A stretch of DNA of 64,000 bases from Candidatus Bathyarchaeia archaeon. Its GTDB lineage: Archaea; Thermoproteota; Bathyarchaeia; Bathyarchaeales; Bathycorpusculaceae. Position numbers and translations under genes: made by a program. A model generated the notes under the pieces. It saw only the letters and a program-made list of their open reading frames with translations, did not search any database and was not told the DNA's origin. Numbering within the stretch: position 1 is the stretch's first letter; every line of letters starts with the position of its first letter. The stretch lies in contig CP166960.1 of the NCBI GenBank assembly GCA_041447175.1, positions 767,507-831,506 on the forward strand, written 5' to 3'. This document shows positions 1 to 64,000 of the stretch, piece by piece.

Positions 1-512
1 TCCAAATCTGTTTTGCCTTCCGCCGCAACCACGCCGCCTTTTATTGGAATGATGCTGGTGCTTGTGCTGCCCGCATCCACAACGACGCAGTCCTGTAGGT
101 ACTGGGAGACCAGCCATCCCGTCGCCGCCCAATTCGCCGCGGCTACCTTGAGTGGTTCAGCTTTTGCAGCTTCAACCGACTGCAGTTCTGCATCAACGTC
201 TAAAACCCACACTTTTACACCTTGAAAAACTTGGCTAACGCAGTCGAGTACGTGGTGGATGCCTTCGCGTTTGGTGCGATAGATGTCGGAGAGTTCCGCC
301 GTAATTGTAACTGCAACTCCGTCAAGCGCCACAGGCCCCGCTACTTTGCCCTTGATGCTGGAGAGCATTTCGCATAGCTGTTTGGTGTCTTTTTTCCAGA
401 ACGGGAAATACTCCAGCGCTGACTTGTATTCTGTAACAGTGGCGTCTTTGGTTGATATGTATGTGGCTTTGGTGTTGGCGCCACCTATGTCTAATCCTAA
501 AACGGTTACCAT
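1..512 (-). CDS. mfnF: MfnF-like methanofuran biosynthesis protein (3' end cut by window edge)
   Basis: The N-terminal 170 residues of an ASKHA-fold protein of the hydantoinase/oxoprolinase-like group used in H4MPT- and methanofuran-linked C1 metabolism. The start MVTVLGLDIGGANTKA carries the phosphate-1 glycine motif, and a second Asp-Gly/Ser-rich motif (VVDAGSTSTSI) lies near residues 147-157. In methanogens MfnF joins aminomethylfuran phosphate to gamma-glutamyltyramine. The ATG at 512 overlaps the last 7 nt of the upstream mfnD-like gene, so the two are probably translated as a pair. That pairing is the main reason for choosing MfnF over other members of this sugar-kinase-like family. The gene runs off the left edge, so length and C-terminal motifs cannot be judged. 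Confidence 0.72.
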   Translation of the reverse strand, partial: MVTVLGLDIGGANTKATYISTKDATVTEYKSALEYFPFWKKDTKQLCEMLSSIKGKVAGPVALDGVAVTITAELSDIYRTKREGIHHVLDCVSQVFQGVKVWVLDVDAELQSVEAAKAEPLKVAAANWAATGWLVSQYLQDCVVVDAGSTSTSIIPIKGGVVAAEGKTDL

Positions 513-1735
513 GGTTTCTGTCCCTTCTCCCAGATGTCTTTGAGGTCCTCTTTAGCTTTATGCATTTGTTGGAGTGCTTGCTCGGTTGTGGCTCCACAGG
601 AACGGAGCATTCCATAAGAGGTTTCCTGCCCATACAGGGGAAACGGCGGCGAAACCAACGCCTCCAACGCACAGAAGTTTTGCCAAGCAAAAATTATGGG
701 GCGTTCAATGGGCACTTTAGAGAAACAACAAACCCCGTTAAACTCCACGTTACTGGCAGCTTCCTCTTTGAGCAGTGCATCGGCGATGTTGAGCTTGCTT
801 GCTTTTCTTAGCCCAACGTAGGACGTGGTTAAGCGAGGGTTAACCTCCATCACGTACACTTTCTGTGTGCCCAAAATCACGTCAACTCCAACATACCCAA
901 ACAGTCCACGGAAGGATTGGACTAAACGTTTAGCTGCCTCAAACGCCTCAGCTTTTAGGGGATAATCGAACGGAACCAAACCACCGTTATAATTTGACTC
1001 ACCTTCAGGCGAAGCCAACGTCAAATCCTGCAAGTTCAAACTCAAAGGCAACACCTCTCCACCTCGGCAGAGCAAGCTGACGCTAGCGGGAACCCCCTGC
1101 ACAAACTCCTGTGCACAAACCCCCACGTTTCCTGCCTCCCCAAAAATCTTGTCAACCGCAGCTTCAACCTCAAAGGCTTCTTGAACCACACTCAACCCGC
1201 CGCATCCAGCGCTGCTGACGGGTTTAATCACCGCGGGAAAACCTACCTCGTTCTCGACTGTTTCCGCCATAGCTTCTATCGAGTCTGACGGGTTTAGCTG
1301 AATGGTTTTGGGGAAATTTAAGCCCAGCTGCTTGGCGTGCTCGGCGACCTCGGCTTTATCGGACGCTTGGGCTATGGCGCTGGCGGAACAGTTCAGGGAA
1401 CGGGCGTTTGAGGATTCAACGCGTTTAGTCAGGTAATGCAGTATGCCCTCAGACTCAGGCGCCACCATATAAGCTGCTTCTGCCCAACTCAGTGCAGCTT
1501 TAAGCACTTGCTCAAACTCCTCTAACTTGTTAACTTGGCGTATGTTGTCGGCTTGCAGGGGCGGGTTGAACCGTGCAATACGAGCATCAAGCAGAACGGT
1601 AACCTCATGCCCAGCCGCCTTGAAATCCTCGGCTAATCCCCTAAGCATGGAGAAGCCTTCACAGAGCAAGCTGCTTGAAAGGGGTTCCCCTATGTATCCG
1701 CCGCTGCAAATGTGTTCGTAAAGTAGAATCCTCAA
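506..1735 (-). CDS. mfnD: MfnD-like ATP-grasp ligase (tyramine--L-glutamate ligase)
   Basis: A 409-residue ATP-grasp enzyme. The start MRILLYEHICSGGY is typical of the archaeal MfnD group. A GFPAVIKPVSSAGCGGL segment gives the ATP-binding lysine and glycine loop, and VYVMEVNPRLTTSY supplies the metal-binding Glu and Asn near the end of the fold. MfnD ligates glutamate to tyramine in the methanofuran side chain. The gene directly precedes and overlaps mfnF, which supports the assignment over a generic carbamoyl-phosphate-synthase-like ATP-grasp. A TATA-like element sits about 40 nt upstream. Presence in an apparent non-methanogen fits use of methanofuran in an archaeal Wood-Ljungdahl or formyl-transfer route. 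Confidence 0.75.
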   Translation of the reverse strand: MRILLYEHICSGGYIGEPLSSSLLCEGFSMLRGLAEDFKAAGHEVTVLLDARIARFNPPLQADNIRQVNKLEEFEQVLKAALSWAEAAYMVAPESEGILHYLTKRVESSNARSLNCSASAIAQASDKAEVAEHAKQLGLNFPKTIQLNPSDSIEAMAETVENEVGFPAVIKPVSSAGCGGLSVVQEAFEVEAAVDKIFGEAGNVGVCAQEFVQGVPASVSLLCRGGEVLPLSLNLQDLTLASPEGESNYNGGLVPFDYPLKAEAFEAAKRLVQSFRGLFGYVGVDVILGTQKVYVMEVNPRLTTSYVGLRKASKLNIADALLKEEAASNVEFNGVCCFSKVPIERPIIFAWQNFCALEALVSPPFPLYGQETSYGMLRSCGATTEQALQQMHKAKEDLKDIWEKGQKPW

Positions 1736-1770
1736 GTGTCAGTCACCAAAACCGAAGAATCCGCTGTTGG

Positions 1771-1780
1771 CTTAAAGCTT
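1771..1780 (-). promoter_or_regulatory. TATA-like box upstream of mfnD
   Basis: On the minus strand this reads AAGCTTTAAG, about 36-45 nt before the mfnD ATG. Position and sequence match the archaeal promoter pattern seen elsewhere in this window. Confidence 0.45.
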
Positions 1781-1866
1781 TTGCCCAAAAATGCGTTTGG
1801 TTTTATAGGTCGGCTACTTCTGGATAGACCCCTGCCCCTCTACCTTTTCAGTACAGTCTCCACTGG

Positions 1867-3372
1867 CTAAGTGGTTGTGCCGTAAAAGTCCAACGTAACC
1901 TTGGCGTCCGTGAACTGGGATGAAGCTTTAGCGTCCACAAGCACGGCAAAAATCACGTTGGGGTATCCGTAAAGCTGCAGAAAATCTTCATCATCCAACC
2001 AAACCGAGCCGCTGCTGTTGAAGGTTTTCTCGACGCTGCCTCCAACCACGTTGTCAACAAACTCCAGTCTCAGCCTCACTGTAATTGTCTCGTTGTTGGC
2101 AAAGCTGCCTTGCACGGAGATTTTTGGTTTAAAGCTGGCGATGGTGGCGGGATGCACCTGAACAATCTCGGTTTGCCCATACACATTTGCTCCAAGGGGA
2201 ATTGGGATGTTTGTTTGTTTGAAAACGCCGCCGACACCAAAAATCCACACGCTGTACGGGTTAGATATGCGAGCCGTCCAGTTGCCCAAAATGTTTACGC
2301 CTGCCTCAAACACCGGCGACTGATACGCGTCTGCACCAATTTTCATGGCAAACAACAGGGCATCGTCAAGAGGAAGCGCAGCGAAGGACTCAAACACCAC
2401 GCTTTCCATCGCGGTTTTGTACATGGAGCCCTCCAGCTGCAGCCCCGTCTGGTTAAATTGTCCAAATTCGCCAATCCACACTCGGACATCTTGCATGAGG
2501 CTGTCGGTGAATTCAGCTTGCGGCTCCACCGTTATGGCAACGGAGTTGTCCATCTGGTTAAAGTAGCATCGGGTGACCTCAGTGTTGGCGTAGGAGCCCG
2601 TTGAGTTTCCGCCTATAATTGGGCTGCTGCTGTTTGTCCGAAAAACCAAGCCCTGAACGCATTTGTCAAAATGAATCGTGTCAATACGGGTACCCTCCGA
2701 CCACGTATTCGTATTCACTAGCTCCAAGCCGGCGGTGCAGTTCTGGAAAATCATGTTTGTCACCGTGGTTCGGAACGAATTTTGAACCCGCACCGTCCCG
2801 TTCACGACGACAAAACCTGAAAGCTGATTGTTCACTGAGTTGGCGTAGTCCACGCCGTAGATGACTATTCTGTGTCCGTTAGCGTTGAGGGTGGCGCCGT
2901 CGCTGTCCAGACGCGTGTTTTTCTTGTTTGACATGTAAATGTCTGAGGTTAAGTCGTACTGGTCTGCCTTGACGTAGATGTTGTTGCCCGCGGAGAGTGC
3001 TGAATTGAAAACCGCTGAGGCGTCAGTGGAGTTAAGCGCAACGTAGCCCGTTTTGCCGTCTTTAGCTAAGTACTCGGAGGCGTTGATTTGGTAGTTCCAG
3101 ACGCGGTATATCACGTAGTCGTACTGCTCGATGGGTAGGCGGGCGTTGAGGTTGTCGATTTTGCCGTTAAGCAAATCCTTGATGGCGTAGTCGGTTTGGT
3201 TTAGGGACGTGTAGGCTTGGTTTAGGGTTTGGTTGAGGTCGGCGAGGTCTTGGCTGCGCTGCTGTTCCTGTATGCTGTTGTAGTGGAATATGAGGTAAGT
3301 GTTGGAAACTGACAAAGCCAGAACGGCAATTAAAAGCACCCCGAGGATACGGTTGGGTTGAGCCAGATTCAT
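1867..3372 (-). CDS. Membrane-anchored beta-helix-like surface protein, function unknown
   Basis: About 501 residues from the ATG at 3372; an in-frame TTG at 3387 would add five residues. A single hydrophobic segment near residues 8-26 acts as an uncleaved anchor. A Gln/Asn/Leu-rich coiled-coil stretch follows to about residue 70. The middle (roughly 90-330) is rich in short strand-forming segments with repeated Asn/Gly/Thr turns (for example VNGTVRVQNS and MIFQNCTAGLELVNTNT), which suggests a right-handed parallel beta-helix like pectate lyase or phage tailspike proteins. The C-terminal 100 residues look like a separate beta-sandwich. No catalytic motif is recognised. It could bind or cleave polysaccharide outside the cell, or be purely structural. 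Confidence 0.6.
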   Translation of the reverse strand: MNLAQPNRILGVLLIAVLALSVSNTYLIFHYNSIQEQQRSQDLADLNQTLNQAYTSLNQTDYAIKDLLNGKIDNLNARLPIEQYDYVIYRVWNYQINASEYLAKDGKTGYVALNSTDASAVFNSALSAGNNIYVKADQYDLTSDIYMSNKKNTRLDSDGATLNANGHRIVIYGVDYANSVNNQLSGFVVVNGTVRVQNSFRTTVTNMIFQNCTAGLELVNTNTWSEGTRIDTIHFDKCVQGLVFRTNSSSPIIGGNSTGSYANTEVTRCYFNQMDNSVAITVEPQAEFTDSLMQDVRVWIGEFGQFNQTGLQLEGSMYKTAMESVVFESFAALPLDDALLFAMKIGADAYQSPVFEAGVNILGNWTARISNPYSVWIFGVGGVFKQTNIPIPLGANVYGQTEIVQVHPATIASFKPKISVQGSFANNETITVRLRLEFVDNVVGGSVEKTFNSSGSVWLDDEDFLQLYGYPNVIFAVLVDAKASSQFTDAKVTLDFYGTTT

Positions 3373-3550
3373 CGTTCTTCGTCCCAAGCCAAATGAGTTA
3401 AACTATGAATACATGTGATAAGTTAAATAACGTTTCCAAAAATCAAACCCGACGCACCTGAGTACAGTTTCTGTTGCCGTTTGCTGAAGCAAGCATAAAC
3501 AATATAGCATAAACCGCAAACACTATAGCCAAACACCTAAAGGAATAAAC

Positions 3551-4774
3551 ATGCCCGGCTCATACTCACGCCTGCTTGGCGTCATCGGCAAACCCAACGT
3601 AGGCAAATCCACCTTCTTTAGCGCCGCCACGCTCGCCACGGCAGACATCGCCAACTACCCCTTCACCACCATCAAACCTAACCGCGGCGTCGGCTACGTC
3701 CGCTCCCCCTGTGTGCATGGCGAATTTGGCGTGCAAGACAACCCCAACAACAGCCTCTGCCTAGACGGCGCCCGCCTCCTCCCCGTCGAGCTCGTAGACA
3801 TCGCAGGCATCGTGCCCGGCGCGTGGGAAGGCAAAGGCTTAGGCAACCAGTTCCTCGACGAGATTCGCCGCGCCGACGCCCTCATCCACATTGTTGATGT
3901 TTCGGGGGGCACGGACTGTGAGGGCAAAAGCTGCAAGCCCGGCGAGCATGACCCGGTGGAAGATGTGGAGTTTCTGGAGCGGGAAATCACGCTTTGGATG
4001 GTTACTATTCTTAAGAAGGATTGGGCGCGCATCGCCCGCACCGCCGAAGCCGACAAAAAAGGCATTGCGCATCACCTTGAAGACCGCCTCAACGGGCTGA
4101 GCATCAAACGACAATGCGTTAATGAAGCCGTCCGCAAAGCAGACTTAAACTTAGATAAACCCGCCACGTGGACGGACGACGATTTCTACCGATTCGTCGA
4201 CGAGTTGCGCCGCATCTCCAAGCCGCTGCTTATTGTCGCCAACAAAATCGACTTGCCCACCGCCAAGGACAACGTGGAGCGCCTCAAAGCTCTGGGGCAC
4301 ATTGTGATTCCAGCCAGCGCCGAAGCCGAACTGGTATTGCGACGCGCCGCCGAGAAAGGCTTAATCGACTACAAACCCGGCGATGGCGACTTCCAGGTTC
4401 TGCAGCCGGAGAAGCTTTCGGCAGGGCAGATTCGCGCGTTGGAGCAGGTTAAGGAGAAAATCCTTCAGCCCAACGGCTCCACTGGCGTCCAAGAAGCCTT
4501 AAACACTGCCTACTACAAGCTGCTGGACATGATTGTGGTGTACCCGGTGGAGGACGTGGAGCACCTTTGCGACCACAACGGCAGAGTCTTGCCTGATGCT
4601 TATCTTGTTCCCAAAGGCACCACCGCCCACCAATTCGCCTACATAATACACACGGAGCTCGGCGAGGGCTTCCTGTATGCGGTGAACGCGCGGGATAAAC
4701 GTAGAATCGGCGAAGACGCGGAACTAAAAGACCGCGATGTCATAAGTATAGTGAGCGCCAAAAAACGAGCCTAA
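3551..4774 (+). CDS. OBG-family GTP-binding protein with TGS domain (YchF/archaeal OBG type)
   Basis: A complete 407-residue TRAFAC GTPase. Walker A (GKPNVGKST) is at residues 13-21, the DxxG box (VDIAG) near 82-86 and the NKID specificity motif at 231-234. The last 80 residues form a TGS domain that ends in the pattern DKRRIGED-x3-LKDRDVISI. Archaeal members are soluble, ribosome-associated GTPases of poorly defined role. Codon use is GC-rich compared with the accessory genes downstream. A degenerate copy of its extreme 3' end lies about 0.9 kb downstream (see the pseudogene entry). Confidence 0.9.
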   Translation: MPGSYSRLLGVIGKPNVGKSTFFSAATLATADIANYPFTTIKPNRGVGYVRSPCVHGEFGVQDNPNNSLCLDGARLLPVELVDIAGIVPGAWEGKGLGNQFLDEIRRADALIHIVDVSGGTDCEGKSCKPGEHDPVEDVEFLEREITLWMVTILKKDWARIARTAEADKKGIAHHLEDRLNGLSIKRQCVNEAVRKADLNLDKPATWTDDDFYRFVDELRRISKPLLIVANKIDLPTAKDNVERLKALGHIVIPASAEAELVLRRAAEKGLIDYKPGDGDFQVLQPEKLSAGQIRALEQVKEKILQPNGSTGVQEALNTAYYKLLDMIVVYPVEDVEHLCDHNGRVLPDAYLVPKGTTAHQFAYIIHTELGEGFLYAVNARDKRRIGEDAELKDRDVISIVSAKKRA

Positions 4775-4843
4775 CCCAAAGTAAACGCTACACATGAGCA
4801 TAGGCAGTCAACAGAAAACCTGTTTCTTTTCTGGTTTTAGCGA

Positions 4844-4854
4844 TGTTTAAATTT
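4844..4854 (+). promoter_or_regulatory. TATA-like box upstream of vapBC
   Basis: TGTTTAAATTT lies about 36 nt before the ATG of the antitoxin gene. It argues against the longer reading frame that would start with a TTG at 4853, because that TTG lies inside the box. Confidence 0.5.
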
Positions 4855-4885
4855 GTCTTTTCCCACTTTATGTGTGGGATGCTTT

Positions 4886-5140
4886 ATGGAGTTGGTCAAG
4901 CAAGTTAATGTAAAAGTAGATTCAAAGGGCAGAATCTGCATTCCGGCAGAAATCCGCAAAGAAATAGGCGAAACCGCAACCATAAAAAGAGTCCCCGAAG
5001 GCTTCCTCCTTGTTCCAGGCAAAAAAGAGGACCCCGTAGAAAAACTGCGCCGCATCATAAATTCAAAACATGAACGAACGGGCAAACCTGAGAATTGGTC
5101 GCCTGAAAAAATGAAGTCCATTTGGGGCAAAAGCGAATGA
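4886..5140 (+). CDS. vapB: AbrB/MazE-type antitoxin (VapB)
   Basis: 84 residues. The N-terminal half is a swapped-hairpin AbrB domain: VKVDSKGRICIPAEIRKEIG, then a strand pair with RVPEGFLLVPG. The tail is charged and helical (DPVEKLRRII...) and would contact the toxin. The ATG at 4886 is chosen over a TTG at 4853 because the domain starts at once and a TATA-like box lies upstream. The stop overlaps the start of the PIN-domain gene by 4 nt (ATGA), the classic antitoxin-toxin arrangement. The dimer with VapC is expected to repress its own promoter. Confidence 0.85.
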   Translation: MELVKQVNVKVDSKGRICIPAEIRKEIGETATIKRVPEGFLLVPGKKEDPVEKLRRIINSKHERTGKPENWSPEKMKSIWGKSE

Positions 5141-5574
5141 TTGTGGGGTTGGACGCCAACATTTTATGCTACGCGCTTGATGATGCTTACCCCGAACATG
5201 AAGCCCTAAAGAATCTGCTGCTGGAATTAACCCCTGAAAACAAGGTTGCTCTAAACCCGACAACAATCCATGAATCATACCATACATTGGTGCGTTCCCA
5301 GAAGTGGCTGCCTGAAAAAGCTGCAGACGCCCTAATAACCCTCATAACCCTGCCTAACACAGAATTTTACAGCCAAACCAGAAAAACCAGCACCCTAGCC
5401 CTCAACCTGTCCGTCCAGTACAATCTAGGCGGAAGAGACGCCCTCATAATCGCAAACTACATGGCAAACCAAATTCCAACCCTCTACACCCACGACAAAA
5501 AACTCCTAAAACACCAAAAAATAACCCACAAAAACAACAACCTAACAATCAAAGACCCACTGAACCAAAAATAA
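5137..5574 (+). CDS. vapC: PIN-domain ribonuclease toxin (VapC)
   Basis: 145 residues with the acidic residues of a PIN nuclease: Asp6 (GLDANIL), Glu46 (IHESYH), Asp101 (GGRDALIIA) and Asp120 (YTHDKKLL). VapC toxins cleave tRNA or rRNA when released from VapB. An upstream in-frame TTG at 5122 is less likely than the ATG at 5137, which overlaps the antitoxin stop. The 3' half is strongly A/C-rich on the coding strand (runs such as ACCCACAAAAACAACAACC), unlike the OBG gene before it. This suggests a different history for the module. Confidence 0.88.
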   Translation: MIVGLDANILCYALDDAYPEHEALKNLLLELTPENKVALNPTTIHESYHTLVRSQKWLPEKAADALITLITLPNTEFYSQTRKTSTLALNLSVQYNLGGRDALIIANYMANQIPTLYTHDKKLLKHQKITHKNNNLTIKDPLNQK

Positions 5575-5932
5575 ACAACAACCTTCCCACCATTGCCTAC
5601 CCGATAGTCAACTCCCAATATCCCAACAGACTACTAACAGTTATCAACCCCATCCACAACACCAAACATTCTTTGAGATACAAGCAAACAGCGGCTAATG
5701 GACGTCCACGACAAACGCAGAATCAGCGAAGACACCATCCTAAAAGACCGCGACGTAATCAGCATAAACAGCACACAAAAACGAACAAAACATACCCACC
5801 AAAAACATACTTAACTACAACGACGAAACTGCGATTAAGAGGCGAAACAACAACTCGCAAGAAGACCTTTGACAGAATAGCCTAGCCCTCTTAAAATGGG
5901 TAAAATATGATTTCAAGGGAAAGCTAAAACTT
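5575..5932. other. Spacer between vapC and the Argonaute gene
   Basis: Apart from the OBG tail fragment, this 358-nt stretch holds no gene I can support. The upper strand is A/C-rich. It separates the plus-strand VapBC unit from the minus-strand Argonaute operon, so it probably contains both transcription ends. Confidence 0.5.
5698..5814 (+). pseudogene. Decayed copy of the 3' end of the OBG GTPase gene (TGS tail)
   Basis: The frame reads DVHDKRRISED, then LKDRDVISIN. It matches the final residues of the intact GTPase encoded at 3551-4774 (NARDKRRIGED, then LKDRDVISIV) at roughly two thirds of about 29 positions, and the DNA is visibly similar (GACAAACGCAGAATC against GATAAACGTAGAATC). No start, no upstream TGS core and an upstream TGA in this frame mark it as a fragment. 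Some resemblance may continue a short way upstream in another frame. The VapBC module lies exactly between the intact gene end and this copy, so the pair forms an imperfect direct repeat around the module. It could instead be the tail of a decayed tandem paralogue. Confidence 0.7.
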
Positions 5933-7537
5933 TTACATGTAAAACTTGTATTGCTGTTTTATAGCACTCCCTTGAGGAACCTCGCCGAGTACATCACCAA
6001 CCTTATAGGCACACTTTAAAGTCAATGGTAAGTAACTTGAGTAGTCAGCGGTGTTCCAGTCCAGCCTACTTAGAGCAATCATTTCTTTGGCAATTTCGTC
6101 TTGAGTAGCATCGCCGAAATGCTGACTTATCTCGAGCGGCTTTGGAACACGAGGACCAAGATATGCTCTCTGGTACGGTACGTAGCCTTTAGTATATACA
6201 AGAAATGAACGTCTTCCAAGGGTTATCGTAGTCCCCCTTAAAACTGCTTTTTCTCCATTTCGATAGAAAAACACCTCTCGACCATCACTTACAGAAATGA
6301 AGTCAAATCTAGGAATTTGCTCGCATGCTTTCAAGAAGCCTCTTCTTTCTTCATCCAAATACATTGATGATTTGTGAATAACCACTCGATTTGGTAGTTG
6401 CTGCTCGTGGTGTTCCTTGTAAACCGCAATAGCATCTTTCAATACGTCGTAAGCGTTTTCCTCCGAAAGATGGGGGGCACCAAGCTTTTCCATGTCCCAC
6501 TTAAAATCGTGTCCTCTTACAACCATTCCTTCGCCACTATCGCTAAATACTTGGGCAAGACTTGCACACATCGACTTATCTTGTTTTGTTCTATCTTTGT
6601 AAAAGGAAATTCCGACGTAACATGTTCCGCTTCTCAGATTTCCTACTTTCCAAGGAAAATGATTAGACTTATAATAAATGGCAGAGGCAAGGTTCCATAC
6701 GAGGGAGGAACGGTCTATACCCTTTCTTTTCTTTTTTACGTTACGTCCTGACATTTCCACCGTTGGCTCTAAAATGGTAAGTCTATGCAGTATTGATTGA
6801 GTCAGAATCTGTGTAGGTATGTCAAAAGCCAAGCATTTAGCCTTAAGTACACGTCTAAAATCTTGATGCACCGCCATATCCAGAAGATTTTGAGTACTTT
6901 CACTTAAAGGAGCAAGAATCTGATATGTTTGAATGTTTTTCCTTATCTTATCCGCTTGCTTCTTGTCTTTTCGTGTGAGAACTGACCTATTTTTTGTGCC
7001 AACCATTCCTGCTCCACAATTAGCTTCTATATTTTCAGGCTCATGACAGATAATGACCTCTGGGAGACTAACGCGCCTGCAAATAATGCCTACCTTTTCA
7101 GCGTATTTTTCAGCAGCACGTCTTATCCTTGTTTCAGGATTAGAGACTGAGAGAATTTTGTCAACCTCTTTTGAAGTTATTTCTTGGTCGTAATCGGATG
7201 AAAGAACCAATCTACAGCGGAACGCTTTCATGAAACCAGGAAAAGATTGGTTCGCAAAAGGTTTTTTCCCAGAACTCAAAATAACATTATTATTGACGTA
7301 CTCCAAGAAAGAGCTTGTCTCTTGTATCCCTTCACCAGTGCTAACAATTCCAACTCTAATTGTATACATGATATTGGTCTTGGCGTCTGAAGGTCCATTA
7401 ATCGTTAACCCACGCTTTTGGTCTATGTCTTGCGTTCCGTTAGCAAAATAAAGCGGTGCCTCTTCAATGTACTTCGCCGCATATCTTACTTCAGATTGTC
7501 GGCATGCAACCGTACTTTTCACAATGGTTTGTGTCAT
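5933..7537 (-). CDS. Short prokaryotic Argonaute (MID-PIWI), catalytically inactive, SPARTA-type
   Basis: 534 residues, the size of short pAgos, which have only MID and PIWI domains. The MID region carries FRRVLKAKC (227-235) and IPTQ (240-243), which match the 5'-phosphate guide-binding helix pattern. The PIWI part starts around WNLASAIYYK (281 onward), followed by YVGISF (307-312), where active Argonautes have the first catalytic Asp and this protein has Ser311. At VVIHKSS (385-391) the usual Asp of the HR/KD motif is absent. The C-terminus LDWNTADYSSYLPLTLK is a typical PIWI end. The protein should therefore bind a guide and target without cutting. Its ATG overlaps the stop of the TIR-APAZ gene by 4 nt, the operon pattern of SPARTA systems. 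Confidence 0.88.
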   Translation of the reverse strand: MTQTIVKSTVACRQSEVRYAAKYIEEAPLYFANGTQDIDQKRGLTINGPSDAKTNIMYTIRVGIVSTGEGIQETSSFLEYVNNNVILSSGKKPFANQSFPGFMKAFRCRLVLSSDYDQEITSKEVDKILSVSNPETRIRRAAEKYAEKVGIICRRVSLPEVIICHEPENIEANCGAGMVGTKNRSVLTRKDKKQADKIRKNIQTYQILAPLSESTQNLLDMAVHQDFRRVLKAKCLAFDIPTQILTQSILHRLTILEPTVEMSGRNVKKKRKGIDRSSLVWNLASAIYYKSNHFPWKVGNLRSGTCYVGISFYKDRTKQDKSMCASLAQVFSDSGEGMVVRGHDFKWDMEKLGAPHLSEENAYDVLKDAIAVYKEHHEQQLPNRVVIHKSSMYLDEERRGFLKACEQIPRFDFISVSDGREVFFYRNGEKAVLRGTTITLGRRSFLVYTKGYVPYQRAYLGPRVPKPLEISQHFGDATQDEIAKEMIALSRLDWNTADYSSYLPLTLKCAYKVGDVLGEVPQGSAIKQQYKFYM

Positions 7538-8937
7538 AACTCGTTCACCGTGAACACTTTATCCAGTGCTGCGCTCTTTTCTATGGCTTGTTCAAAGTAA
7601 TCAGGCTTGGGTTGTTCATACCAAAGCCTTCGCTTATAATCGCCTTCTATTCCACGGTTAATTGTAGCAAAAGCAGGCATCGTTGCAATAGTAGCTTCCA
7701 AATCCTCACCCAAAAATAGTTTCATTTCCTCAGATTGTTCCGACAAAATTGCTGTCCAAAAACGAACATCATCTAGTACAGAGTGGTTTCGCTGCATGTT
7801 CATCCATCGCGCGGATAACGATGACATTCGTAATGGAGAAACGGGTTCGATAATACCATCTTTAGTAAAATGCCAACCGGGCAATACTTTGAGAAACAAC
7901 CAATCATCAACTTGCGTAAAAGTGGCTTTGCATGACCTATGAACATAATGTGGCTTCACTGACTTTGCTTTTTTTACAAGGAAGCGAGTGTACTCTTTTG
8001 TTCCAATTCTCCAAGTTCCATTTCTGCTCTCATCGCCTCTATTGAGCAAAGGGAAGAACGTTTTTTTCTTCTTGCTTCTGAAATCATATGTCATATGCAG
8101 TTTTTCTTTCATGTGCCTTGTCATTGCCCTATTGAGGAGGTCAATAATCCAACAAGTTTCTTCCCCAGTTAGCAAGCTTTTGGTAGACACTGTTTGACAG
8201 GTCGGTTCTAGACACAAGTCTCCGAATCGATACTGCGAATCTTTTAAAGAGGCAAAGCTGTAAATTTTATGTTTCTCCTCGTCAAAGGCAAAGGGCGGGG
8301 GGTTCGCGCCCTCACCTAGCAATGGAAAAATATCCCTCCGCCTTTTCACGGTTGTCAATGCAACGTTGATTTTCTCAGGAATTTTTAAAATGGGAAAAAT
8401 GTTAGATGCTATTTCTTCCTCTTGTACATCAGCGGTTAATGACCCATAATCAATTTGCCCTGTATAAGCTGATGTAGTACGGTCTTTACCCATGGTCTCT
8501 CGTAACGTTTTACCCTGAAGCCTTCCAATCAGTTTTTTACTTTCTTTTTCAAAATTCGAATCCGTCTCAAAATTTAGCCATTTTAAAATGCGCATGGATG
8601 GTGGAGGCTCACAGTTTCTTCGCATGACTGGAATCATTCTGGCTTTCAAGCCTGCGGGGTCATCGTGTACAGGGATAACACGTTCCAACGTTGTCCAATC
8701 AGATTTTAACCAATCAGGCGACATAATGGGAATAATAAAATGTGACGAGGGTTCTGCTTTTTCTATTCTGAGTAAAATATTCTCCCCCGGCTCAATATCC
8801 CACTCGGCAAAAAAGACTTTGATTGGTTGTCCGTTAATGTTTTCCTTTTCAATTCTCTCAACAAGTTTTTCTGCAAAATCCTTGTCAGCCTTATTGTATG
8901 AGATAAATGCATCATAATCATACTGGCTTTGAGACAG
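7534..8937 (-). CDS. TIR-APAZ effector of a SPARTA-type immune system
   Basis: 467 residues if read from a CTG at 8937. The TIR domain spans about residues 6-150: DAFISYNKAD (strand A, 9-18), VFFAEWDIEPGENI (BB-loop region, 41-54) and SPDWLKSDWTTLER (73-86), where Glu85 is the likely NADase catalytic residue. The rest is an APAZ region, with LPGWHFTKDG (about 352-361) and RNHSVLDDVRFW (about 383-394) typical of Argonaute-associated proteins. Known SPARTA complexes hydrolyse NAD(P) when the Argonaute partner binds guide and target. There is no ATG, GTG or TTG between the upstream TGA (8940) and the TIR core. The first ATG, at 8724, would delete strand A and the BB loop. A Shine-Dalgarno-like AAGAGGGGC precedes the CTG. 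A sequencing frameshift is the main alternative. Confidence 0.87.
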   Translation of the reverse strand: MSQSQYDYDAFISYNKADKDFAEKLVERIEKENINGQPIKVFFAEWDIEPGENILLRIEKAEPSSHFIIPIMSPDWLKSDWTTLERVIPVHDDPAGLKARMIPVMRRNCEPPPSMRILKWLNFETDSNFEKESKKLIGRLQGKTLRETMGKDRTTSAYTGQIDYGSLTADVQEEEIASNIFPILKIPEKINVALTTVKRRRDIFPLLGEGANPPPFAFDEEKHKIYSFASLKDSQYRFGDLCLEPTCQTVSTKSLLTGEETCWIIDLLNRAMTRHMKEKLHMTYDFRSKKKKTFFPLLNRGDESRNGTWRIGTKEYTRFLVKKAKSVKPHYVHRSCKATFTQVDDWLFLKVLPGWHFTKDGIIEPVSPLRMSSLSARWMNMQRNHSVLDDVRFWTAILSEQSEEMKLFLGEDLEATIATMPAFATINRGIEGDYKRRLWYEQPKPDYFEQAIEKSAALDKVFTVNEL

Positions 8938-8944
8938 TCAAATC

Positions 8945-8953
8945 GCCCCTCTT
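8945..8953 (-). promoter_or_regulatory. Ribosome binding site that supports a CTG start
   Basis: On the minus strand this reads AAGAGGGGC, with 8 nt between GGGG and the CTG at 8937. It is the only purine-rich site near the 5' end of the TIR reading frame, and it decides the start. Confidence 0.5.
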
Positions 8954-9005
8954 CTACGTTAGTTTTCTTATGATTACTTGTATTTGAATTTTCAGAGTAT
9001 TGATA

Positions 9006-9015
9006 CTTTAAAAAT
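9006..9015 (-). promoter_or_regulatory. TATA-like box upstream of the TIR-APAZ/Argonaute operon
   Basis: ATTTTTAAAG on the minus strand places transcription start near 8985 and gives a short leader carrying the ribosome site. A second A/T-rich candidate lies near 9032-9044. Confidence 0.45.
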
Positions 9016-9215
9016 CGTCGAAGTGAAGCCGATTAAATTTAACAGATAACAGATGCCGAGAATTACTGTATAGGTTCTTTACTGTTTTCCAGCCAGTTGC
9101 CAAATGTGGATTGGATAGTTGAATTGTGCTTGCTTTTACTTTTTGTTATGGGCTGTTTTGGGGGTTTAATTTTGGTATTGGAAGGTGTAGTGGGTTTGTT
9201 GGTTGTTTTGGTGAT

Positions 9216-9437
9216 TTATGCGCTTTTTTGTAGGGTGATTTTTATTTCTTGGGCGATGTCTTTGCTGATGGGTTGTATGGCGTTTTTGGAGGCTTTCCAG
9301 ATTTCTATGCCGACAAAGTTTTGGTCTTTATCCATGTCGACGTAGACGTCTTCGTCGAGCATGCGGGTGTCGGTGATTTTGGCGTCTTTGAGTTTGATGT
9401 AGAGTATGTCGGCTTTGCGGTCGTATTCAGCTTTCAT
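9216..9437 (-). CDS. DUF2283 small protein
   Basis: 73 residues. KAEYDRKADILYIKL at the start and a later VYVDMDKDQNFVGIEIW are the hallmark of DUF2283. Members are small beta-rich proteins, often paired with DUF4258 proteins and suspected to be antitoxins; this role is not proven. The ATG at 9437 overlaps the preceding DUF4258 stop by 4 nt. A start at 9452 would add five residues and create a longer overlap. Confidence 0.75.
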   Translation of the reverse strand: MKAEYDRKADILYIKLKDAKITDTRMLDEDVYVDMDKDQNFVGIEIWKASKNAIQPISKDIAQEIKITLQKSA

Positions 9438-9706
9438 TTGATTTTCACCCATACGTTGGCGTTTAGTTTGCTGTGGGTTATTTCTTGGGCGGATGATGTA
9501 ATAAAAGTTGTTATGACTCTCACTTGGTCGCCTTCCGAGGCATAGACGACGAGCAACTGTTGACCGTTGAGCTTTTTGAAAGCCACATAGGCAGCTGATG
9601 ATAGGTCATAGAAGACAGTGGTAGGCTCTAAGATGGCTTGTATTATTGCCTTCTCGGTTATGCCTCTTTCTTTTGCTCGGTGTTTGCCATGTACAGTAAA
9701 CTTCAT
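9434..9706 (-). CDS. DUF4258 small protein, possible toxin of a toxin-antitoxin pair
   Basis: 90 residues. MKFTVHGKHRAKERGITEKAI followed by a paired strand region ending RVITTF is the DUF4258 pattern. These proteins resemble RelE/ParE-type mRNA interferases in size and in the His/Arg-rich first helix. The downstream DUF2283 partner overlaps by 4 nt. The ATG at 9706 is preferred to a GTG at 9718. Both genes are on the same strand as the Argonaute operon 280 nt downstream and may be part of the same defence or addiction block. Confidence 0.72.
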   Translation of the reverse strand: MKFTVHGKHRAKERGITEKAIIQAILEPTTVFYDLSSAAYVAFKKLNGQQLLVVYASEGDQVRVITTFITSSAQEITHSKLNANVWVKIK

Positions 9707-10153
9707 AGGGTTAGCCACTAACTGTTATCGCTTGATTTTGATATTTAATTTTCCCTTTTCTAACACAACGTGATTTTGCGCCTTTTTATAAGAAGGAGAG
9801 AAGGTGGTGGTGATGAACGATAGGGTTTGGTGGTTTTTTAAGGCGTTTTTTGTTCTGCCTTTCATTTGGCAAAATTGCTTATAGACTGGCTGGGGCTGTT
9901 GGTGTGTGGGCGGATTTAACCGTAAATGGGCCATGCCAGTGCCCGACTGTATTGTGCCGACATTGCTCTCACTGCTTTCTGCTGCAGTCTTTGCTTAAAA
10001 CGTAACCGCTGTCACGGGGCGCGCACTTTGGGTGCGTTTTTTGCCATCCTATTAGCATCCAAATAGCAATTGTATGCAGACCCTATAGAGGGGAGGAGGA
10101 GACGGGCGGAATAACCGTGCGCTTCACGCAGAGAGCCTTCGACGATGTTTGCC
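9707..10153. other. 447-nt intergenic region with a possible plus-strand transcript end
   Basis: No credible protein gene. It contains a TATA-like GCTTATAG (9877-9884, plus strand) and, 140 nt later, a hairpin followed by six T residues (10022-10042), which together could bound a small RNA. A GC-rich stretch at 10090-10130 forms no tRNA or SRP structure that I could recognise. Confidence 0.4.
10022..10042 (+). terminator. Hairpin plus T-run
   Basis: CGCAC and GTGCG pair around a TTTGG loop and are followed directly by TTTTTT. The orientation implies a plus-strand transcript ending here, yet no plus-strand gene lies upstream. Confidence 0.45.
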
Positions 10154-10963
10154 TTAGGAGCCGAAGCGGCGTTTGCGGTTCTGATATGTCCTTATGGCTC
10201 GAAGCAAGTCGATGAAGCGAAAGTCCGGCCAGTAAACATCCAAAAACAGCAATTCACTGTAGGCGGATTGCCACAAAAGAAACCCGCTCAGCCGCTCTTC
10301 GCCTGAGGTGCGGATAATCATGTCAGGGTCCTGTTTAGGCATATGCGACGTGTACAGAAACTTTTCAAACAGCTCCTCATCCACATCCTCCACTTCTAAC
10401 TCGTTATCCTTAATTTTCTGGGCAATGGTTTTCGCGGCATCCACAATCTCCGCTCTGCCCCCATAGGCAAAGGCAAAATTCAAAAACTGATTGCTATAAT
10501 TCGCGGTCGCCTGCTCCACATCAGCTATCAACTTCTGCAGGTTTTCCGGCAACAAATTAGCTCTCCCAATGACTTTAACATGCACCTTGTTACGGTGAAT
10601 ACGTTCATCGGTTAGCAACTTCCGAAACTTTTCCTCAGCAATCTGCATGATCTGATCCACTTCCCCGGAGGCACGACGAAAATTCTCCGTGGAAAACGTA
10701 TACAACGTAACAAACTTTACATCAAGTATTTCAAGCCAATCCAAAAGCTGCTCCACAGTTTCGGCACCTTGCTTATGCCCCAACCACGGATTAATCTCCT
10801 GCTCATTAGCCCAACGCCGATTCCCATCCAATATGATAGCTATGTGTTCAGGTTTTTTGCCGTTTTTTATTTGAAGCCAAAGCCACTTTTCATAAGCTTT
10901 GTATGCTCCGATTGCCCTCAGAAACCTTTGTAAGCCCACAGTTACCCTCACATCATTAAGCAT
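10154..10963 (-). CDS. uppS: Cis-prenyltransferase (tritrans,polycis-undecaprenyl-diphosphate synthase type)
   Basis: 269 residues. HIAIILDGNRRWA holds the catalytic Asp46 and the diphosphate-binding Gly-Asn-Arg-Arg. FVTLYTFSTENFRR (motif III) and IIRTSGEERLSGFLLWQSAYSELLFLD (motif V, with the Mg-binding Glu) complete the family signature. In archaea it elongates GGPP to the dolichyl or polyprenyl carrier used in glycosylation. About 35 extra N-terminal residues precede the core, as in archaeal members. The ATG at 10963 is the only good start. Confidence 0.92.
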   Translation of the reverse strand: MLNDVRVTVGLQRFLRAIGAYKAYEKWLWLQIKNGKKPEHIAIILDGNRRWANEQEINPWLGHKQGAETVEQLLDWLEILDVKFVTLYTFSTENFRRASGEVDQIMQIAEEKFRKLLTDERIHRNKVHVKVIGRANLLPENLQKLIADVEQATANYSNQFLNFAFAYGGRAEIVDAAKTIAQKIKDNELEVEDVDEELFEKFLYTSHMPKQDPDMIIRTSGEERLSGFLLWQSAYSELLFLDVYWPDFRFIDLLRAIRTYQNRKRRFGS

Positions 10964-11090
10964 CTAAGTTTTTAACCGAAATAATTTTACGTACTATAGT
11001 AAAACCCGCCAACGGTTCAATTAAATCTTACTCTAGTTTAAATGAGCAAGACTTCACAATCCCATCATAGATATCTGCCTGCAGGCAGTT

Positions 11091-12320
11091 TTAATGCTGC
11101 TCTTGAGGGTTTTGTGGTTTTTCCTCTTCTTTCTCTTCCTCAAGGTCGTCAAGTTTTTCCTTGGGTTTGCCAAAGAAGTCTTTTGCAGACCGCTGAACAA
11201 TTAACATAACCAAAACCGAGGCAATGGCAACCAGAATACCCACCACAATGTAGAAAACCAAATTAGCGTAACCCAACGCTGGACTGATAAGCACATCCGC
11301 GGCACCCGCAAAAATCATGCGGGACCACAACATCGTCACTATAAGAGCAGCATTGCGCAGTAACCTGGCGTCGTGATCAAAATATAGCGGCACCGAACGC
11401 CCCACCAAAATGGTGCATAACCCAACGATAATTAAGTCTAACGAACCCCGAAGAAAGTAACCCGCAAAAGAGGGCAAACTGCTCAACCAGTCCGCCGTGC
11501 CCACAGGCAAAGGATTCACCCCCCCAATGGCAGCTATGTACCCCGAATAAACGCTTATGCCAATGCAGAGCAACCCAGCGATGGTTGCATAGTTACTGAT
11601 TTGCACCGGCAGAGGCGGCGGCGAGTATTCGCGAAACCATTTGTACGCGTTTTTGGCTGACCGGTCCACCCCAAAACCTTTGATTAACATAAAACTGCCA
11701 ACCACCAGAATTATCGCCACAGCGTAATAGTAAACGTCAACTTTCAGAATGGCAAGAATGCTCCAAATCAAAATTAGCAGTCCCGGAAGCCCCAATGCTA
11801 TGCGGCTGTAACGGGGTTCCTGAACAAGCATCCTCATGTATCGTGAAAAGAGGGCGGCGGTTTCTTCAATGGATTCGCTGTGCTTGACTACTATGCGGCG
11901 AATTGAGGAAACAGGAACCCGTGACTCAATAAGCGGCATGATGGCTTCGTCGCTGTAGCCGTCCGTGACTAAGATGACCTCGTCGGCGTTGAACTTTTCA
12001 AGCAGGGTGCCCAACTCGGCGACTAGTTTTCTGTCTGCGCCCACCCCGCCTAGTTCGGTGCCGCATATTGTGGCAACCTCAAAAATTTCGTTTGAGTTGT
12101 TTTCTTTGGCAAGTCGGTCGTGCAAGCTGACAGCTTCAAACATCGCGTTTGCGTCTGCTTCTTCGGGGTCATTTAACGCCAAAGAAACTGCAGCTTCTAA
12201 ATTGGCGTTTCTCCCCAGAAGCGGCGTTTTTATGTTCGCCTTGGTTCCGAGATCACAATCTCTGTCAACGCATAGGATGAGGATTCTCTTGAGTATTGGT
12301 TCCCCAGTTTTCTCCGACAT
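11091..12320 (-). CDS. DUF373 family membrane protein
   Basis: 409 residues. A soluble N-terminal part opens RILILCVDRDCDLGTKA and contains a GGVGADRKLVAEL segment and DEVILVTDGYSDE, a Rossmann-like pattern. At least five hydrophobic segments follow (about residues 190-375), then a highly acidic Lys/Glu tail. This is the archaeal DUF373 family (COG2237), with no known function. Conservation across archaea suggests a basic cellular role. Confidence 0.85.
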   Translation of the reverse strand: MSEKTGEPILKRILILCVDRDCDLGTKANIKTPLLGRNANLEAAVSLALNDPEEADANAMFEAVSLHDRLAKENNSNEIFEVATICGTELGGVGADRKLVAELGTLLEKFNADEVILVTDGYSDEAIMPLIESRVPVSSIRRIVVKHSESIEETAALFSRYMRMLVQEPRYSRIALGLPGLLILIWSILAILKVDVYYYAVAIILVVGSFMLIKGFGVDRSAKNAYKWFREYSPPPLPVQISNYATIAGLLCIGISVYSGYIAAIGGVNPLPVGTADWLSSLPSFAGYFLRGSLDLIIVGLCTILVGRSVPLYFDHDARLLRNAALIVTMLWSRMIFAGAADVLISPALGYANLVFYIVVGILVAIASVLVMLIVQRSAKDFFGKPKEKLDDLEEEKEEEKPQNPQEQH

Positions 12321-12357
12321 TAGGTCTCTGACCGAATCTTATAGGCGATGTTAGAGT

Positions 12358-13293
12358 TTAATCTTCCGTTTCCGTATCATCGCCTGCGAGAAGCTGGAAT
12401 TCTCTCCAGTCAAGCTTTTCGCCTCGTTGCAGTTTTTCGCGCACAGCTGAACCCATTTTTTCTTTAATTTCCTGCTCTTTGGCTTTCTTTTGCCGTTCAG
12501 TTTCAGCTTTTGCAGCTTCAAACTGTTTTTGCCGCTCGACATACTGACCTTGTCGGATTCCAAACAGCTTCTGCCTCTGCTCTATGCACTTGCCGATTTC
12601 TTCGTGAAGCGGTTTAATTCTTTCCTTAGCCAAAAGGAATTGCAAATGCAGGTTGGTTGCGTCCTCCCTGATTTTCTTCATTTCTTCAAATTTGGCGAGC
12701 ATTTTGGCATGAAGGTCTTGGCTTTTCTTGGCGTTTTCGGTTAGTTGACTGTGGAAGGCGTCTGCTTTCTGTTGGTATACCTTAAGCTGGTTCTTTAATT
12801 CGTTAATTTTCTTGTTGTGCTGGTCAATCTTTTTGTAGACGCTTAGTTGAATCTCGATTTCCTTCACTTGGTCAATGAGTTTTCTTTCTTCATGCAAATC
12901 CATCGATGTGGTTGCAATTTTGAACTCTAAAGCATCAAAGGCTTTTTGCAGTGCCTGACGATTTTGACCAGTGCGTTTTTCTCGCAACTCGCGGATTTTC
13001 TGTGTATGCTCTTTTATGGTTTCAATAAAAGGAGCCATCTGTGTCCGAACTTCATCACGTTGCGCCTTCAAGGCTTTGACGCTAACGTTAAGTTGGTCTC
13101 TTTCTTTTTTGATGTCAGCAATTTCCTGCCGCAGCGTTTTGGCTTTTTCGTTGAGCTGATCCCTTTGTTCAATGTGCTTTTTTATGTCTTCGTGGGTCTT
13201 GTTAAGGTCATCCTTTAAAGAACCAATCCGTTTGTGGATTGCCTCGATTTGCTGGTTGACTGTTGCGATTTCGGTTGTTTTTTGTTCAGTCAA
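12358..13293 (-). CDS. Archaeal coiled-coil protein (COG1340 type)
   Basis: 311 residues that are almost entirely Lys/Glu/Gln-rich heptads, with no membrane segment or catalytic motif. Length and composition match the archaeal COG1340 coiled-coil family, sometimes linked to RNA or ribosome functions but not defined. The TTG at 13293 is preceded by AGAGG at good spacing. It runs in the same direction as the DUF373 gene 37 nt downstream, so the two are probably co-transcribed. It diverges from aIF2-beta. Confidence 0.75.
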   Translation of the reverse strand: MTEQKTTEIATVNQQIEAIHKRIGSLKDDLNKTHEDIKKHIEQRDQLNEKAKTLRQEIADIKKERDQLNVSVKALKAQRDEVRTQMAPFIETIKEHTQKIRELREKRTGQNRQALQKAFDALEFKIATTSMDLHEERKLIDQVKEIEIQLSVYKKIDQHNKKINELKNQLKVYQQKADAFHSQLTENAKKSQDLHAKMLAKFEEMKKIREDATNLHLQFLLAKERIKPLHEEIGKCIEQRQKLFGIRQGQYVERQKQFEAAKAETERQKKAKEQEIKEKMGSAVREKLQRGEKLDWREFQLLAGDDTETED

Positions 13294-13416
13294 ACGGTTT
13301 CCTCTTTCGCGCCACTTTATCCTGATGACTGTAGCTTTCGAACTAATATGGGTTTCAGAGGATACTATTATGTTTAATGGATAGAAGAGCCTTTTTCTGT
13401 GTTTGCAGGTTAGAAG

Positions 13417-13426
13417 TTTTAAATAC
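13417..13426 (+). promoter_or_regulatory. TATA-like box of the aIF2-beta operon
   Basis: TTTTAAATAC is centred about 36 nt before the ATG at 13457. It rules out the upstream in-frame TTG at 13403 as the start. Confidence 0.6.
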
Positions 13427-13456
13427 TTTGATGCGCCCAGTCATTTCGGGAAACCC

Positions 13457-13867
13457 ATGGACTATAATTACAGTGACTTACTGAATCGTGCGCGCTCTTG
13501 TGTTCCAGAGGTAACAATGAAGAAGGAACGTTTAGAGTTGCCGCGGCTTTTTGTTTCAACTGTTGGGATGCGAACTACCATCTCTAACTTTAAAGAAATT
13601 TCCGACACACTTGACCGAGACCCCCAACATATACTCAAATTCCTTACTCGCGAGATGGCCACCGCTGCCACCTACCACGACGGTCGAGCAATCTTTCAGG
13701 GGAAATTCCCACGCGACACCTTTGAGCGGCTAATCGGACGCTACATGGAAAGCTTTGTCATCTGCCCCGTCTGCAAACGCCCCGACACAAAAATCCTCAA
13801 AGAAAAACGCTTAGCCTTCATTGTTTGTAACGCGTGTGGCGCCAAATCATCCATAAAACAACTCTAG
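13457..13867 (+). CDS. eif2b: Translation initiation factor 2 subunit beta (aIF2-beta)
   Basis: 136 residues, the usual archaeal length. YSDLLNRA at the N-terminus contacts aIF2-gamma. RTTISNFKEISDTLDRDPQHILKFL is the conserved core. A C-terminal zinc ribbon has CPVC and CNAC knuckles. The factor binds GTP-aIF2-gamma and helps deliver initiator tRNA. The start is fixed by the promoter position. The DUF424 gene follows at once. Confidence 0.95.
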   Translation: MDYNYSDLLNRARSCVPEVTMKKERLELPRLFVSTVGMRTTISNFKEISDTLDRDPQHILKFLTREMATAATYHDGRAIFQGKFPRDTFERLIGRYMESFVICPVCKRPDTKILKEKRLAFIVCNACGAKSSIKQL

Positions 13868-13878
13868 GCGGGCTTGAG

Positions 13879-14175
13879 TTGGAGGCATGCGTTAACCTCA
13901 AAAAAATGGGCAAAAATGTAGTCTTAGCCATCTGTGACTGCGAAGTTTTAGGCAAAACGCTACGGGAAGGCAAACTTGTCTTCCATGTGAAGGAAGAATT
14001 CTACGATGGGGGACGCGTGACGGTTGAGGAAGCGGTGGACATGATTGAAAACTCGACCATTGTGAATATGGTGGGCAAGAAATGTGTCGAGACAGCAATC
14101 GCCCGGGGCTACGTGCATCCACGGGCAGTGCTGAAAATTGAGGGTATTCCTCACGCCCAAATCGTCAAGCTCTAA
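13879..14175 (+). CDS. DUF424 family protein
   Basis: About 98 residues from a TTG at 13879. VVLAICDCEVLGKTLREGKL and the closing VLKIEGIPHAQIVKL are the family signature. DUF424 proteins are short, archaeal and usually sit beside aIF2-beta or NMD3, so a role in translation or ribosome biogenesis is inferred. The first strand (VNLKK) lies upstream of the ATG at 13906, which favours the TTG. Confidence 0.8.
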   Translation: MEACVNLKKMGKNVVLAICDCEVLGKTLREGKLVFHVKEEFYDGGRVTVEEAVDMIENSTIVNMVGKKCVETAIARGYVHPRAVLKIEGIPHAQIVKL

Positions 14176-14287
14176 AGACCATTTTTTAGGCAACCGTAAT
14201 ACTTTTTTTGTTTTCTCCTAATTATTGGGCATAGTCTAGATAGTATTATATGTTGAGTGTTAACATACTGCTTGGCAGGGATTATAT

Positions 14288-14548
14288 TTGAGTGGAAAAG
14301 AATACGAAGAACAAAGAAAGAGCGAGAAGCAAATTACAAAGCAACTTGCCATAGCCGACATCAAAGATTGGATGAGTAAAATTCCTAAAGATAAAGTGAA
14401 CAAACCTGCCATTGTTGTCGGGACAAAAACTTTTACTCCGCAAGAAATCGAGAAAGAAGTAGAAAACGACACCGAATATGGTCAAGAATTCGCTAAAATT
14501 TTAGCGCGGTCTAAAGTGGAATTCGCAAAGAGGGCTGATCAGCAATGA
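14288..14548 (+). CDS. Small hypothetical protein, partner of the caspase-like gene
   Basis: 86 residues, charged and helical (EYEEQRKSEKQITKQLAIADIKDWM at the start), with no Cys and no membrane segment. It is translated from a TTG with GGCAGGG upstream. Its stop overlaps the ATG of the next gene by 4 nt, so the two products are probably needed together. I do not recognise the family. It could be an adaptor, inhibitor or substrate of the downstream putative protease. Confidence 0.6.
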   Translation: MSGKEYEEQRKSEKQITKQLAIADIKDWMSKIPKDKVNKPAIVVGTKTFTPQEIEKEVENDTEYGQEFAKILARSKVEFAKRADQQ

Positions 14549-15381
14549 AAGTAGAGAAAAAAGCAATTGATCTTAACGAAAAACTGATTGTTGATAAACT
14601 TTCTTACGACTATCTCCTTAGACGATGGAAGCTGAAGGTGTCAAAGAAGCTTTTAATCATAAGGCCAAATGTGCCCGGAGATAACTACACTGCCCTTTTC
14701 TCTTACAATGCTGCTGAACAAGTGAAGACCAAGGCGGTTGCTGAGGGCTGGACCGTAACCGACCTGAAAGCCAACGACACCAACAAAGCCAACGTGGAAT
14801 TAACCATAAACAACGTGAAGCCTGACTTCATCATCCACTATGACCACGGCAGCTCCTACACGTTGTATGGGCAAAGCAGCAACACCATCACAGCAGCAAT
14901 AAACTCCTCAAACGTTGACCTCCTGTCCAAGAGAGCCGTAAGCACCGTTTCATGCGAAAGCGCATTGGGATTGGGTCCATTAGCCATAAGTTCGGCTGAA
15001 ACAAAAGCGTACCTTGGTTACGATGAACTGCACTGGGTCCACTTATGGTACCTTGACAAATTTACGGAAGCGGCAAACGCAGCAAACTACGCCCTTTTAG
15101 AAGGCAAAACCTACCAGCAAGCCTACGACATAGCCTTTCTGAAATACACCGAGAAATACAACGAACTCGTCACCATCGACACTTCGGCTGCTGGGTTGAT
15201 GCTTCATGACCGCGACCACCTGCGATTGCTCGGCAACCCCTCCGCGAAAGCCTACAGCGTTACCATATCCCCAATACGAGTCGTCGCCCCAATTTCAAAG
15301 TTGAAATTGAAAACCCCGATACGCACTCCAGTACCCACGCCAACACCAAAACCTAAAGCAGCCTCAAAAAAGAAGGCATAA
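14545..15381 (+). CDS. Putative clan CD (caspase/gingipain-fold) cysteine peptidase
   Basis: 278 residues. KKLLIIRPNVPGD opens an alpha/beta fold. DFIIHYDHGSSYTLYG gives a strand ending in the His-Gly pair of clan CD peptidases (His101), and RAVSTVSCESALGLGP gives the second strand with the candidate nucleophile Cys137. Spacing and order agree with caspase, gingipain and CHAT folds. A Pro/Thr/Lys-rich C-terminal tail (PTPTPKPKAASKKKA) looks disordered. There is no signal peptide, so it should be cytoplasmic. It is encoded in a 4-nt overlap with the small gene upstream. The assignment rests on motifs only, and the family within clan CD is unknown. Confidence 0.6.
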   Translation: MKVEKKAIDLNEKLIVDKLSYDYLLRRWKLKVSKKLLIIRPNVPGDNYTALFSYNAAEQVKTKAVAEGWTVTDLKANDTNKANVELTINNVKPDFIIHYDHGSSYTLYGQSSNTITAAINSSNVDLLSKRAVSTVSCESALGLGPLAISSAETKAYLGYDELHWVHLWYLDKFTEAANAANYALLEGKTYQQAYDIAFLKYTEKYNELVTIDTSAAGLMLHDRDHLRLLGNPSAKAYSVTISPIRVVAPISKLKLKTPIRTPVPTPTPKPKAASKKKA

Positions 15382-15760
15382 CACAAAACACAAGATTAGC
15401 GGCACCAAAAGTGCCCACCATTTTTCTGAAAAATTGCTTTCTCCTATTTAGTTAGGCAGTCAAATTGGAAACTGGCGGTTTTAAATCCCGTTTAGGGGGC
15501 GTCACTGGTAAAATCTGTTTGTGGTGTTGTCACGTTTAGGTTTTCGATGTTTCAGTTGGCGTCATCCCAAATGGCGTATTTCAAATTTCCGTTGGAGTAC
15601 TCCAGGTAGCTTAGTAGGAGTCTTTGTTGGCGTCAATTGCCCAGAAGCTGTTTTAGGATTTTTGAACAAAATGTACTACATAACCTCTTTCTGTTTGCTT
15701 TAAAACCAGGTTTGTCCAAAACGAAAAAGAAAAAGAAAGGCGAATTTTACTTGGGAATTT
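15382..15760. other. 379-nt intergenic region
   Basis: No supported gene. It lies between two convergent genes. The heptamer GGCGTCA occurs three times (15498, 15558, 15629), with no dyad that I can see. A 60-codon frame here has unlikely composition. Confidence 0.4.
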
Positions 15761-17137
15761 TTACTTAGCTACAGAACGTTGCCGACGGCTTTTGAACAGT
15801 GCCAGTGCCGCAAAGCATGTGACCACTGCTGCTAAGCTGCCCCAAACGTATTCGGGAAGCACGAACAGGCTGGGTCCGTTGCCGCATGTTCCGGTGGTTG
15901 CTGCGCAGCCTGCGTAATTGGTGTCGCCTGAGAATTCAGCTTTGACTGCGTAGACGCCGTTAGGTAGCGTTGCGGGGACATCCCAGTTGTAGCTGTAAGA
16001 ACCATCTGGTGCCGTTGACACGGAGGTGATTGGAACCCATCCTGAGCAATCAAAGTAACTTAGCATAACCGTTTCGGCTGCAATGCCTGTGTCTCCGCTG
16101 GTTAGTGCTCCTGAAATCAGGGTGGTTTCGGTGCCTGTTTTGTCTACGGTTGAAGGGGTGCAGGTGACGGTGATTTCTGTTGCTACTGGTTGTGCTGTCG
16201 ATGTGCCGTAGTTTGCGGTGATGGTTGCGTCAGATGCGACAGTGGTGTAAGTGCTAGATGTGCCTGAAAGGTCATTGCCATTGGTCCAGCCAGTGAATGT
16301 GTAAATCGTGCCGTCCCAGCCTGTTAGGGGCGTTGAAACTTCAACGGTATGGGTTGAGCCAGTTTCCCAGAAGAAGTGGGTTGAAGGCAAATTGTAGTAG
16401 TCGTATCCTGTGCCGTCGATTGTTAAGACCACTCCACCCGTGAAGGTTTGCATATCGGTTGCTGCGAAGGTGATTTCAACTGTTGCTGAGGCATAGTTTG
16501 CGGTTACTGTGGTGTCCTCATTGGGCACAGTGAATGTTCCTGATGCACTTACGAGTCCGTTTCCGTTTGTCCAACTGGAGAATCGGTACTCGGTTTCATC
16601 CCAGCCTGTTATGGGTGTTGAGGCTGCAACGGTGTGAGTTGACCCTGGGGTCCAGATGAATGTGGGTAGGTTCCAGTAGTTGTAGCCTGTTCCGTCGATG
16701 GTGAGGATGGTTCCGCTGTATGTGCTTACGTCAGTTGATGTAAATTCTATTTGGACGCTTGCTGACGCATAGTTGGCGGTTACTGTTACTTCGCCTGTGT
16801 TTGGTGTCTTAAATGTTCCTGAGGCGCCAGTTAAGCCGTAGCCGTTGGTCCAGCTGGAAAACTGGTATGTTGCATGGTCCCACGCTTCAAGTGGAGTGAT
16901 TGCTTGAACCGTGTGATGTGAGCCTATTGCCCAATTGAAGGTGGGCATATTCCAGTAATTGTAGCCTGTTCCATCAATGATTAAAATATCAGAGTTTACG
17001 TTACTCACTCCGTTTACTGCAAAATTGACGGTTGTCGTCGGCGGGATTCCTTGAGCCTGAAAAACGTTGGGCGCGAGGACGAAAGCAGCCAAAAACGCCG
17101 CCACGATTACTGAGTATATTGCTTTTTTGTGCATCAT
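15761..17137 (-). CDS. Secreted repeat protein with C-terminal membrane anchor
   Basis: 458 residues. A signal peptide (residues 1-29) ends before QGIPPTTTV. Three tandem repeats of about 88 residues follow (about 36-123, 127-215 and 219-311). Each contains ILxIDGTGYNYWN, a GS-x-HTV strand, a Trp-Asp segment and a SSWTNG-x-GL motif. An Ig-like or big-domain fold (about 320-425) and one membrane helix with a basic tail (about 433-458) complete it. This is a cell-surface architecture seen in uncultured Thermoproteota and methanogens; its ligand is unknown. GAGGTTGA precedes the double ATG. Confidence 0.75.
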   Translation of the reverse strand: MMHKKAIYSVIVAAFLAAFVLAPNVFQAQGIPPTTTVNFAVNGVSNVNSDILIIDGTGYNYWNMPTFNWAIGSHHTVQAITPLEAWDHATYQFSSWTNGYGLTGASGTFKTPNTGEVTVTANYASASVQIEFTSTDVSTYSGTILTIDGTGYNYWNLPTFIWTPGSTHTVAASTPITGWDETEYRFSSWTNGNGLVSASGTFTVPNEDTTVTANYASATVEITFAATDMQTFTGGVVLTIDGTGYDYYNLPSTHFFWETGSTHTVEVSTPLTGWDGTIYTFTGWTNGNDLSGTSSTYTTVASDATITANYGTSTAQPVATEITVTCTPSTVDKTGTETTLISGALTSGDTGIAAETVMLSYFDCSGWVPITSVSTAPDGSYSYNWDVPATLPNGVYAVKAEFSGDTNYAGCAATTGTCGNGPSLFVLPEYVWGSLAAVVTCFAALALFKSRRQRSVAK

Positions 17138-17403
17138 TCAACCTCTTCTGGATTCGTATTTATTAACTCGTCATATGCTGTTGATTTTATAACTGATATT
17201 CTGGGTGTCCAAATATTTCGAATATTGGAATGTTTTTGCGTTTTTTCCTGTTAAAAGATGGGAAAACATTCATTTGCCTCGTGTGTTGGTAGCTTAGTGC
17301 TGCTTGTTTGTCCGTTTTCAGCTGTCCTGCGGGTGCCTTCACATCTTTAACGCAAAGGTTTTTGTCGTTCTTTGCCCTCTAAGTCGAATTCACTGCGAGT
17401 TGA

Positions 17404-17937
17404 TTGACGTTGGATAAGGCGGATTTTTTGAAGTGGAGCCGTAAATACGACAAGGAAACCGGTATATGGCGCCAAAAAGAAGCCGAATTATCTGCTAAAC
17501 TTCAAAAAAACAAAATGCTAACCCCAGATGACCTCGTCCAAATCGTAGAGTGGCAATTCAAAGACCACGACGCCAAAAAAAGCAAGGTTCTGGAAGCTGT
17601 CTCTAAGAATGACCCTGAAAATTTGGGGCGAATCTCCAGCCAAGTTTTCAACGTTGCTGTAGCGGAAGATGCGTACCGCATGCGAAGCTTAACCATGCTC
17701 AACGGCGTCAGTCCCGTCTTAGCAAGCGTCATCCTTGCGTTTTTTGACCCCAAACGCTACGGCGTCTTTAACAAACATGCGTATTGTGCCCTTCTTGGAA
17801 ATGAGCCACCGAACCTGTTCACCACCCAAAACTATCTTCGTTTTCTTGCGGCGTTAAGAAAACTAGCCTGCAAACACAATTTGGATGCGCGTACAATTGA
17901 AAAAGCGCTTGTGGCAAAAAGCCTCAACAAATCTTAA
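17404..17937 (+). CDS. Hypothetical helical protein, possibly HhH-related
   Basis: 177 residues from a TTG (another TTG at 17410). It is all-alpha, with a central LNGVSPVLASVILAFFDPKRYGVF segment that resembles the helix-hairpin-helix and following helix of HhH-GPD DNA glycosylases (a Gly-Val-x-Pro turn, then a buried helix). No catalytic Lys/Asp pair can be assigned, so an enzyme call is not justified. It converges with the acetolactate decarboxylase gene with only 7 nt between stops. Confidence 0.55.
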   Translation: MTLDKADFLKWSRKYDKETGIWRQKEAELSAKLQKNKMLTPDDLVQIVEWQFKDHDAKKSKVLEAVSKNDPENLGRISSQVFNVAVAEDAYRMRSLTMLNGVSPVLASVILAFFDPKRYGVFNKHAYCALLGNEPPNLFTTQNYLRFLAALRKLACKHNLDARTIEKALVAKSLNKS

Positions 17938-17944
17938 CTGGTGC

Positions 17945-18691
17945 TTAGGGGATTTCGAGTTTGTATGTGTTGATTTGGTCTATTTCCACGGTTGCGTCTT
18001 TTATGATGCAGTCCAGCAAGTGTCCTCCTGCGGTTGCGTCGTCGGTGATTAGGTGAAGATGATACCCTGCGTAGTCAGGGCCACTCATGCTTGATGGAAA
18101 CCAGAAACCTGCCGCAGTTGCATTAACCTCATTTAACGTGAAGATGGACTGCGTTTTAAGTGCCTCAGTTAGGTTCGGGTAAGGTTGCGTTTGTATTTGG
18201 GGGCTTCGGGTGAGTGCATAATCAAAGGTGCCTTGCACTTTTATGGCGTAAATTGCCTCTTCTGAAGGACGTAAACCATCAAGATAAGTGGATAGTTGAG
18301 AGTAGTTTAAGCCTGTCACTTGGGCGGTTTGGTCTGAGCGAAAGAAGGTAACGGTAGCATAGGGCGTTTTTTCTGTTGGGCTTATTTGGCGTGGTGTACC
18401 GTCGGCAGGAATCTGGTAGAACACGCCATCTAAGGCAATCATTTCTCCGTCTAAGCCGTTTAGGGTCCCTATCCCAAAGTCGCCTTGTTTTGATAGTTCA
18501 GCGAACGTCAAGTTGCCCTCGTAGTTTCCTTCTGCGAAGGTATTAAACGGTGCAATCTGAAAAAGCCCCCCCTCTTGAGTGGGTGTGGGCGTTTCCAGAT
18601 TGTGGGTCCACGCGCTGTACAGTAAAGTTCCTGAAACAGCCCCAACTAATGCAATGATAATCAACAGAAACCCCTTGTTCTTTTGTTGCAT
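17945..18691 (-). CDS. budA: Acetolactate decarboxylase with N-terminal membrane anchor
   Basis: 248 residues. After a hydrophobic N-terminal segment (about 7-27), the protein matches alpha-acetolactate decarboxylase: GDFGIGTLNGLDGEMIALDG, QISPTEKTPYATVTFF, and the zinc site GYHLHLITDDATAGGHLLDC. The enzyme converts 2-acetolactate to acetoin. The anchor implies an extracytoplasmic location, which some Gram-positive homologues share. No acetolactate synthase or butanediol dehydrogenase gene is in the window. Confidence 0.88.
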   Translation of the reverse strand: MQQKNKGFLLIIIALVGAVSGTLLYSAWTHNLETPTPTQEGGLFQIAPFNTFAEGNYEGNLTFAELSKQGDFGIGTLNGLDGEMIALDGVFYQIPADGTPRQISPTEKTPYATVTFFRSDQTAQVTGLNYSQLSTYLDGLRPSEEAIYAIKVQGTFDYALTRSPQIQTQPYPNLTEALKTQSIFTLNEVNATAAGFWFPSSMSGPDYAGYHLHLITDDATAGGHLLDCIIKDATVEIDQINTYKLEIP

Positions 18692-18817
18692 CGTGACTCC
18701 TCAACGTTTTCCTATGTCCTTCTTTCCTTTCGCTAAATTCTTTGTGTATCACCAATACCTAAAGTTGAAGGGGAAAACAGTATAAGCTAAGACTTGGCAG
18801 TATGAGGCGGTGATTGC

Positions 18818-19081
18818 TTGCCCAAAATGGTTAGCTTACCCGACTCGGTGTATCAAGATTTAGCTTCCGTCGCAGAAGAATTAGCTGACATGGCAAGAAA
18901 GCCTGTCTCTCTTGGCATGGCAGTGTATCTTTTAACCGAAGTTTACCGTGCTCACATGCATGACCCCTGTGCGCGTGACCTGTTTCGCCAAAAAATGGCG
19001 ACCTCCAACATAATGTCTCCTGAAGAGTTTGAAAAAGCATGGGACTTGACGCCATCTGAAGAGGAGACAACAAAACCCTAA
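18818..19081 (+). CDS. Small hypothetical protein, possibly ribbon-helix-helix-like
   Basis: 87 residues from a TTG, with GGTGAT at ideal spacing upstream. MVSLPDSVYQDLASVAEELADMARKPVS resembles the strand-helix start of ribbon-helix-helix regulators. The rest is helical with an acidic tail. No toxin partner is adjacent. The function is unknown. Confidence 0.5.
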   Translation: MPKMVSLPDSVYQDLASVAEELADMARKPVSLGMAVYLLTEVYRAHMHDPCARDLFRQKMATSNIMSPEEFEKAWDLTPSEEETTKP

Positions 19082-19196
19082 CCTGAATGCACAAGTTTGT
19101 TTGTCGCTTCTGCGTGTCCAGAACTTTTGTTCTTAAAATTTAGGTTTAGATTTTGAGGACTTATACACAGCCCAGCAGAGCACATGACGTTTTTCA

Positions 19197-19343
19197 TCAG
19201 CTTGTTTTGTCGTCCTGGATGAGTTGTAGGACAGCGTATTCGATGGCATGGCTGCGTGAAGCATACTTGCGGGTATCGATTTGTTTATCCATCCATTTGA
19301 CTATGTCATCTCGAATAGTGACTTGGATTCTGATTTTGGACAT
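19197..19343 (-). CDS. Ribbon-helix-helix (CopG/NikR-type) DNA-binding protein, 48 residues
   Basis: A very short gene starting with ATG at 19343. SKIRIQVTIRDDIVKWMDKQI gives the basic strand and first helix, and YASRSHAIEYAVLQLIQD the second helix with the SRSxAI turn typical of the fold. It would bind DNA as a dimer. It lies between the small plus-strand gene ending at 19081 and the nitroreductase gene, and could regulate either. The motif pattern is strong for such a short protein. Confidence 0.65.
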   Translation of the reverse strand: MSKIRIQVTIRDDIVKWMDKQIDTRKYASRSHAIEYAVLQLIQDDKTS

Positions 19344-19514
19344 TGCGTTGACCGTTTGTTTACTTTATTGTGTGTTAATCTTATTGGTTTTATGAATTCT
19401 GACTTTATTTTACTATTTATGACTCTTATTTCTGTTTGTGTCCACTGGTACACAGATATACACATAAAAAGAAAACGCAGAAAAAGAATATCAGCTTCCC
19501 CATTTAATCATAGT

Positions 19515-20039
19515 ATGGTGTCGCATTTGGACACGTTTGAAGCCATAAAAACCCGACGCAGCATACGCGTATACCAAGATAAACCTGTTGAAGCGCAGAA
19601 ACTTGAAAAAATTCTGGAAGCAGGCAGGCTTTCCCCCAGTGCAGTCAACTTTCAACCGTGGGACTTCATCGTCGTCAAAGATGAAGCCGCAAAAACCCGC
19701 CTGTACACGGCATATGACCGCCCATGGATTCAAAAAGCACCCATCATAATTGTTGTCTGTGCAACTCCCCAGAAAGCTTGGAAGCGACGTGACGGGGAGG
19801 AATTTTGGAAAATCGACGCTGCAATTGCTACTCAAACCCTGATTCTTGCGGCTGCCGCGGAAGGTTTGGGTACCTGCTGGATTGGCGCTTTTGATGAAGA
19901 AAAAGCCAAACAAGCTCTTGGAATACCTGCGGACGTGCGGGTAGTGGCGATGACGCCTTTGGGGTATGCTGATGAGCAGAAGGGTCCTGTGGTTGAGCGG
20001 AAGCCTTTAGCGGAAATTGTCCACTACGACAAGTGGTAG
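19515..20039 (+). CDS. Nitroreductase family FMN-dependent oxidoreductase
   Basis: 174 residues from the ATG at 19515. Upstream in-frame codons lack the fold and are rejected. AIKTRRSIRVYQDKPV with RLSPSAVNFQPWDFIVV gives the FMN phosphate-binding Arg and Ser cluster. AAAAEGLGTCWIGAFDEEK is the second flavin motif, and MTPLGYADE ends the fold. Such enzymes reduce nitro compounds, quinones or flavins with NAD(P)H; the substrate cannot be told from sequence. Confidence 0.9.
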   Translation: MVSHLDTFEAIKTRRSIRVYQDKPVEAQKLEKILEAGRLSPSAVNFQPWDFIVVKDEAAKTRLYTAYDRPWIQKAPIIIVVCATPQKAWKRRDGEEFWKIDAAIATQTLILAAAAEGLGTCWIGAFDEEKAKQALGIPADVRVVAMTPLGYADEQKGPVVERKPLAEIVHYDKW

Positions 20040-20175
20040 CCGTAACCAGCAGGCGGTTTTTTCGTTTTTTTATGTTTTTGTTTGGTTCATTTGAGTCTTC
20101 TATTCAGCGTTTTTGACTGAAATGTGGGATAAATGTTATAAGCGCGTGTTTGCAGTCAAACTATAAGTGGTTCAC

Positions 20176-21156
20176 ATGGGGCTATGGAAACTTCGTCTTT
20201 CTATGCTTGCAACTTTAGCCGCCATTTTCGGCTTAACCACGCTAGTCTTTGCTGTAGTCCTAACCTGGGTCGGCTACTTCAGCCTCACAACAATAGCCAT
20301 TCTTGTGGTAACCTTAAACATCGCCCAATGGCTCTTTGCCCCCTACCTCGTGGGCTCGCTCTACCGCGTTCGCGAAATGAAGCCCGACGAAAACCCCAAA
20401 CTTCACCAAATTGTTTCCGAATTAAGCCACAAAAGCAAAATCAACACCCCCAAACTCATGCTCGCCCAAATTCCTTTGCCTAACGCCTTTGCTTATGGCT
20501 CCCCCATTTCCGGCAGCCGCGTTGCCGTCACGCAGGGTTTGCTTAACAACCTCAATGAAGGTGAAGTGGAGGCTGTTTTAGGTCATGAACTGGGGCATCT
20601 AAAGCATCGGGATGTGCAAATCATGATGGTGGTCAGCTTCCTGCCCGCCCTTTGCTACTACATCGGATATACGCTGATGCTTTCGGGCATGTTTGGCGGC
20701 AACCAACGAAACAACAATGGGTACGGTGCGTTAATCGGCATCGGCTTTATGGGTTTTAGCTGGGTGCTTAACCTGTTCACGCTCTACATTAGCCGACTAC
20801 GTGAATACTACGCGGACAGACATAGCGTCTCCATTGTCGACGACGGCGCAACCAAACTCAGCACTGGTTTAGCCAAGATAGTTAACGCCAGCTCACGCAC
20901 TGTTCTGACAAGGCAGCAGCAGGAGCAGATGAAAAACTTTAGCAGCTTCAAATCCCTCTTTATCGCCAATCCCGAAACCGCCAAAGAAGACGCAGCATCA
21001 ATAAATGCCTTCCAAAGCAACCAGCAACTCGTCGAAGACATTCTCGCTAAGAAACTTACCTTCGGCGACAAACTCATTGAAGCCCTCTCAACACACCCCA
21101 ACATCGTTAAACGCTTACGTACCTTGCAGGAACTGAGCAAGAACCCCAACGCGTAA
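20176..21156 (+). CDS. htpX: HtpX-like M48 zinc metalloprotease
   Basis: 326 residues. Two N-terminal membrane helices (about 10-55) are followed by the zinc motif HELGH at 137-141, with a further helix pair and the third ligand in SRLREYYADRHSV. HtpX degrades misfolded membrane proteins. The ATG at 20176 is chosen over a GTG nine nucleotides upstream. Transcription probably ends in the T-rich stretch just downstream. Confidence 0.9.
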   Translation: MGLWKLRLSMLATLAAIFGLTTLVFAVVLTWVGYFSLTTIAILVVTLNIAQWLFAPYLVGSLYRVREMKPDENPKLHQIVSELSHKSKINTPKLMLAQIPLPNAFAYGSPISGSRVAVTQGLLNNLNEGEVEAVLGHELGHLKHRDVQIMMVVSFLPALCYYIGYTLMLSGMFGGNQRNNNGYGALIGIGFMGFSWVLNLFTLYISRLREYYADRHSVSIVDDGATKLSTGLAKIVNASSRTVLTRQQQEQMKNFSSFKSLFIANPETAKEDAASINAFQSNQQLVEDILAKKLTFGDKLIEALSTHPNIVKRLRTLQELSKNPNA

Positions 21157-21463
21157 CCAACAAGGTCTTTTTTGCTTCGTTAGTAACCTCTCTTTTTCTA
21201 TCCTTCTCCCTCCCTCTATCTTTGCAAAATGTTTCCTGCTTGCTGCTTTTTTGATTCTGCTTTCAGTTTGGGTTTTGGTTGCGTCTGGAAAAAGTGCGAA
21301 ATGTCACAAAACGTCAGGAATCGTCACCTTTGTTGTGTTGGCGCGCAAGTAAAGGGTTCTGCTGTGCCTGAAGCAAAAAGTGTGTGCCTATGCTTGAATA
21401 ATTGATGATGGCTTGTTTGGTAAACATTAAAAACATCCAGTTCTCTTGCTATGCGGTGATACC
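21157..21463. other. Intergenic region with T-rich transcription end
   Basis: 307 nt. The first 80 nt carry several T-runs and pyrimidine tracts on the plus strand, a typical archaeal termination region after htpX. No gene is supported. Confidence 0.45.
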
Positions 21464-22687
21464 TTGGATACGAAAGGGCTCTTTGGACAAGTTGACGCAC
21501 TCAAACCCGAAATGATTGATACTCTGATGCGGCTCATCAGCGTTTGTGCTGTGGGTCCAGAATGCGGCGGCGAAGGCGAAAACGCCAAAGCCCAAACTCT
21601 CATGCAGGTGCTCTCTGAGGTTGGCTTTGACCGAATTGAACTCCACAACGCCGATGACATCCGCGTTTCCACGGGAAAACGCCCTAACATCGTTGCCTAC
21701 CTAAACGGCGAAACATCCGACAAGCGGCTTTGGATTGTAACCCACTTGGATGTGGTTCCCTCAGGCGATTTGTCCGGCTGGAAAACCACCCAGCCTTTTG
21801 AGCCAACCCACAAAGACGGATGCATATTTGGGCGCGGCAGCGAAGACAACGGGCAATCTTTAGTGGCCTCCGTTTTTGCCGTAAAAGCCCTCAAGCAGCT
21901 GGGCATAAAACCCAAGCGCTCAGTGGCGTTGGCGTTTGTCGCTGATGAAGAGCAGGGCAGCACCATGGGCATTCAGCACTTGCTTAAAGAAGGCGTTTTT
22001 GGCAAAGACGACTTAGTGGTGGTTCCCGACAGCGGTAGCCCCGACGGTAGCTTCATCGAAATCGCTGAAAAAAGCATCCTCTGGCTCAAAGTCGCCACCT
22101 CGGGCAGACAAACACATGGAAGCACACCCGACAAGGGATTAAACGCCCACCGCGTAGGCATGCAGTTCGCGTTAGCCCTCGACACTCAACTGCACCGCAA
22201 GTACGACGCCATAAACGCGTACTTCTCGCCTGCGTGCAGCACGTTTGAGCCAACAAGAAAAGACAAAAACGTGGACGCCGTCAACATCGTCCCCGGGGAA
22301 GACGTCTTGTATTTTGACTGCCGTATCCTGCCCCAATACAACGTTGACGCGGTATTGGATGATGTTGAGCGTGTGGCGGCTGAGTTTGAGGCAACAGGCG
22401 CAACCCTGCGCGTAGAAGTGTTGCAGAAACAAGTTGCCCCCAAAGAAATCATAGACAACGCTGAGATTGTTTTGTTGCTCAAGGCAGCTCTCAAGCAGGC
22501 ACGAGGTTTGGAAGCTGTTGTTGGCGGAGTCGGAGGCGGCACATGTGCGGCTTATTTCCGTAAACAGGGCATTCCAGCGGCGGTTTGGAGCACCATCGAC
22601 GAAGTGGCGCATCAGCCCGATGAATACGCGAAAGTGCAGAATATAGTTGAGGACGCAAAAGTGTTTGCTCTTTTGGCAGTGATTTAG
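21464..22687 (+). CDS. M20 family metallohydrolase (ArgE/DapE/CPG2-like)
   Basis: 407 residues. Zinc ligands and catalytic residues are visible in order: WIVTHLDVVP (His, Asp), GRGSEDNGQ (Asp), ADEEQG (catalytic and ligand Glu), VVPDSGSPDG (Asp), and EVAHQPDEY (His) near the end. A dimerisation domain lies between. The family removes acyl or amino groups from small N-acylated amino acids or dipeptides, and specificity is not readable here. A TTG at 21464 is preferred because GGTGAT lies 5 nt before it; a TTG at 21446 lacks such a site. Confidence 0.85.
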   Translation: MDTKGLFGQVDALKPEMIDTLMRLISVCAVGPECGGEGENAKAQTLMQVLSEVGFDRIELHNADDIRVSTGKRPNIVAYLNGETSDKRLWIVTHLDVVPSGDLSGWKTTQPFEPTHKDGCIFGRGSEDNGQSLVASVFAVKALKQLGIKPKRSVALAFVADEEQGSTMGIQHLLKEGVFGKDDLVVVPDSGSPDGSFIEIAEKSILWLKVATSGRQTHGSTPDKGLNAHRVGMQFALALDTQLHRKYDAINAYFSPACSTFEPTRKDKNVDAVNIVPGEDVLYFDCRILPQYNVDAVLDDVERVAAEFEATGATLRVEVLQKQVAPKEIIDNAEIVLLLKAALKQARGLEAVVGGVGGGTCAAYFRKQGIPAAVWSTIDEVAHQPDEYAKVQNIVEDAKVFALLAVI

Positions 22688-22790
22688 GCATACGCGGCAG
22701 TTGTAATCAAGTTTCGCATGATGTGGGGCATAAGCGTTTTAAAGTTGACTGATGTTTCTTCACGCATCCTGTTAGCGGAGTGTACTGGGT

Positions 22791-23486
22791 TTGAATAAGA
22801 CCGATAAGATAATCAGTCAAGCACGCCGAGAGGGACGCAATGCCCTACTTGAGCCTGAAGCAAAAACCATCTGCACCGAATATGACATTTCAGTAACCGA
22901 GTTTGATTTGGCAAAAAATGAAGACGAAGCCGTCACCGCAGCTGAAACAATTGGGTTCCCCGTTGTTTTGAAGATTGTCTCCGAGGATATCATCCACAAG
23001 TCTGATGCGGGCGGCGTCAAAGTTAACCTGAAAACCAAAGAAGAAGTCAAAGAAGCTTACAACCAGATTTTGGAAAACGCTAAACAATACAAACCTGACG
23101 CCAAAATCACTGGCGTTTTAGTGCAGGAGATGGCGCCTCAATCAACCGAAGTTATCATAGGCTCCATTAAAGACCCACAGTTTGGTCCAACAATCATGTT
23201 TGGGCTGGGAGGAATCTTTGTGGAACTCCTCAAAGACGTCACCTTCAGGATTGCGCCCATCACTGAGCGGGATGCCCGAGAAATGATTTCTGGCGTAAAA
23301 GCCTACCCCCTGCTAAACGGCTACCGAAATACTCCCCGCGCAGACATTGAAGCCATAGTGCAGTTGCTGCTTGCCGTGTCGGAACTGATTACAGAACATC
23401 CTGAAATCAAAGAACTGGACCTCAACCCCATCATGACATACGAGAAAGGCGCAAAAACGGTTGACGCCCGCATAATCCTAGAATAA
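22791..23486 (+). CDS. acdB: ADP-forming acetyl-CoA synthetase, beta subunit
   Basis: 231 residues, an ATP-grasp subunit of the usual length. EYDISVTEFDLA, GFPVVLKIVSEDIIHKSDAGGV (with His69, equivalent to the phosphorylated His of characterised beta subunits) and IMFGLGGIFVELLKDVTFRIAP define the family. With an alpha subunit, which is not in this window, it makes ATP from acyl-CoA, ADP and phosphate. This is a mark of archaeal peptide or sugar fermentation. The TTG start has GGAG upstream. Confidence 0.93.
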   Translation: MNKTDKIISQARREGRNALLEPEAKTICTEYDISVTEFDLAKNEDEAVTAAETIGFPVVLKIVSEDIIHKSDAGGVKVNLKTKEEVKEAYNQILENAKQYKPDAKITGVLVQEMAPQSTEVIIGSIKDPQFGPTIMFGLGGIFVELLKDVTFRIAPITERDAREMISGVKAYPLLNGYRNTPRADIEAIVQLLLAVSELITEHPEIKELDLNPIMTYEKGAKTVDARIILE

Positions 23487-23529
23487 ACGCGGGACGCCTT
23501 ACCCTCAGCTTTCGTTTTATTTTTTGTTT

Positions 23530-24885
23530 TTATTTGTGCCGCATCATCGCGGCGCCTTTCTTTAATGTGCTTATCAAGCCTTCTCGTTTAACGACCCGCA
23601 TCAACCGCGCAGCCGACTTGTTGAAGCTGCCCTGAAATTCCCGCTGCACCTTCAACAACATCTCGTAGTCAAATTCAGGGGTTTTGACGCGCGCCAAATA
23701 GTTATCCATCTGGTCATACCACCCCTTCTCCATGACTTCGTCGTAAAGTCGGCTTCCCGGGCAGGCAACGTAAATGTTGAATTGGCACCAGTCAGGGTTC
23801 AGCTGCTTGGCAAACCTGAAGGTGGCATCCATGTCGCTGAAGGTCTCGCCTGGGATACCCAACATAAATGAAGCCACGGTGTGTATGCCCTCTTTGCGGC
23901 AGAGCTCAAAGGCAGCTTTGACTTCTTGAAGGGTGACGCCTTTGTTGAGTTTTTCCAGAATAGGCGGCGAACCTGATTCAACCCCAAAAAAGATGGTCTG
24001 GCAGCCAGCCGCCTTCATCTCACGCAGAAGCTCTTGAGACACCAAGTTGGCGCGGGTCTCACAGACCCATTTTATGTCGAGGCGGTTCTTTTTGATGAGG
24101 TGGCACAATTCGGTGATGCGTTTTTTGTTTATCGTGAAGTTGTCGCCTACAAAATAGATGCCTTTAGTGCCGTACGTTGCCATAATGTGGTTGATTTCGT
24201 CGATGGTTCGTTGGGGGGTAAAGATGCGGCAGGTATTTCCCCAGAGCTCACGGGTTTCGCAGTAGGCGCAGCTGTAAGGGCAACCGCGAATTATGCTCAC
24301 CGTGTCCACGGGTTCCACGTTCAAGTAGGGCAAGCGGCGGTCATACATCTTCATAGGCAACAGATGCCTTGCAGCAAAAGGAAGCTGGTCTAAATCACTG
24401 ATGAACTGGGGCGGGTTTTTGATTTTTCCGTAGGCGACGCCGGGGATTTTGGCGATTTCGGCTTCGTTGGCGTTTTTAATTATGGCTGCGGCGAGTTGGG
24501 TCATTGCTTGTTCCCCCTCTCCAATGACCACATAGTCAACCTGCGGGTGCTGCAGCATGGTTTTGGGCATGTATGATGGATGCGGTCCACCGACAACCAC
24601 TTTGCAGGCGGGCGCGGCTTCTTTGGCGGCTTTGGCGGTTTCAATGCATCGCTCAAAAGTTAGGGAACTGCAGGTTATGCCCACAATTTCGGGTGCGCGT
24701 TTTCGGATTTCCCCTTTGAGTTCTTCAGCGGATTTTTCAAGCAGGTAATTGTCATAGATTTCTACTTCAAACCCCGCTTTTTGGAGCGCGGCAGCAACGT
24801 AAGCCAGCCCCAATGGGGGAAGTTTGCCTGCCATGCCCCACGGCGATTTTTCAGGCGGAGCGGTGGTCATCAGTAGGATTTGCAT
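23530..24885 (-). CDS. B12-binding-domain radical SAM protein (paralogue 1)
   Basis: 451 residues. The N-terminal cobalamin-binding-like Rossmann domain (about 1-150) lacks the DxHxxG lower-ligand motif. The radical SAM barrel carries Cys202, Cys206 and Cys209 (CPYSCAYC) for the 4Fe-4S cluster. GVESGSPPILEKLNKG and FMLGIPGET are the BchE/HpnP-like later motifs. Family members methylate or rearrange unactivated carbons, often in lipids or cofactors. It is one of four paralogues in 6 kb. The substrate is unknown. Confidence 0.85.
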   Translation of the reverse strand: MQILLMTTAPPEKSPWGMAGKLPPLGLAYVAAALQKAGFEVEIYDNYLLEKSAEELKGEIRKRAPEIVGITCSSLTFERCIETAKAAKEAAPACKVVVGGPHPSYMPKTMLQHPQVDYVVIGEGEQAMTQLAAAIIKNANEAEIAKIPGVAYGKIKNPPQFISDLDQLPFAARHLLPMKMYDRRLPYLNVEPVDTVSIIRGCPYSCAYCETRELWGNTCRIFTPQRTIDEINHIMATYGTKGIYFVGDNFTINKKRITELCHLIKKNRLDIKWVCETRANLVSQELLREMKAAGCQTIFFGVESGSPPILEKLNKGVTLQEVKAAFELCRKEGIHTVASFMLGIPGETFSDMDATFRFAKQLNPDWCQFNIYVACPGSRLYDEVMEKGWYDQMDNYLARVKTPEFDYEMLLKVQREFQGSFNKSAARLMRVVKREGLISTLKKGAAMMRHK

Positions 24886-24928
24886 GAATCAATCGTAACC
24901 TGCCTTCTGGTCAACTGGATCCACTTTG

Positions 24929-26350
24929 TTAGCCCATTATGCGGTTGAATTTAGCTCTGGCAGCTCTGCGGGCGTGCGCCAAAATCAGGCGTGTTGCGCC
25001 TAGCCCCCACATTTTGCCTTTCTTGAACATTTTAAGAGCGCTGACAAAGTATGCTGGGCTAAGGTAGAACTGCTGGAACGCCTGCTCCCGAATCTGCACC
25101 AGCTCCTGCATGCTTAAAGTGGGGATTTCGAAGACGGGAGTTGCGGTGTCGTATCGGTCAAAGTCAGTTATACGAAGCCAGCCTTTTGCTAAAACTTCGT
25201 CATACATGGGTGTACCCGGGTAGGGCGTAGCAATGTAGAAGCCCACATCGTTGGGGTTGAGTTCTTTAACGAAGCGGATGGTTTCCCACGCCGTTTCTTT
25301 AGTTTCGCCTGGGAAGCCCAAAATTACGCCTGCAACAACCATGAGGCCAGCGTCTTTTGCCCATTGGAAGGCGCGTCGAATTTGATTAAGCGAAAAGCCC
25401 TTCGCCATGGCGTCTACAACTTGCTGGCTGCCAGACTCCACACCGAACCAGACGCCGATGCAGCCTGCCTTGCGCATCTTAACGAGGAGCTCTTTGGTTA
25501 CCATGTCTACGCGGGTTTCGCAGTCCCACTTGAACTTCAAGCCCCTGCGCTCCATTTCGTCGCACATTTCGGCTGTTCGCGCTTGGTCCACTGTGAATGC
25601 GTCGTCGTAGAAGGTGAATTGGTTGGCGTTAAATTTTTTGTGCAGATACTCCATTTCGTCAACCACGTTTTTGGGGCTGCGCATACGGTATCCTCGACCA
25701 AACATGCGTACTGCCGTGCAGAAGTTACACCAGAAAACGCATCCGCGGCTGGTCATAATTGGGTAAGGGATGGTGCCGTACTTGTTTAGGTCGCCTGCAT
25801 TTTCTTGTGTGTGCCACAGGTGGTGCGCAGGAAACGGAAGGCTGTCAAGGTCTTGCAGGAACGGTCTGTCAGGGTTTTTGACTATGCCGTCACCTTTTCG
25901 GCAGGTCGTGCCCACCAAGTCAGTGTATGGTTTACCTTTTTCCACGCATTCAGCGAGTTCCAGCATGGTAGCTTCGCCTTCGCGGCGGACAACCACATCC
26001 AAGTATGGCGCTTCCTGCAGAGCTTTGTCATCCCAGAAGGTGACGTGGCTGCCTCCGATGGCGGTTATGCAGTTGGGCCAGACTTCCTTGGCGATTTTTG
26101 CCACTCTAAGCGCTGACTTGTAGGTGAGGGTGGTGGAGGTCATCCCCACGATGTCAGGTTTGTTTTTGCCAAGCTCCGCCTTCATCTGTTCCAGCGTAAG
26201 TTTTTGGGCTTGGCAGTCAATTACGTTAACGTGATATTGGTCGCGTTCTAAAACCGCCGCTAAATACCCCAAACCTAACGGAATAAAAGCAGGGTGCTGA
26301 TGGGAACCAACGGGGTATGGCGGATTGATAAGAGTTATGTTTGTCCTCAT
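24929..26350 (-). CDS. B12-binding-domain radical SAM protein (paralogue 2)
   Basis: 473 residues. INPPYPVGSHQHPAFIPLGLGYLAA opens the cobalamin-like domain. The cluster cysteines are 204, 208 and 211 (CVFWCNFC). GVESGSQQVVDAMAKG and GVILGFPGET follow in the barrel, and the C-terminus is basic and helical. It is closest in plan to paralogue 3 (same NPPYP opening and GYLAA). The gap of 43 nt to paralogue 1 and the same strand suggest an operon. Archaeal relatives include enzymes that modify membrane lipids. Confidence 0.86.
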   Translation of the reverse strand: MRTNITLINPPYPVGSHQHPAFIPLGLGYLAAVLERDQYHVNVIDCQAQKLTLEQMKAELGKNKPDIVGMTSTTLTYKSALRVAKIAKEVWPNCITAIGGSHVTFWDDKALQEAPYLDVVVRREGEATMLELAECVEKGKPYTDLVGTTCRKGDGIVKNPDRPFLQDLDSLPFPAHHLWHTQENAGDLNKYGTIPYPIMTSRGCVFWCNFCTAVRMFGRGYRMRSPKNVVDEMEYLHKKFNANQFTFYDDAFTVDQARTAEMCDEMERRGLKFKWDCETRVDMVTKELLVKMRKAGCIGVWFGVESGSQQVVDAMAKGFSLNQIRRAFQWAKDAGLMVVAGVILGFPGETKETAWETIRFVKELNPNDVGFYIATPYPGTPMYDEVLAKGWLRITDFDRYDTATPVFEIPTLSMQELVQIREQAFQQFYLSPAYFVSALKMFKKGKMWGLGATRLILAHARRAARAKFNRIMG

Positions 26351-26477
26351 TCTTAGTCCCTGAATCTATATTGGTCCTTTGCACTTCCCATAACGTACGG
26401 CAGTTCATTTACCTTTTGTAACCATGCAACCTTTATGTTTAAGCCCCACCGTAGGGAAACGAGGAAAACACCGACTG

Positions 26478-27923
26478 CTACTTTTGGTCTTTGCCGCCCG
26501 ATTTACCCATAAGCGTCGAAATCAGCTGGGGAACCTTGCTGCGCCATAGCAGGTGATTAAGGGCGGTTCGAGCCATGATTTTGCTGTAAAAGTCTCCCCG
26601 CATCGACTCCCGCACGTAATAAGTAGGCGAGAAGAAGCTGTTGAAGAATTCGTGACGTGTCTGGTCGATGTTTTCCTGCCGCAACATGGGACTCTTAAAC
26701 ACGGGCGTCACCTCATCGTAGTGGTTCCAGTCAGGATCCATCGCCCAACCCAGCTGTTCCAGCCGCTCAGCCATATCAGTACCCGGATAAGGTATAGCTT
26801 GACACATGTAAACGTAGTCAGGCTGAGTCCGCTCAATGAACTCCACGGTCTGCTTAAGCATTTCAGGGGTTTCGCCGGGGTAACCCACAACAACCGAAAT
26901 TGCTGCGCCGATGCCAATCTCTTTGGTCAGCTTGATGGCGCGGGCGTTCTGCTCAACGGTGGTGCCCTTTTTCATGAGGTTAAGCATTTTTTGGCTGCCT
27001 GATTCGACGCCGTAGTGGATGAGTTTGCAGTTTGCCTTCTTCATTTTCTGTAGCATCTCTACCGTGACTTGGTCCACGCGGGTGCGGCAGTCCCAGGGTA
27101 GGTCGACTTTGCGGTTTATGATTTCTTGGCAGATGTCATAGGCGCGTTGTTTGTCAAACGTGAATGTGTCATCGTAAAACGCAAATGCGTCGGCGTCGTA
27201 GCTGTCCCGTAGCCACTCCAACTCGTCAACCACTTTCTTGGGGCTTCGTGCACGAAAACCTCGCCCACACATCTTGGACGCCAAACAAAACGCGCAGTTA
27301 AAAGGGCAGCCTCTGCTGGTTATGATGGGCAAATACATTTTGCCCGCGAACTTGTAGCCCCGTAAATCAAAATGATTATACGCTGGATGCGGAAGTTCAT
27401 CAAGGTCTTCAATAAATTGGCGGTCTTTGGTGCGGACCACTTCGCCGTCGTTCCTGTAGGTGATGCCGTCGATTCTGCTCAGTCCCTTAAGGTCGGAGCC
27501 CGAAGCCAACCCTGCCAGTTCCAGAATCGTCTGCTCCCCCTCACCCCGAGCCACCACGTCGGGTGCGTTGGGTTCCTGCATGGTCTGCTCGTCCAACACG
27601 GTGACGTGTGGTCCTCCCATGACGGTGAGGCAGTTGGGGCGAACTTCCTTGGCGATTTTCACAATCTCTAACGCAGGTTTGTAGGTGAGCGTGGCAGAGG
27701 TTAACCCCACTAAGTCAGGCTGCGTTTTGGCAAATTCATCAGCGAGCTGCTTGGGCGAGGGATAATCCACTTGGCAGTCGATAACATTGACTTCGTATTG
27801 GTTTTTTTCCAAAAACGCCGCTAAATACCCAATGCCTAAGGGTATAAAAGGTGCTTGAACAGCCCCTGCTGGGTAAGGTGGGTTGACAAGGGTCACGCGT
27901 GCCTTCAAGTTGCTTTCGTCCAA
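26478..27923 (-). CDS. B12-binding-domain radical SAM protein (paralogue 3)
   Basis: 481 residues if read from the TTG at 27923. An in-frame TTG (27908) or GTG (27896) nearer the conserved TLVNPPYPAG is possible. The cluster cysteines are 206, 210 and 213 (CPFNCAFC). GVESGSQKMLNLMKKG and VVVGYPGET follow. It is similar to paralogue 2 along its length, pointing to a local duplication. It heads the minus-strand run of three radical SAM genes and diverges from paralogue 4. Confidence 0.85.
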   Translation of the reverse strand: MDESNLKARVTLVNPPYPAGAVQAPFIPLGIGYLAAFLEKNQYEVNVIDCQVDYPSPKQLADEFAKTQPDLVGLTSATLTYKPALEIVKIAKEVRPNCLTVMGGPHVTVLDEQTMQEPNAPDVVARGEGEQTILELAGLASGSDLKGLSRIDGITYRNDGEVVRTKDRQFIEDLDELPHPAYNHFDLRGYKFAGKMYLPIITSRGCPFNCAFCLASKMCGRGFRARSPKKVVDELEWLRDSYDADAFAFYDDTFTFDKQRAYDICQEIINRKVDLPWDCRTRVDQVTVEMLQKMKKANCKLIHYGVESGSQKMLNLMKKGTTVEQNARAIKLTKEIGIGAAISVVVGYPGETPEMLKQTVEFIERTQPDYVYMCQAIPYPGTDMAERLEQLGWAMDPDWNHYDEVTPVFKSPMLRQENIDQTRHEFFNSFFSPTYYVRESMRGDFYSKIMARTALNHLLWRSKVPQLISTLMGKSGGKDQK

Positions 27924-28166
27924 CGTTGGTTAAGAGACCAAACTGGCGACGCACGCTATTATGTGTTTTGCAAAAAACCCGCGGTGTCCACTGAAGGGGT
28001 GCAACTGCTGAGTTAACAACAAACGCGCGGCTTCCGAATTGTGCATCAAATTCGTGTTTTGGCGGTTTTGCACAAGCTATTAATCCCGCCGCATCCCATA
28101 TGCACCTGCCAACCAAAAAGGGGACATGCCAATTTTCCAGAGCATTCCCAAGAGCAGGTCAAAAAC

Positions 28167-29684
28167 ATGCGTGTTTGCCTCATTAACCCACCCCGTTTGC
28201 ACCCGAAAATGTGGGGAAAACCCAGCCCCTTCCAACCCATCGACCTTGCATATGTTGCTGCTGTGCTCAGAGAAAAGCATGATGTTCACATTATTGACGC
28301 ACCGGCTGAGGGCTGGTCAAACCTGCAGGAGATTGGGGCTCGTAAATACCGCCTTGGCTTAACTAATGGGCAGATGGCGTTTAGGGTTAAGCAGTTGGCG
28401 CCGGAGTTTGTGGTGATTACGATTCCGTTTTCAGGGTGGTGGGAAACTGCCTTCGAAGCCGCCAACATCGTCAAGAGAGTAAATCCGCAAATCAAAACTG
28501 CCTTGATGGGTTTGCATCCGACCTCGCGTCCTGAAGAATGCCTCCATCAGCCAAACGTGGATTTCGTGGTTCTGGGTGAACCTGAACTCACTACGCTGGA
28601 GCTAACTGACCAGCTGGAGCAGGGGGCAACTGAGGCGGGCCTCAAATTGGTCCAAGGCATAGGCTTTCGGAGCGGCAACCAAGTCATCCTCAACGAAAGA
28701 CGCCCCTTTAACACTGACCTTGACAGCTTGCCGTTTCCCGCGCGGGACTTGCTGCCGTTGGAGAGTTTTTTTGCTGCTATAAAAAAGAATCCTATCCGAG
28801 GCGAAATCCGCAAACCCTACGCCCGCGTCATCACTAGCCGCGGCTGCCCCCACCGCTGCATCTTCTGCTCCAACCACATCATGAACGGCAGAACTTGGCG
28901 CCCCAGAAGCCCAGAAAACGTTGTTGCTGAACTGGAAGACGCGGTACGCAGGTTTCACGTGACGCAGGTGGATTTTGACGACGAGAACCTGACTTTTGAC
29001 ATGGCGCGGTTTGAACGTATCTGCGATTTAATTGTGGAGAAGAAGCTCAAGTTTGAGTGGTTCACGCCAAATGGGGTGCGGGCTGACGGCTTAAACGAAA
29101 AACTGTTAAGGAAAATGCGGGCGTCCGGATGCCACCGAATTCTCATCGCGCCTGAATCGGGCTCCCAACGCGTAGTTACCGACATAATAAAAAAGAATCT
29201 AGACCTCTCAAAGGTTGAGAACGCTGTTATCGCCGCACGCAAAGTCGGCATAAAAGTCGGCTGCTTCTTCATCATCGGCATGATAGGGGAAACCAAAAAC
29301 GAAATCATAAAAACCATAAACTTCGCCCTCAAACTCCGCCAGCTAGGTGCAGACCGCTTCTACTTCAGCTTTGCCACCCCGCTTTACGGTACGGAGCTTT
29401 ATGAGCAAGCAAAACGTGGCGGATACCTCAAAGAAGGCTTCAACGACGAGGCATTGTCCGAAGCACAGCCGCTTATTGAAACGCCCGAGTTTTCAGCAGA
29501 AGACCTGCGGGAGCTCTGTGCGAAGGCAATGATGATTAACCCCACCTTGAACAGTGACCGTCTTCTTCGAGCCATACGCAACCCCCGCAAAGCTCTGGAA
29601 ACGCTGATTGGGCGCACGCGGGCGCGTCAGTACCAGCGGGAAATCAGCAAAACCAGCGGAGCTAACACAGAAAAAGGAAGTTAA
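28167..29684 (+). CDS. B12-binding-domain radical SAM protein (paralogue 4)
   Basis: 505 residues from the ATG at 28167; codons upstream belong to the intergenic region. MRVCLINPPRLHPKMWGKP opens the cobalamin-like domain. The cluster cysteines are 227, 231 and 234 (CPHRCIFC). IAPESGSQRVVTDIIKK and FFIIGMIGET complete the barrel. It is more distant from the other three and includes an insertion around residues 48-70. The 3' end overlaps the convergent Dph6 gene by 4 nt. Confidence 0.85.
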   Translation: MRVCLINPPRLHPKMWGKPSPFQPIDLAYVAAVLREKHDVHIIDAPAEGWSNLQEIGARKYRLGLTNGQMAFRVKQLAPEFVVITIPFSGWWETAFEAANIVKRVNPQIKTALMGLHPTSRPEECLHQPNVDFVVLGEPELTTLELTDQLEQGATEAGLKLVQGIGFRSGNQVILNERRPFNTDLDSLPFPARDLLPLESFFAAIKKNPIRGEIRKPYARVITSRGCPHRCIFCSNHIMNGRTWRPRSPENVVAELEDAVRRFHVTQVDFDDENLTFDMARFERICDLIVEKKLKFEWFTPNGVRADGLNEKLLRKMRASGCHRILIAPESGSQRVVTDIIKKNLDLSKVENAVIAARKVGIKVGCFFIIGMIGETKNEIIKTINFALKLRQLGADRFYFSFATPLYGTELYEQAKRGGYLKEGFNDEALSEAQPLIETPEFSAEDLRELCAKAMMINPTLNSDRLLRAIRNPRKALETLIGRTRARQYQREISKTSGANTEKGS

Positions 29685-30388
29685 GCTTTAGGCTGCAGGG
29701 ACACATCTTTGATGTCCATGTACAGCCAGTTGCGTTTCCAGTTTTTGCTCTTTTCTTTATGGTTTTTCGTTTTAAATTTGTCCACTTGTACGTTCTGCTT
29801 AAAGAAGGGTGCCTCAACGACTTCGCTGTGGTATCCCTGTCCATCTTCACTGCAGACATCAATTTCTTTTTCATCCGCCAACGCCTTAAGCTCCTTGATT
29901 GACTGGGGGTCAATGACGCGTCCAAGCCAGTTTTCAGGGAAAAAGTTCAGGTTGATGCAGTTAAGCATTGGGCGTAAGCCGGCGTCGATTTCTTCTTTGA
30001 GGACGTCGTAGGTGTCGCCGGAGGGGTTTTCGTTGGGCATCATGAAGTTTAGCCCTGCTTCTTTACACATTGTTTCGTAGTAACTGGAGTGGACAATTGC
30101 GCATCCTGCTCCTACGATGTCGCCGGTGACTACGCCTTGTACGCCTTCTTGGTCATGTAGCTGTTTGAGTGCTTTGAGGATGTCTTCGTAGGGTTTTTTG
30201 ATTTTGACTTTCTTGAGCGGTACATTCATGGTTTGGGCTTGAAGCTCCATGATTTTGAAGCTGTGAAAAACATAGGGTTTGGCGTACTCGAAGGTTAATA
30301 AGTATGCGACTTGGTGCCCCTGTTGAACTGCTTTTTGGTAGGCTAAGGCGCATTCTTTACCTCCGCTCCAGTGGATGACGACTTTCAT
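29681..30388 (-). CDS. dph6: Dph6-type diphthine--ammonia ligase (PP-loop ATPase)
   Basis: 235 residues. The PP-loop SGGKECALA at residues 8-16, GDIVGAGC, and LNFMMPNENPSGDTYDVLKEEIDAGLRPMLNCIN fit the archaeal Dph6 family (MJ0570-like). The enzyme amidates diphthine on elongation factor 2. Cys and acidic residues after the PP loop replace the common KDS of related N-type ATP pyrophosphatases. The ATG at 30388 is well defined. Confidence 0.82.
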   Translation of the reverse strand: MKVVIHWSGGKECALAYQKAVQQGHQVAYLLTFEYAKPYVFHSFKIMELQAQTMNVPLKKVKIKKPYEDILKALKQLHDQEGVQGVVTGDIVGAGCAIVHSSYYETMCKEAGLNFMMPNENPSGDTYDVLKEEIDAGLRPMLNCINLNFFPENWLGRVIDPQSIKELKALADEKEIDVCSEDGQGYHSEVVEAPFFKQNVQVDKFKTKNHKEKSKNWKRNWLYMDIKDVSLQPKA

Positions 30389-30559
30389 TTTTGTCCCTGT
30401 TCATGTTCCATCTTTAGGGGTGTATTAAACTTTTTTGCCCTATCATGCGCCGCTGGCGAATGTGACCTTTGGGGTGATTTTTACAAATGTCCACATGGCG
30501 TGGTGAAATGGCGCATATTTGTACACGAAGCTGTTGAGGTGCTGGAAGAGTTTTTATAA
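30371..30559 (+). CDS. Possible small Cys-rich protein (low confidence)
   Basis: The C-terminal half of this 62-codon frame (CDLWGDFYKCPHGVVKWRIFVHE, then AVEVLEEFL) looks like a small zinc-binding protein with Cys, Cys and His spaced for a knuckle. The first half is not protein-like and overlaps the divergent Dph6 start, so the true start is unclear and no canonical start codon lies between. It could be a shortened relic or a chance frame. Confidence 0.25.
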   Translation: MDDDFHFCPCSCSIFRGVLNFFALSCAAGECDLWGDFYKCPHGVVKWRIFVHEAVEVLEEFL

Positions 30560-30560
30560 G
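30551..30560 (+). promoter_or_regulatory. TATA-like box upstream of the zinc-ribbon genes
   Basis: TTTTTATAAG lies about 46 nt before the ATG at 30606, leaving a leader of about 20-25 nt. Confidence 0.4.
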
Positions 30561-30605
30561 TTCACAATTTTTATGAAGAAATCTCAACCACCTTTTTAAG
30601 CATTC

Positions 30606-31115
30606 ATGATGGTGTATTTACAAGTGAAGCCAACTTCCCCTAAAAAAGGAGGTCCAACTGAAACCAGTATGCTTAAAAAAAGCAAACCAAAAACGGATGA
30701 GAACAAAATGCAAAAAACCTCGTTCCAAACCTTGGAAAAACCAAAAAAAATTGAAACCCCCCACGATGTGCGTCATGAAATAGACTTCTGTCCACAGTGT
30801 GGGAAACTACTCAAGTTAGTTAACAAGGGCGTCCCTACGCTTTATTGCCCTAAATGCCGCTTTAAAACACAATTGGCTCACATAAAAACGGCAAAACAAA
30901 ACGTTCACTTTGGGCGGTCAAAAGAAATCGCTGTTATCGATAAAAATGACGAGTTTGCCCTGCGGCCTTTGCCCACCGTGAAAGCGATTTGTCCGATTTG
31001 CGGCAAAGCTGAAAGCGAAACTTGGGTAGTGGCAGTTGGAGGCGAAGCCCCTCCGTCAACGGTCACCTTCTTTAGGTGCACAAACTGCGGTGCAACAAGG
31101 AGAGAAACGGGATGA
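30606..31115 (+). CDS. TFS/RPB9-like zinc-ribbon protein with altered TFIIS hairpin
   Basis: 169 residues. A basic N-terminal extension of 55 residues is followed by a first zinc ribbon (CPQC...CPKC), a linker, and a second TFIIS-like ribbon (CPICGKAESETWVV, then FFRCTNCGATRRE). This is the layout of archaeal TFS and RNA polymerase subunit M. The hairpin between the last two ribbon halves reads AVGGEAPPST, where transcript-cleavage factors have a conserved Asp-Glu pair. Cleavage activity is therefore doubtful, and a regulatory TFS paralogue is the likeliest reading. In-frame ATGs at 30609 and 30669 (the latter after a GGAGGT) are alternative starts. Confidence 0.75.
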   Translation: MMVYLQVKPTSPKKGGPTETSMLKKSKPKTDENKMQKTSFQTLEKPKKIETPHDVRHEIDFCPQCGKLLKLVNKGVPTLYCPKCRFKTQLAHIKTAKQNVHFGRSKEIAVIDKNDEFALRPLPTVKAICPICGKAESETWVVAVGGEAPPSTVTFFRCTNCGATRRETG

Positions 31116-31282
31116 ATAAAAGGCATGGCGAAGGTGAAAAGGTAACGCACACTGATGGAACCATTTGTCCGCGATGTGGAAAGTCGGGAACCGTTACTGA
31201 AGTAGACCTCAATACTGGCGAAGTGCTGCTGGTTTGTTCAAGCCGAACCTGCAGAGCACTCCGAGCCAAAGGCTGGTTCTAA
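31112..31282 (+). CDS. Small single zinc-ribbon protein
   Basis: 56 residues from the ATG at 31112, which overlaps the previous stop by 4 nt and follows AAGGAGAG. CPRC and a second pair in CSSRTC form one zinc ribbon. Coupled expression with the TFS-like protein suggests the two act on the same nucleic acid or polymerase. The family is not recognised. Confidence 0.6.
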   Translation: MNKRHGEGEKVTHTDGTICPRCGKSGTVTEVDLNTGEVLLVCSSRTCRALRAKGWF

Positions 31283-31511
31283 CCGCCTTCATCCTTTTTT
31301 GTAGGAATCAGTGCGTTAGTATCTTTTCGGTAAGTTTTTCTGTTAAGCTGTATGCGAAGTTGTGGGAAGTTGTGGCATTCAAAGTACCTCTAATAACGGG
31401 GAAATCCGTCTGTTAGTTGGCTAGTTTCGTCAACATATGTCTGCAATGTTACGTTATTTTTCTATACTTCACTTTCTTGTATATAGTTTATATTGACAAC
31501 GTGTAAAAAGC

Positions 31512-31895
31512 ATGAGCGCCACATTTTATGTTAGAGCAATGAGGGGCTATTCGTTGACGTCGGAACTGGAACCGAATAAGGCAAATTTACATCCACAAGA
31601 GTCAAAGTTAAGTCTGTACTTGAATTTTCTAAAACTTTTCGCCGACAGTGGTCCACTAACTGCCCAGGACGTTCACCAGTTAAATTCTAAAGGATGGGCC
31701 CTTAAAGAGTTACGTTTCCATATAGATTTCTTAGAAAAACAAAACCTTCTCTCCAGAACTGGCCAAAGCCCTAGAAAAACCATTTACAAAATTACCCAAT
31801 CAGGCCTAAGAGTTCTTTCGTACTTCAAGTTGCTACCGCCCATGCCGCCAATCGACGACATCGAAAACAGAACCTACAAGGCTCGCCCACTGTAA
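31512..31895 (+). CDS. Winged-helix DNA-binding protein
   Basis: 127 residues. LYLNFLKLFADSGPLTAQDVHQLNSKGWALKELRFHIDFLEKQNLLSR forms helices 1-3 of a winged helix, and KTIYKITQSGLRVLSYF gives the wing and closing helix. The first 28 residues have no clear fold. A TATA-like TGTATATAGT lies about 38 nt upstream. It is probably a transcription regulator with unknown target. Confidence 0.6.
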   Translation: MSATFYVRAMRGYSLTSELEPNKANLHPQESKLSLYLNFLKLFADSGPLTAQDVHQLNSKGWALKELRFHIDFLEKQNLLSRTGQSPRKTIYKITQSGLRVLSYFKLLPPMPPIDDIENRTYKARPL

Positions 31896-31955
31896 AACAC
31901 AAGTTAATTGTTCAATGTAATAAAATATTTGTGAAGGGTAAAAATAGAAAGCCCC

Positions 31956-32456
31956 TCACCTGAGGACATTTTTGTTTTCTGACTTCTCTGACGCAGCTTT
32001 TTTCGCCATTGTCTTCTCAAAAGCTTTAGCGCGAGTTTCGATGTATTCAACTACTTTGAGTTCACTGTATTTTTTGTCGTCTTCCCTTTTTTTCAGATGT
32101 TTCGCAATTGTTTCCAGCAGTTTTTCCGTATCCACAGGTTTTTGTACATAGGCGTCTGCTCCGTTGTTTACTGAGTCAATTGCGTTCTGCATCGAGGGGA
32201 ACCCTGTTACAATGAATCTGAGCATCGGCGGCGTTGAGGGCTTAAACATTTCCAGCAAGTCGGTGCCCGCAAAGTCCGGTAAACGAAAATCAATTAGGGC
32301 AACATCGTAGGTTCGTTTTTCTGTTTTTTGAAGGGCTTCTTTTCCGTTTTCAGCAGTATCCACGTCGTATCCTTCAAGTTCCAGAACCGCCGCGATAGAA
32401 TATCGTATGCTTTCATCGTCATCTACAACTAGAACCGAGTAAGGCTGTTTACTCAA
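31956..32456 (-). CDS. Single-domain response regulator
   Basis: 166 residues: a receiver domain with the acidic pocket VVDDDES (Asp12-Asp14), phospho-acceptor Asp56 (LIDFRLP), Thr84 and Lys106, then a Lys/Glu-rich helical tail of about 50 residues without a DNA-binding domain. It is translated from a TTG with a perfect GGAGGTGA upstream and overlaps the histidine kinase stop by 8 nt. Output is probably by protein contact. Confidence 0.9.
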   Translation of the reverse strand: MSKQPYSVLVVDDDESIRYSIAAVLELEGYDVDTAENGKEALQKTEKRTYDVALIDFRLPDFAGTDLLEMFKPSTPPMLRFIVTGFPSMQNAIDSVNNGADAYVQKPVDTEKLLETIAKHLKKREDDKKYSELKVVEYIETRAKAFEKTMAKKAASEKSENKNVLR

Positions 32457-34200
32457 CGGTTTTCACCTCCTTGCTGTCTGAGGTTGTTGGCAAGTAAATG
32501 TTGAATTCAGACCCTTTACCTACAATACTGTTCACGACTATTTTTCCTCCATGAGCGTCAATGATTCTTTTACAAATCGACAAACCAAAACCCATACCTT
32601 TAGCTTTGGTTGTGAAAAGCGGCGTGAAAATTTTTCCACGTGTCTGCTCCGTCATACCCACACCCGTATCCGAAAATACGAAGCGTACCTCTGGGTTTGA
32701 GCCTGTGGCACTGATGGTTAGGGTTCCGCCTTCAGGCATGGCGTCAACCGCGTTGTTAATGAGGTTGGCGAAAACCCGTTTGATTTTATCAACATCCACT
32801 TCAAGTGGTGGCTCATCTGATGTCAGGTTTTCCAGTTTGACCTTTTCAGGAATGTTCACCAGCGTCAGCGTTTCCGACAGAAGCTTTTTGGGTGTAGTCT
32901 GTTGTACATCTAACCGAATTTCCCGCGAGTAATCCAGAAGGTCGCGCACAATTTTGTCGGAATAGCGCACGTTGTTCTCAATTAAGCGAATCATATCTTT
33001 TTCTCTGTCAGGAGCGGTTGGCTTGGCGGTTCGTTTGAGGTAAAAGGCTGCGTTGGCGATGCCTTGCAGGGGGTTTCGAAGGTCATGTGCAACCATGCTC
33101 GCCAGTTCCCCGATGGCGGAGAACCGTTCTGCTTTTTGGAGTTTGACGTTGTTTTCTTCAATTTCGTCAAGCATGGTGTTGATGGATTTGGTTAACGTTT
33201 CGATTTCGTCGTTGCCTTTTGTGGGTAGTCTTTCGGAGGGGTTTTTGTGTTTAGTGATGATGCTGACGGCGCTGTTGAGTTTGCTGAGTTTTGAAAGATA
33301 CAGAAATTCTAAAAGAATGAGAATGGCTATGCTGAAAACAACGCAGCTTATGAGAACCAGACGGTCAATGTAGTTAACGGTTATGACCCCTTGGACGTAA
33401 ACACTTCTGGGCATAGTAACTTCTAGAACGATAGCGGGCTCGCTGTTGATGCCCTCCACCACGTTGTAGCCAACGATGTAATTCGTGTTTAACGGTTTAG
33501 AAAGCGTCAAAGAAGAGGCAGGGTTTTGGGTCACTTGTGCGTTTGTGTTCAGCCAATCATTGTACAAGCTATAAGTGACTGGAAGCTGCAAACTTCTTGA
33601 CAGCGCAGCGACAACTTCTGCGTCAAGGTAACGGGCTAAAATAAGTGTGCCCTGCATCGGCTCCCCCGCAACTGCAGAAGGAACCGCCGTGGACGCCACA
33701 ATGAGAGGCCCCTCTGGAATGACAATGATGCCTGTGGTGCCGCTGTCAAGGTTTTTTAGGTTCCAGAGTTTGGGGTTGTTGGACAGTTCGGTTAGCAGGC
33801 TGTCTGGGATGGGTTCCTGCTGGTAGGTGGTTAGATTAAATCCTATTCCTGCGGTGACGCTGCATGTGAGGTCGCAGGCAAGTATGTAGTTGGCGCCAAG
33901 GTTAACCCATGAATTTAGAGCTTGGGTGGACCGGCTAAAGTCTAAGCTTTGGTTCTCAAGGTACTCGTAGAGGTTGTCTCTTTGCGCCCAATCTTTGGCT
34001 TTGTTTTGAAGCTGGGCAAATTCGTTGGTTAATGCAGTTTGAAGCTGTCCAACGGCGTTGCCAACTTGGGTTTGTTCAAGTTGTGTAAAGTTGTCTAAAA
34101 TTATGTTCTCCGAGACGACATGCAGAAGCCCGATGAGGCATACTGTTGTTCCTACGAAAACTGCCAGTGTTTTCATTCGGAGATTCATGGGGCGACTCAC
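32449..34200 (-). CDS. CHASE4-HAMP sensor histidine kinase
   Basis: 583 residues. TM1 is near residues 9-30. An extracytoplasmic domain (about 31-275) with the CHASE4 pattern (KAKDWAQRDNLYEYLEN) follows. TM2 is near 276-300, then a HAMP linker, HisKA with the phospho-His in SMVAHDLRNPLQ, and HATPase_c with NLINNAVDAMPEGG, SDTGVGM and GMGFGLSICKRIIDAHGG boxes. It senses an unknown external ligand and should phosphorylate the receiver encoded next. The GTG start at 34200 overlaps the preceding stop by 4 nt (GTGA), so all three genes form one unit. Confidence 0.92.
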   Translation of the reverse strand: MSRPMNLRMKTLAVFVGTTVCLIGLLHVVSENIILDNFTQLEQTQVGNAVGQLQTALTNEFAQLQNKAKDWAQRDNLYEYLENQSLDFSRSTQALNSWVNLGANYILACDLTCSVTAGIGFNLTTYQQEPIPDSLLTELSNNPKLWNLKNLDSGTTGIIVIPEGPLIVASTAVPSAVAGEPMQGTLILARYLDAEVVAALSRSLQLPVTYSLYNDWLNTNAQVTQNPASSLTLSKPLNTNYIVGYNVVEGINSEPAIVLEVTMPRSVYVQGVITVNYIDRLVLISCVVFSIAILILLEFLYLSKLSKLNSAVSIITKHKNPSERLPTKGNDEIETLTKSINTMLDEIEENNVKLQKAERFSAIGELASMVAHDLRNPLQGIANAAFYLKRTAKPTAPDREKDMIRLIENNVRYSDKIVRDLLDYSREIRLDVQQTTPKKLLSETLTLVNIPEKVKLENLTSDEPPLEVDVDKIKRVFANLINNAVDAMPEGGTLTISATGSNPEVRFVFSDTGVGMTEQTRGKIFTPLFTTKAKGMGFGLSICKRIIDAHGGKIVVNSIVGKGSEFNIYLPTTSDSKEVKTVE

Positions 34201-34517
34201 TGTGGCTTTGCGAAAAATTTAGCTACTTCTCTTAGTCGTTCATCAAAGTTTACGTCTTCTTTAAACGACATCTTTTCATGGTTGGCTTTCGTTTGGAGCT
34301 GGTCGATTATCATATTTTCGACGTAGCTGGCGCCGGGGCCAAGTAGTTCTTCTAAGGCGTGGGTGAAGTCTGAAAGTCTTTGAGGAGTTTCATCCATTTT
34401 GAAGTCAAATGTGTTTTCTAAGTGGTAAACTATGGCTCGTTTTACGGATTCTCCTAAAACTGCTAATGCTTCATCTACTGCTTCACAGAGGATGTTGCTA
34501 AAGTTGTTACCTGACAT
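34197..34517 (-). CDS. NitrOD5/DUF3227-like output-domain protein
   Basis: 106 residues from the ATG at 34517, with GGAG upstream; a TTG at 34532 is possible. DEALAVLGESVKRAIVYHLENTFDFKMDETPQRLSDFTHALEELLGPGASYVENMI resembles the archaeal domain that accompanies two-component systems. It is the first gene of the kinase/receiver operon. It may be the physiological effector or a partner of the receiver, but the family's function is not established. Confidence 0.55.
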   Translation of the reverse strand: MSGNNFSNILCEAVDEALAVLGESVKRAIVYHLENTFDFKMDETPQRLSDFTHALEELLGPGASYVENMIIDQLQTKANHEKMSFKEDVNFDERLREVAKFFAKPQ

Positions 34518-34691
34518 AACCTGATGCTCCAAGCCTAAACGGTTTTTTCCAGTATATCAATACTTGTGCTTTCGGAAACCGACGCATTGTCTGCGGAGGA
34601 TAATTCTTGGCAATTTAAAAGTCTATGCTATGTATTTTATTGTGTCTACAAAGGTCACCTATAAACTGGCGGTTCAGATACCAGTTTCATA

Positions 34692-34701
34692 ATATTTAAT
34701 A
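34692..34701 (+). promoter_or_regulatory. TATA-like box upstream of pstS
   Basis: ATATTTAATA lies about 30 nt before the ATG at 34727. Confidence 0.45.
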
Positions 34702-34726
34702 AACAAGTTCCTGAAGGTATTAGAAA

Positions 34727-35827
34727 ATGAAAGCCGCCACAAAAATTGTGTTTGCTTTACTCGCGGTAGCGGTTGTTGTGTCCGCTGCTTTTGGTTACCT
34801 TTATGTTTCACAGCCTTCCCCCTCAGTTGCTTTATCTGGGGAGGGCGCCACTTTTCCTGTGCCGCTTTTAAATGCCATGTTCATAACTTACAACAGCACC
34901 AAAACAAACATCCAAATAAACTACAATGGCGTGGGCAGCAGCGGCGGCATTCGTGCTTTAGGGGGCAAAGCGTGTGACTTTGCATGTTCCGATGCCCCCT
35001 TGAGCGCATCTGACAGTACAACAGCGCCTAACGTGCTGCATATACCCGAAACCATTGGGGCTGTTGCCATAGCCTACAACCTTCCCGGCGTATCTTCCGG
35101 GCTTCACCTGACTGGTGAGGTGATTGCGGACATCTTTTTAGGAAAAATATTCACTTGGAATGACCCCGCCATTCAAGTCCTCAACCCAACCGTAACGCTT
35201 CCCGCGGAAAACATAACCGTCGTGCATCGCTCGGAGGGTTCTGGAACCACCTTCATCTTCACCAGCTTTCTAAGTGAAGATAACGCTAACTGGAAAAACT
35301 CTCTTGGAAGCGCAAAAACTGTTCAGTGGCCGGTTGGGTTAGGTGCTACTGGCAACCCTGGCGTGGCAAGTGTTGTTCAAGCAAACCCCTACGCCATCGG
35401 CTATGTCGAGTTGGCCTACGTGATTGAGAACGACATGACTGTTGCCGCAGTCCAGAATCCCTCTGACAACTTTGTAGTTCCATCGCTTGAATCTACCCAA
35501 ATCGCTGCCCAATCAGGCGCCTCCAAAGGCTTACCCACAGGCAGCGGCGACTGGACTGGGGTCTCTCTTCTTAACGCCCCTGACCCCAACGCATACCCCA
35601 TCGTCAGCTTCTCCTACACGCTGATCTATCAAGAGCTTAACGTGATTCCCAGCATGACACATGACCGTGCAGAGGCGCTGGTTCAGTTCCTGTGGTGGAT
35701 GGTTCATGATGGTCAAGAGGTTGCTCCCGACTTGGAGTACGCCGCACTTCCCCTCAACGTTGTGCAGGTAAACGAAGCCACCATCCAATCCATAACATTC
35801 AACGGGCAATCTTTACCCACAACATAA
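34727..35827 (+). CDS. pstS: Phosphate ABC transporter substrate-binding protein (PstS)
   Basis: 366 residues. A signal or anchor segment (residues 5-28) is followed by SGEGATFPVPLLNAMF (the phosphate-loop start), GVGSSGGIRAL, CSDAPLSASD and VHRSEGSGTTFIF, all phosphate-binding motifs of the PstS family. No pstCAB genes follow, so it is an orphan here. It may serve transporter genes encoded elsewhere. Its divergent neighbour is a sensor kinase operon, and a link between phosphate sensing and that kinase is possible but unproven. Confidence 0.9.
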   Translation: MKAATKIVFALLAVAVVVSAAFGYLYVSQPSPSVALSGEGATFPVPLLNAMFITYNSTKTNIQINYNGVGSSGGIRALGGKACDFACSDAPLSASDSTTAPNVLHIPETIGAVAIAYNLPGVSSGLHLTGEVIADIFLGKIFTWNDPAIQVLNPTVTLPAENITVVHRSEGSGTTFIFTSFLSEDNANWKNSLGSAKTVQWPVGLGATGNPGVASVVQANPYAIGYVELAYVIENDMTVAAVQNPSDNFVVPSLESTQIAAQSGASKGLPTGSGDWTGVSLLNAPDPNAYPIVSFSYTLIYQELNVIPSMTHDRAEALVQFLWWMVHDGQEVAPDLEYAALPLNVVQVNEATIQSITFNGQSLPTT

Positions 35828-35888
35828 ACCGCTTACCCTACAGTCAGCTTAAATACTCAACTGCAGATGAAAACGTCAGGGACACTCC

Positions 35889-36614
35889 ATGAACCGCAAC
35901 CCCATGAAAAGAAACGCTCTCCTCTCACTTTTTGTCACCGTTCTTTTTACTGTTATGATTTTTGTTCCTGGTCTTTTGGGTGTGGACGGTTTTGACTGGG
36001 GCTACGCGTTTTCTTTTTTGAGCCTTTTTGTAGCGGTTTCAGCGGCTGTGGTTTCGGTTTTATTTTTTAATTTAGCACGCCGCTTGGATGCCCTTTTGCG
36101 GGGCGAAGGGGTATTGGCTCACTGGACCTATGAACCCAAGTACTGGAGTGAATACACAAAAACCGAGTACGAAACTGAGAAGTCCCAGAAGAAGGGGCTT
36201 TTTCTTGTGGTTGCCGCGTTTGCCTTGTTTTTCGGCGTGCTCTTTTGGGTCTTAGACTCCGAGGCGGGTTTTATCGTGTTTCTCAGTATGCTTGGTCTAA
36301 TTGGGGTAGTCGGGTTTGCGTGGCGTTTTTCCGCCTGGACAAACTACAAACAGAACCTAAACGGCATACGAGAAGCCTACATCACCAAAGACGCCATTTA
36401 CCTAAATCAGAAAATGTACAGTTGGCGTGGACCCTTAGCGCGGTTTGTGGGCGTCTCAATGGAGAGCAGTCATGGCGTAACTGTTTTAGCTTTCAAGTAT
36501 TCTACAGAGACAGGCCGAGCTGGACCCCAAACATATGTCACCCGTGTTCCTGTGCCCAAAGGACAAGAAGAAACCGCAAACAAAATCATCCAAGCCTTTT
36601 TAGGTGAAACGTAA
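35889..36614 (+). CDS. Four-helix membrane protein of unknown function
   Basis: 241 residues. Hydrophobic helix pairs lie near residues 8-27/33-58 and 105-123/127-146. The C-terminal domain (about 150-241) has strand-rich sequence with a Trp-Arg-Gly-Pro segment, resembling the PH-like domains of bacterial and archaeal membrane proteins. A TATA-like CTTAAATACT precedes the ATG at 35889. I cannot assign a function. Confidence 0.6.
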   Translation: MNRNPMKRNALLSLFVTVLFTVMIFVPGLLGVDGFDWGYAFSFLSLFVAVSAAVVSVLFFNLARRLDALLRGEGVLAHWTYEPKYWSEYTKTEYETEKSQKKGLFLVVAAFALFFGVLFWVLDSEAGFIVFLSMLGLIGVVGFAWRFSAWTNYKQNLNGIREAYITKDAIYLNQKMYSWRGPLARFVGVSMESSHGVTVLAFKYSTETGRAGPQTYVTRVPVPKGQEETANKIIQAFLGET

Positions 36615-36683
36615 AGCAAGTGTTTTATTATTGGCTCTATGCTAATTCATGTTGACTATGTGACCTTTGGAGGTGAACAGACG

Positions 36684-36977
36684 ATGCCAACGTATATTGT
36701 TTTGATGCGTGCCACTCAGAAGGGCGTAGCTGACCCCAAGACCCTGCCCAAAGATGTGGAGGCAGTTAATGGTGTAGTTGAAAAGTTTGGTGGAAAAGTG
36801 CTTGATTGGAACCTAACAATGGGGCCATTTGATGCGGTTGCTAAAGTTGAGTTCCCCGACGACTACACGGTTGCTGCTTTTGCTTTGGCTGTCGCGCAAA
36901 CTGGAAACCAAGAAACAACGACGATGAGGGCGTTTAGTTTAACGGAAGTGAAGAAAATTGTTGAAAAGATTCCTTAA
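36684..36977 (+). CDS. GYD domain protein
   Basis: 97 residues. MPTYIVLMRATQKG and GGKVLDWNLTMGPFDAVAKVEFPDDYTVAAFALAVAQTGN match the small ferredoxin-fold GYD family (named for Gly-Tyr-Asp; here Gly-Pro-Phe-Asp). GGAGGTGA before the ATG at 36684 fixes the start. The function is unknown; such proteins are thought to be oligomeric ligand binders. Confidence 0.82.
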   Translation: MPTYIVLMRATQKGVADPKTLPKDVEAVNGVVEKFGGKVLDWNLTMGPFDAVAKVEFPDDYTVAAFALAVAQTGNQETTTMRAFSLTEVKKIVEKIP

Positions 36978-37038
36978 CCCGTTCCCTCTCCACTTCATTA
37001 TACCTTCAATTTGGCTTGAGGTGTGTGCCTTCGAGGGG

Positions 37039-37461
37039 TTAAGGGATGGGGTAGCGCCAGATTGCTTCCAGCATGTTTTCCGAGAACGTTTTTCTGCTTA
37101 GGTGCTTGGCGAAGTCGGAGACGGCAATTATCCCCACTAACTGGTGGTCTCTGACGACGGGAAGCCTGCGGATGCGGTTTTCCACCATTTTTCGTGCGGC
37201 TTCCCCAAGAGAAGCATCTGGTGTAATAGTTATCAGCGGCTTAGTCATGACATCTACGATTTTGGTGTCCAGCGGGATTTGTTTGGCGATGACTCGGCGC
37301 ACAAAGTCCCGTTCCGTTACTATGCCCCGAGGGCTATCGTTAATCGTGACTACAACATCACCTACTTCTTTCTGAGTCATTAACTGAGCTGCCTGCAGAA
37401 CTGTTTTGGACGAATCAATCGTGAGGACGCCTTTGGTCATAAAATCTGCAACTTTGGGCAT
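37039..37461 (-). CDS. Tandem CBS domain protein
   Basis: 140 residues made of two CBS motifs: VADFMTKGVLTIDSSKTVLQAAQLM with GIVTERDFVRRV, then VDVMTKPLITITPDASLGEAARKMVEN with LVGIIAVSDFAKH. Stand-alone CBS pairs bind adenine nucleotides and regulate partner proteins. No partner gene is fused or adjacent. Confidence 0.9.
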   Translation of the reverse strand: MPKVADFMTKGVLTIDSSKTVLQAAQLMTQKEVGDVVVTINDSPRGIVTERDFVRRVIAKQIPLDTKIVDVMTKPLITITPDASLGEAARKMVENRIRRLPVVRDHQLVGIIAVSDFAKHLSRKTFSENMLEAIWRYPIP

Positions 37462-37738
37462 TGTATCCCGACAACATCACCTTTGTCTTCTATCTGATAA
37501 AAGTCTTGCCTAACCACAATTTGCCGCAAACTCCGAATTAAGCTTGATTTCACGAGTTTTTTAAATTGCAGACTAAAAAAGAAGATTTATGAGAAAAAGC
37601 TTGTTTTGCGCCTCAGAATAAGTTTGCTTCCAGTCATCGGCAGAGAATACCAATCTCTGAGTCCTAACGTGCAATTGTCATCACAGGCGCTTTTAACCTG
37701 AATAGTGAACGCTAAAACATAAACATGGAGCCGCCAAT

Positions 37739-37987
37739 TCAGGACAGGCTGCTTTCGGCTTTTTGCAGTTCCAAAAGAACGCTGTTTAAGTCCCTGATTT
37801 GCTGGTCTATCTGTTTTTTCACTTCTAAATAGGCAGCGTCAGTCATGTTCCCATACATATAATCCAACTCTACTGCGCGCAGATGCTCTTCTACATTTGC
37901 GATGCGGGCGGCAAGGTTGGCGAATAAGGCGTTAAGCAATCTGTTGAGCACATCAATTTTTTCAAAGGGCAGCTTGTTGTTCTCCAA
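37739..37987 (-). CDS. Small helical protein, function unknown
   Basis: 82 residues from a TTG at 37987. It is entirely alpha-helical, with heptad-like spacing (LLNALFANLAARIANVEEHLRAVELD), no Cys and no membrane segment. It probably oligomerises. No family is recognised. Confidence 0.5.
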   Translation of the reverse strand: MENNKLPFEKIDVLNRLLNALFANLAARIANVEEHLRAVELDYMYGNMTDAAYLEVKKQIDQQIRDLNSVLLELQKAESSLS

Positions 37988-38108
37988 TGTTTCCGCCTTA
38001 ACTAGACATCTTCTTTAAACAACTTAAATTTTACAATTTTACACAACCAAGCACTTGCCTAAAACATAAATGTGAATCTGCCTCTTCACCTTTTCAATTG
38101 GAGGTCAT

Positions 38109-38666
38109 GTGTTGTCGTTGGGCTGCTTTGTTGCCACAAAAGAGGTCTTCATAGACGCCGCAGGCTGGAGCGACCTCCTCTTAGGCGTTGTCATAGGCGC
38201 AATTAAACCGCCTGACCCACGACTCATGGAACGACGCATCCCCACCGCTGCATTTCAGCCACCCAACTTTGCCCAAAAAAAGTACTTGGAAAACGCCGAG
38301 AAAATTGCCGACCAAATTGTGGAAGTTATGGCTCCTGATGGGCAAACTTGCTTTAAGGTCTGCTCTGAGTATGTTTTGTCGGGTGTGGTTAGGCATCTGC
38401 AGAAGCGGGGTTTTAACGTGCAGGTGGTTAAGGACACGGGCGACTTGAAAGCGATGGCGGAGCGTGGCTATGTGCGGTGGTGTGTTGAAGAGGGCGTGCC
38501 GCAGGAGTTGCTTAGGGATAAGCGGCGGTTTTGGGCTTTTCTAAACTGGGTCTCGGAGAAGCCGCATCTGCGGGAAAGCATCGTGAAGACGGGGTGGGCA
38601 AGCTGGCAACGCAAATGGCGCAACGAAATCTATACAAAAAACAGTTCCCGCATCGTGCCTAAATGA
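38109..38666 (+). CDS. Hypothetical protein
   Basis: About 185 residues. A GGAGGT lies just before the GTG at 38109 and the TTG at 38112, either of which could start it. The sequence has a mixed alpha/beta middle (CFKVCSEYVLSGVVRHLQKRGFNVQVVKDTGDLKAMAERGYVRWC) and a basic helical C-terminus rich in Trp. No known motif is seen. The last part could bind nucleic acid. Confidence 0.55.
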   Translation: MLSLGCFVATKEVFIDAAGWSDLLLGVVIGAIKPPDPRLMERRIPTAAFQPPNFAQKKYLENAEKIADQIVEVMAPDGQTCFKVCSEYVLSGVVRHLQKRGFNVQVVKDTGDLKAMAERGYVRWCVEEGVPQELLRDKRRFWAFLNWVSEKPHLRESIVKTGWASWQRKWRNEIYTKNSSRIVPK

Positions 38667-38677
38667 GAACCACGAGA

Positions 38678-39163
38678 TTAGCTGACTTGCCGAATATACT
38701 CCATTTTCTGTTCAGTCTGGTTCTCAACTGTGACTGCTCCAATGAAGGGTTCTCCAAGCTGGTTGGTGACCTCTTCCTGCTTTGTCCAGATTAGCCCTTT
38801 GGTTTGGACAGTTATGCCGTGAGCGCTAAAAATTCCCGCTATCGCAACTTGGTCGCCTGCAGCTACGTCGAGGTCCGCAGGGTACTTGACAAGGATTTTT
38901 CCGCCTACACTGTCCTGCAGGTAAAAGTAGGTTGCTGAGGCGGTGGTTTGCACGGTTGTGGGCAGATTCAAAAACCATGTGCTCACGGTTTGTTCATCCA
39001 TCTGGTCGATGCTGACCACGGAGATGACTGTGCCTTGCATCGTGACTGCGTGTCCGTTGTAGGTTTCTTGCTGGGCTAAAAGCAGGCTGACTTTTACGTG
39101 TTCAGGCGCCAAGTTGGCATGTATCTGGGCGACTTCCTGCTCAACAAAGAACGGTAATTTCAT
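38678..39163 (-). CDS. OB-fold-like protein
   Basis: 161 residues from the ATG at 39163 with GAGAGG upstream. A longer frame running to 39373 overlaps the TiaS gene and has poor composition, so it is rejected. HAVTMQGTVISV, YFYLQDSVGGKILVKYPADLDVAAGDQVAIAGIF and ITVQTKGLIWT give five strands in OB-fold order. It diverges from tiaS. A nucleic-acid or protein-binding role is inferred; no family is certain. Confidence 0.6.
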   Translation of the reverse strand: MKLPFFVEQEVAQIHANLAPEHVKVSLLLAQQETYNGHAVTMQGTVISVVSIDQMDEQTVSTWFLNLPTTVQTTASATYFYLQDSVGGKILVKYPADLDVAAGDQVAIAGIFSAHGITVQTKGLIWTKQEEVTNQLGEPFIGAVTVENQTEQKMEYIRQVS

Positions 39164-39309
39164 TAGGATTCCTCTCAATCTGTTTGTTTCCATTAAAGAC
39201 TTTGGGCGGCATATAAGAGAATTCTCTGTTTCGTAAATAATCTTTTTAGCGTCCAATGCTTCCCCTACGTTTAGGGAACAACTTGACAAAAAACACGGGT
39301 AACCTGCAG

Positions 39310-40632
39310 ATGCACATCGGCTTTGACGACACCGACTCCACAAAGCACGGTTGCACAACCTACGTTGCAGCACTGCTTGTCGAAAGGCTGGAGCAGCTTG
39401 GCGTGACGTTTCTGGATTATCCTCGTTTGGTCAGGCTTAACCCGAATGTTCCGTGGAAAACACGTGGAAACGGTGCCCTCTGCCTAACTCTCCAAACCGA
39501 CCCTGAGTTGGAAGCCGACATCAAGGAATGCACCATAGACTTGGTGGAAGAACATTCTGACTTAAACTCAAAAGGCACCAACCCCGGAATCGTCTTCCTA
39601 ACCGCCAACGCCGTCCCCACGGAAATTGCGGCTTTTGCTAAGAAAGCAGAAACTGAAATCGTCACCCTTAAAGAAGCCCTCAACCTAATCAGGACCTTTC
39701 ACGCGGAAGCTTTGGGCTATAACACGCGGCGCGGAATCATCGGGGCGTTGGCAGCCATCGGCGAACCCCTCACCGCCGACCACACGTATGAGCTTATCGC
39801 GTACCGCACCAAAGAGAACTTGGGAACTAAACGCCGCGTAAACGAAGTATCCATTTCCCAAATGGATAACGCTCTGCAGCCTTACACGTTTAACAATGTG
39901 GATTTGGAGACTAAACGCGTGGTAATTACGCCTCGTGGACCCGACCCCATTCTGTTTGGCATCCGCGGCGAAACCGCCCAGACCGTGAAGCAGGCGTTTG
40001 GCATGGTTGAAGCGTTGGAGCCGGTGGAGCGCTGGGTAATTTTCCGGAGCAATCAGGGCACGGACATGCACCTCAAACCTGTAAGCAGCCTAAGCCAAGC
40101 CCAACCGTACAGCAGCGTGGTTGCTAAGGGCACCGTTTCCCGTGCACCTGAAGTTGTTCCCGTCCGCCACGTCATCTTTGGTATGAAAGATTCAACTGCA
40201 GAAGTGGATTGTGCAGCTTATGAGCCAACGGGTGAGCTTCGCAAAATTGCGCGGGAACTGGTGGTTGGCGACGAAATCAAAGTCTGTGGAGCAGTGCGCA
40301 AGCCACATGCTGATAAGCCGTTGACGCTGAATCTGGAGAAAATCGATGTGCTAAAGCTCGCCACGAAAACTGAGCCGCAAAACCCCCTTTGCCCCAACTG
40401 TGGCAAGCGCCTCAAATCCATGGGTAAAAATCAAGGTTTCCGATGCGAAAAATGCAAGTCACGCTTCCAGACACTCCAAAAAGCCCAGGTCGCAAAACAG
40501 CGTTGTTTGCAGACGGGGTTGTATGTGACTTCGACGCGTTCGCAGCGGCACTTGACCAAGCCTCTTAGACGTTACGGTCTGGAAAAACACGGCGCAAATG
40601 GGGTTGAGTTGCTTGCGGGTTGGCACTCTTAA
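39310..40632 (+). CDS. tiaS: tRNA(Ile2) 2-agmatinylcytidine synthetase TiaS
   Basis: 440 residues. The start MHIGFDDTDSTKHGCTT is the kinase-like first motif of TiaS. PWKTRGNGAL and GYNTRRGIIGALAAIG mark the following domains. An OB-fold segment lies near residues 280-350, and the C-terminus has a zinc ribbon (CPNCGKRLKS and CEKCKSRF). TiaS attaches agmatine to C34 of the CAU-anticodon tRNA-Ile so that AUA is read. It is an exclusively archaeal enzyme. The ATG at 39310 is at the domain boundary, and an upstream ATG at 39256 is rejected. Confidence 0.93.
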   Translation: MHIGFDDTDSTKHGCTTYVAALLVERLEQLGVTFLDYPRLVRLNPNVPWKTRGNGALCLTLQTDPELEADIKECTIDLVEEHSDLNSKGTNPGIVFLTANAVPTEIAAFAKKAETEIVTLKEALNLIRTFHAEALGYNTRRGIIGALAAIGEPLTADHTYELIAYRTKENLGTKRRVNEVSISQMDNALQPYTFNNVDLETKRVVITPRGPDPILFGIRGETAQTVKQAFGMVEALEPVERWVIFRSNQGTDMHLKPVSSLSQAQPYSSVVAKGTVSRAPEVVPVRHVIFGMKDSTAEVDCAAYEPTGELRKIARELVVGDEIKVCGAVRKPHADKPLTLNLEKIDVLKLATKTEPQNPLCPNCGKRLKSMGKNQGFRCEKCKSRFQTLQKAQVAKQRCLQTGLYVTSTRSQRHLTKPLRRYGLEKHGANGVELLAGWHS

Positions 40633-40653
40633 CTTAACCTGGAATTGTGGGTT

Positions 40654-40833
40654 TTAGCGTTGGGAGAAAACTTTTTTACTGCGCCAATTCTTAAATTTAA
40701 TAGATATGTGCTTTTCCAGCATCAATTTGGCAGTCGGAGTTTCTTCTTTGCTGTAGGTAATCAAGTCAAAATAGCTTTTCTCTAAGGTAGTTCTTGCTTT
40801 TGCTGTAAGTTCCAGTTCATCTCCAGACGCGTG
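40654..40833 (-). other. Open frame without canonical start, possible short protein or gene remnant
   Basis: Sixty codons read a protein-like, charged sequence (DELELTAKARTTLEKSYFDL, then TAKLMLEKHISIKFKNW). No ATG, GTG or TTG precedes the main part, but a CTG follows GGAG at 5-nt spacing. It lies in the 230-nt gap before the P-type ATPase. It may be a remnant of a longer gene, a CTG-initiated small protein, or chance. Confidence 0.25.
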
Positions 40834-40864
40834 TTAAGTAAAAGCCAAAGAAAGGTTTGCTGAA

Positions 40865-43600
40865 ATGTCTTCTTCCAAGAGTTCAAAGTCTGCGCCGTCA
40901 AGGAAGCCCGCCCAAAAGGAAGGCTGGTACCGATTGAGCGTTCAGCAAACCGCGGACAACTTGGGGGTAGACGTTAAAAACGGTCTTAGCCCATCTGAGG
41001 CGCAGTCGCGTCTGCAAAAATATGGTCCCAACGTGTTGGCTGGCAAGAAAAAAGAGTCGGGTCTTCATGCTTTTCTGCGGCAGTACCGCGACTTTATGCA
41101 GATTATTTTGGTTGCCGCCGCATTATTGAGCTTCATCTTCACCGCGAGATTAAACACCACCTTAGTTCTGCTGTTACTGACGATTGTTAACGCTGTTTTA
41201 GGGCTCAAACAGGAATCCAAAGCTCAAGCAAGCATAGCCGCTTTGGAAGCCAAGACCCTGAAGAAAGTAGTTAAAGTCCGCCGCAATGGGCAAGAAACTG
41301 AAGTTCAAGCGGAAAGTTTGGTGCCGGGGGACGTTGTTTTGATTGAGGCGGGCGACCGTGTGCCTGCAGATGGACGTTTGTTTTTTGCTGCCTCCCTTGA
41401 AATTGAAGAGGCTGCGTTAACTGGAGAAAGCCTGGCTTCACCAAAAAACATTGATCCCCTAGCTGCTTCTGAGGTGCCTTTAGGGGACCGGCATTGTATG
41501 GCTTACATGAACACGTCAGTCACGCGTGGCCGAGGCGAAATGGTTGTCACAATGACCGGCATGGGCACCGAGATGGGGCACATCGCTGACTTGCTCAACA
41601 AAACCAAAACCGCCAAAACTCCTCTGCAAAAACAGCTTGACAAGCTTACGCTTGTTATTGCTGGACTAGCGGGAATCACTTTTGTCATAATGGTTATTCT
41701 TGGGTTAAGCAAGGGGCAGGAATTTCAAGCTCTTTTCATTGCAGGCGTGACCTTGGCAATTGCCGCCATCCCCACTGGCATGCCCACGGTGGTGACTACC
41801 CTGTACTCAATGGGTACCCAAATACTGGCAGCACATAATGCTATCGTTAAGCGTCTTCCCTCGGTTGAGACGTTGGGTTCGGTTTCTGCAATATGCTCCG
41901 ACAAAACGGGAACATTAACCCTTAACAAAATGACAGCAAGGGAATTCACCATCCCCGGCAGGAACCATTACCGCGTAACTGGGGAAGGCTACAGCAGTCA
42001 GGGACAATTATTGCACGACGGCGGAGCCAAAATTGACCTTGATGAGATACTGCTTCCGATGGCGCTATGCTCAGATGCCTCCTTGGAGGGCGATAACTTG
42101 ATTGGAGACCCCACGGAGGGCGCGTTAATTGTTTTAGCCGAAAAAGGCGGCATCAATATTGAGGGCTCCCGGAAAACTTTTCCCCGCATAGCTGAAGTGC
42201 CCTTTGATTCAGAATACAAGTTCATGGCAACCTTCCACAACATGACCGATAACCAAGGCAAACCCGTTGTGCGGGCGTTTGTTAAAGGGGCGCCAGACGT
42301 TCTGATTGCCCGTGGCAGCTTCTTCTGGACGCCGGGCGACGAAGTTTTTCCAATCACCGACCAAAACCGTCCGATAGCCCTCGCGGAGAATGAGCGTATG
42401 GCAAAAGCCGGCGAACGAGTAATGGTGGTGGCGCGAAAGGATTTTGACCCGCAAACGTTTAACCGCCAAGGTAACCTGATGGAGCTAATTAGTGGTTTGA
42501 CCCTTTTAGCCATGGTTGGCATTGTCGATCCTCCGCGGCGGGAAGCTAAAGATGCAATTGCTAAATGTCACAGCGCGGGCATTCAAGTGCGCATGATAAC
42601 TGGAGACCATGTGACTACGGCAGCAGCCATAGGTGACGAGTTGGGGATTGACGGCGAAGCCCTTACGGGTACCCAGTTTTCTGCCAAGACCGATGCTGAG
42701 CTTGATAAGGAACTGGACAAAATTGCTGTGATTGCACGTGTTGCTCCTGAAGATAAGCTGCGGCTGGTTTCTTTACTTCAAAAACAAAACAACATCGTCG
42801 CGATGACTGGCGACGGGGTGAACGATGCACCTGCGCTTAAGAAAGCCGACATCGGAATAGCTATGGGTATTACAGGTACGGATGTGTCTAAAGATGCGGC
42901 AGTGATGATTCTTACTGATGACAACTTTGCTACAATTGTGAACGCAGTGGAGTACGGACGGAGCATCTATAACAACTTGGTTAAGTACATTCGGTTCCAG
43001 ATGAGTACCTTGGTGGCGTTTATTGTTACTTTTCTTGGGGCAGCGTTTTTCTCCATACTGGGCGGAACACCTTTTGGCGCGATTAGTGTTTTGTGGATAA
43101 ATTTCCTTATTCAAGCTCCAATCGCGATAGCTTTAGGCTTTGATGAACCCTCCTCCAATTTGATGAAGCTCAAACCCCGTCCGCCTACGCAGCCCGTGCT
43201 CTCACGCAATCAGTGGCTACGTATCGTCTTCTTAGGCGTTATCATTGCCAGTTTTACGTTGTTTGTGGAAGCCTATTACAGTGAAATAGGCTCAAGTCAC
43301 GCCATAACAATGGGGTTCGTGGTTTTTGCCCTGCTCAGCTTTGCTCTTGGAATCACTTCAAGAAGCGAAAAAGGAACCATATTCAGCAAAGACCTTTTGC
43401 CGGGCTGGCGGCAACTGGGGCTTTATGGGCTGTCTTTGCTGTTTATTTTCTCGGGGACGTTTTTACTACGTGTAGTTGACAACACAACACCGTTGACGGG
43501 TACGCAGTGGCTGATTTGCTTTGGCTTCACTGGGCTTTTGATTCTTATTGAAGAAGTGAGTAAGTTTTTCATGCGCAGATACAACTCAAAAGGAGCATAA
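40865..43600 (+). CDS. P-type cation-transporting ATPase
   Basis: 911 residues, a full-length P2/P3-like pump. An N-terminal cation-ATPase domain (GWYRLSVQQTADNLGVD) is followed by helices M1-M4, the actuator TGES at 186-189, phosphorylated Asp346 in DKTGTLT, a nucleotide domain with FVKGAPDVL, the hinge TGDGVNDAP, and about six C-terminal helices. The M4 ion-site motif is PTGMP (303-307), not the PEGLP of calcium pumps, so the transported ion is uncertain (proton, sodium or another cation). A PPK2 gene follows after 5 nt. Confidence 0.92.
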   Translation: MSSSKSSKSAPSRKPAQKEGWYRLSVQQTADNLGVDVKNGLSPSEAQSRLQKYGPNVLAGKKKESGLHAFLRQYRDFMQIILVAAALLSFIFTARLNTTLVLLLLTIVNAVLGLKQESKAQASIAALEAKTLKKVVKVRRNGQETEVQAESLVPGDVVLIEAGDRVPADGRLFFAASLEIEEAALTGESLASPKNIDPLAASEVPLGDRHCMAYMNTSVTRGRGEMVVTMTGMGTEMGHIADLLNKTKTAKTPLQKQLDKLTLVIAGLAGITFVIMVILGLSKGQEFQALFIAGVTLAIAAIPTGMPTVVTTLYSMGTQILAAHNAIVKRLPSVETLGSVSAICSDKTGTLTLNKMTAREFTIPGRNHYRVTGEGYSSQGQLLHDGGAKIDLDEILLPMALCSDASLEGDNLIGDPTEGALIVLAEKGGINIEGSRKTFPRIAEVPFDSEYKFMATFHNMTDNQGKPVVRAFVKGAPDVLIARGSFFWTPGDEVFPITDQNRPIALAENERMAKAGERVMVVARKDFDPQTFNRQGNLMELISGLTLLAMVGIVDPPRREAKDAIAKCHSAGIQVRMITGDHVTTAAAIGDELGIDGEALTGTQFSAKTDAELDKELDKIAVIARVAPEDKLRLVSLLQKQNNIVAMTGDGVNDAPALKKADIGIAMGITGTDVSKDAAVMILTDDNFATIVNAVEYGRSIYNNLVKYIRFQMSTLVAFIVTFLGAAFFSILGGTPFGAISVLWINFLIQAPIAIALGFDEPSSNLMKLKPRPPTQPVLSRNQWLRIVFLGVIIASFTLFVEAYYSEIGSSHAITMGFVVFALLSFALGITSRSEKGTIFSKDLLPGWRQLGLYGLSLLFIFSGTFLLRVVDNTTPLTGTQWLICFGFTGLLILIEEVSKFFMRRYNSKGA

Positions 43601-43605
43601 ACGCT

Positions 43606-44517
43606 ATGGAAAGGTATGAACGAACAAAGCGGTTCATGGACTTAACCAAGGTTAAGCCCGGCAAAAAAGTCTGCTTAAAAGAGTTAGAAACGGGGTGGGC
43701 ACAAACCGAGGAAATGAAAATCATAGGAAAAAGCGAGCTGAAAGAAAGAGCCAATAAACTGTTAGAGCAAAACCGTGCAGATCTCGCAGAGGCGCAGGAA
43801 CTTCTCTACGCGGACGATACGTATGCAATTTTGATAGTTCTTCAGGGCATGGACGCTGCAGGGAAAGATGGCACAATAAAGCATGTTATGTCGGGTGTTA
43901 ATCCTCAAGGATGCCGCGTTACCAGCTTTAAGCAGCCTTCCGCCACGGAACTGGACCACGATTTCATGTGGCGCCAAGTCGTGGCGTTACCAGAAAAAGG
44001 CATGATTGGCATATTTAACCGGTCCTACTACGAAGAAGTTCTAGTGGTTAAGGTGCACCAGAATCTTTTGGATAACCAAAAACTTCCCTCCAGGAACTAT
44101 GGGCAAGAGTTTTGGGCGGCACGATACGAAGACATCTCCAATTATGAATGTTACCTTGTACGTAATGGCACCTTAATTCTGAAGTTTTTCCTCAATATTT
44201 CTAAGGATGAACAGAAGAAACGGTTTTTGGAACGGTTAAATAACTCGGCAAAGCACTGGAAGTTTTCTGCCTCCGACCTCAAAGAACGCGACTACTGGGA
44301 TGAATACACAAAAGCCTACGAGGACATGTTGAGTAACACCAGTACCAAATGGGCGCCTTGGTTCATAATTCCGGCGGATTACAAATGGGTAGCCCGTACT
44401 CTAGTCGGGGACATTATCACGAGTAGTATTTACTCGCTTAACCTCAAATACCCCGAGGTTGATGAACAGAAGCGCAAGGCAATTGAAGCCGCCAAAAAAC
44501 AGCTTGAAAACGAATAA
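43606..44517 (+). CDS. ppk2: PPK2 family polyphosphate kinase
   Basis: 303 residues. Walker A GMDAAGKDGT at 81-90, GVNPQGCRVTSFKQPS, FNRSYYEEVLV (Walker B region) and the lid KKRFLERLNNSAKHWKFS are PPK2 motifs. These enzymes phosphorylate AMP, ADP or GDP with polyphosphate. AAAAGGAG inside the end of the ATPase gene serves as its ribosome site, so the two are co-translated. The pairing suggests that polyphosphate may regenerate ATP for the pump. Confidence 0.9.
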   Translation: MERYERTKRFMDLTKVKPGKKVCLKELETGWAQTEEMKIIGKSELKERANKLLEQNRADLAEAQELLYADDTYAILIVLQGMDAAGKDGTIKHVMSGVNPQGCRVTSFKQPSATELDHDFMWRQVVALPEKGMIGIFNRSYYEEVLVVKVHQNLLDNQKLPSRNYGQEFWAARYEDISNYECYLVRNGTLILKFFLNISKDEQKKRFLERLNNSAKHWKFSASDLKERDYWDEYTKAYEDMLSNTSTKWAPWFIIPADYKWVARTLVGDIITSSIYSLNLKYPEVDEQKRKAIEAAKKQLENE

Positions 44518-44696
44518 CCCTACTCTTCCCAGTGCAGTTGTAGCTGCTAAGTCAGATAGCCCTATTTGAGCCTTCAAGCCAACTTACCCAAACTTCACTT
44601 CTCTTTGTCGTGTAGCTTACTGTTTGCATCTTGGGCGGTGTTGGTTTTGTAAGAAGAAGCGGGCAAGTGGCGCTTTGTCTTCGAATTACAGAAATG

Positions 44697-44704
44697 CTTT
44701 AAAT
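44697..44704 (+). promoter_or_regulatory. TATA-like box upstream of alaS
   Basis: CTTTAAAT lies about 43 nt before the ATG at 44743 and excludes upstream in-frame starts. Confidence 0.5.
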
Positions 44705-44742
44705 CTTGCGTGCTCGTAAACCCAACCATCAAATCTCAGTTC

Positions 44743-47559
44743 ATGGTGCCTACGATGTCAAAAAGTTTCCCAGCGGAACATTATGCTTTGCCCTTCTTCA
44801 AACAGGAGGGGTTTATCCGCAAAAAGTGCCCTCGATGTGGCGACTTCTTCTGGACCCAAAACCCAGACATGGAAACCTGCGGCGAAGCCAGCAGCGATGA
44901 ATGTGGCTGCTACACCTTCATAGGTAACCCCGCTGCAAGCAAACCATTCTCCTTGCATGAAATGCGTGAAGCCTTCCTGAGCTTCTTTGAGCGGAACGGT
45001 CACACCCGCATCAAACCCTACCCTGTGGTCGCGCGTTGGCGAAGCGACATCTACCTCACCCACGCCAGCATCATTGACTTTCAACCCTACGTTACTGAGG
45101 GCATCTCGCCGCCGCCAGCAAATCCGCTCGTGATTTCGCAACCCAGCATCCGCCTCACCGACATCCCCAACACAGGGCCAACCTTCGGCAGGCACTTGAC
45201 CATTTTTGAAATGGGCGGCGCACACGCCTTCAATTACCCCGACAAGGAGGTTTACTGGAAGGACCAAACAGCGCGTTTGCATCAGCAGTTTGCCACTGAG
45301 GTTTTGGGCATCAAATCTGACGAAGTCATCTACAAGGAAGGTGTCTGGGTTGGCGGAGGAAACGCTGGCCCCGATGTGGAATGCATCGTGCGCGGCTTGG
45401 AAGTGGGCACGCTGGTGTTCATGCAGTACAAGGTTGTAGGCGACGAGTTTGTGGAGTTGCCCATACGCACCGTAGACACTGGTTACGGTATTGACCGCTT
45501 CACGTGGATAAGCCAAGGTACTCCAAGCCTGTTTCAAGCCATCTACGGCGACATGCTAGAGAAGGTTTACTCGCTGGCAGGAATCACTAATGTTGACAAC
45601 GAGTTTCTCGCAAAAGTCGGCAAATACTCCGGCTTGGTGAATGTAGACAAAACCGCAAACCGCATGGTACTACGCAAACGCGTATCCCAGCTAACAGGCA
45701 TTGACCTGCAAACGCTGGAAAAACAACTTATCCCAATCGAGAACGCCTGGGCACTAACCGACCACACCAAAACCCTCTGCTTCATGCTCAGCGAAGGCGT
45801 AGTTCCCAGTAACATTCAGGAAGGCTACCTTGCGCGACTGCTGTTCCGCAGAGCATACCGTCTTGCACTCGGCTTGAACATGGACATTGACCGCTTGTTT
45901 GACGTGGTGGATTTGCAGGTGGCGCTGTGGGGCAAGGACTTCCCACAGATAAAAACCATGCACGGCGAAATCATCGAGATGCTCAAAATGGAGAAGGAAA
46001 AGTTCGAAGACACCCTCAAACGCGGCGAAGGCATGGTCAAACGCATCGCAGCCGACCTTAAAGCGAAAAACGCTTGCCAAATCTCCAACGAAACACTTTC
46101 GGAGCTGTATGATTCACATGGGCTGCCCCCTGAAATTGTGAAACAAGCTGCGGAAGCTGAAGGTGTCGCGGTTGAGGTTCCCGAGAACTTTTACTCTTTG
46201 GTGGCTGGTCGTCACATGCAGGCAAACAAGGCAACGGAGGAGGAGCCTGCGGCGGAGCATGCGTTGGAGGTTGCGGTTCAGGGGCTTACGCCAACAGAGT
46301 TGATGTTTTATCCTGAGCCTTACATGCGGGAATGGAACGCCAAAGTCCTCAAAGTCGTCAACGAACAGTACGTTGTGCTGGACAGGACCTGCTTTTACCC
46401 TGAAGGCGGCGGGCAACCCGCTGACCATGGCTACTTCGCTTATGGCGGTGGCGTGCAGGCGGAAGTTGTGGATGTGCAGAAGGTCGGCAGAGTTGTCTTG
46501 CACAAAGTCAAAACCGAAAACCCCCTACCCACCGAAGGCTCCAATGTGCACGGGATACTGGATTGGGAGAAACGCTACTCTCTCATGAAGGCACACACGG
46601 GCACGCACCTAATTAACGGGGCTGCACGGCGCGTTCTTGGGGAGCATGTTTGGCAAAGTGGCACCCAAAAAGGCGTCGAAAGCACAAGGTTAGACATTTC
46701 CCATTATTGCAGGTTAACCCAAGAGCAAGTGCACCGAATCGAGCAACTCGCCAACGAGGCAGTGCTGGCAAACATGCCCGTGGAAACCACCTGGTACCCG
46801 CGTAACGAAGCCGAAGCACGCTACGGATTCCGCCTCTACCAAGGCGGCGCAGTTCCAGGCAAAGACATCCGCGTGGTGAAAACGGGCAACTGGGACGTGG
46901 AAGCCTGCGCGGGCACGCACCTGAAAAGCACAGGCGAAATCGGCTACGTCAAAATCCTCAGCACCGAGCGGGTGCAGGATGGTGTGGAGCGGCTGGTTTA
47001 CGCGGTTGGCATGGCTGCAGTAAAAGCAGTTCAGAGGCAGGAAACCCTGTTGCAGAAGGTTGCCGAGACACTAAACGCGCCTATCGAGAAGGCGGATAAA
47101 ACTGCTGAGCGCATGGTTCGTGAGTTGAAAGAAGCTAATTCGGATAAGAAGAAGCTGCTTAAAGAGCTTGCAGCCAAAGAAAGCGGCGCGTTGGCGGAAT
47201 CTCAAGCTGAAGCCGAAGACGTTTCAGGAGTGAAACTGGTCAAACGGGACTTTGGCGCCGACGCGGACGTAAACCGCATGGTGCAGACCGCCAACGAAAT
47301 CATCAAACGCAACCAAGCAACCGCTATCCTGTTCTACGGTGCAGACCAGAAAACCGCAAAACTTCTTGTAATGGCAGGCGACGAAGCCGTGGCAAAGGGC
47401 GTGAACGCCGGCGATGTGGTTAAGCTGTCTGCTCCTGTTTTCGGAGGTGGCGGTGGTGGGCGACCGAATTTTGCGCAGGGTGGCGGAACCAAACCTGACA
47501 AACTTGCGGATGCGGTTAAAACTGCTGAAGAAGCCGTCAAAAAGCAGCTTCAGTCATAA
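44743..47559 (+). CDS. alaS: Alanyl-tRNA synthetase, archaeal type
   Basis: About 938 residues. An N-terminal Cys-rich zinc element (CPRCGDFFWT) is typical of archaeal AlaRS. The class II core has motif 1 to 3 regions (RWRSDIYLTHASI, MGGAHAFNYP, GYGIDRFTW). The editing domain has HTGTH and CAGTH zinc motifs, and the C-Ala domain ends with GGGGGGRPNFAQGGG. It charges tRNA-Ala and clears mischarged Ser and Gly. ATGs at 44743 and 44755 are both possible. Confidence 0.95.
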   Translation: MVPTMSKSFPAEHYALPFFKQEGFIRKKCPRCGDFFWTQNPDMETCGEASSDECGCYTFIGNPAASKPFSLHEMREAFLSFFERNGHTRIKPYPVVARWRSDIYLTHASIIDFQPYVTEGISPPPANPLVISQPSIRLTDIPNTGPTFGRHLTIFEMGGAHAFNYPDKEVYWKDQTARLHQQFATEVLGIKSDEVIYKEGVWVGGGNAGPDVECIVRGLEVGTLVFMQYKVVGDEFVELPIRTVDTGYGIDRFTWISQGTPSLFQAIYGDMLEKVYSLAGITNVDNEFLAKVGKYSGLVNVDKTANRMVLRKRVSQLTGIDLQTLEKQLIPIENAWALTDHTKTLCFMLSEGVVPSNIQEGYLARLLFRRAYRLALGLNMDIDRLFDVVDLQVALWGKDFPQIKTMHGEIIEMLKMEKEKFEDTLKRGEGMVKRIAADLKAKNACQISNETLSELYDSHGLPPEIVKQAAEAEGVAVEVPENFYSLVAGRHMQANKATEEEPAAEHALEVAVQGLTPTELMFYPEPYMREWNAKVLKVVNEQYVVLDRTCFYPEGGGQPADHGYFAYGGGVQAEVVDVQKVGRVVLHKVKTENPLPTEGSNVHGILDWEKRYSLMKAHTGTHLINGAARRVLGEHVWQSGTQKGVESTRLDISHYCRLTQEQVHRIEQLANEAVLANMPVETTWYPRNEAEARYGFRLYQGGAVPGKDIRVVKTGNWDVEACAGTHLKSTGEIGYVKILSTERVQDGVERLVYAVGMAAVKAVQRQETLLQKVAETLNAPIEKADKTAERMVRELKEANSDKKKLLKELAAKESGALAESQAEAEDVSGVKLVKRDFGADADVNRMVQTANEIIKRNQATAILFYGADQKTAKLLVMAGDEAVAKGVNAGDVVKLSAPVFGGGGGGRPNFAQGGGTKPDKLADAVKTAEEAVKKQLQS

Positions 47560-47915
47560 CCCTTTTTTGCCTTAAGCAGCTCTCCTCTTCGTGTTTTGGC
47601 GGGGGTTGTTTGAGGTTGCTTTTTCAATTTAGAACTTGAAAAGTCTTCCTGTTGCGTCTTAAAACGATTAAATATGGTGTCAGATGGTATGAAAAGGCAT
47701 TTTTTGGCGTTGGTTGTTGCTCTGGTTGGAGTTTTTTGTTGGGGCGACAAGTAGACGCTGTTTTGGAAGTGAAGATTTTCCCTGATTTGTCCTGAGTAGA
47801 TTGGTTTCTTTGTTTGCTAGAACGCCAAAAATCCGTGATTTCATAAAAAATCTACCAGAAAAAGAAAATGGGTTTGTCGCGCGTAGCGTATTCCTTTTTG
47901 GGTTAGTGTTGTGAT
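47560..47915. other. 356-nt intergenic region
   Basis: Convergent ends of alaS and the M64-VWA gene. It is T-rich on the plus strand, consistent with termination. A 20-26 residue hydrophobic frame near 47674-47754 (GMKRHFLALVVALVGVFCWG) follows a TTAAAT, but it is too short to support. Confidence 0.4.
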
Positions 47916-50684
47916 CTACTTTTTCACTTTTTTCTTAAACGCCGCTTCTTTCTTTGTCTCTGAGTCTTCCGCTATTGGATTACTGTCATTACAGTATCCT
48001 TCGAAACACTTGGTTGCTTTCTTGAAATCAAATCCCAACCGTTGCAGTTGTTTAATCATTTTGTCATCTATGGCTTCGTTGTCAATCAAACACCTAAACA
48101 GTTTACATAACCTCTGTTCATTATCCCGTTGACCGTCTGGCTTTGAGTCACCGCCAAAATATGCTGCAGCAGTCAAGGTTTGTTCACGCCAAAACTGAGA
48201 CCCGTACAATGTCTCGCCCATTGTTCTAACGCGCAACTTGTAAAGCCCAGACAACGTAGTTCTCAAGCGACCTTGAAATTGACCTGGTGCATACTCCTCC
48301 AAATTAAGTTCCAGCTGACTTCCATCGGGTAATGTTACTTCTGCCCAAACCTTCGCACGCTTCTCAACTGGCACGCCATATTCTTTCAAGCTCGCAAAAA
48401 CCCAAACATCCGTGTCCAGCGCAAAGTTTTTTTGTTGAACCTTGACTGCGAAGAACAGGTTTGAATAGCAATGAGCAATTAAATCGTAGGGCAAGTGCCC
48501 TTTACGGACTGCTTTTTTCAGAGAAGAATCTACGTCGGTAGAACGTAACTTGTTTTGGTCAAGCTTGATTATTGCCTTCCATGTGCCGTTGTGGCTGCCT
48601 TTGGGGTCACTGTGTATTGCAGGCAGTACGATTCGGTAGTAACTGAAATTGTTTTTGCTTACGAATTTAACAGGTGAGGACCCGCCGACCATTGAAGGGG
48701 TAACGAGTTTTCCGTTGGGTGTTTCAAGCTGGAAATCAATAATTGGAGCAACAGGGGACAGCAGGAAAACATCTATACCGTTATCGGATTCAATTACGTT
48801 GAAGGGTATACGATGTTCTACGCCAGGGTCAAGATTTCCATGGGGATCCAAGATTACGTTAGCGCTTGTGATGCCCGCGAGAATTTGAAGGAAGTACTTT
48901 TTAAGCAGCGCCTCCTGATCCGACGTCAAAGTTCCTGTTATAAGCAAATATCCATTGTGTCCCTGCGTCAAAGCATTCAAAGCAGCAGTGCTGATGTTTT
49001 CGGGATTTCCAAGACCAATCGCAAAAGTGTTTGCTGTTATACTGGAACTTATTTGTGATAGGTAAGGTGACGTGTTTTCTTTGCCGTCCGTGAGAACTAG
49101 TTGTGCGAGAACATCAAAAGGCGTTGAGGCGCCCGCTTGGCTTGCGTCAAGAGCCTGTTTTGAGGTAACAACTCCCGCTCCAATGGAAGTTGTTCCGTTT
49201 GGGTCCAACTCGGAGCTTGCTATGTGCCCTATTGCTGTTGAGCGCCCCGCGCCGGTCATTTCTGGTCCCGCTTGTGTGACCGGCATAAGAAGGTCAGCGG
49301 CTTGATTGAAGCGGACAATTCCTATGGAGTCGTCTTCCAACATGGCATCTACGAAGAGGTTTGCGGCTTCTCTTAATTTTTCTACTTTAATTACTCCATC
49401 GCCTGCGTCTTCAATCATGCTGCCCGAACGGTCTAAGACCAGTACAACCGCTGCTTTTGGTCGAGAAACTGTATTCGCGTTTATGTTGATGACCCACGTT
49501 TGTCCCGTTTCTGCACATTGAACTGTAACGGTGCCTGAACTTGTTGCGCCTGCGGTGGTGGAGGTATAAGAAAGCCAGATTTGAGCCTTGTTGACGGGTG
49601 TGGTTTTCGGTGGAGGGACAACAATGGATGTCCCAAAAGGTGTGCCAAAGCCGCTTGTTGGACCTGAAAGGATATTTAGTGTTTTTGGGGTATAATTGAC
49701 AATCTCAAAAACTATTGCTCGAAAGGTTGTAATGCCTGTTCCGCCGATGCCTTCAGGAATATCTGTGAAGGAGATGCTTGGGGTTAAAAGTGTTATGTAT
49801 TCGGCTGGCTGAAAAGGCGCTAAGGTTTGTCGTATGGCCCGTTCACAGACAGCGCAGAAGGGTACGCCCAGATTCCGCATCTTACAGTTATATTGGGGGC
49901 GGAAAATTCCGCAGTGATTATAATATGCGCCTTCAAAAGTTCCAACGGTATCTGGGGCTACGGGGTTTCCTTGCGTATCGCATTTTGTGCAGTCTGCATT
50001 TGTAGTTGTAGGGGTTGGTGTCGTTGTTGCAATCAAATCATCCCATTTGTTTGTTGCATTACTGTCCTTCGTGACATTTGCTGCGGTTGGTTCCCCTCCA
50101 GAATAGTGATCATGCCCCAGTTCACCTGAATTACATCCCTGATAGTATGGATATTCATCTGCAAGTTTAAACGCGGTATGCCCCATTTCATGAATTGCGC
50201 ATTCAATTCCTGAACTTGCTGTGAATTTAGCAACTGCTCCTCCAGAACCGCCACCTAATGACGTATTGACTATAACAAACACCATATGGAATTGGGGAAC
50301 TTGTGCACTTGCTACTGCAAATGCAGAGGCGTTATTTATTGTCACTAATCTACGAACTGTTCCATCCCCACAGGTTGTTGCGTCGAAATATGTGTGTACA
50401 CTTGCTCCTGAACCTACGCTGCCGTCGCTGCAACTTGCGGGGTCGTCAATTCCGCTATCTGTTGAGACTACGTCAACGCGGTAGACGTTTATTCCGCACC
50501 AAAGTTCATTGAATGGCGCTGTTGCGTAGATTCCGTCAATGGCGTCTCGGACGTCATTATGGTATTTGGTCATCTCTGATGCGCTATAGCCATCACCCAA
50601 AAACACTAAATTGTAGCGTAGCGACGCTGGTCCATGGTCCACAACCTTTGTTGTGCCAATTATGTATCCGTCAGATGTGGTCAT
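47916..50684 (-). CDS. M64-type zinc peptidase fused to a von Willebrand factor A domain
   Basis: 922 residues. The N-terminal part has NLVFLGDGYSASEM and the zinc motif HEMGH (165-169) with DEY (176-178), the pattern of the M64 (IgA peptidase) family. A Cys-rich segment (about 231-281) probably closes the peptidase domain. A beta-sandwich follows (about 300-405), then a VWA domain with the MIDAS sequence DRSGSM at 418-423 and an intact Asp-Thr rear. The last 300 residues are beta-rich. No signal peptide or membrane helix is seen, so it acts inside the cell or leaves by a non-Sec route. The ATG overlaps the upstream gene by 4 nt. Confidence 0.78.
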   Translation of the reverse strand: MTTSDGYIIGTTKVVDHGPASLRYNLVFLGDGYSASEMTKYHNDVRDAIDGIYATAPFNELWCGINVYRVDVVSTDSGIDDPASCSDGSVGSGASVHTYFDATTCGDGTVRRLVTINNASAFAVASAQVPQFHMVFVIVNTSLGGGSGGAVAKFTASSGIECAIHEMGHTAFKLADEYPYYQGCNSGELGHDHYSGGEPTAANVTKDSNATNKWDDLIATTTPTPTTTNADCTKCDTQGNPVAPDTVGTFEGAYYNHCGIFRPQYNCKMRNLGVPFCAVCERAIRQTLAPFQPAEYITLLTPSISFTDIPEGIGGTGITTFRAIVFEIVNYTPKTLNILSGPTSGFGTPFGTSIVVPPPKTTPVNKAQIWLSYTSTTAGATSSGTVTVQCAETGQTWVININANTVSRPKAAVVLVLDRSGSMIEDAGDGVIKVEKLREAANLFVDAMLEDDSIGIVRFNQAADLLMPVTQAGPEMTGAGRSTAIGHIASSELDPNGTTSIGAGVVTSKQALDASQAGASTPFDVLAQLVLTDGKENTSPYLSQISSSITANTFAIGLGNPENISTAALNALTQGHNGYLLITGTLTSDQEALLKKYFLQILAGITSANVILDPHGNLDPGVEHRIPFNVIESDNGIDVFLLSPVAPIIDFQLETPNGKLVTPSMVGGSSPVKFVSKNNFSYYRIVLPAIHSDPKGSHNGTWKAIIKLDQNKLRSTDVDSSLKKAVRKGHLPYDLIAHCYSNLFFAVKVQQKNFALDTDVWVFASLKEYGVPVEKRAKVWAEVTLPDGSQLELNLEEYAPGQFQGRLRTTLSGLYKLRVRTMGETLYGSQFWREQTLTAAAYFGGDSKPDGQRDNEQRLCKLFRCLIDNEAIDDKMIKQLQRLGFDFKKATKCFEGYCNDSNPIAEDSETKKEAAFKKKVKK

Positions 50685-51139
50685 GGTGTGTCCCCCTTTT
50701 GTCGTTTTTCTTTTAAAGCGAAGCTGGCGAGTTTCTTCGCAGGTTCATGTGCTCTTTTTGCGTCTAGTGGGCTACTAACAAGGTCAATCGATTCTGCCTC
50801 TGGCAAATCTGGAACAAGCAACACGAAGGTTCCTTGTGGATGTAAGATGGGTCGACGTACTATGTTTTTGTTAGCTGTGCCCAAGAAAATCTCAGTGTCG
50901 TATTGTATCGGGTTGTATTCAACGCGTGAAAAAAGGACTTTTCCTTCGCTGTCTTTAATCTCAATCCAGAATCCGCTGTGTTTTTCAGTCAGCGGCGTTG
51001 TGGTGGGGGGCGGAACAATCATGTTAACGCTGTGCCGATTAACTAAGCGTATTTTGTCTCGGTCGTATTCAAAAGTCAGGCGAAGTGCGTTATGTGAAAG
51101 TGGCTTTTTGGGTTGGGAATTTTTATCTTTCTTTTCCAC
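50681..51139 (-). CDS. Hypothetical partner of the M64-VWA protein
   Basis: 152 residues from a GTG at 51139. Both termini are Lys-rich. The middle is beta-rich (LRLTFEYDRDKIRLVNRHSVNMIVPPPT, then GFWIEIKDSEGKVLFSRVEY). No motif is recognised. The 4-nt overlap with the peptidase gene implies a functional pair, for example an inhibitor, chaperone or substrate. Confidence 0.65.
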   Translation of the reverse strand: MEKKDKNSQPKKPLSHNALRLTFEYDRDKIRLVNRHSVNMIVPPPTTTPLTEKHSGFWIEIKDSEGKVLFSRVEYNPIQYDTEIFLGTANKNIVRRPILHPQGTFVLLVPDLPEAESIDLVSSPLDAKRAHEPAKKLASFALKEKRQKGDTP

Positions 51140-51326
51140 TTTTCATAATTCTCCTTTAAGTGCTCATGATGCGCTAAATTGAGACATCAAAGGTTTCATA
51201 TTAAAAAATTTGAAACATTTGTCTTCGGAAAATAGCGCACGAATGTAGTGTCATGCCGCATGATTTAAACCTTCTTGAGGCGGAAGTATTAATATACTCA
51301 GGCAATCAATTCAAATCCTTGAGAAT

Positions 51327-51335
51327 CTATAAATA
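51327..51335 (+). promoter_or_regulatory. TATA-like box upstream of the GT4 gene
   Basis: CTATAAATA lies 44 nt before the TTG at 51379 and excludes the upstream ATG at 51253. Confidence 0.55.
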
Positions 51336-51378
51336 TGTATCAGACAATATTTTGAAAGATAAACAAGGTGAAAAAGTT

Positions 51379-52620
51379 TTGAGAATTGGGTTTTTCGTTT
51401 GGGAGTATCCGCCAGCGCTCGTTGGCGGTTTAGGAACTTACGCAGAATACGTAACGCAAGAATACGTTGACATTGGACACGACGTTTCCGTTTTTACCCT
51501 CAACCCCGGCAACCTGAAAACCCGCGAAATCCTGCGCGGCGTCGAAGTTCACCGCCCCTTAATTGCCGACGCCAGCAACGTTTTTCCCTTCTTCGTAACT
51601 GACGACCTCAAAAAATGGGGCACCAACATCAAACTTTTCAGTGACATCTTCACCTATAACATCCTTAGCGCCACCAAATTCATCAATGGACTAATCAAGA
51701 AAGAAAAATACGACTTTGACGTCGTCTGCGTTCATGACTGGCTCAGCAGCATCGCCGGCTTGGTTGTGAAAAACGAAACAAACATCCCTGTAGTTTTTCA
51801 TGCCCACAGCACGGAGTGGGGCAGAAGCAGTAGTCAAGGCTCCGAAGTGGTCAGCCACTTTGAAAGCGCCATGGCACAAAACGCCGACCGCATAATCACC
51901 GTCAGCTACGCAATGCAACGCGACCTTATTCAGCACGGGTGGCCGCAAAACAAAATCAGCATGGTCTGGAACGGCGTGGACACCAAACGTTACGACCCCC
52001 GCCTATACCCCAAAGAAGAAGTGCAAAGCATTCGAAAGCTGTACGGCATTCCTGATGACTGGAATATGGTTCTTTACGTGGGCAGATTGACCTGGGTGAA
52101 GGGCGTGCGCAACATTTTGCAAGCCATGCCAACGGTGCTTAAAGAATTCCCCAAAACTAAGCTGGTGATTCTGGGCAAGGGTGAAGAGCAACGAGACATC
52201 GTGGAAACTGCTGAACGCCTTAACATCAAAAACAACGTGGTGTACCGCTTTGACTTTGTTCCTGAAAGCGAACGCATCTTGCATTATGCGGCGGCAGACA
52301 TGTGCGTTTTTCCCTCAACCTACGAACCCTTTGGTATTGTCAGCCTCGAAGCCATGTCCATGGAGAAACCCGTCGTTGTGGGTGCCCGCGGCGTGGTGGG
52401 TTTTCGCGAGCAGGTTATTACTTCAGGACCCGACCAGTGTGGCTTACACATAAATGGCGAGGACCCCGCCGACATTGCTTGGGGCATCAAAGAAACCCTG
52501 CGTAACCCCGAAAATGCCCGTGTTTGGGGTGAAAATGGGCGCAAACGGGTTTTGGAGTTTTTCACTTGGCGCAAAGTCGCTGACGAAACCCTCAAAATCT
52601 ATGAGTCAATGCGTCCCTAA
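51379..52620 (+). CDS. GT4 family glycosyltransferase (glycogen/starch-synthase-like)
   Basis: 413 residues from a TTG that follows AAGGTGA. IGFFVWEYPPALVGGLGTYA carries the donor-loop glycines, HAHSTEWGRS lies in the N-terminal domain, LYVGRLTWVKGVRNILQAM opens the second Rossmann domain, and PSTYEPFGIVSLEAMSMEKPVV is the E-x7-E motif of GT-B retaining enzymes. Glycogen-synthase-like archaeal members use ADP- or UDP-glucose. The substrate cannot be fixed, and trehalose or glycoside synthesis is possible. Confidence 0.87.
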   Translation: MRIGFFVWEYPPALVGGLGTYAEYVTQEYVDIGHDVSVFTLNPGNLKTREILRGVEVHRPLIADASNVFPFFVTDDLKKWGTNIKLFSDIFTYNILSATKFINGLIKKEKYDFDVVCVHDWLSSIAGLVVKNETNIPVVFHAHSTEWGRSSSQGSEVVSHFESAMAQNADRIITVSYAMQRDLIQHGWPQNKISMVWNGVDTKRYDPRLYPKEEVQSIRKLYGIPDDWNMVLYVGRLTWVKGVRNILQAMPTVLKEFPKTKLVILGKGEEQRDIVETAERLNIKNNVVYRFDFVPESERILHYAAADMCVFPSTYEPFGIVSLEAMSMEKPVVVGARGVVGFREQVITSGPDQCGLHINGEDPADIAWGIKETLRNPENARVWGENGRKRVLEFFTWRKVADETLKIYESMRP

Positions 52621-52661
52621 CCTTCTTTCCAAAAACAACTTGAAAAAGAAGAAAAATTAAT

Positions 52662-53624
52662 TTATGTTGCGAGCATGTCAGCGAGTTTGAGCAGATTAGC
52701 GTCTAGCTGTTTGGTTTTGCTGCAGGCTTCCTCAAGGGGCATGCTGCCCACTTTTCCATTTTGCAGTCCCACCGCTTGGTTGCCTTGCCCCTCACAGAGC
52801 AGGTTGACGGCTTTTTCAGCAAAAACACTTGCCAAAAGTCTGCTGCGCGCGGTTGGGCTGCCTCCTCTTTGGGCATAGCCCAGAATGCTCAGGCGGACCT
52901 CGGAGCCTGTTTGCGTCTCGATTTCGTGGGCAAGTTGACTAACTCTCCCGCAGCCTTCCGCCGCGACGACTATGCCTGCTTTTTTGCCTTTACGACTATT
53001 CTCGAGAAGGGTATCCACAACCATGGATAACTCACAGTGGCTTTCAGGAACAAGAATGACCTCAGCGCCCACCGTAATCCCAACTGTCAACGCCAAGAAG
53101 CCTCTTTCTCTGCCCATGACTTCCACGATGAAGATGCGTTCATGACTGATGGCTGTGTCTCGGATTTTGTCAATTTCGGCAACCGCCGTGTTTACCGCTG
53201 TGTCAAATCCGATGGTTTCTTCGGTTCCGTAAACATCGTTGTCTATGGTGGCGGGGATTCCTGCCATTAGCGTGTCGCAGTGTTTGCTTAAGTCAAGCGC
53301 GCCTCGAAAAGAGCCGTCGCCGCCTATAACCACTAGTCCCTCCACATGATTAAGGCTTAATGTGTGCGTTGCTTTTTGCATGCCTTCTATGGTTTTGAAT
53401 TCGGGGCAACGCGCCGTGTGTAGCATGGTTCCGCCTAGCTGGACGATTCCGCCTACAGAGCGGGGCGTTAAATGTCTGAAACTGTTGGTGATTACGCCTT
53501 CCCAGCCGCGTTCAAACCCCAACACCTGTACGCCTTTTTGAGCACCAATTCGGGTGACGGCTCGGATGGCGGCGTTCATTCCGGGTGCGTCTCCACCTGT
53601 GGTTACTACGCCAATGGTTTTCAT
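52662..53624 (-). CDS. pfkA: 6-phosphofructokinase, PfkA family (ATP-type)
   Basis: 320 residues, the length of bacterial PfkA. GVVTTGGDAPGMNAAIRA is the start of the nucleotide loop. GGDGS at 101-105 is the ATP-type form (pyrophosphate enzymes have Asp here). PATIDND holds the catalytic Asp, and VEVMGRERGFLAL the fructose-6-phosphate site. The ATG at 53624 has GAGGT upstream. Archaea mostly use ADP-dependent or PfkB-type enzymes, so a PfkA here is unusual and may come from bacteria. Confidence 0.92.
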   Translation of the reverse strand: MKTIGVVTTGGDAPGMNAAIRAVTRIGAQKGVQVLGFERGWEGVITNSFRHLTPRSVGGIVQLGGTMLHTARCPEFKTIEGMQKATHTLSLNHVEGLVVIGGDGSFRGALDLSKHCDTLMAGIPATIDNDVYGTEETIGFDTAVNTAVAEIDKIRDTAISHERIFIVEVMGRERGFLALTVGITVGAEVILVPESHCELSMVVDTLLENSRKGKKAGIVVAAEGCGRVSQLAHEIETQTGSEVRLSILGYAQRGGSPTARSRLLASVFAEKAVNLLCEGQGNQAVGLQNGKVGSMPLEEACSKTKQLDANLLKLADMLAT

Positions 53625-53764
53625 ATGTGTCAACTACCTCTACTCCTAGCTGTTTAAGAACGTCACGTTATGCTTAATGGGTGTTGGAAAATAAACTTGA
53701 CGCATCAAAAATCTGCAGCGGCAAGCTTTTTTGAAACCCCTACAAGTATTAATTGGTGAACCTT

Positions 53765-54088
53765 GTGGAGAACCAGTACATCGTTGTGCTTGTGACGGCG
53801 GCAAGTAAACAGGAAGCAGAAACCCTTGCCCAAACGCTGCTTGAAGAGAAACTGATTGCCTGCGCAAACATTGTATGGCCAGTTTCGTCTCATTTCCGTT
53901 GGGAGGGGAAGGTGGAGCAAGCGGAGGAGTTTTTGGTTTTGATGAAGTCGCGGCTGGACTTGTTTGAGGCTTTGTCGGAGAGGATTTTGGTGCTGCATAG
54001 TTATGAGGTTCCTGAGGTGCTGGCGTTGCCTATTATTGCTGGTTCGGCAGATTATTTGAGTTGGTTGGGGCAATCGTTGAAGCGGTGA
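53765..54088 (+). CDS. cutA: CutA1-type divalent cation tolerance protein
   Basis: 107 residues from a GTG with GGTGAA upstream. VVLVTAASKQEAETLAQTLLEEKLIACANI, FRWEGKVEQAEEFLVLMKS and LHSYEVPEVLALPI are the CutA1 signature. The protein forms a trimeric ferredoxin-like fold and is widespread, with an uncertain role in metal response. It precedes the trp operon by 63 nt. Confidence 0.92.
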   Translation: MENQYIVVLVTAASKQEAETLAQTLLEEKLIACANIVWPVSSHFRWEGKVEQAEEFLVLMKSRLDLFEALSERILVLHSYEVPEVLALPIIAGSADYLSWLGQSLKR

Positions 54089-54124
54089 CAACACATTGCA
54101 AACGTACGTTTGTGTGCAGACAAG

Positions 54125-54134
54125 CCTTAAATAG
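54125..54134 (+). promoter_or_regulatory. TATA-like box of the trp operon
   Basis: CCTTAAATAG would start transcription near 54152-54158, almost at the proposed GTG of trpE, so the message may be leaderless or carry only a few leader bases. Confidence 0.5.
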
Positions 54135-54151
54135 CGCATTTGAGTATAAGT

Positions 54152-55609
54152 GTGAACCATAGGAGAACAACAAAATGGGGTATCGTCTTTGGCGACCAAA
54201 CGCCAACCACAACAATACAAACAACCAGTAACTTAGTCAACCCTCTAAGCTTCAAAAAAATCCCCTTCAAAAAATCCCCCCTCGACATTTTCAACCAACT
54301 CTACAAACACTACCCACACGCGTACCTGCTCGAATCCATCGAAGGACCCAAAAAACTCGCACAATTCTCATTCCTCGGATTTGACCCTCAACTCACCATC
54401 CAAATAAAAAACGGAACCGCCACCACCCGCAACCCCCAAACCGGACACGAAACCAAACAAGAAACCACCAACCCACTGCAAGTCATCAAACAGGCACTCG
54501 CAGGCAGAACAACCGCCAACAAGGACTTCCGCTTCGCAGGGGGCGCCGTGGGCTACATCAGCTACGACGCCATCCGCTACTGGGAAAAACTACCTACCTC
54601 CACCGTTGACGACTTGAATTTCCCCGACGTGGAGATGGGCGTCTTTGACGACGGTATTGTCTTTGACCACAAACAGAAACGTGCCTACTACTATTACTAT
54701 GGCAAAAACCGGTTGCAAGAGGTTGAAGAACTGCTTAGCCAGACCACAGAACCGCCAGAACTCAGTGTTAGCCCGCCCAACGTAAACGTCTCCAAAGACT
54801 GCTACGAGAAAGCCGTCGAAACCGCCAAACAATATGTAACCCAAGGTGACATTTTCCAAGTCGTTCTTAGCAAACGTTTCGACATGCGCTTTAAAGGTGA
54901 CCTCACCGCTTTCTACCGGGCATTACGCGCCATTAACCCTTCACCTTACATGTACTTCTACAAAGCCGAAGACCGGCAAATTGTGGGTTCCAGCCCCGAA
55001 ATGCTGGCGCGTGTCGAAAACCGCACCGTCGAAACCTTCCCCATCGCTGGCACCCGCCCCATCACAGCCGACGTAGCTGAAAACAGGCGACTATCACGCG
55101 AACTTTTGGCTGACCCCAAAGAATGCGCCGAACACGTGATGCTGGTGGATTTAGCCCGCAACGACGTAGGCAGGGTCTCCAAATTTGGCAGCGTTCGTGT
55201 GCCCCAATTCATGCAGGTGCAACGCTACAGTCACGTGCAGCACATTGTTTCGCGAGTGATCGGCGACCTTACAGATGAATATGACTGCTATGACGCCCTG
55301 CGCGCAGTTTTCCCCGCAGGCACTGTTTCGGGGGCACCTAAAGTTCGCGCCATGGAAATTATTGAGGAGCTTGAGCCCACGCGTCGAGGACCTTACGCGG
55401 GTGCTGTGGGTTACTTCAGTTACAACGGCAACATGGATTTTGCCATAACCATCCGAACCCTCTTTGCCGAAAAGGACCGCGCGTTTGTGCAGGCAGGCGC
55501 AGGCATCGTGGCGGACTCTGTTCCTGAGCGTGAGTGGTTTGAAACCGAACATAAAGCTGGCGCGCCCATGAAGGCACTGCAGGCATGCGAAGGAGGCAGC
55601 ACCCAATGA
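54152..55609 (+). CDS. trpE: Anthranilate synthase component I
   Basis: About 485 residues. The PFKKSPLDIFNQLYKHYPHAYLLES segment is the start of the conserved N-terminal domain. SPEMLARVENRTVETFPIAGTRP, DLARNDVGRVSKFGSV and GTVSGAPKVRAMEIIEELEPTRRGPYAGAVGYFSYNG are chorismate-binding motifs. The first 30 residues are not conserved and are A/C-rich in codons. The in-frame GTG at 54152, or the TTG at 54140, are the only starts before the domain; the promoter favours the GTG. With TrpG it makes anthranilate from chorismate and glutamine. Confidence 0.9.
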   Translation: MNHRRTTKWGIVFGDQTPTTTIQTTSNLVNPLSFKKIPFKKSPLDIFNQLYKHYPHAYLLESIEGPKKLAQFSFLGFDPQLTIQIKNGTATTRNPQTGHETKQETTNPLQVIKQALAGRTTANKDFRFAGGAVGYISYDAIRYWEKLPTSTVDDLNFPDVEMGVFDDGIVFDHKQKRAYYYYYGKNRLQEVEELLSQTTEPPELSVSPPNVNVSKDCYEKAVETAKQYVTQGDIFQVVLSKRFDMRFKGDLTAFYRALRAINPSPYMYFYKAEDRQIVGSSPEMLARVENRTVETFPIAGTRPITADVAENRRLSRELLADPKECAEHVMLVDLARNDVGRVSKFGSVRVPQFMQVQRYSHVQHIVSRVIGDLTDEYDCYDALRAVFPAGTVSGAPKVRAMEIIEELEPTRRGPYAGAVGYFSYNGNMDFAITIRTLFAEKDRAFVQAGAGIVADSVPEREWFETEHKAGAPMKALQACEGGSTQ

Positions 55610-56193
55610 AGGTCCTAGTTATTGACAACTATGATTCATTTGTCTACAACCTCGTACAGTACGTGGGAGAACTCGGAACCGAAGTTGTTGTTTACCGCAA
55701 CGACCAAGTTACCCTCACTCAAGTGAAGGCACTCAAACCCGACCGCATAGTCATCTCCCCAGGACCAGGCAACCCCGAGGATGAGCATTACTTTGGCGTC
55801 TGCAAAGCAGTACTGCAACAAGTCAGCCCAACCGTACCCACCTTGGGCGTGTGCTTGGGGCATCAAGGCATCGTCGCAACTTTCGGCGGCAAAGTCGTCT
55901 CCGCCAAACGCCTCATGCACGGAAAAACCAGCGTCATAAAACACGACGGCAAAGGACTCTTCCGCGGCGTCGAGAACCCGTTCACAGCGACGCGGTACCA
56001 CTCGCTGGCAGGGGAGCAGGACACCATCCCCGACTGCCTCGAAGTAACAGCGGTTGCAGTGGATGACGGTGAAGTCATGGGCGTTCGACACAAACAGTAC
56101 CCCATCGAGGGAGTTCAGTTCCATCCTGAATCCATCCTTTGCGAAGACGGCAAACTCATAATCAAAAACTTTCTTGAGGGCAACGCGCCATGA
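55606..56193 (+). CDS. trpG: Anthranilate synthase component II (glutamine amidotransferase)
   Basis: 195 residues, class I amidotransferase. SPGPGNPED, the nucleophile Cys in GVCLGHQGI, and the His-Pro-Glu triad in VQFHPESIL are present. The ATG overlaps the trpE stop by 4 nt (ATGA), and AAGGAGG lies upstream. It supplies ammonia to TrpE. Confidence 0.94.
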   Translation: MKVLVIDNYDSFVYNLVQYVGELGTEVVVYRNDQVTLTQVKALKPDRIVISPGPGNPEDEHYFGVCKAVLQQVSPTVPTLGVCLGHQGIVATFGGKVVSAKRLMHGKTSVIKHDGKGLFRGVENPFTATRYHSLAGEQDTIPDCLEVTAVAVDDGEVMGVRHKQYPIEGVQFHPESILCEDGKLIIKNFLEGNAP

Positions 56194-57251
56194 TTGTGCA
56201 AACAATACGAGCCCTCATCGAAGGCAATAACCTGAACCCGCAAGACGCGCGCTCAGCCATGGAGGAAATCATGACTGGACAAGCCACCAACGCCCAAATC
56301 GCCGCGTTTTTAACAGCGCTACGCATGAAAGGCGAAACCGTTGAGGAGTTGGTGGCGTTTGCGCAGGTTATGCGGGATAACTGCACCCGAATCTCACCCA
56401 AAGTGGGGGGTCGTCTTGTGGACACATGTGGCACAGGCGGAGACAAACTCAAAACCTTCAACGTAAGCACAGCAGCCGCGTTTGTGGCTGCAGGCGCAGG
56501 CGTTTTCGTAGCTAAACATGGGAACCGCGCGGTGACCAGTAAAAGCGGAAGCGCCGACGTGCTTGAACGCCTCGGCGTTAACTTGGCTTTGGAGCCTCAG
56601 GGTGTCAAGGCAGTCATTGAGCAGGTGGGAATTGGCTTTATGTTTGCGCCTGCGTTTCATCCCGCCATGAAGTATGCAGTGGCGCCCCGACGGGAACTGG
56701 GCATACGCACCGTCTTTAACGTGTTGGGACCGCTAACTAACCCTGCCTCGGCTGATGTGCAAGTGCTTGGTGTTTACTCCGCAGAACTTGCCGAGCCGCT
56801 GGCTCTCGCGCTCAAGGGATTGGGCTGCAGTGAAGCCATGGTAGTGCACGGCGTGGACGGCTTAGACGAGATATCCACAGTCGGCAAAACCACAATAGCC
56901 CAACTCAAAGACGGCACCGTAACCACCCGCCACGTGTCCCCCCAAGACTTAGGCTTACCGCAGGCTACGCTCTCGGATTTGCTGGGCGCAACACCACAAG
57001 AAAATGCAGAATATCTTTTCAAAATCTTGTATGGGCAACAGTTGAAGGGTGACCCGAAAACCGACATCGTGCTTGCCAACAGCGCCGCGGCGTTGGTTGT
57101 GGGCGGAAAAGCAGACGACCTGCTTGGAGGCGTCGAGGTAGCGCGTGAAGTAGTTGAAAGCGGAGCCGCCTACAATAAGCTCAAGGCGCTGGTCAAGGGG
57201 TCGGGCGGTGATTCCGCAAAACTTGAGGAGTTGGAGCAGAGGTATGCCTGA
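56190..57251 (+). CDS. trpD: Anthranilate phosphoribosyltransferase
   Basis: 353 residues. VDTCGTGGDKLKTFNVSTAAAF is the PRPP-binding motif, and KHGNRAVTSKSGSADVLE and GIGFMFAPAFHPAMKYA are anthranilate-site signatures. It overlaps trpG by 4 nt. It transfers phosphoribose from PRPP to anthranilate. Confidence 0.95.
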   Translation: MIVQTIRALIEGNNLNPQDARSAMEEIMTGQATNAQIAAFLTALRMKGETVEELVAFAQVMRDNCTRISPKVGGRLVDTCGTGGDKLKTFNVSTAAAFVAAGAGVFVAKHGNRAVTSKSGSADVLERLGVNLALEPQGVKAVIEQVGIGFMFAPAFHPAMKYAVAPRRELGIRTVFNVLGPLTNPASADVQVLGVYSAELAEPLALALKGLGCSEAMVVHGVDGLDEISTVGKTTIAQLKDGTVTTRHVSPQDLGLPQATLSDLLGATPQENAEYLFKILYGQQLKGDPKTDIVLANSAAALVVGGKADDLLGGVEVAREVVESGAAYNKLKALVKGSGGDSAKLEELEQRYA

Positions 57252-58017
57252 CTTTCTTGATGTTCTTGCCAAAGACGCGCAAGCAATCGTGGCAGAAGGC
57301 TACTACCAGAGCCTTCCCTGTGTGGAGCAGGTCCAGGTAAGCATGCGTGAGGCGATTCTAAACGCTAAAACGGCTGTTATTACCGAAGTTAAAGGCGCCT
57401 CGCCCTCTAAAGGCACCATCCGCCAAAACTTCCAATCCGCAGCGGTCGCCCAAGCCATGATGCGGGGCGGTGCAGTGGGCATCTCGGTTTTAACTGAACC
57501 CAAACACTTCAACGGCTCCCTGGAAAACCTCAGGCTGGTCCGCGGCGCAGTGGAGTTGCCTGTGCTCATGAAAGACATCGTCGTCAATCCTATACAGTTG
57601 GAGGCAGCCGCAAAACTTGGCGCTAACGTTGTCCTGCTCATCCAAGCGGTGTTTGACCGGGGTTACTGTGGCTTCGAACTGCCCGAAATGATTGCGAAGG
57701 CACATTCGAACAACCTCGAAGTGCTCCTGGAAACCCATAATCAGCACGAATTCTGCCGCGCCGTGCAATCCAACGCAGACCTTGTGGGTGTCAACAACCG
57801 AAACCTTGGAACCCTGCAAGTTGACCTCGCTGTTACCAAGAACGTGCTGGCGAACTGCCCCCACAACGGCAAAGTCGTCGTGAGTGAGAGCGGAGTCAAC
57901 ACGGCAGCTGACCTGCGTTTTCTGCGCGAATGCGGCGCACAGGCATTTCTTGTTGGCTCCTCTGTGATGCAGGCTTCTGATGTTGAAGCAAAAGTCAAGG
58001 AGCTCGTGACTGCCTAA
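57244..58017 (+). CDS. trpC: Indole-3-glycerol phosphate synthase
   Basis: 257 residues from the ATG at 57244, which lies in the last codons of trpD (8-nt overlap) after AGAGG. VITEVKGASPSKG (with the catalytic Lys), LMKDIVVNPIQLEAAAKLGANVVLL and VGVNNRNLGTLQVDL form the TIM-barrel active site, and ESGVN the phosphate loop. No trpF lies next to it or is fused to it. Confidence 0.94.
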   Translation: MPDFLDVLAKDAQAIVAEGYYQSLPCVEQVQVSMREAILNAKTAVITEVKGASPSKGTIRQNFQSAAVAQAMMRGGAVGISVLTEPKHFNGSLENLRLVRGAVELPVLMKDIVVNPIQLEAAAKLGANVVLLIQAVFDRGYCGFELPEMIAKAHSNNLEVLLETHNQHEFCRAVQSNADLVGVNNRNLGTLQVDLAVTKNVLANCPHNGKVVVSESGVNTAADLRFLRECGAQAFLVGSSVMQASDVEAKVKELVTA

Positions 58018-58050
58018 CATTCAAGATAATTAAAGATGGAGGAAAACTGA

Positions 58051-59262
58051 ATGGAAATTGAAAAACCAAAACTGAGCAGCTACCCCGTCGATGGCAAATA
58101 CGGCAAGTACGGCGGACGCTTTGTTCCCGAAGTGCTCATGCAAGCCGTCAACGAATTGGAAGCTGCCTACACTCAAGCCCAATCGGACAGCAAGTTCAAG
58201 GAAGAACTCAATTATTACTTACGCGAGTATGCAGGTCGACCTACCCCGCTCTATTTCGCTCAGAATCTTACTCGTAAGGTGGGTGGCGCCAAAATCTACC
58301 TCAAACGTGAAGACCTTGCCCATGGAGGCGCCCACAAAATCAACAACACACTGGGGCAGGCACTACTTGCTAAGCGGATGGGTAAAACCCGCGTGATTGC
58401 TGAGACAGGGGCGGGGCAGCATGGGGTGGCGACGGCGATGGCTGCGGCAGTGTTAGGGTTGAAGGCGGAGATTTACATGGGCACCGAAGACATGGAACGC
58501 CAACGGCTCAACGTTTTCCGCATGCGATTGCTTGGCGCAGAAGTGCATCCTGTGGATGCGGGCAGCAAAACCATGAAGGAAGCCATAAACGAAGCTTTCC
58601 GCGACTGGGTAACCAACCTTGAAAACACCCATTACCTTATCGGCTCGGTTGTTGGTCCGCATCCGTACCCGATGATGGTGCGCGACTTCCAACGCGTCAT
58701 AGGCGAAGAACTCAAAGCTGAGTTCCAGAAAAAAGTGGGGCACCTTCCCGACGCCTTGGTTGCATGCGTGGGTGGTGGAAGCAACGCAGCGGGCACGTTC
58801 TTCCCCTTCGAAGACAACCCTGAAGTGAAGCTTTTCGGGGTAGAGGCCGCGGGTCAAGGCATCGAGACAGGTAAACATGCCGCCTCCCTGGGCGCAGGCT
58901 CTGAAGGCGTCTTTCACGGCATGCTAACTTATGTCCTTCAGGACGACGAGGGACAAATCCAGATAACCCACAGCGTCTCTGCAGGTTTAGATTATCCCGG
59001 TGTGGGTCCTGAACACTCGTTTTTGAACATGCTGCGGCGGGCAGAATATGTTTCGGTCACTGACAAAGAAGCAGTTGAAGCATTCCTCGCGCTGTCCCAG
59101 ACTGAGGGCATCATACCCGCGTTGGAGTCCTCACATGCTTTAGCATACACCATGAAGCTGGCGGCGCAAATGAAGTCGACGCAAACCGTTGTGGTGACAC
59201 TGTCGGGACGCGGCGACAAAGACGTGGAATCAGTCGCGAAATTTATGGGGGCAAAAATATGA
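58051..59262 (+). CDS. trpB: Tryptophan synthase beta subunit (TrpB1 type)
   Basis: 403 residues. [13 protein letters not shown], the PLP lysine Lys96 in [22 protein letters not shown] and [12 protein letters not shown] are present. The short N-terminus and the partner trpA make it the TrpB1 form. A GGAGG precedes the ATG, 33 nt after trpC. It joins indole with serine. Confidence 0.96.
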
Positions 59263-60068
59263 GCCGCATAACCCAAGTTTTCGAAAAACTCAAGGCACAA
59301 AAAGAGGGCGCATTAATCGGCTACGTGATGGGCGGTGACCCCCAACCTGAAAAGACCATGCAGATAGCTGACGCCCTAATCAAAGGCGGCGTAGACCTCT
59401 TGGAGCTGGGTATCCCCTTCTCAGACCCCATCGCCGACGGACCCACCATTCAAGCAGCCAGCACACGCGCCTTAAACGCACAGACCACCCCCACAAAAGT
59501 GCTTGAAATCGTCAAAGCCATAAAACAAAAGCACCCCCTACCTGTTGTTGCCATGACATACTTTAACCCCGTCTTCAAAATGGGTCTACAGAAGTTCTTT
59601 GAAGCCGCAAAAACAAATCAAGTTGACGGCGTGATAATTCCTGATTTGCCTGTGGAGGAATCCGCGGAACTGCAGCAGGCTGCATCTGCGGTGGGGGTGG
59701 ACAAGATTTTCCTTGCCGCGCCCTCTACAACCAATCAGCGGCTCCCCAAAATCGTTCAAGCCTCCTCAGGGTTTCTGTATTTGGTTTCGCATTTTGGCGT
59801 GACTGGTACCAAAAGCTCGGTTGCGGACTCAACCATAAGCCTTGTCAAGCGGGTTTTGCCTTTCACGGCGGGGCGGATTCCGTTGGCTGTCGGGTTTGGG
59901 GTTTCCAAGCCTGAGCATGTCCAAGCAATCCTTGAAGCAGGCGCTGACGGGGTCATCGTGGGCAGCGTGTTTGTCAACCTCATCAGCGAAAATCAGGGTA
60001 ACCCTGAAAAGATGTATGCAGCGCTTGAAGAAACCGCCCGAAACCTCAAACAAGCCACCCACAAATAG
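59259..60068 (+). CDS. trpA: Tryptophan synthase alpha subunit
   Basis: 269 residues. Catalytic Glu49 ([11 protein letters not shown]) and Asp60 (IADGP), with the phosphate loop [11 protein letters not shown] and GADGVIVGS. It overlaps trpB by 4 nt (ATGA). It cleaves indole-3-glycerol phosphate and channels indole to TrpB. Confidence 0.96.
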
Positions 60069-60069
60069 C

Positions 60070-60097
60070 TTTCTCCTTTTTTTCCATGTGGTTTTTT
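60070..60097 (+). terminator. T-rich terminator after the trp operon
   Basis: Runs of seven and six T residues within 30 nt directly after the trpA stop match the archaeal oligo-T termination pattern; no hairpin is needed. Confidence 0.5.
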
Positions 60098-60150
60098 CAA
60101 AAATTCTTATCTACTTCCCCATTAACATAAACAGAGGAGACTTTACGGGT

Positions 60151-60531
60151 ATGCAGGACGGAAGAGACCTACAAGTAAAAATCGCCATAATTTCCGAAAT
60201 TGAGGCACTTCAACAACACTACGCCACGTTAAGGGATTACGTGATGGGCAAACAGTACGACACGATTGAAATTATGGCAACGCTGCAAGTTTTCAGGGAC
60301 GGCTTAAACCGCCTCAGCGCACAAATCCTCACACTCTACGCGCTAAACCAACAGAAAACCAAGATAACCTGGCAGCCGCTTTTGGAAAACCTCGAAAACG
60401 CAGTAGCCACCGTGCAAGCTTCACCTACACGAGACGCCCGCTCCGCCATCAAACTTGCCTTCACCATGAGCGACCCCGACGTGAACGAAGTCATGGTATA
60501 TTTGGCCCGGCTTAAAGAATCCCTCAAATAA
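60151..60531 (+). CDS. Small helical protein, function unknown
   Basis: 126 residues from the ATG at 60151 with AGAGGAGA upstream. It is helical and mostly charged (KIAIISEIEALQQHYATLRDYVM, then LQVFRDGLNRLSAQI). No motif is known. Its 3' end overlaps the convergent helicase gene by 8 nt. Confidence 0.6.
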   Translation: MQDGRDLQVKIAIISEIEALQQHYATLRDYVMGKQYDTIEIMATLQVFRDGLNRLSAQILTLYALNQQKTKITWQPLLENLENAVATVQASPTRDARSAIKLAFTMSDPDVNEVMVYLARLKESLK

Positions 60532-62830
60532 CCTTGCTGTCGGTTTTTTCGGCTTTTTTCTTTAACTCTTTTAGGAGCAGTTTCAGGATTATTTTTGCGG
60601 CTCGTTTGTCTAAGGGTTTGTTTTCGTTGCCACATTTGGGTGAGTAAATGCAGCTGGGGCAGCCTTCGGTGCATTCACATTTCTCTATCAGCTTAAGGGT
60701 TGCTTTGAACAGTTTTTCCATCATGCTGTAGAGCGTTTCGGATATGCCTATGCCTCCCTCAAAGCCGTCATAGATGAAAATTGTGGGCTGCTCCGTGTCT
60801 AAATGCATCGGCGTGGAAACACCCCCTATATCCCAGCGGTCACACATCGCATAAAGCGGCGCCATCGCAATCATCGCATGCTCAACTGCATGCAAGCCAC
60901 CTGCAAAATCCAACTGAAGCGCATGCTGAACCTGTGCTTTGATTTGTTCGGGCACCGTAAACCACATGCCTACGGACGAGAAAACCAGCGGGGGAAGGTT
61001 AAGTGGCTCCACGTCCAAGATGACCTCGTTGTTTTTCAGCACAAATTGGTGGTACCGCTCGGTTACTTGAACTTCCCCCAACCCCATCTTGAAGCCTGTG
61101 TCTTTTTCTTGGAACCTTTTTTTGATGTCGATGTCGACGGTTTTTCGGGTTTCCGTGTTGTAGCTGACATCCTTTTTTGTAACCGACGCCGTTAAGGTTT
61201 TGAGGTTTAATTCGTCCACCACGTAGGTTTCGCCTTGATGCAGCAGAACCGCTCCTTCATGGGCTTCCTCATAAGCCTTGGTTAGCTCCAATGTTTCCAA
61301 AACCTTTCCGAGGCACAGCACCGTGACGGTTTTGTTGGATATGTTATTTAGGTTCACGACCTCGGAGGGTCTTGCCGTGCCACAGTACACCCAACCCGAA
61401 CCCGTTTTCCGTACAAGCCGCTTGTTTTCCAACGCCGTTAGGCTTTCGCTTAAGACTTCAGGGAAAAACTTGTGGTCCCCTTCCGTGACGGGCAGTTCCG
61501 CGGCTGCACACATTATGTGTCCAAGCGAGATGTACGGGTTATGCAGGTCGATGATGGCTTGTTCGTGTGCTCGACCAAAGAAGGCGTTTGGGTGCTTCAT
61601 GAAGTACTGATCCAGCGGGTTTTGGAAAGCCACCAGCGTGACCAACGAGTCCGCGGTGGTTCTGCCTGCGCGTCCTGCCTGCTGCCACGTCGAGATTACT
61701 GTGCCCGGGTAGCCCGAGATTATGACCGAGTCTAATGAGCCGATGTCGATGCCTAATTCTAAGGCGTTGGTGGATGCAACGCCGATTAAACTTTTGGAGC
61801 GCAACTTATTCTCAATTGCACGCCGTTCCTCAGGTAAGTAGCCTGCACGGTAAGCCGTAACCGCCTCCGAAGCGTTAGGAAGGGCACGTTTGCGTTTGAG
61901 GTCTTCACGCGTCCACCTCACCAAAAGTTCCGCCATCTGACGCGAAACGGTAAAACACAAGGTTTGAAGGTTTTCACTTATGCTTAAGACGAAGAGGTCT
62001 TTGGTTTCTTGATGCGTTGAACGCCTCAACGCGCGCAGGGCGTCGGTGAAGGGTGGGTTCCAGAAGACAAAGTATTTTTTGCCGCGTGCGGAGCCGTCGT
62101 TGGAGATGACTTCGAATTCTTTGCTGGTGAGTTTCTGCGCGTGTTCCTGTGGGTTGGCTATTGTGGCGGAGCTGAGCACGATTTGTGGGTGGGAACCGTA
62201 ATTTTCGCAGATGCGCAGTAGCCGCCGCATAAGCATGGCTACGTTTGAGCCGAAGACGCCTCGGTAGAAGTGACCTTCGTCAACTACGATAAATTTTAGG
62301 TTCTGAAAGAACTTGCGCCATAAGTAATGCCACGGTAGATACCTGTGCAGTCCGTAAGGGTTGCTGAGGATAATGCGGGAACCTTCGCGGATACTTGCCC
62401 TCTGATGCTTGGGAGTGTCACCATCATAAACGTTAGCACAAACCCTGACGCCTGTTTCCTCTTCCAGTTTTCTCAAAACCTTAAGCTGGTCGTTGGTCAA
62501 CGCCTTGCTGGGATACAGGTAGAGCGCAGTTGCCTTCTCATCCGTATGCAACGCTTCAAACACGGGTAGGTTAAACGCCAACGTTTTACCCGAAGCAGTA
62601 GGTGTGGTTATGACCACGTTTTTGCCTTGCCGAATTTGGTTAATGGCGCAGGCTTGATGAGAGTACAGCCTAATGCCTGCCTGCTGCAAGTAATCTTGGA
62701 GGCATTTTGGCAACGGCTTATCCAAATCGCCATAGGCTGCTTCTCGGGCGGGAATTTCTTCAATATGCACAATTTGCTGCTTGTACCCCTTCAGGCTTTC
62801 CAGATGCCGAATGTACTTGCCAATATCCAT
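60524..62830 (-). CDS. mrfA: MrfA/YprA-like DEAD/DEAH-box helicase with DUF1998 domain
   Basis: About 768 residues from the ATG at 62830. A start at the GTG at 62842 is possible. Walker A (TPTASGKT), the DEGH box, SSATI and the QxxGRxGR motif (WQQAGRAGR) form the SF2 core. The C-terminal DUF1998 part carries a four-Cys cluster (CTEGCPSCIYSPKC). This is the COG1205 helicase family (YprA/MrfA, Hrq1). In Bacillus MrfA acts with the MrfB exonuclease in repair of mitomycin-induced crosslinks. Here an MrfB-like gene lies immediately upstream, with stop and start sharing one base (TAATG). Confidence 0.88.
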   Translation of the reverse strand: MDIGKYIRHLESLKGYKQQIVHIEEIPAREAAYGDLDKPLPKCLQDYLQQAGIRLYSHQACAINQIRQGKNVVITTPTASGKTLAFNLPVFEALHTDEKATALYLYPSKALTNDQLKVLRKLEEETGVRVCANVYDGDTPKHQRASIREGSRIILSNPYGLHRYLPWHYLWRKFFQNLKFIVVDEGHFYRGVFGSNVAMLMRRLLRICENYGSHPQIVLSSATIANPQEHAQKLTSKEFEVISNDGSARGKKYFVFWNPPFTDALRALRRSTHQETKDLFVLSISENLQTLCFTVSRQMAELLVRWTREDLKRKRALPNASEAVTAYRAGYLPEERRAIENKLRSKSLIGVASTNALELGIDIGSLDSVIISGYPGTVISTWQQAGRAGRTTADSLVTLVAFQNPLDQYFMKHPNAFFGRAHEQAIIDLHNPYISLGHIMCAAAELPVTEGDHKFFPEVLSESLTALENKRLVRKTGSGWVYCGTARPSEVVNLNNISNKTVTVLCLGKVLETLELTKAYEEAHEGAVLLHQGETYVVDELNLKTLTASVTKKDVSYNTETRKTVDIDIKKRFQEKDTGFKMGLGEVQVTERYHQFVLKNNEVILDVEPLNLPPLVFSSVGMWFTVPEQIKAQVQHALQLDFAGGLHAVEHAMIAMAPLYAMCDRWDIGGVSTPMHLDTEQPTIFIYDGFEGGIGISETLYSMMEKLFKATLKLIEKCECTEGCPSCIYSPKCGNENKPLDKRAAKIILKLLLKELKKKAEKTDSKVI

Positions 62831-64000
62831 TAAAGCTGCCACTCCCTGTAAAGGCTACAAAACAGCAGTGCCAGCGTCACCAAATCCTGCTTATTATGCT
62901 CCACGATGGCAACCAACGGACCCACATTCCCACTCTTCTGATAAGCGTCATAAAACTCAGGCACCAATGCACCTGGAATGTTGACATCGCGGTGGACTCC
63001 CAGAAACGGCTCCAACGTCTCCAAACGGCAGTCTCTAAACCTACCCCGCAACGCACGCCGCGCAAAATGCAAAACATCAAAATGCACCACACCAAAATCA
63101 CTTTCTAATCCCGATGATTGCAAGCCGTAATATGCTAGCCTTTCCCGAATAAAGGGGGCATCAAAACATCGCCCATTATACGAAACCAAAACCGAATCCC
63201 CGTTCAAAGTGGAGACAAACTCCCAAAGGGCACTTGCTTCTTCGGAAATGTCTCGCACCAAAAACTGTCGCGTGCAAATTTTTGATTTCACGATGTTGGC
63301 GGCACCTACCAGAATGATGGGTCTTCCAAACAAACCTAACGTTTCCACATCAATGATGGCGAATTTTTTGTTTTGGCAAAACCCAGCCAAATAGTGCACT
63401 AAAGGGTGGGACTTAGGCAAACGTTGTCGTAGTTGCTCTTGTAAGCCTGAAACGTCTTTGTCTTCAACCAGCTTCAAGAAATCCTTTGCTTGCCTTTGCC
63501 ACCGCGGATGCCCCCTTAAGGACTCAATAGTTGGGTAGCCTTGCTGTTTTAGCGTTTGTTCTCTTGCGGGACCAATACCTGACAACAGTTTTAACTCGGA
63601 AAGCAAACGTTGTTTGGTTTCAGTTGCGGTTGGTTTTTGAAACCTGATTTTGTGGTTTTCAGTGATGCAGTAGCATTGACCGTGCGGGTTTGAAACAACT
63701 TCTCCCGCAATTACCTTCTCCAACTGTTTGCCTGCATATTTGCGGGTAAGTTCCGTTTTGAGCTTTAGAGCTTGGTCATATTCAGAGTTGAAGAGGTACC
63801 CTTCGGACGCAAAACCCTCGGGCACTTGGTTTTCTGGTTCGGGGATGATTTGGTATTCTTTTTCTTTTTCAACCTTCAGCCGTAAGTTTTGGGCGACCCG
63901 CTGCAACTCCCCATTTTGCTCATGCTGTTTGGGCGGCTCTGGTGTTGATTGAGGTAGGTGAGGCTCTACGTTTGCCCTCGCGGTGGGTACAGTGAATTTT
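62830..64000 (-). CDS. mrfB: MrfB/YprB-like DnaQ-fold exonuclease (5' end cut by window edge)
   Basis: At least 390 codons; the frame stays open to the right edge of the window. A TTG at 63906 could be an internal start. A helix-hairpin-helix segment (LSGIGPAREQTLKQQG) precedes the nuclease domain, whose acidic motifs are IIDVETLGL (Asp-x-Glu), SYNGRCFDAPF, and EHNKQDLVTLALL (the last catalytic His and Asp). The region before is Pro-rich and probably disordered. It matches YprB/MrfB, the nuclease partner of MrfA. The gene order nuclease then helicase, with a one-base overlap, supports joint action in DNA repair. Confidence 0.8.
   Translation of the reverse strand, partial: KFTVPTARANVEPHLPQSTPEPPKQHEQNGELQRVAQNLRLKVEKEKEYQIIPEPENQVPEGFASEGYLFNSEYDQALKLKTELTRKYAGKQLEKVIAGEVVSNPHGQCYCITENHKIRFQKPTATETKQRLLSELKLLSGIGPAREQTLKQQGYPTIESLRGHPRWQRQAKDFLKLVEDKDVSGLQEQLRQRLPKSHPLVHYLAGFCQNKKFAIIDVETLGLFGRPIILVGAANIVKSKICTRQFLVRDISEEASALWEFVSTLNGDSVLVSYNGRCFDAPFIRERLAYYGLQSSGLESDFGVVHFDVLHFARRALRGRFRDCRLETLEPFLGVHRDVNIPGALVPEFYDAYQKSGNVGPLVAIVEHNKQDLVTLALLFCSLYREWQL

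Follow-up and report, generated by a model that had tools for sequence, protein, structure and literature searches.

Bathyarchaeia rank with the most abundant archaea of anoxic sediments, and unusual tetraethers have been reported from them. Several described systems are close to the genes considered here. The GDGT ring synthases GrsA and GrsB are archaeal radical SAM enzymes that act on tetraethers, and the tetraether synthase Tes and the GMGT synthase Gms also belong to lipid synthesis. BchE is the anaerobic Mg-protoporphyrin monomethyl ester cyclase, HpnJ takes part in hopanoid biosynthesis, and CobC, CbiB, CobY and CobS assemble the nucleotide loop of cobamides. Production of BDGTs by Bathyarchaeia is described in a report cited in PMC13003381 and PMC12694404. 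Bathy-6 MAGs contain 7–20 B12-type radical SAM genes each together with many PQQ proteins, and a role in lignin metabolism was suggested on the basis of these gene numbers and PQQ proteins (PMC11697101). Here we describe four bathyarchaeial genes of the B12-type radical SAM class that are members of a co-located and co-inherited gene suite.

The stretch of DNA that was analysed (the window; 64,000 nucleotides of a Candidatus Bathyarchaeia archaeon genome) contains four genes, A to D, that are predicted to encode cobalamin-dependent radical SAM enzymes. Genes A (23530–24885; 451 aa), B (24929–26350; 473 aa) and C (26478–27923; about 481 aa from an uncertain TTG start) are on the minus strand, separated by 43 bp (A–B) and 127 bp (B–C), while D (28167–29684; 505 aa) is divergent on the plus strand. 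The start of D was assigned to the ATG at 28167 rather than to 28041 because orthologues share a conserved start at that position. The region between C and D (27924–28166) is the putative site of both promoters. All four ORFs were intact, and both the B12-binding domain (PF02310) and the Radical_SAM domain (PF04055) exceeded the Pfam cut-offs in every one of them, with scores of 99 and 106 bits, respectively, for A. Each protein also carries a CxxxCxxC motif that is invariant across the family alignment, encoded in the window at 24259–24282 (A), 25718–25741 (B), 27285–27308 (C) and 28845–28868 (D). These results confirmed the original prediction of four such genes, three co-oriented and one divergent, and A–D probably bind the cofactors and carry out the chemistry of cobalamin-dependent radical SAM enzymes. 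The single-contig genome from which the window was taken has 43 Radical_SAM matches per 2.73 Mb. At this density the Poisson probability of finding at least four Radical_SAM genes within 6.2 kb is about 3e-6.

The original prediction also stated that duplication was plain between the second and third paralogues. B and C were indeed the closest pair, with 45% identity compared to 33% for both A–B and D–B. In a tree of 101 homologues, A, B, C and D each fell in a separate old clade containing orthologues of other bathyarchaeial genera and families, and the B and C clades were sisters. Because of this grouping across genera and families, the B/C duplication is old, and a recent tandem duplication was rejected as the origin of A–D. 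We conclude that A–D represent four old paralogue families within Bathyarchaeia.

A–D were then compared with curated family models. The top models were BchE, HpnJ, ApyD and a P-methyltransferase family, all of which scored far below their cut-offs. A–D gave 131–250 bits with the BchE model TIGR02026 (cut-off 481), 169–249 bits with the HpnJ model TIGR03471 (cut-off 578) and 54–143 bits with the HpnR model TIGR04367 (cut-off 650); assignment of A–D to BchE, HpnJ or HpnR was rejected on these scores. By score, the nearest known relatives include an enzyme of tetrapyrrole synthesis (BchE) and one of hopanoid synthesis (HpnJ), both of which share with A–D the order of a B12-binding domain followed by a radical SAM domain. 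However, photosynthetic or hopanoid genes were not seen in the A–D loci. GDGT ring synthases and other lipid-modifying enzymes had been proposed as relatives of the four proteins. Of the lipid-type models, HpnJ and HpnR were matched far below their cut-offs, and neither the Tes model NF045702 nor a GrsA/GrsB-type model was among the 25 best models for A–D. GrsA and GrsB were compared with A–D by description; GrsA is described as having C-terminal helices (PMC11186832), and the structural model of B likewise ends in helices. A Pfam search found no SPASM or HMPTM domain in A–D. It is the partners of A–D described below that resemble Tes and Gms, whereas A–D themselves have B12 domains and do not belong to these two families.

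AlphaFold models of B (pLDDT 91) and D (pLDDT 90) were also examined. The model of B has a Cbl-rSAM fold, with TsrM, AprD4, MgmA and TokK as the best PDB matches, and AprD4 and MgmA were the best matches for D. The fold common to the two models and to AprD4, MgmA, TsrM, TokK and OxsB gave model-normalised TM-scores of 0.63–0.75, but sequence identity to B and D was just 14–23% and the substrates of these enzymes differ. A–D are new members of a known superfamily.

The gene adjoining D (29681–30388, minus strand; 235 aa) is predicted to encode a Dph6-like ATP-dependent amidase or ligase, a paralogue within the diphthine-ammonia ligase family. The protein scored 98 bits with TIGR03679, below the cut-off of 197. 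In six other genomes, B12-type radical SAM genes are flanked by members of its subfamily (58–83% identity). Two further Dph6-like genes found in the window's genome differ from it (31–38%). The gene is missing from many loci. The remaining neighbours in the window (a CoA-ligase subunit, an M20 hydrolase, HtpX and TFS) are generic genes and were rejected as an explanation of the cluster. Among the loci that were read, the left-hand neighbours recur beside A–D in a close relative only; this relative (locus L055) keeps the gene order of the window, so the local neighbours say little. The short ORF at 22791–23486 (231 aa) matches one end of acyl-CoA ligases only (4-hydroxybutyrate-CoA ligase model), which marks it as a separate subunit. 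Elsewhere in the window, two adjoining ORFs of 534 and 396 aa (5933–8724) had no Pfam match, a 922-aa protein (47916–50684) contains peptidase M64 and von Willebrand A domains, and a gene run at 54140–60068 resembles a tryptophan operon, the first gene matching anthranilate synthase I and one gene having a PALP domain in Pfam.

Relatives at a greater distance have the four families in large loci with recurring partners. The clearest case is contig 6 of genome G032, which has all of A, B, C and D within 27.8 kb, alongside partner genes of the suite. The gene order begins with Tes2-UbiA2-SDR, CobS2-CobY, SPASM473-DUF362 (SPASM473 being a 473-aa SPASM protein), GT4-GT2-DPM (DPM/AglJ-like) and CobC2, and continues with A, B, D, CbiB2, an amidohydrolase, C, a PQQ propeller, a SPASM protein, a further C-type enzyme (Cx) and HutW. 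The order Tes2-UbiA2-SDR/CobS2-CobY/SPASM-DUF362/GT4-GT2-DPM/CobC2 is kept, in whole or in part, in about 20 genomes. In the window's genome the Tes2 core is found at about 226–303 kb, roughly 490 kb from A–D, and includes the Tes2 gene with the adjoining UbiA, SDR, CobS2 and CobY genes (contig C1, 249370–253517; locus L103). As the Tes2 core is this distant, the quartet is tied to the suite here by family and not by place.

PQQ-propeller genes lie next to A–D homologues, which bears on the lignin proposal. If that proposal applied here, A–D would serve the metabolism of lignin or other aromatic compounds together with secreted PQQ-propeller proteins. We consider this very improbable, since the constant partners of A–D are lipid- and cobamide-type genes. 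In addition, PQQ-propeller genes are very numerous, with 46 in one complete MAG (PMC11697101). Genes this common are weak evidence when found adjacent to A–D.

Three further blocks of genes were observed. In the window's genome, genes for a SPASM protein, an RnfD-ferredoxin protein, a membrane protein, a HutW-like protein and a second SPASM protein form one block (locus L105, 11332–18594), within which the proteins m11 and c116 matched no Pfam family. An MtrH-like methyltransferase gene and a gene for a corrinoid-type protein adjoin those of two large membrane proteins (L101, 261–6426), near a further B-type B12 radical SAM gene at 195 kb of contig C1 of the same genome. At L064 (4219–5313) a gene for CbiZ, an adenosylcobinamide amidohydrolase, lies between genes for two paralogous 300-aa proteins with no Pfam match, and this trio adjoins B-type radical SAM genes.

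The partner proteins were also scored with curated models. Tes2 gave 452.2 bits with the tetraether lipid synthase model NF045702, marginally above the cut-off of 450, and shares about 37% identity with the ordinary Tes, from which it is distinct. UbiA2 is nearest to DGGGP-synthase-type models, and the window's genome has four UbiA-family genes. The suite might make an unusual membrane lipid only, with A–D methylating, cyclising or bridging tetraether chains or the glycerol backbone (GrsA-like or BDGT-type) and the cobamide-like genes supplying an amino-alcohol phosphate head group. This explanation is unlikely on balance but has to be taken seriously. The second Tes, UbiA and polyprenyl-type glycosyltransferases share the suite, and butanetriol tetraethers have been reported from Bathyarchaeia (cited in PMC13003381). 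Moreover, the SPASM partner of about 475 aa, in which an N-terminal domain precedes CxxxCxxC at residue 127, is similar in layout to the GMGT synthase (PMC11186832). However, the CxC motif that Gms is reported to have for its auxiliary cluster, near residue 370 (positions from PMC11186832), was absent at that place from every SPASM protein of 470–509 aa, and identity as Gms was not assigned to this partner because the motif is missing. The CbiB2, CobY2, HutW-like and AhbD-like proteins are likewise not readily explained by a lipid.

The suite also contains a second set of all four nucleotide-loop genes. CobC2 and CbiB2 pass the cobamide models, while CobS2 passes PF02654 and gave 107.5 bits with TIGR00317 compared to a cut-off of 110. 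The window's genome has two copies each of CbiB and CobS. Canonical CbiB, CobS and CobY outscore the second-set copies on the cobamide models; the canonical genes and the second set are diverged within the same genomes, and it is the second set that is interlocked with Tes2 and UbiA2. Hydrophobic segments of membrane type occur in CobC2, either fused or encoded by an adjoining ORF. A second, unusual cobamide could be the product of such genes, in which case A–D and the second set would produce or alter a variant corrinoid or its lower ligand, as the B12-type radical SAM enzymes BzaD and BzaE do. The presence of second copies of CobC, CbiB, CobY and CobS fits this explanation, as does an array in genome G048 with CbiZ and a canonical CobS nearby. 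We nevertheless regard it as improbable: the BzaD model gave 82–130 bits with A–D, far beneath its cut-off of 450, CobS2 is the more diverged copy, and Tes2 and UbiA2 are left unexplained.

Other partners resemble enzymes of tetrapyrrole metabolism. The HutW-like protein scored 186 bits on ChuW/HutW, the SPASM proteins of the suite gave 200–308 bits with AhbD and less with NirJ, and a CobB/CfbB-like relative gave 384/367 bits. The RnfD-like protein bears a ferredoxin end. A modified tetrapyrrole without a lipid anchor could account for these genes, A–D then acting in a BchE-like manner on a porphyrinoid or corrinoid together with the HutW-like, AhbD/NirJ-like and CfbB/CobB-like enzymes found in the same loci. 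In keeping with this possibility, BchE ranked first or second among the curated models for A, B and C (215–250 bits). On the other hand, every radical SAM score is far below the family cut-off, the CfbB/CobB-like relative was seen in just two loci, and Tes2 and UbiA2, which are constant partners, are enzymes of the lipid type. A tetrapyrrole alone is accordingly a rather unlikely product. The pure lipid and the pure tetrapyrrole are close rivals of the explanation that we favour, and each of them explains a subset of the partners.

Co-occurrence of the suite genes was determined in 61 genomes, including that of the window. Tes2 and CobS2 were found in an identical set of 21 genomes. B-type enzymes (at least 55% identity) were present in 20 of these 21 suite genomes and in one other genome. 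Orthologues of D (at least 52% identity) were found in 13 of the 61 genomes, the window's own included; all 13 lie within the suite set, and D is absent from the other 8. The HutW-like (20 genomes), RnfD-like (19) and CbiB2 (18–19) proteins were likewise confined to the 21 suite genomes. Ordinary Tes was present in nearly all of the 61 genomes. Canonical CobS was found in 24 genomes, and the suite largely tracks cobamide synthesis; however, four genomes (G008, G029, G038 and G052) have canonical CobS without the suite. As ordinary Tes is nearly universal and canonical CobS occurs in four non-suite genomes, the suite set does not simply correspond to the tetraether or cobamide makers.

The overlap with cobamide-making genomes would also be expected if the suite genes were co-located through a shared need for cobalamin, with no common product. 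We judge this the least probable of the explanations considered. The four genomes named above argue against it, and Tes2, UbiA2 and the HutW-like protein are equally tightly linked to the suite. To our knowledge, no B12 requirement has been described for these three proteins.

An out-of-sample check covered 121 genomes across the class. All eight previously unseen CobS2 genomes had C/B-type matches at E <1e-150, and outside families f1 and f6 there was no C/B-type match below about 1e-112. C/B-type matches at E < about 1e-140 followed CobS2, with one marginal exception (G133; 5e-140 without CobS2). Fisher tests of co-occurrence in the 61 genomes gave p <1e-9, ignoring relatedness. These p-values are inflated by relatedness because the suite needs just about four changes on a Tes1 tree, and they were not taken as proof for this reason. 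In an independent-pairs test about 2.9 of 3 pairs were concordant, although so few pairs cannot reach significance.

Our tentative preference, which falls somewhat short of an even chance, is that A–D belong to a conserved, membrane-associated suite of about 20 genes whose product is a tetraether-type lipid with a tetrapyrrole-like or other nucleotide-loop-type polar group. The suite would make one product with an isoprenoid or tetraether part, and nucleotide-loop-type chemistry would join this part to a polar or tetrapyrrole-like part. The original prediction was of a dedicated pathway, possibly one for unusual membrane lipids or for a cofactor. Co-location and co-inheritance with the partners support this prediction in part, as regards a pathway.

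The order of steps and the product of the suite can be proposed as follows. In each of A–D a [4Fe-4S] cluster would cleave SAM, and the resulting 5'-deoxyadenosyl radical would abstract hydrogen from an unactivated carbon, all four enzymes working on a single family of substrates. The bound cobalamin could serve as a methyl donor or as a redox or radical partner, and the four enzymes may act at different positions or in successive steps. The partner genes point to a hydrophobic substrate. Isoprenoid chains would be built or coupled by UbiA2 and Tes2, while attachment and activation of an amino-alcohol phosphate, and its joining to an acceptor, would fall to CobC2 (with its membrane segment), CbiB2, CobY and CobS2. 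Further ring, side-chain and amidation steps may be carried out by the AhbD-like, Gms-like and HutW-like radical SAM proteins and the Dph6-like ligase.

A more specific and speculative form of this proposal, which we consider unlikely, credits Bathyarchaeia with a tetrapyrrole cofactor, similar to a corrinoid or porphyrinoid, that either spans the membrane or carries an isoprenoid anchor. The lipid would then come from UbiA2 and Tes2, the second CobC-CbiB-CobY-CobS set would link the ring to it via an amino-alcohol phosphate, and A–D together with the HutW-like and AhbD-like enzymes would tailor the ring or the chains. Together with the RnfD-ferredoxin protein and the secreted propeller proteins, such a cofactor might support redox or methyl chemistry at the membrane.

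A literature search that covered only a minority of subscription journals found no description of A–D paired with both a second Tes and a second set of nucleotide-loop genes. The suite replaces the notion of many B12 radical SAM genes, perhaps for lignin, with specific partners. The combination of Tes2, a second nucleotide-loop set and four B12-type radical SAM enzymes provides a concrete and testable group of genes for a lipid or a cofactor. A lipid product would offer a new biomarker whose genes are already known, and a lipid-linked tetrapyrrole would represent a new class of cofactor.
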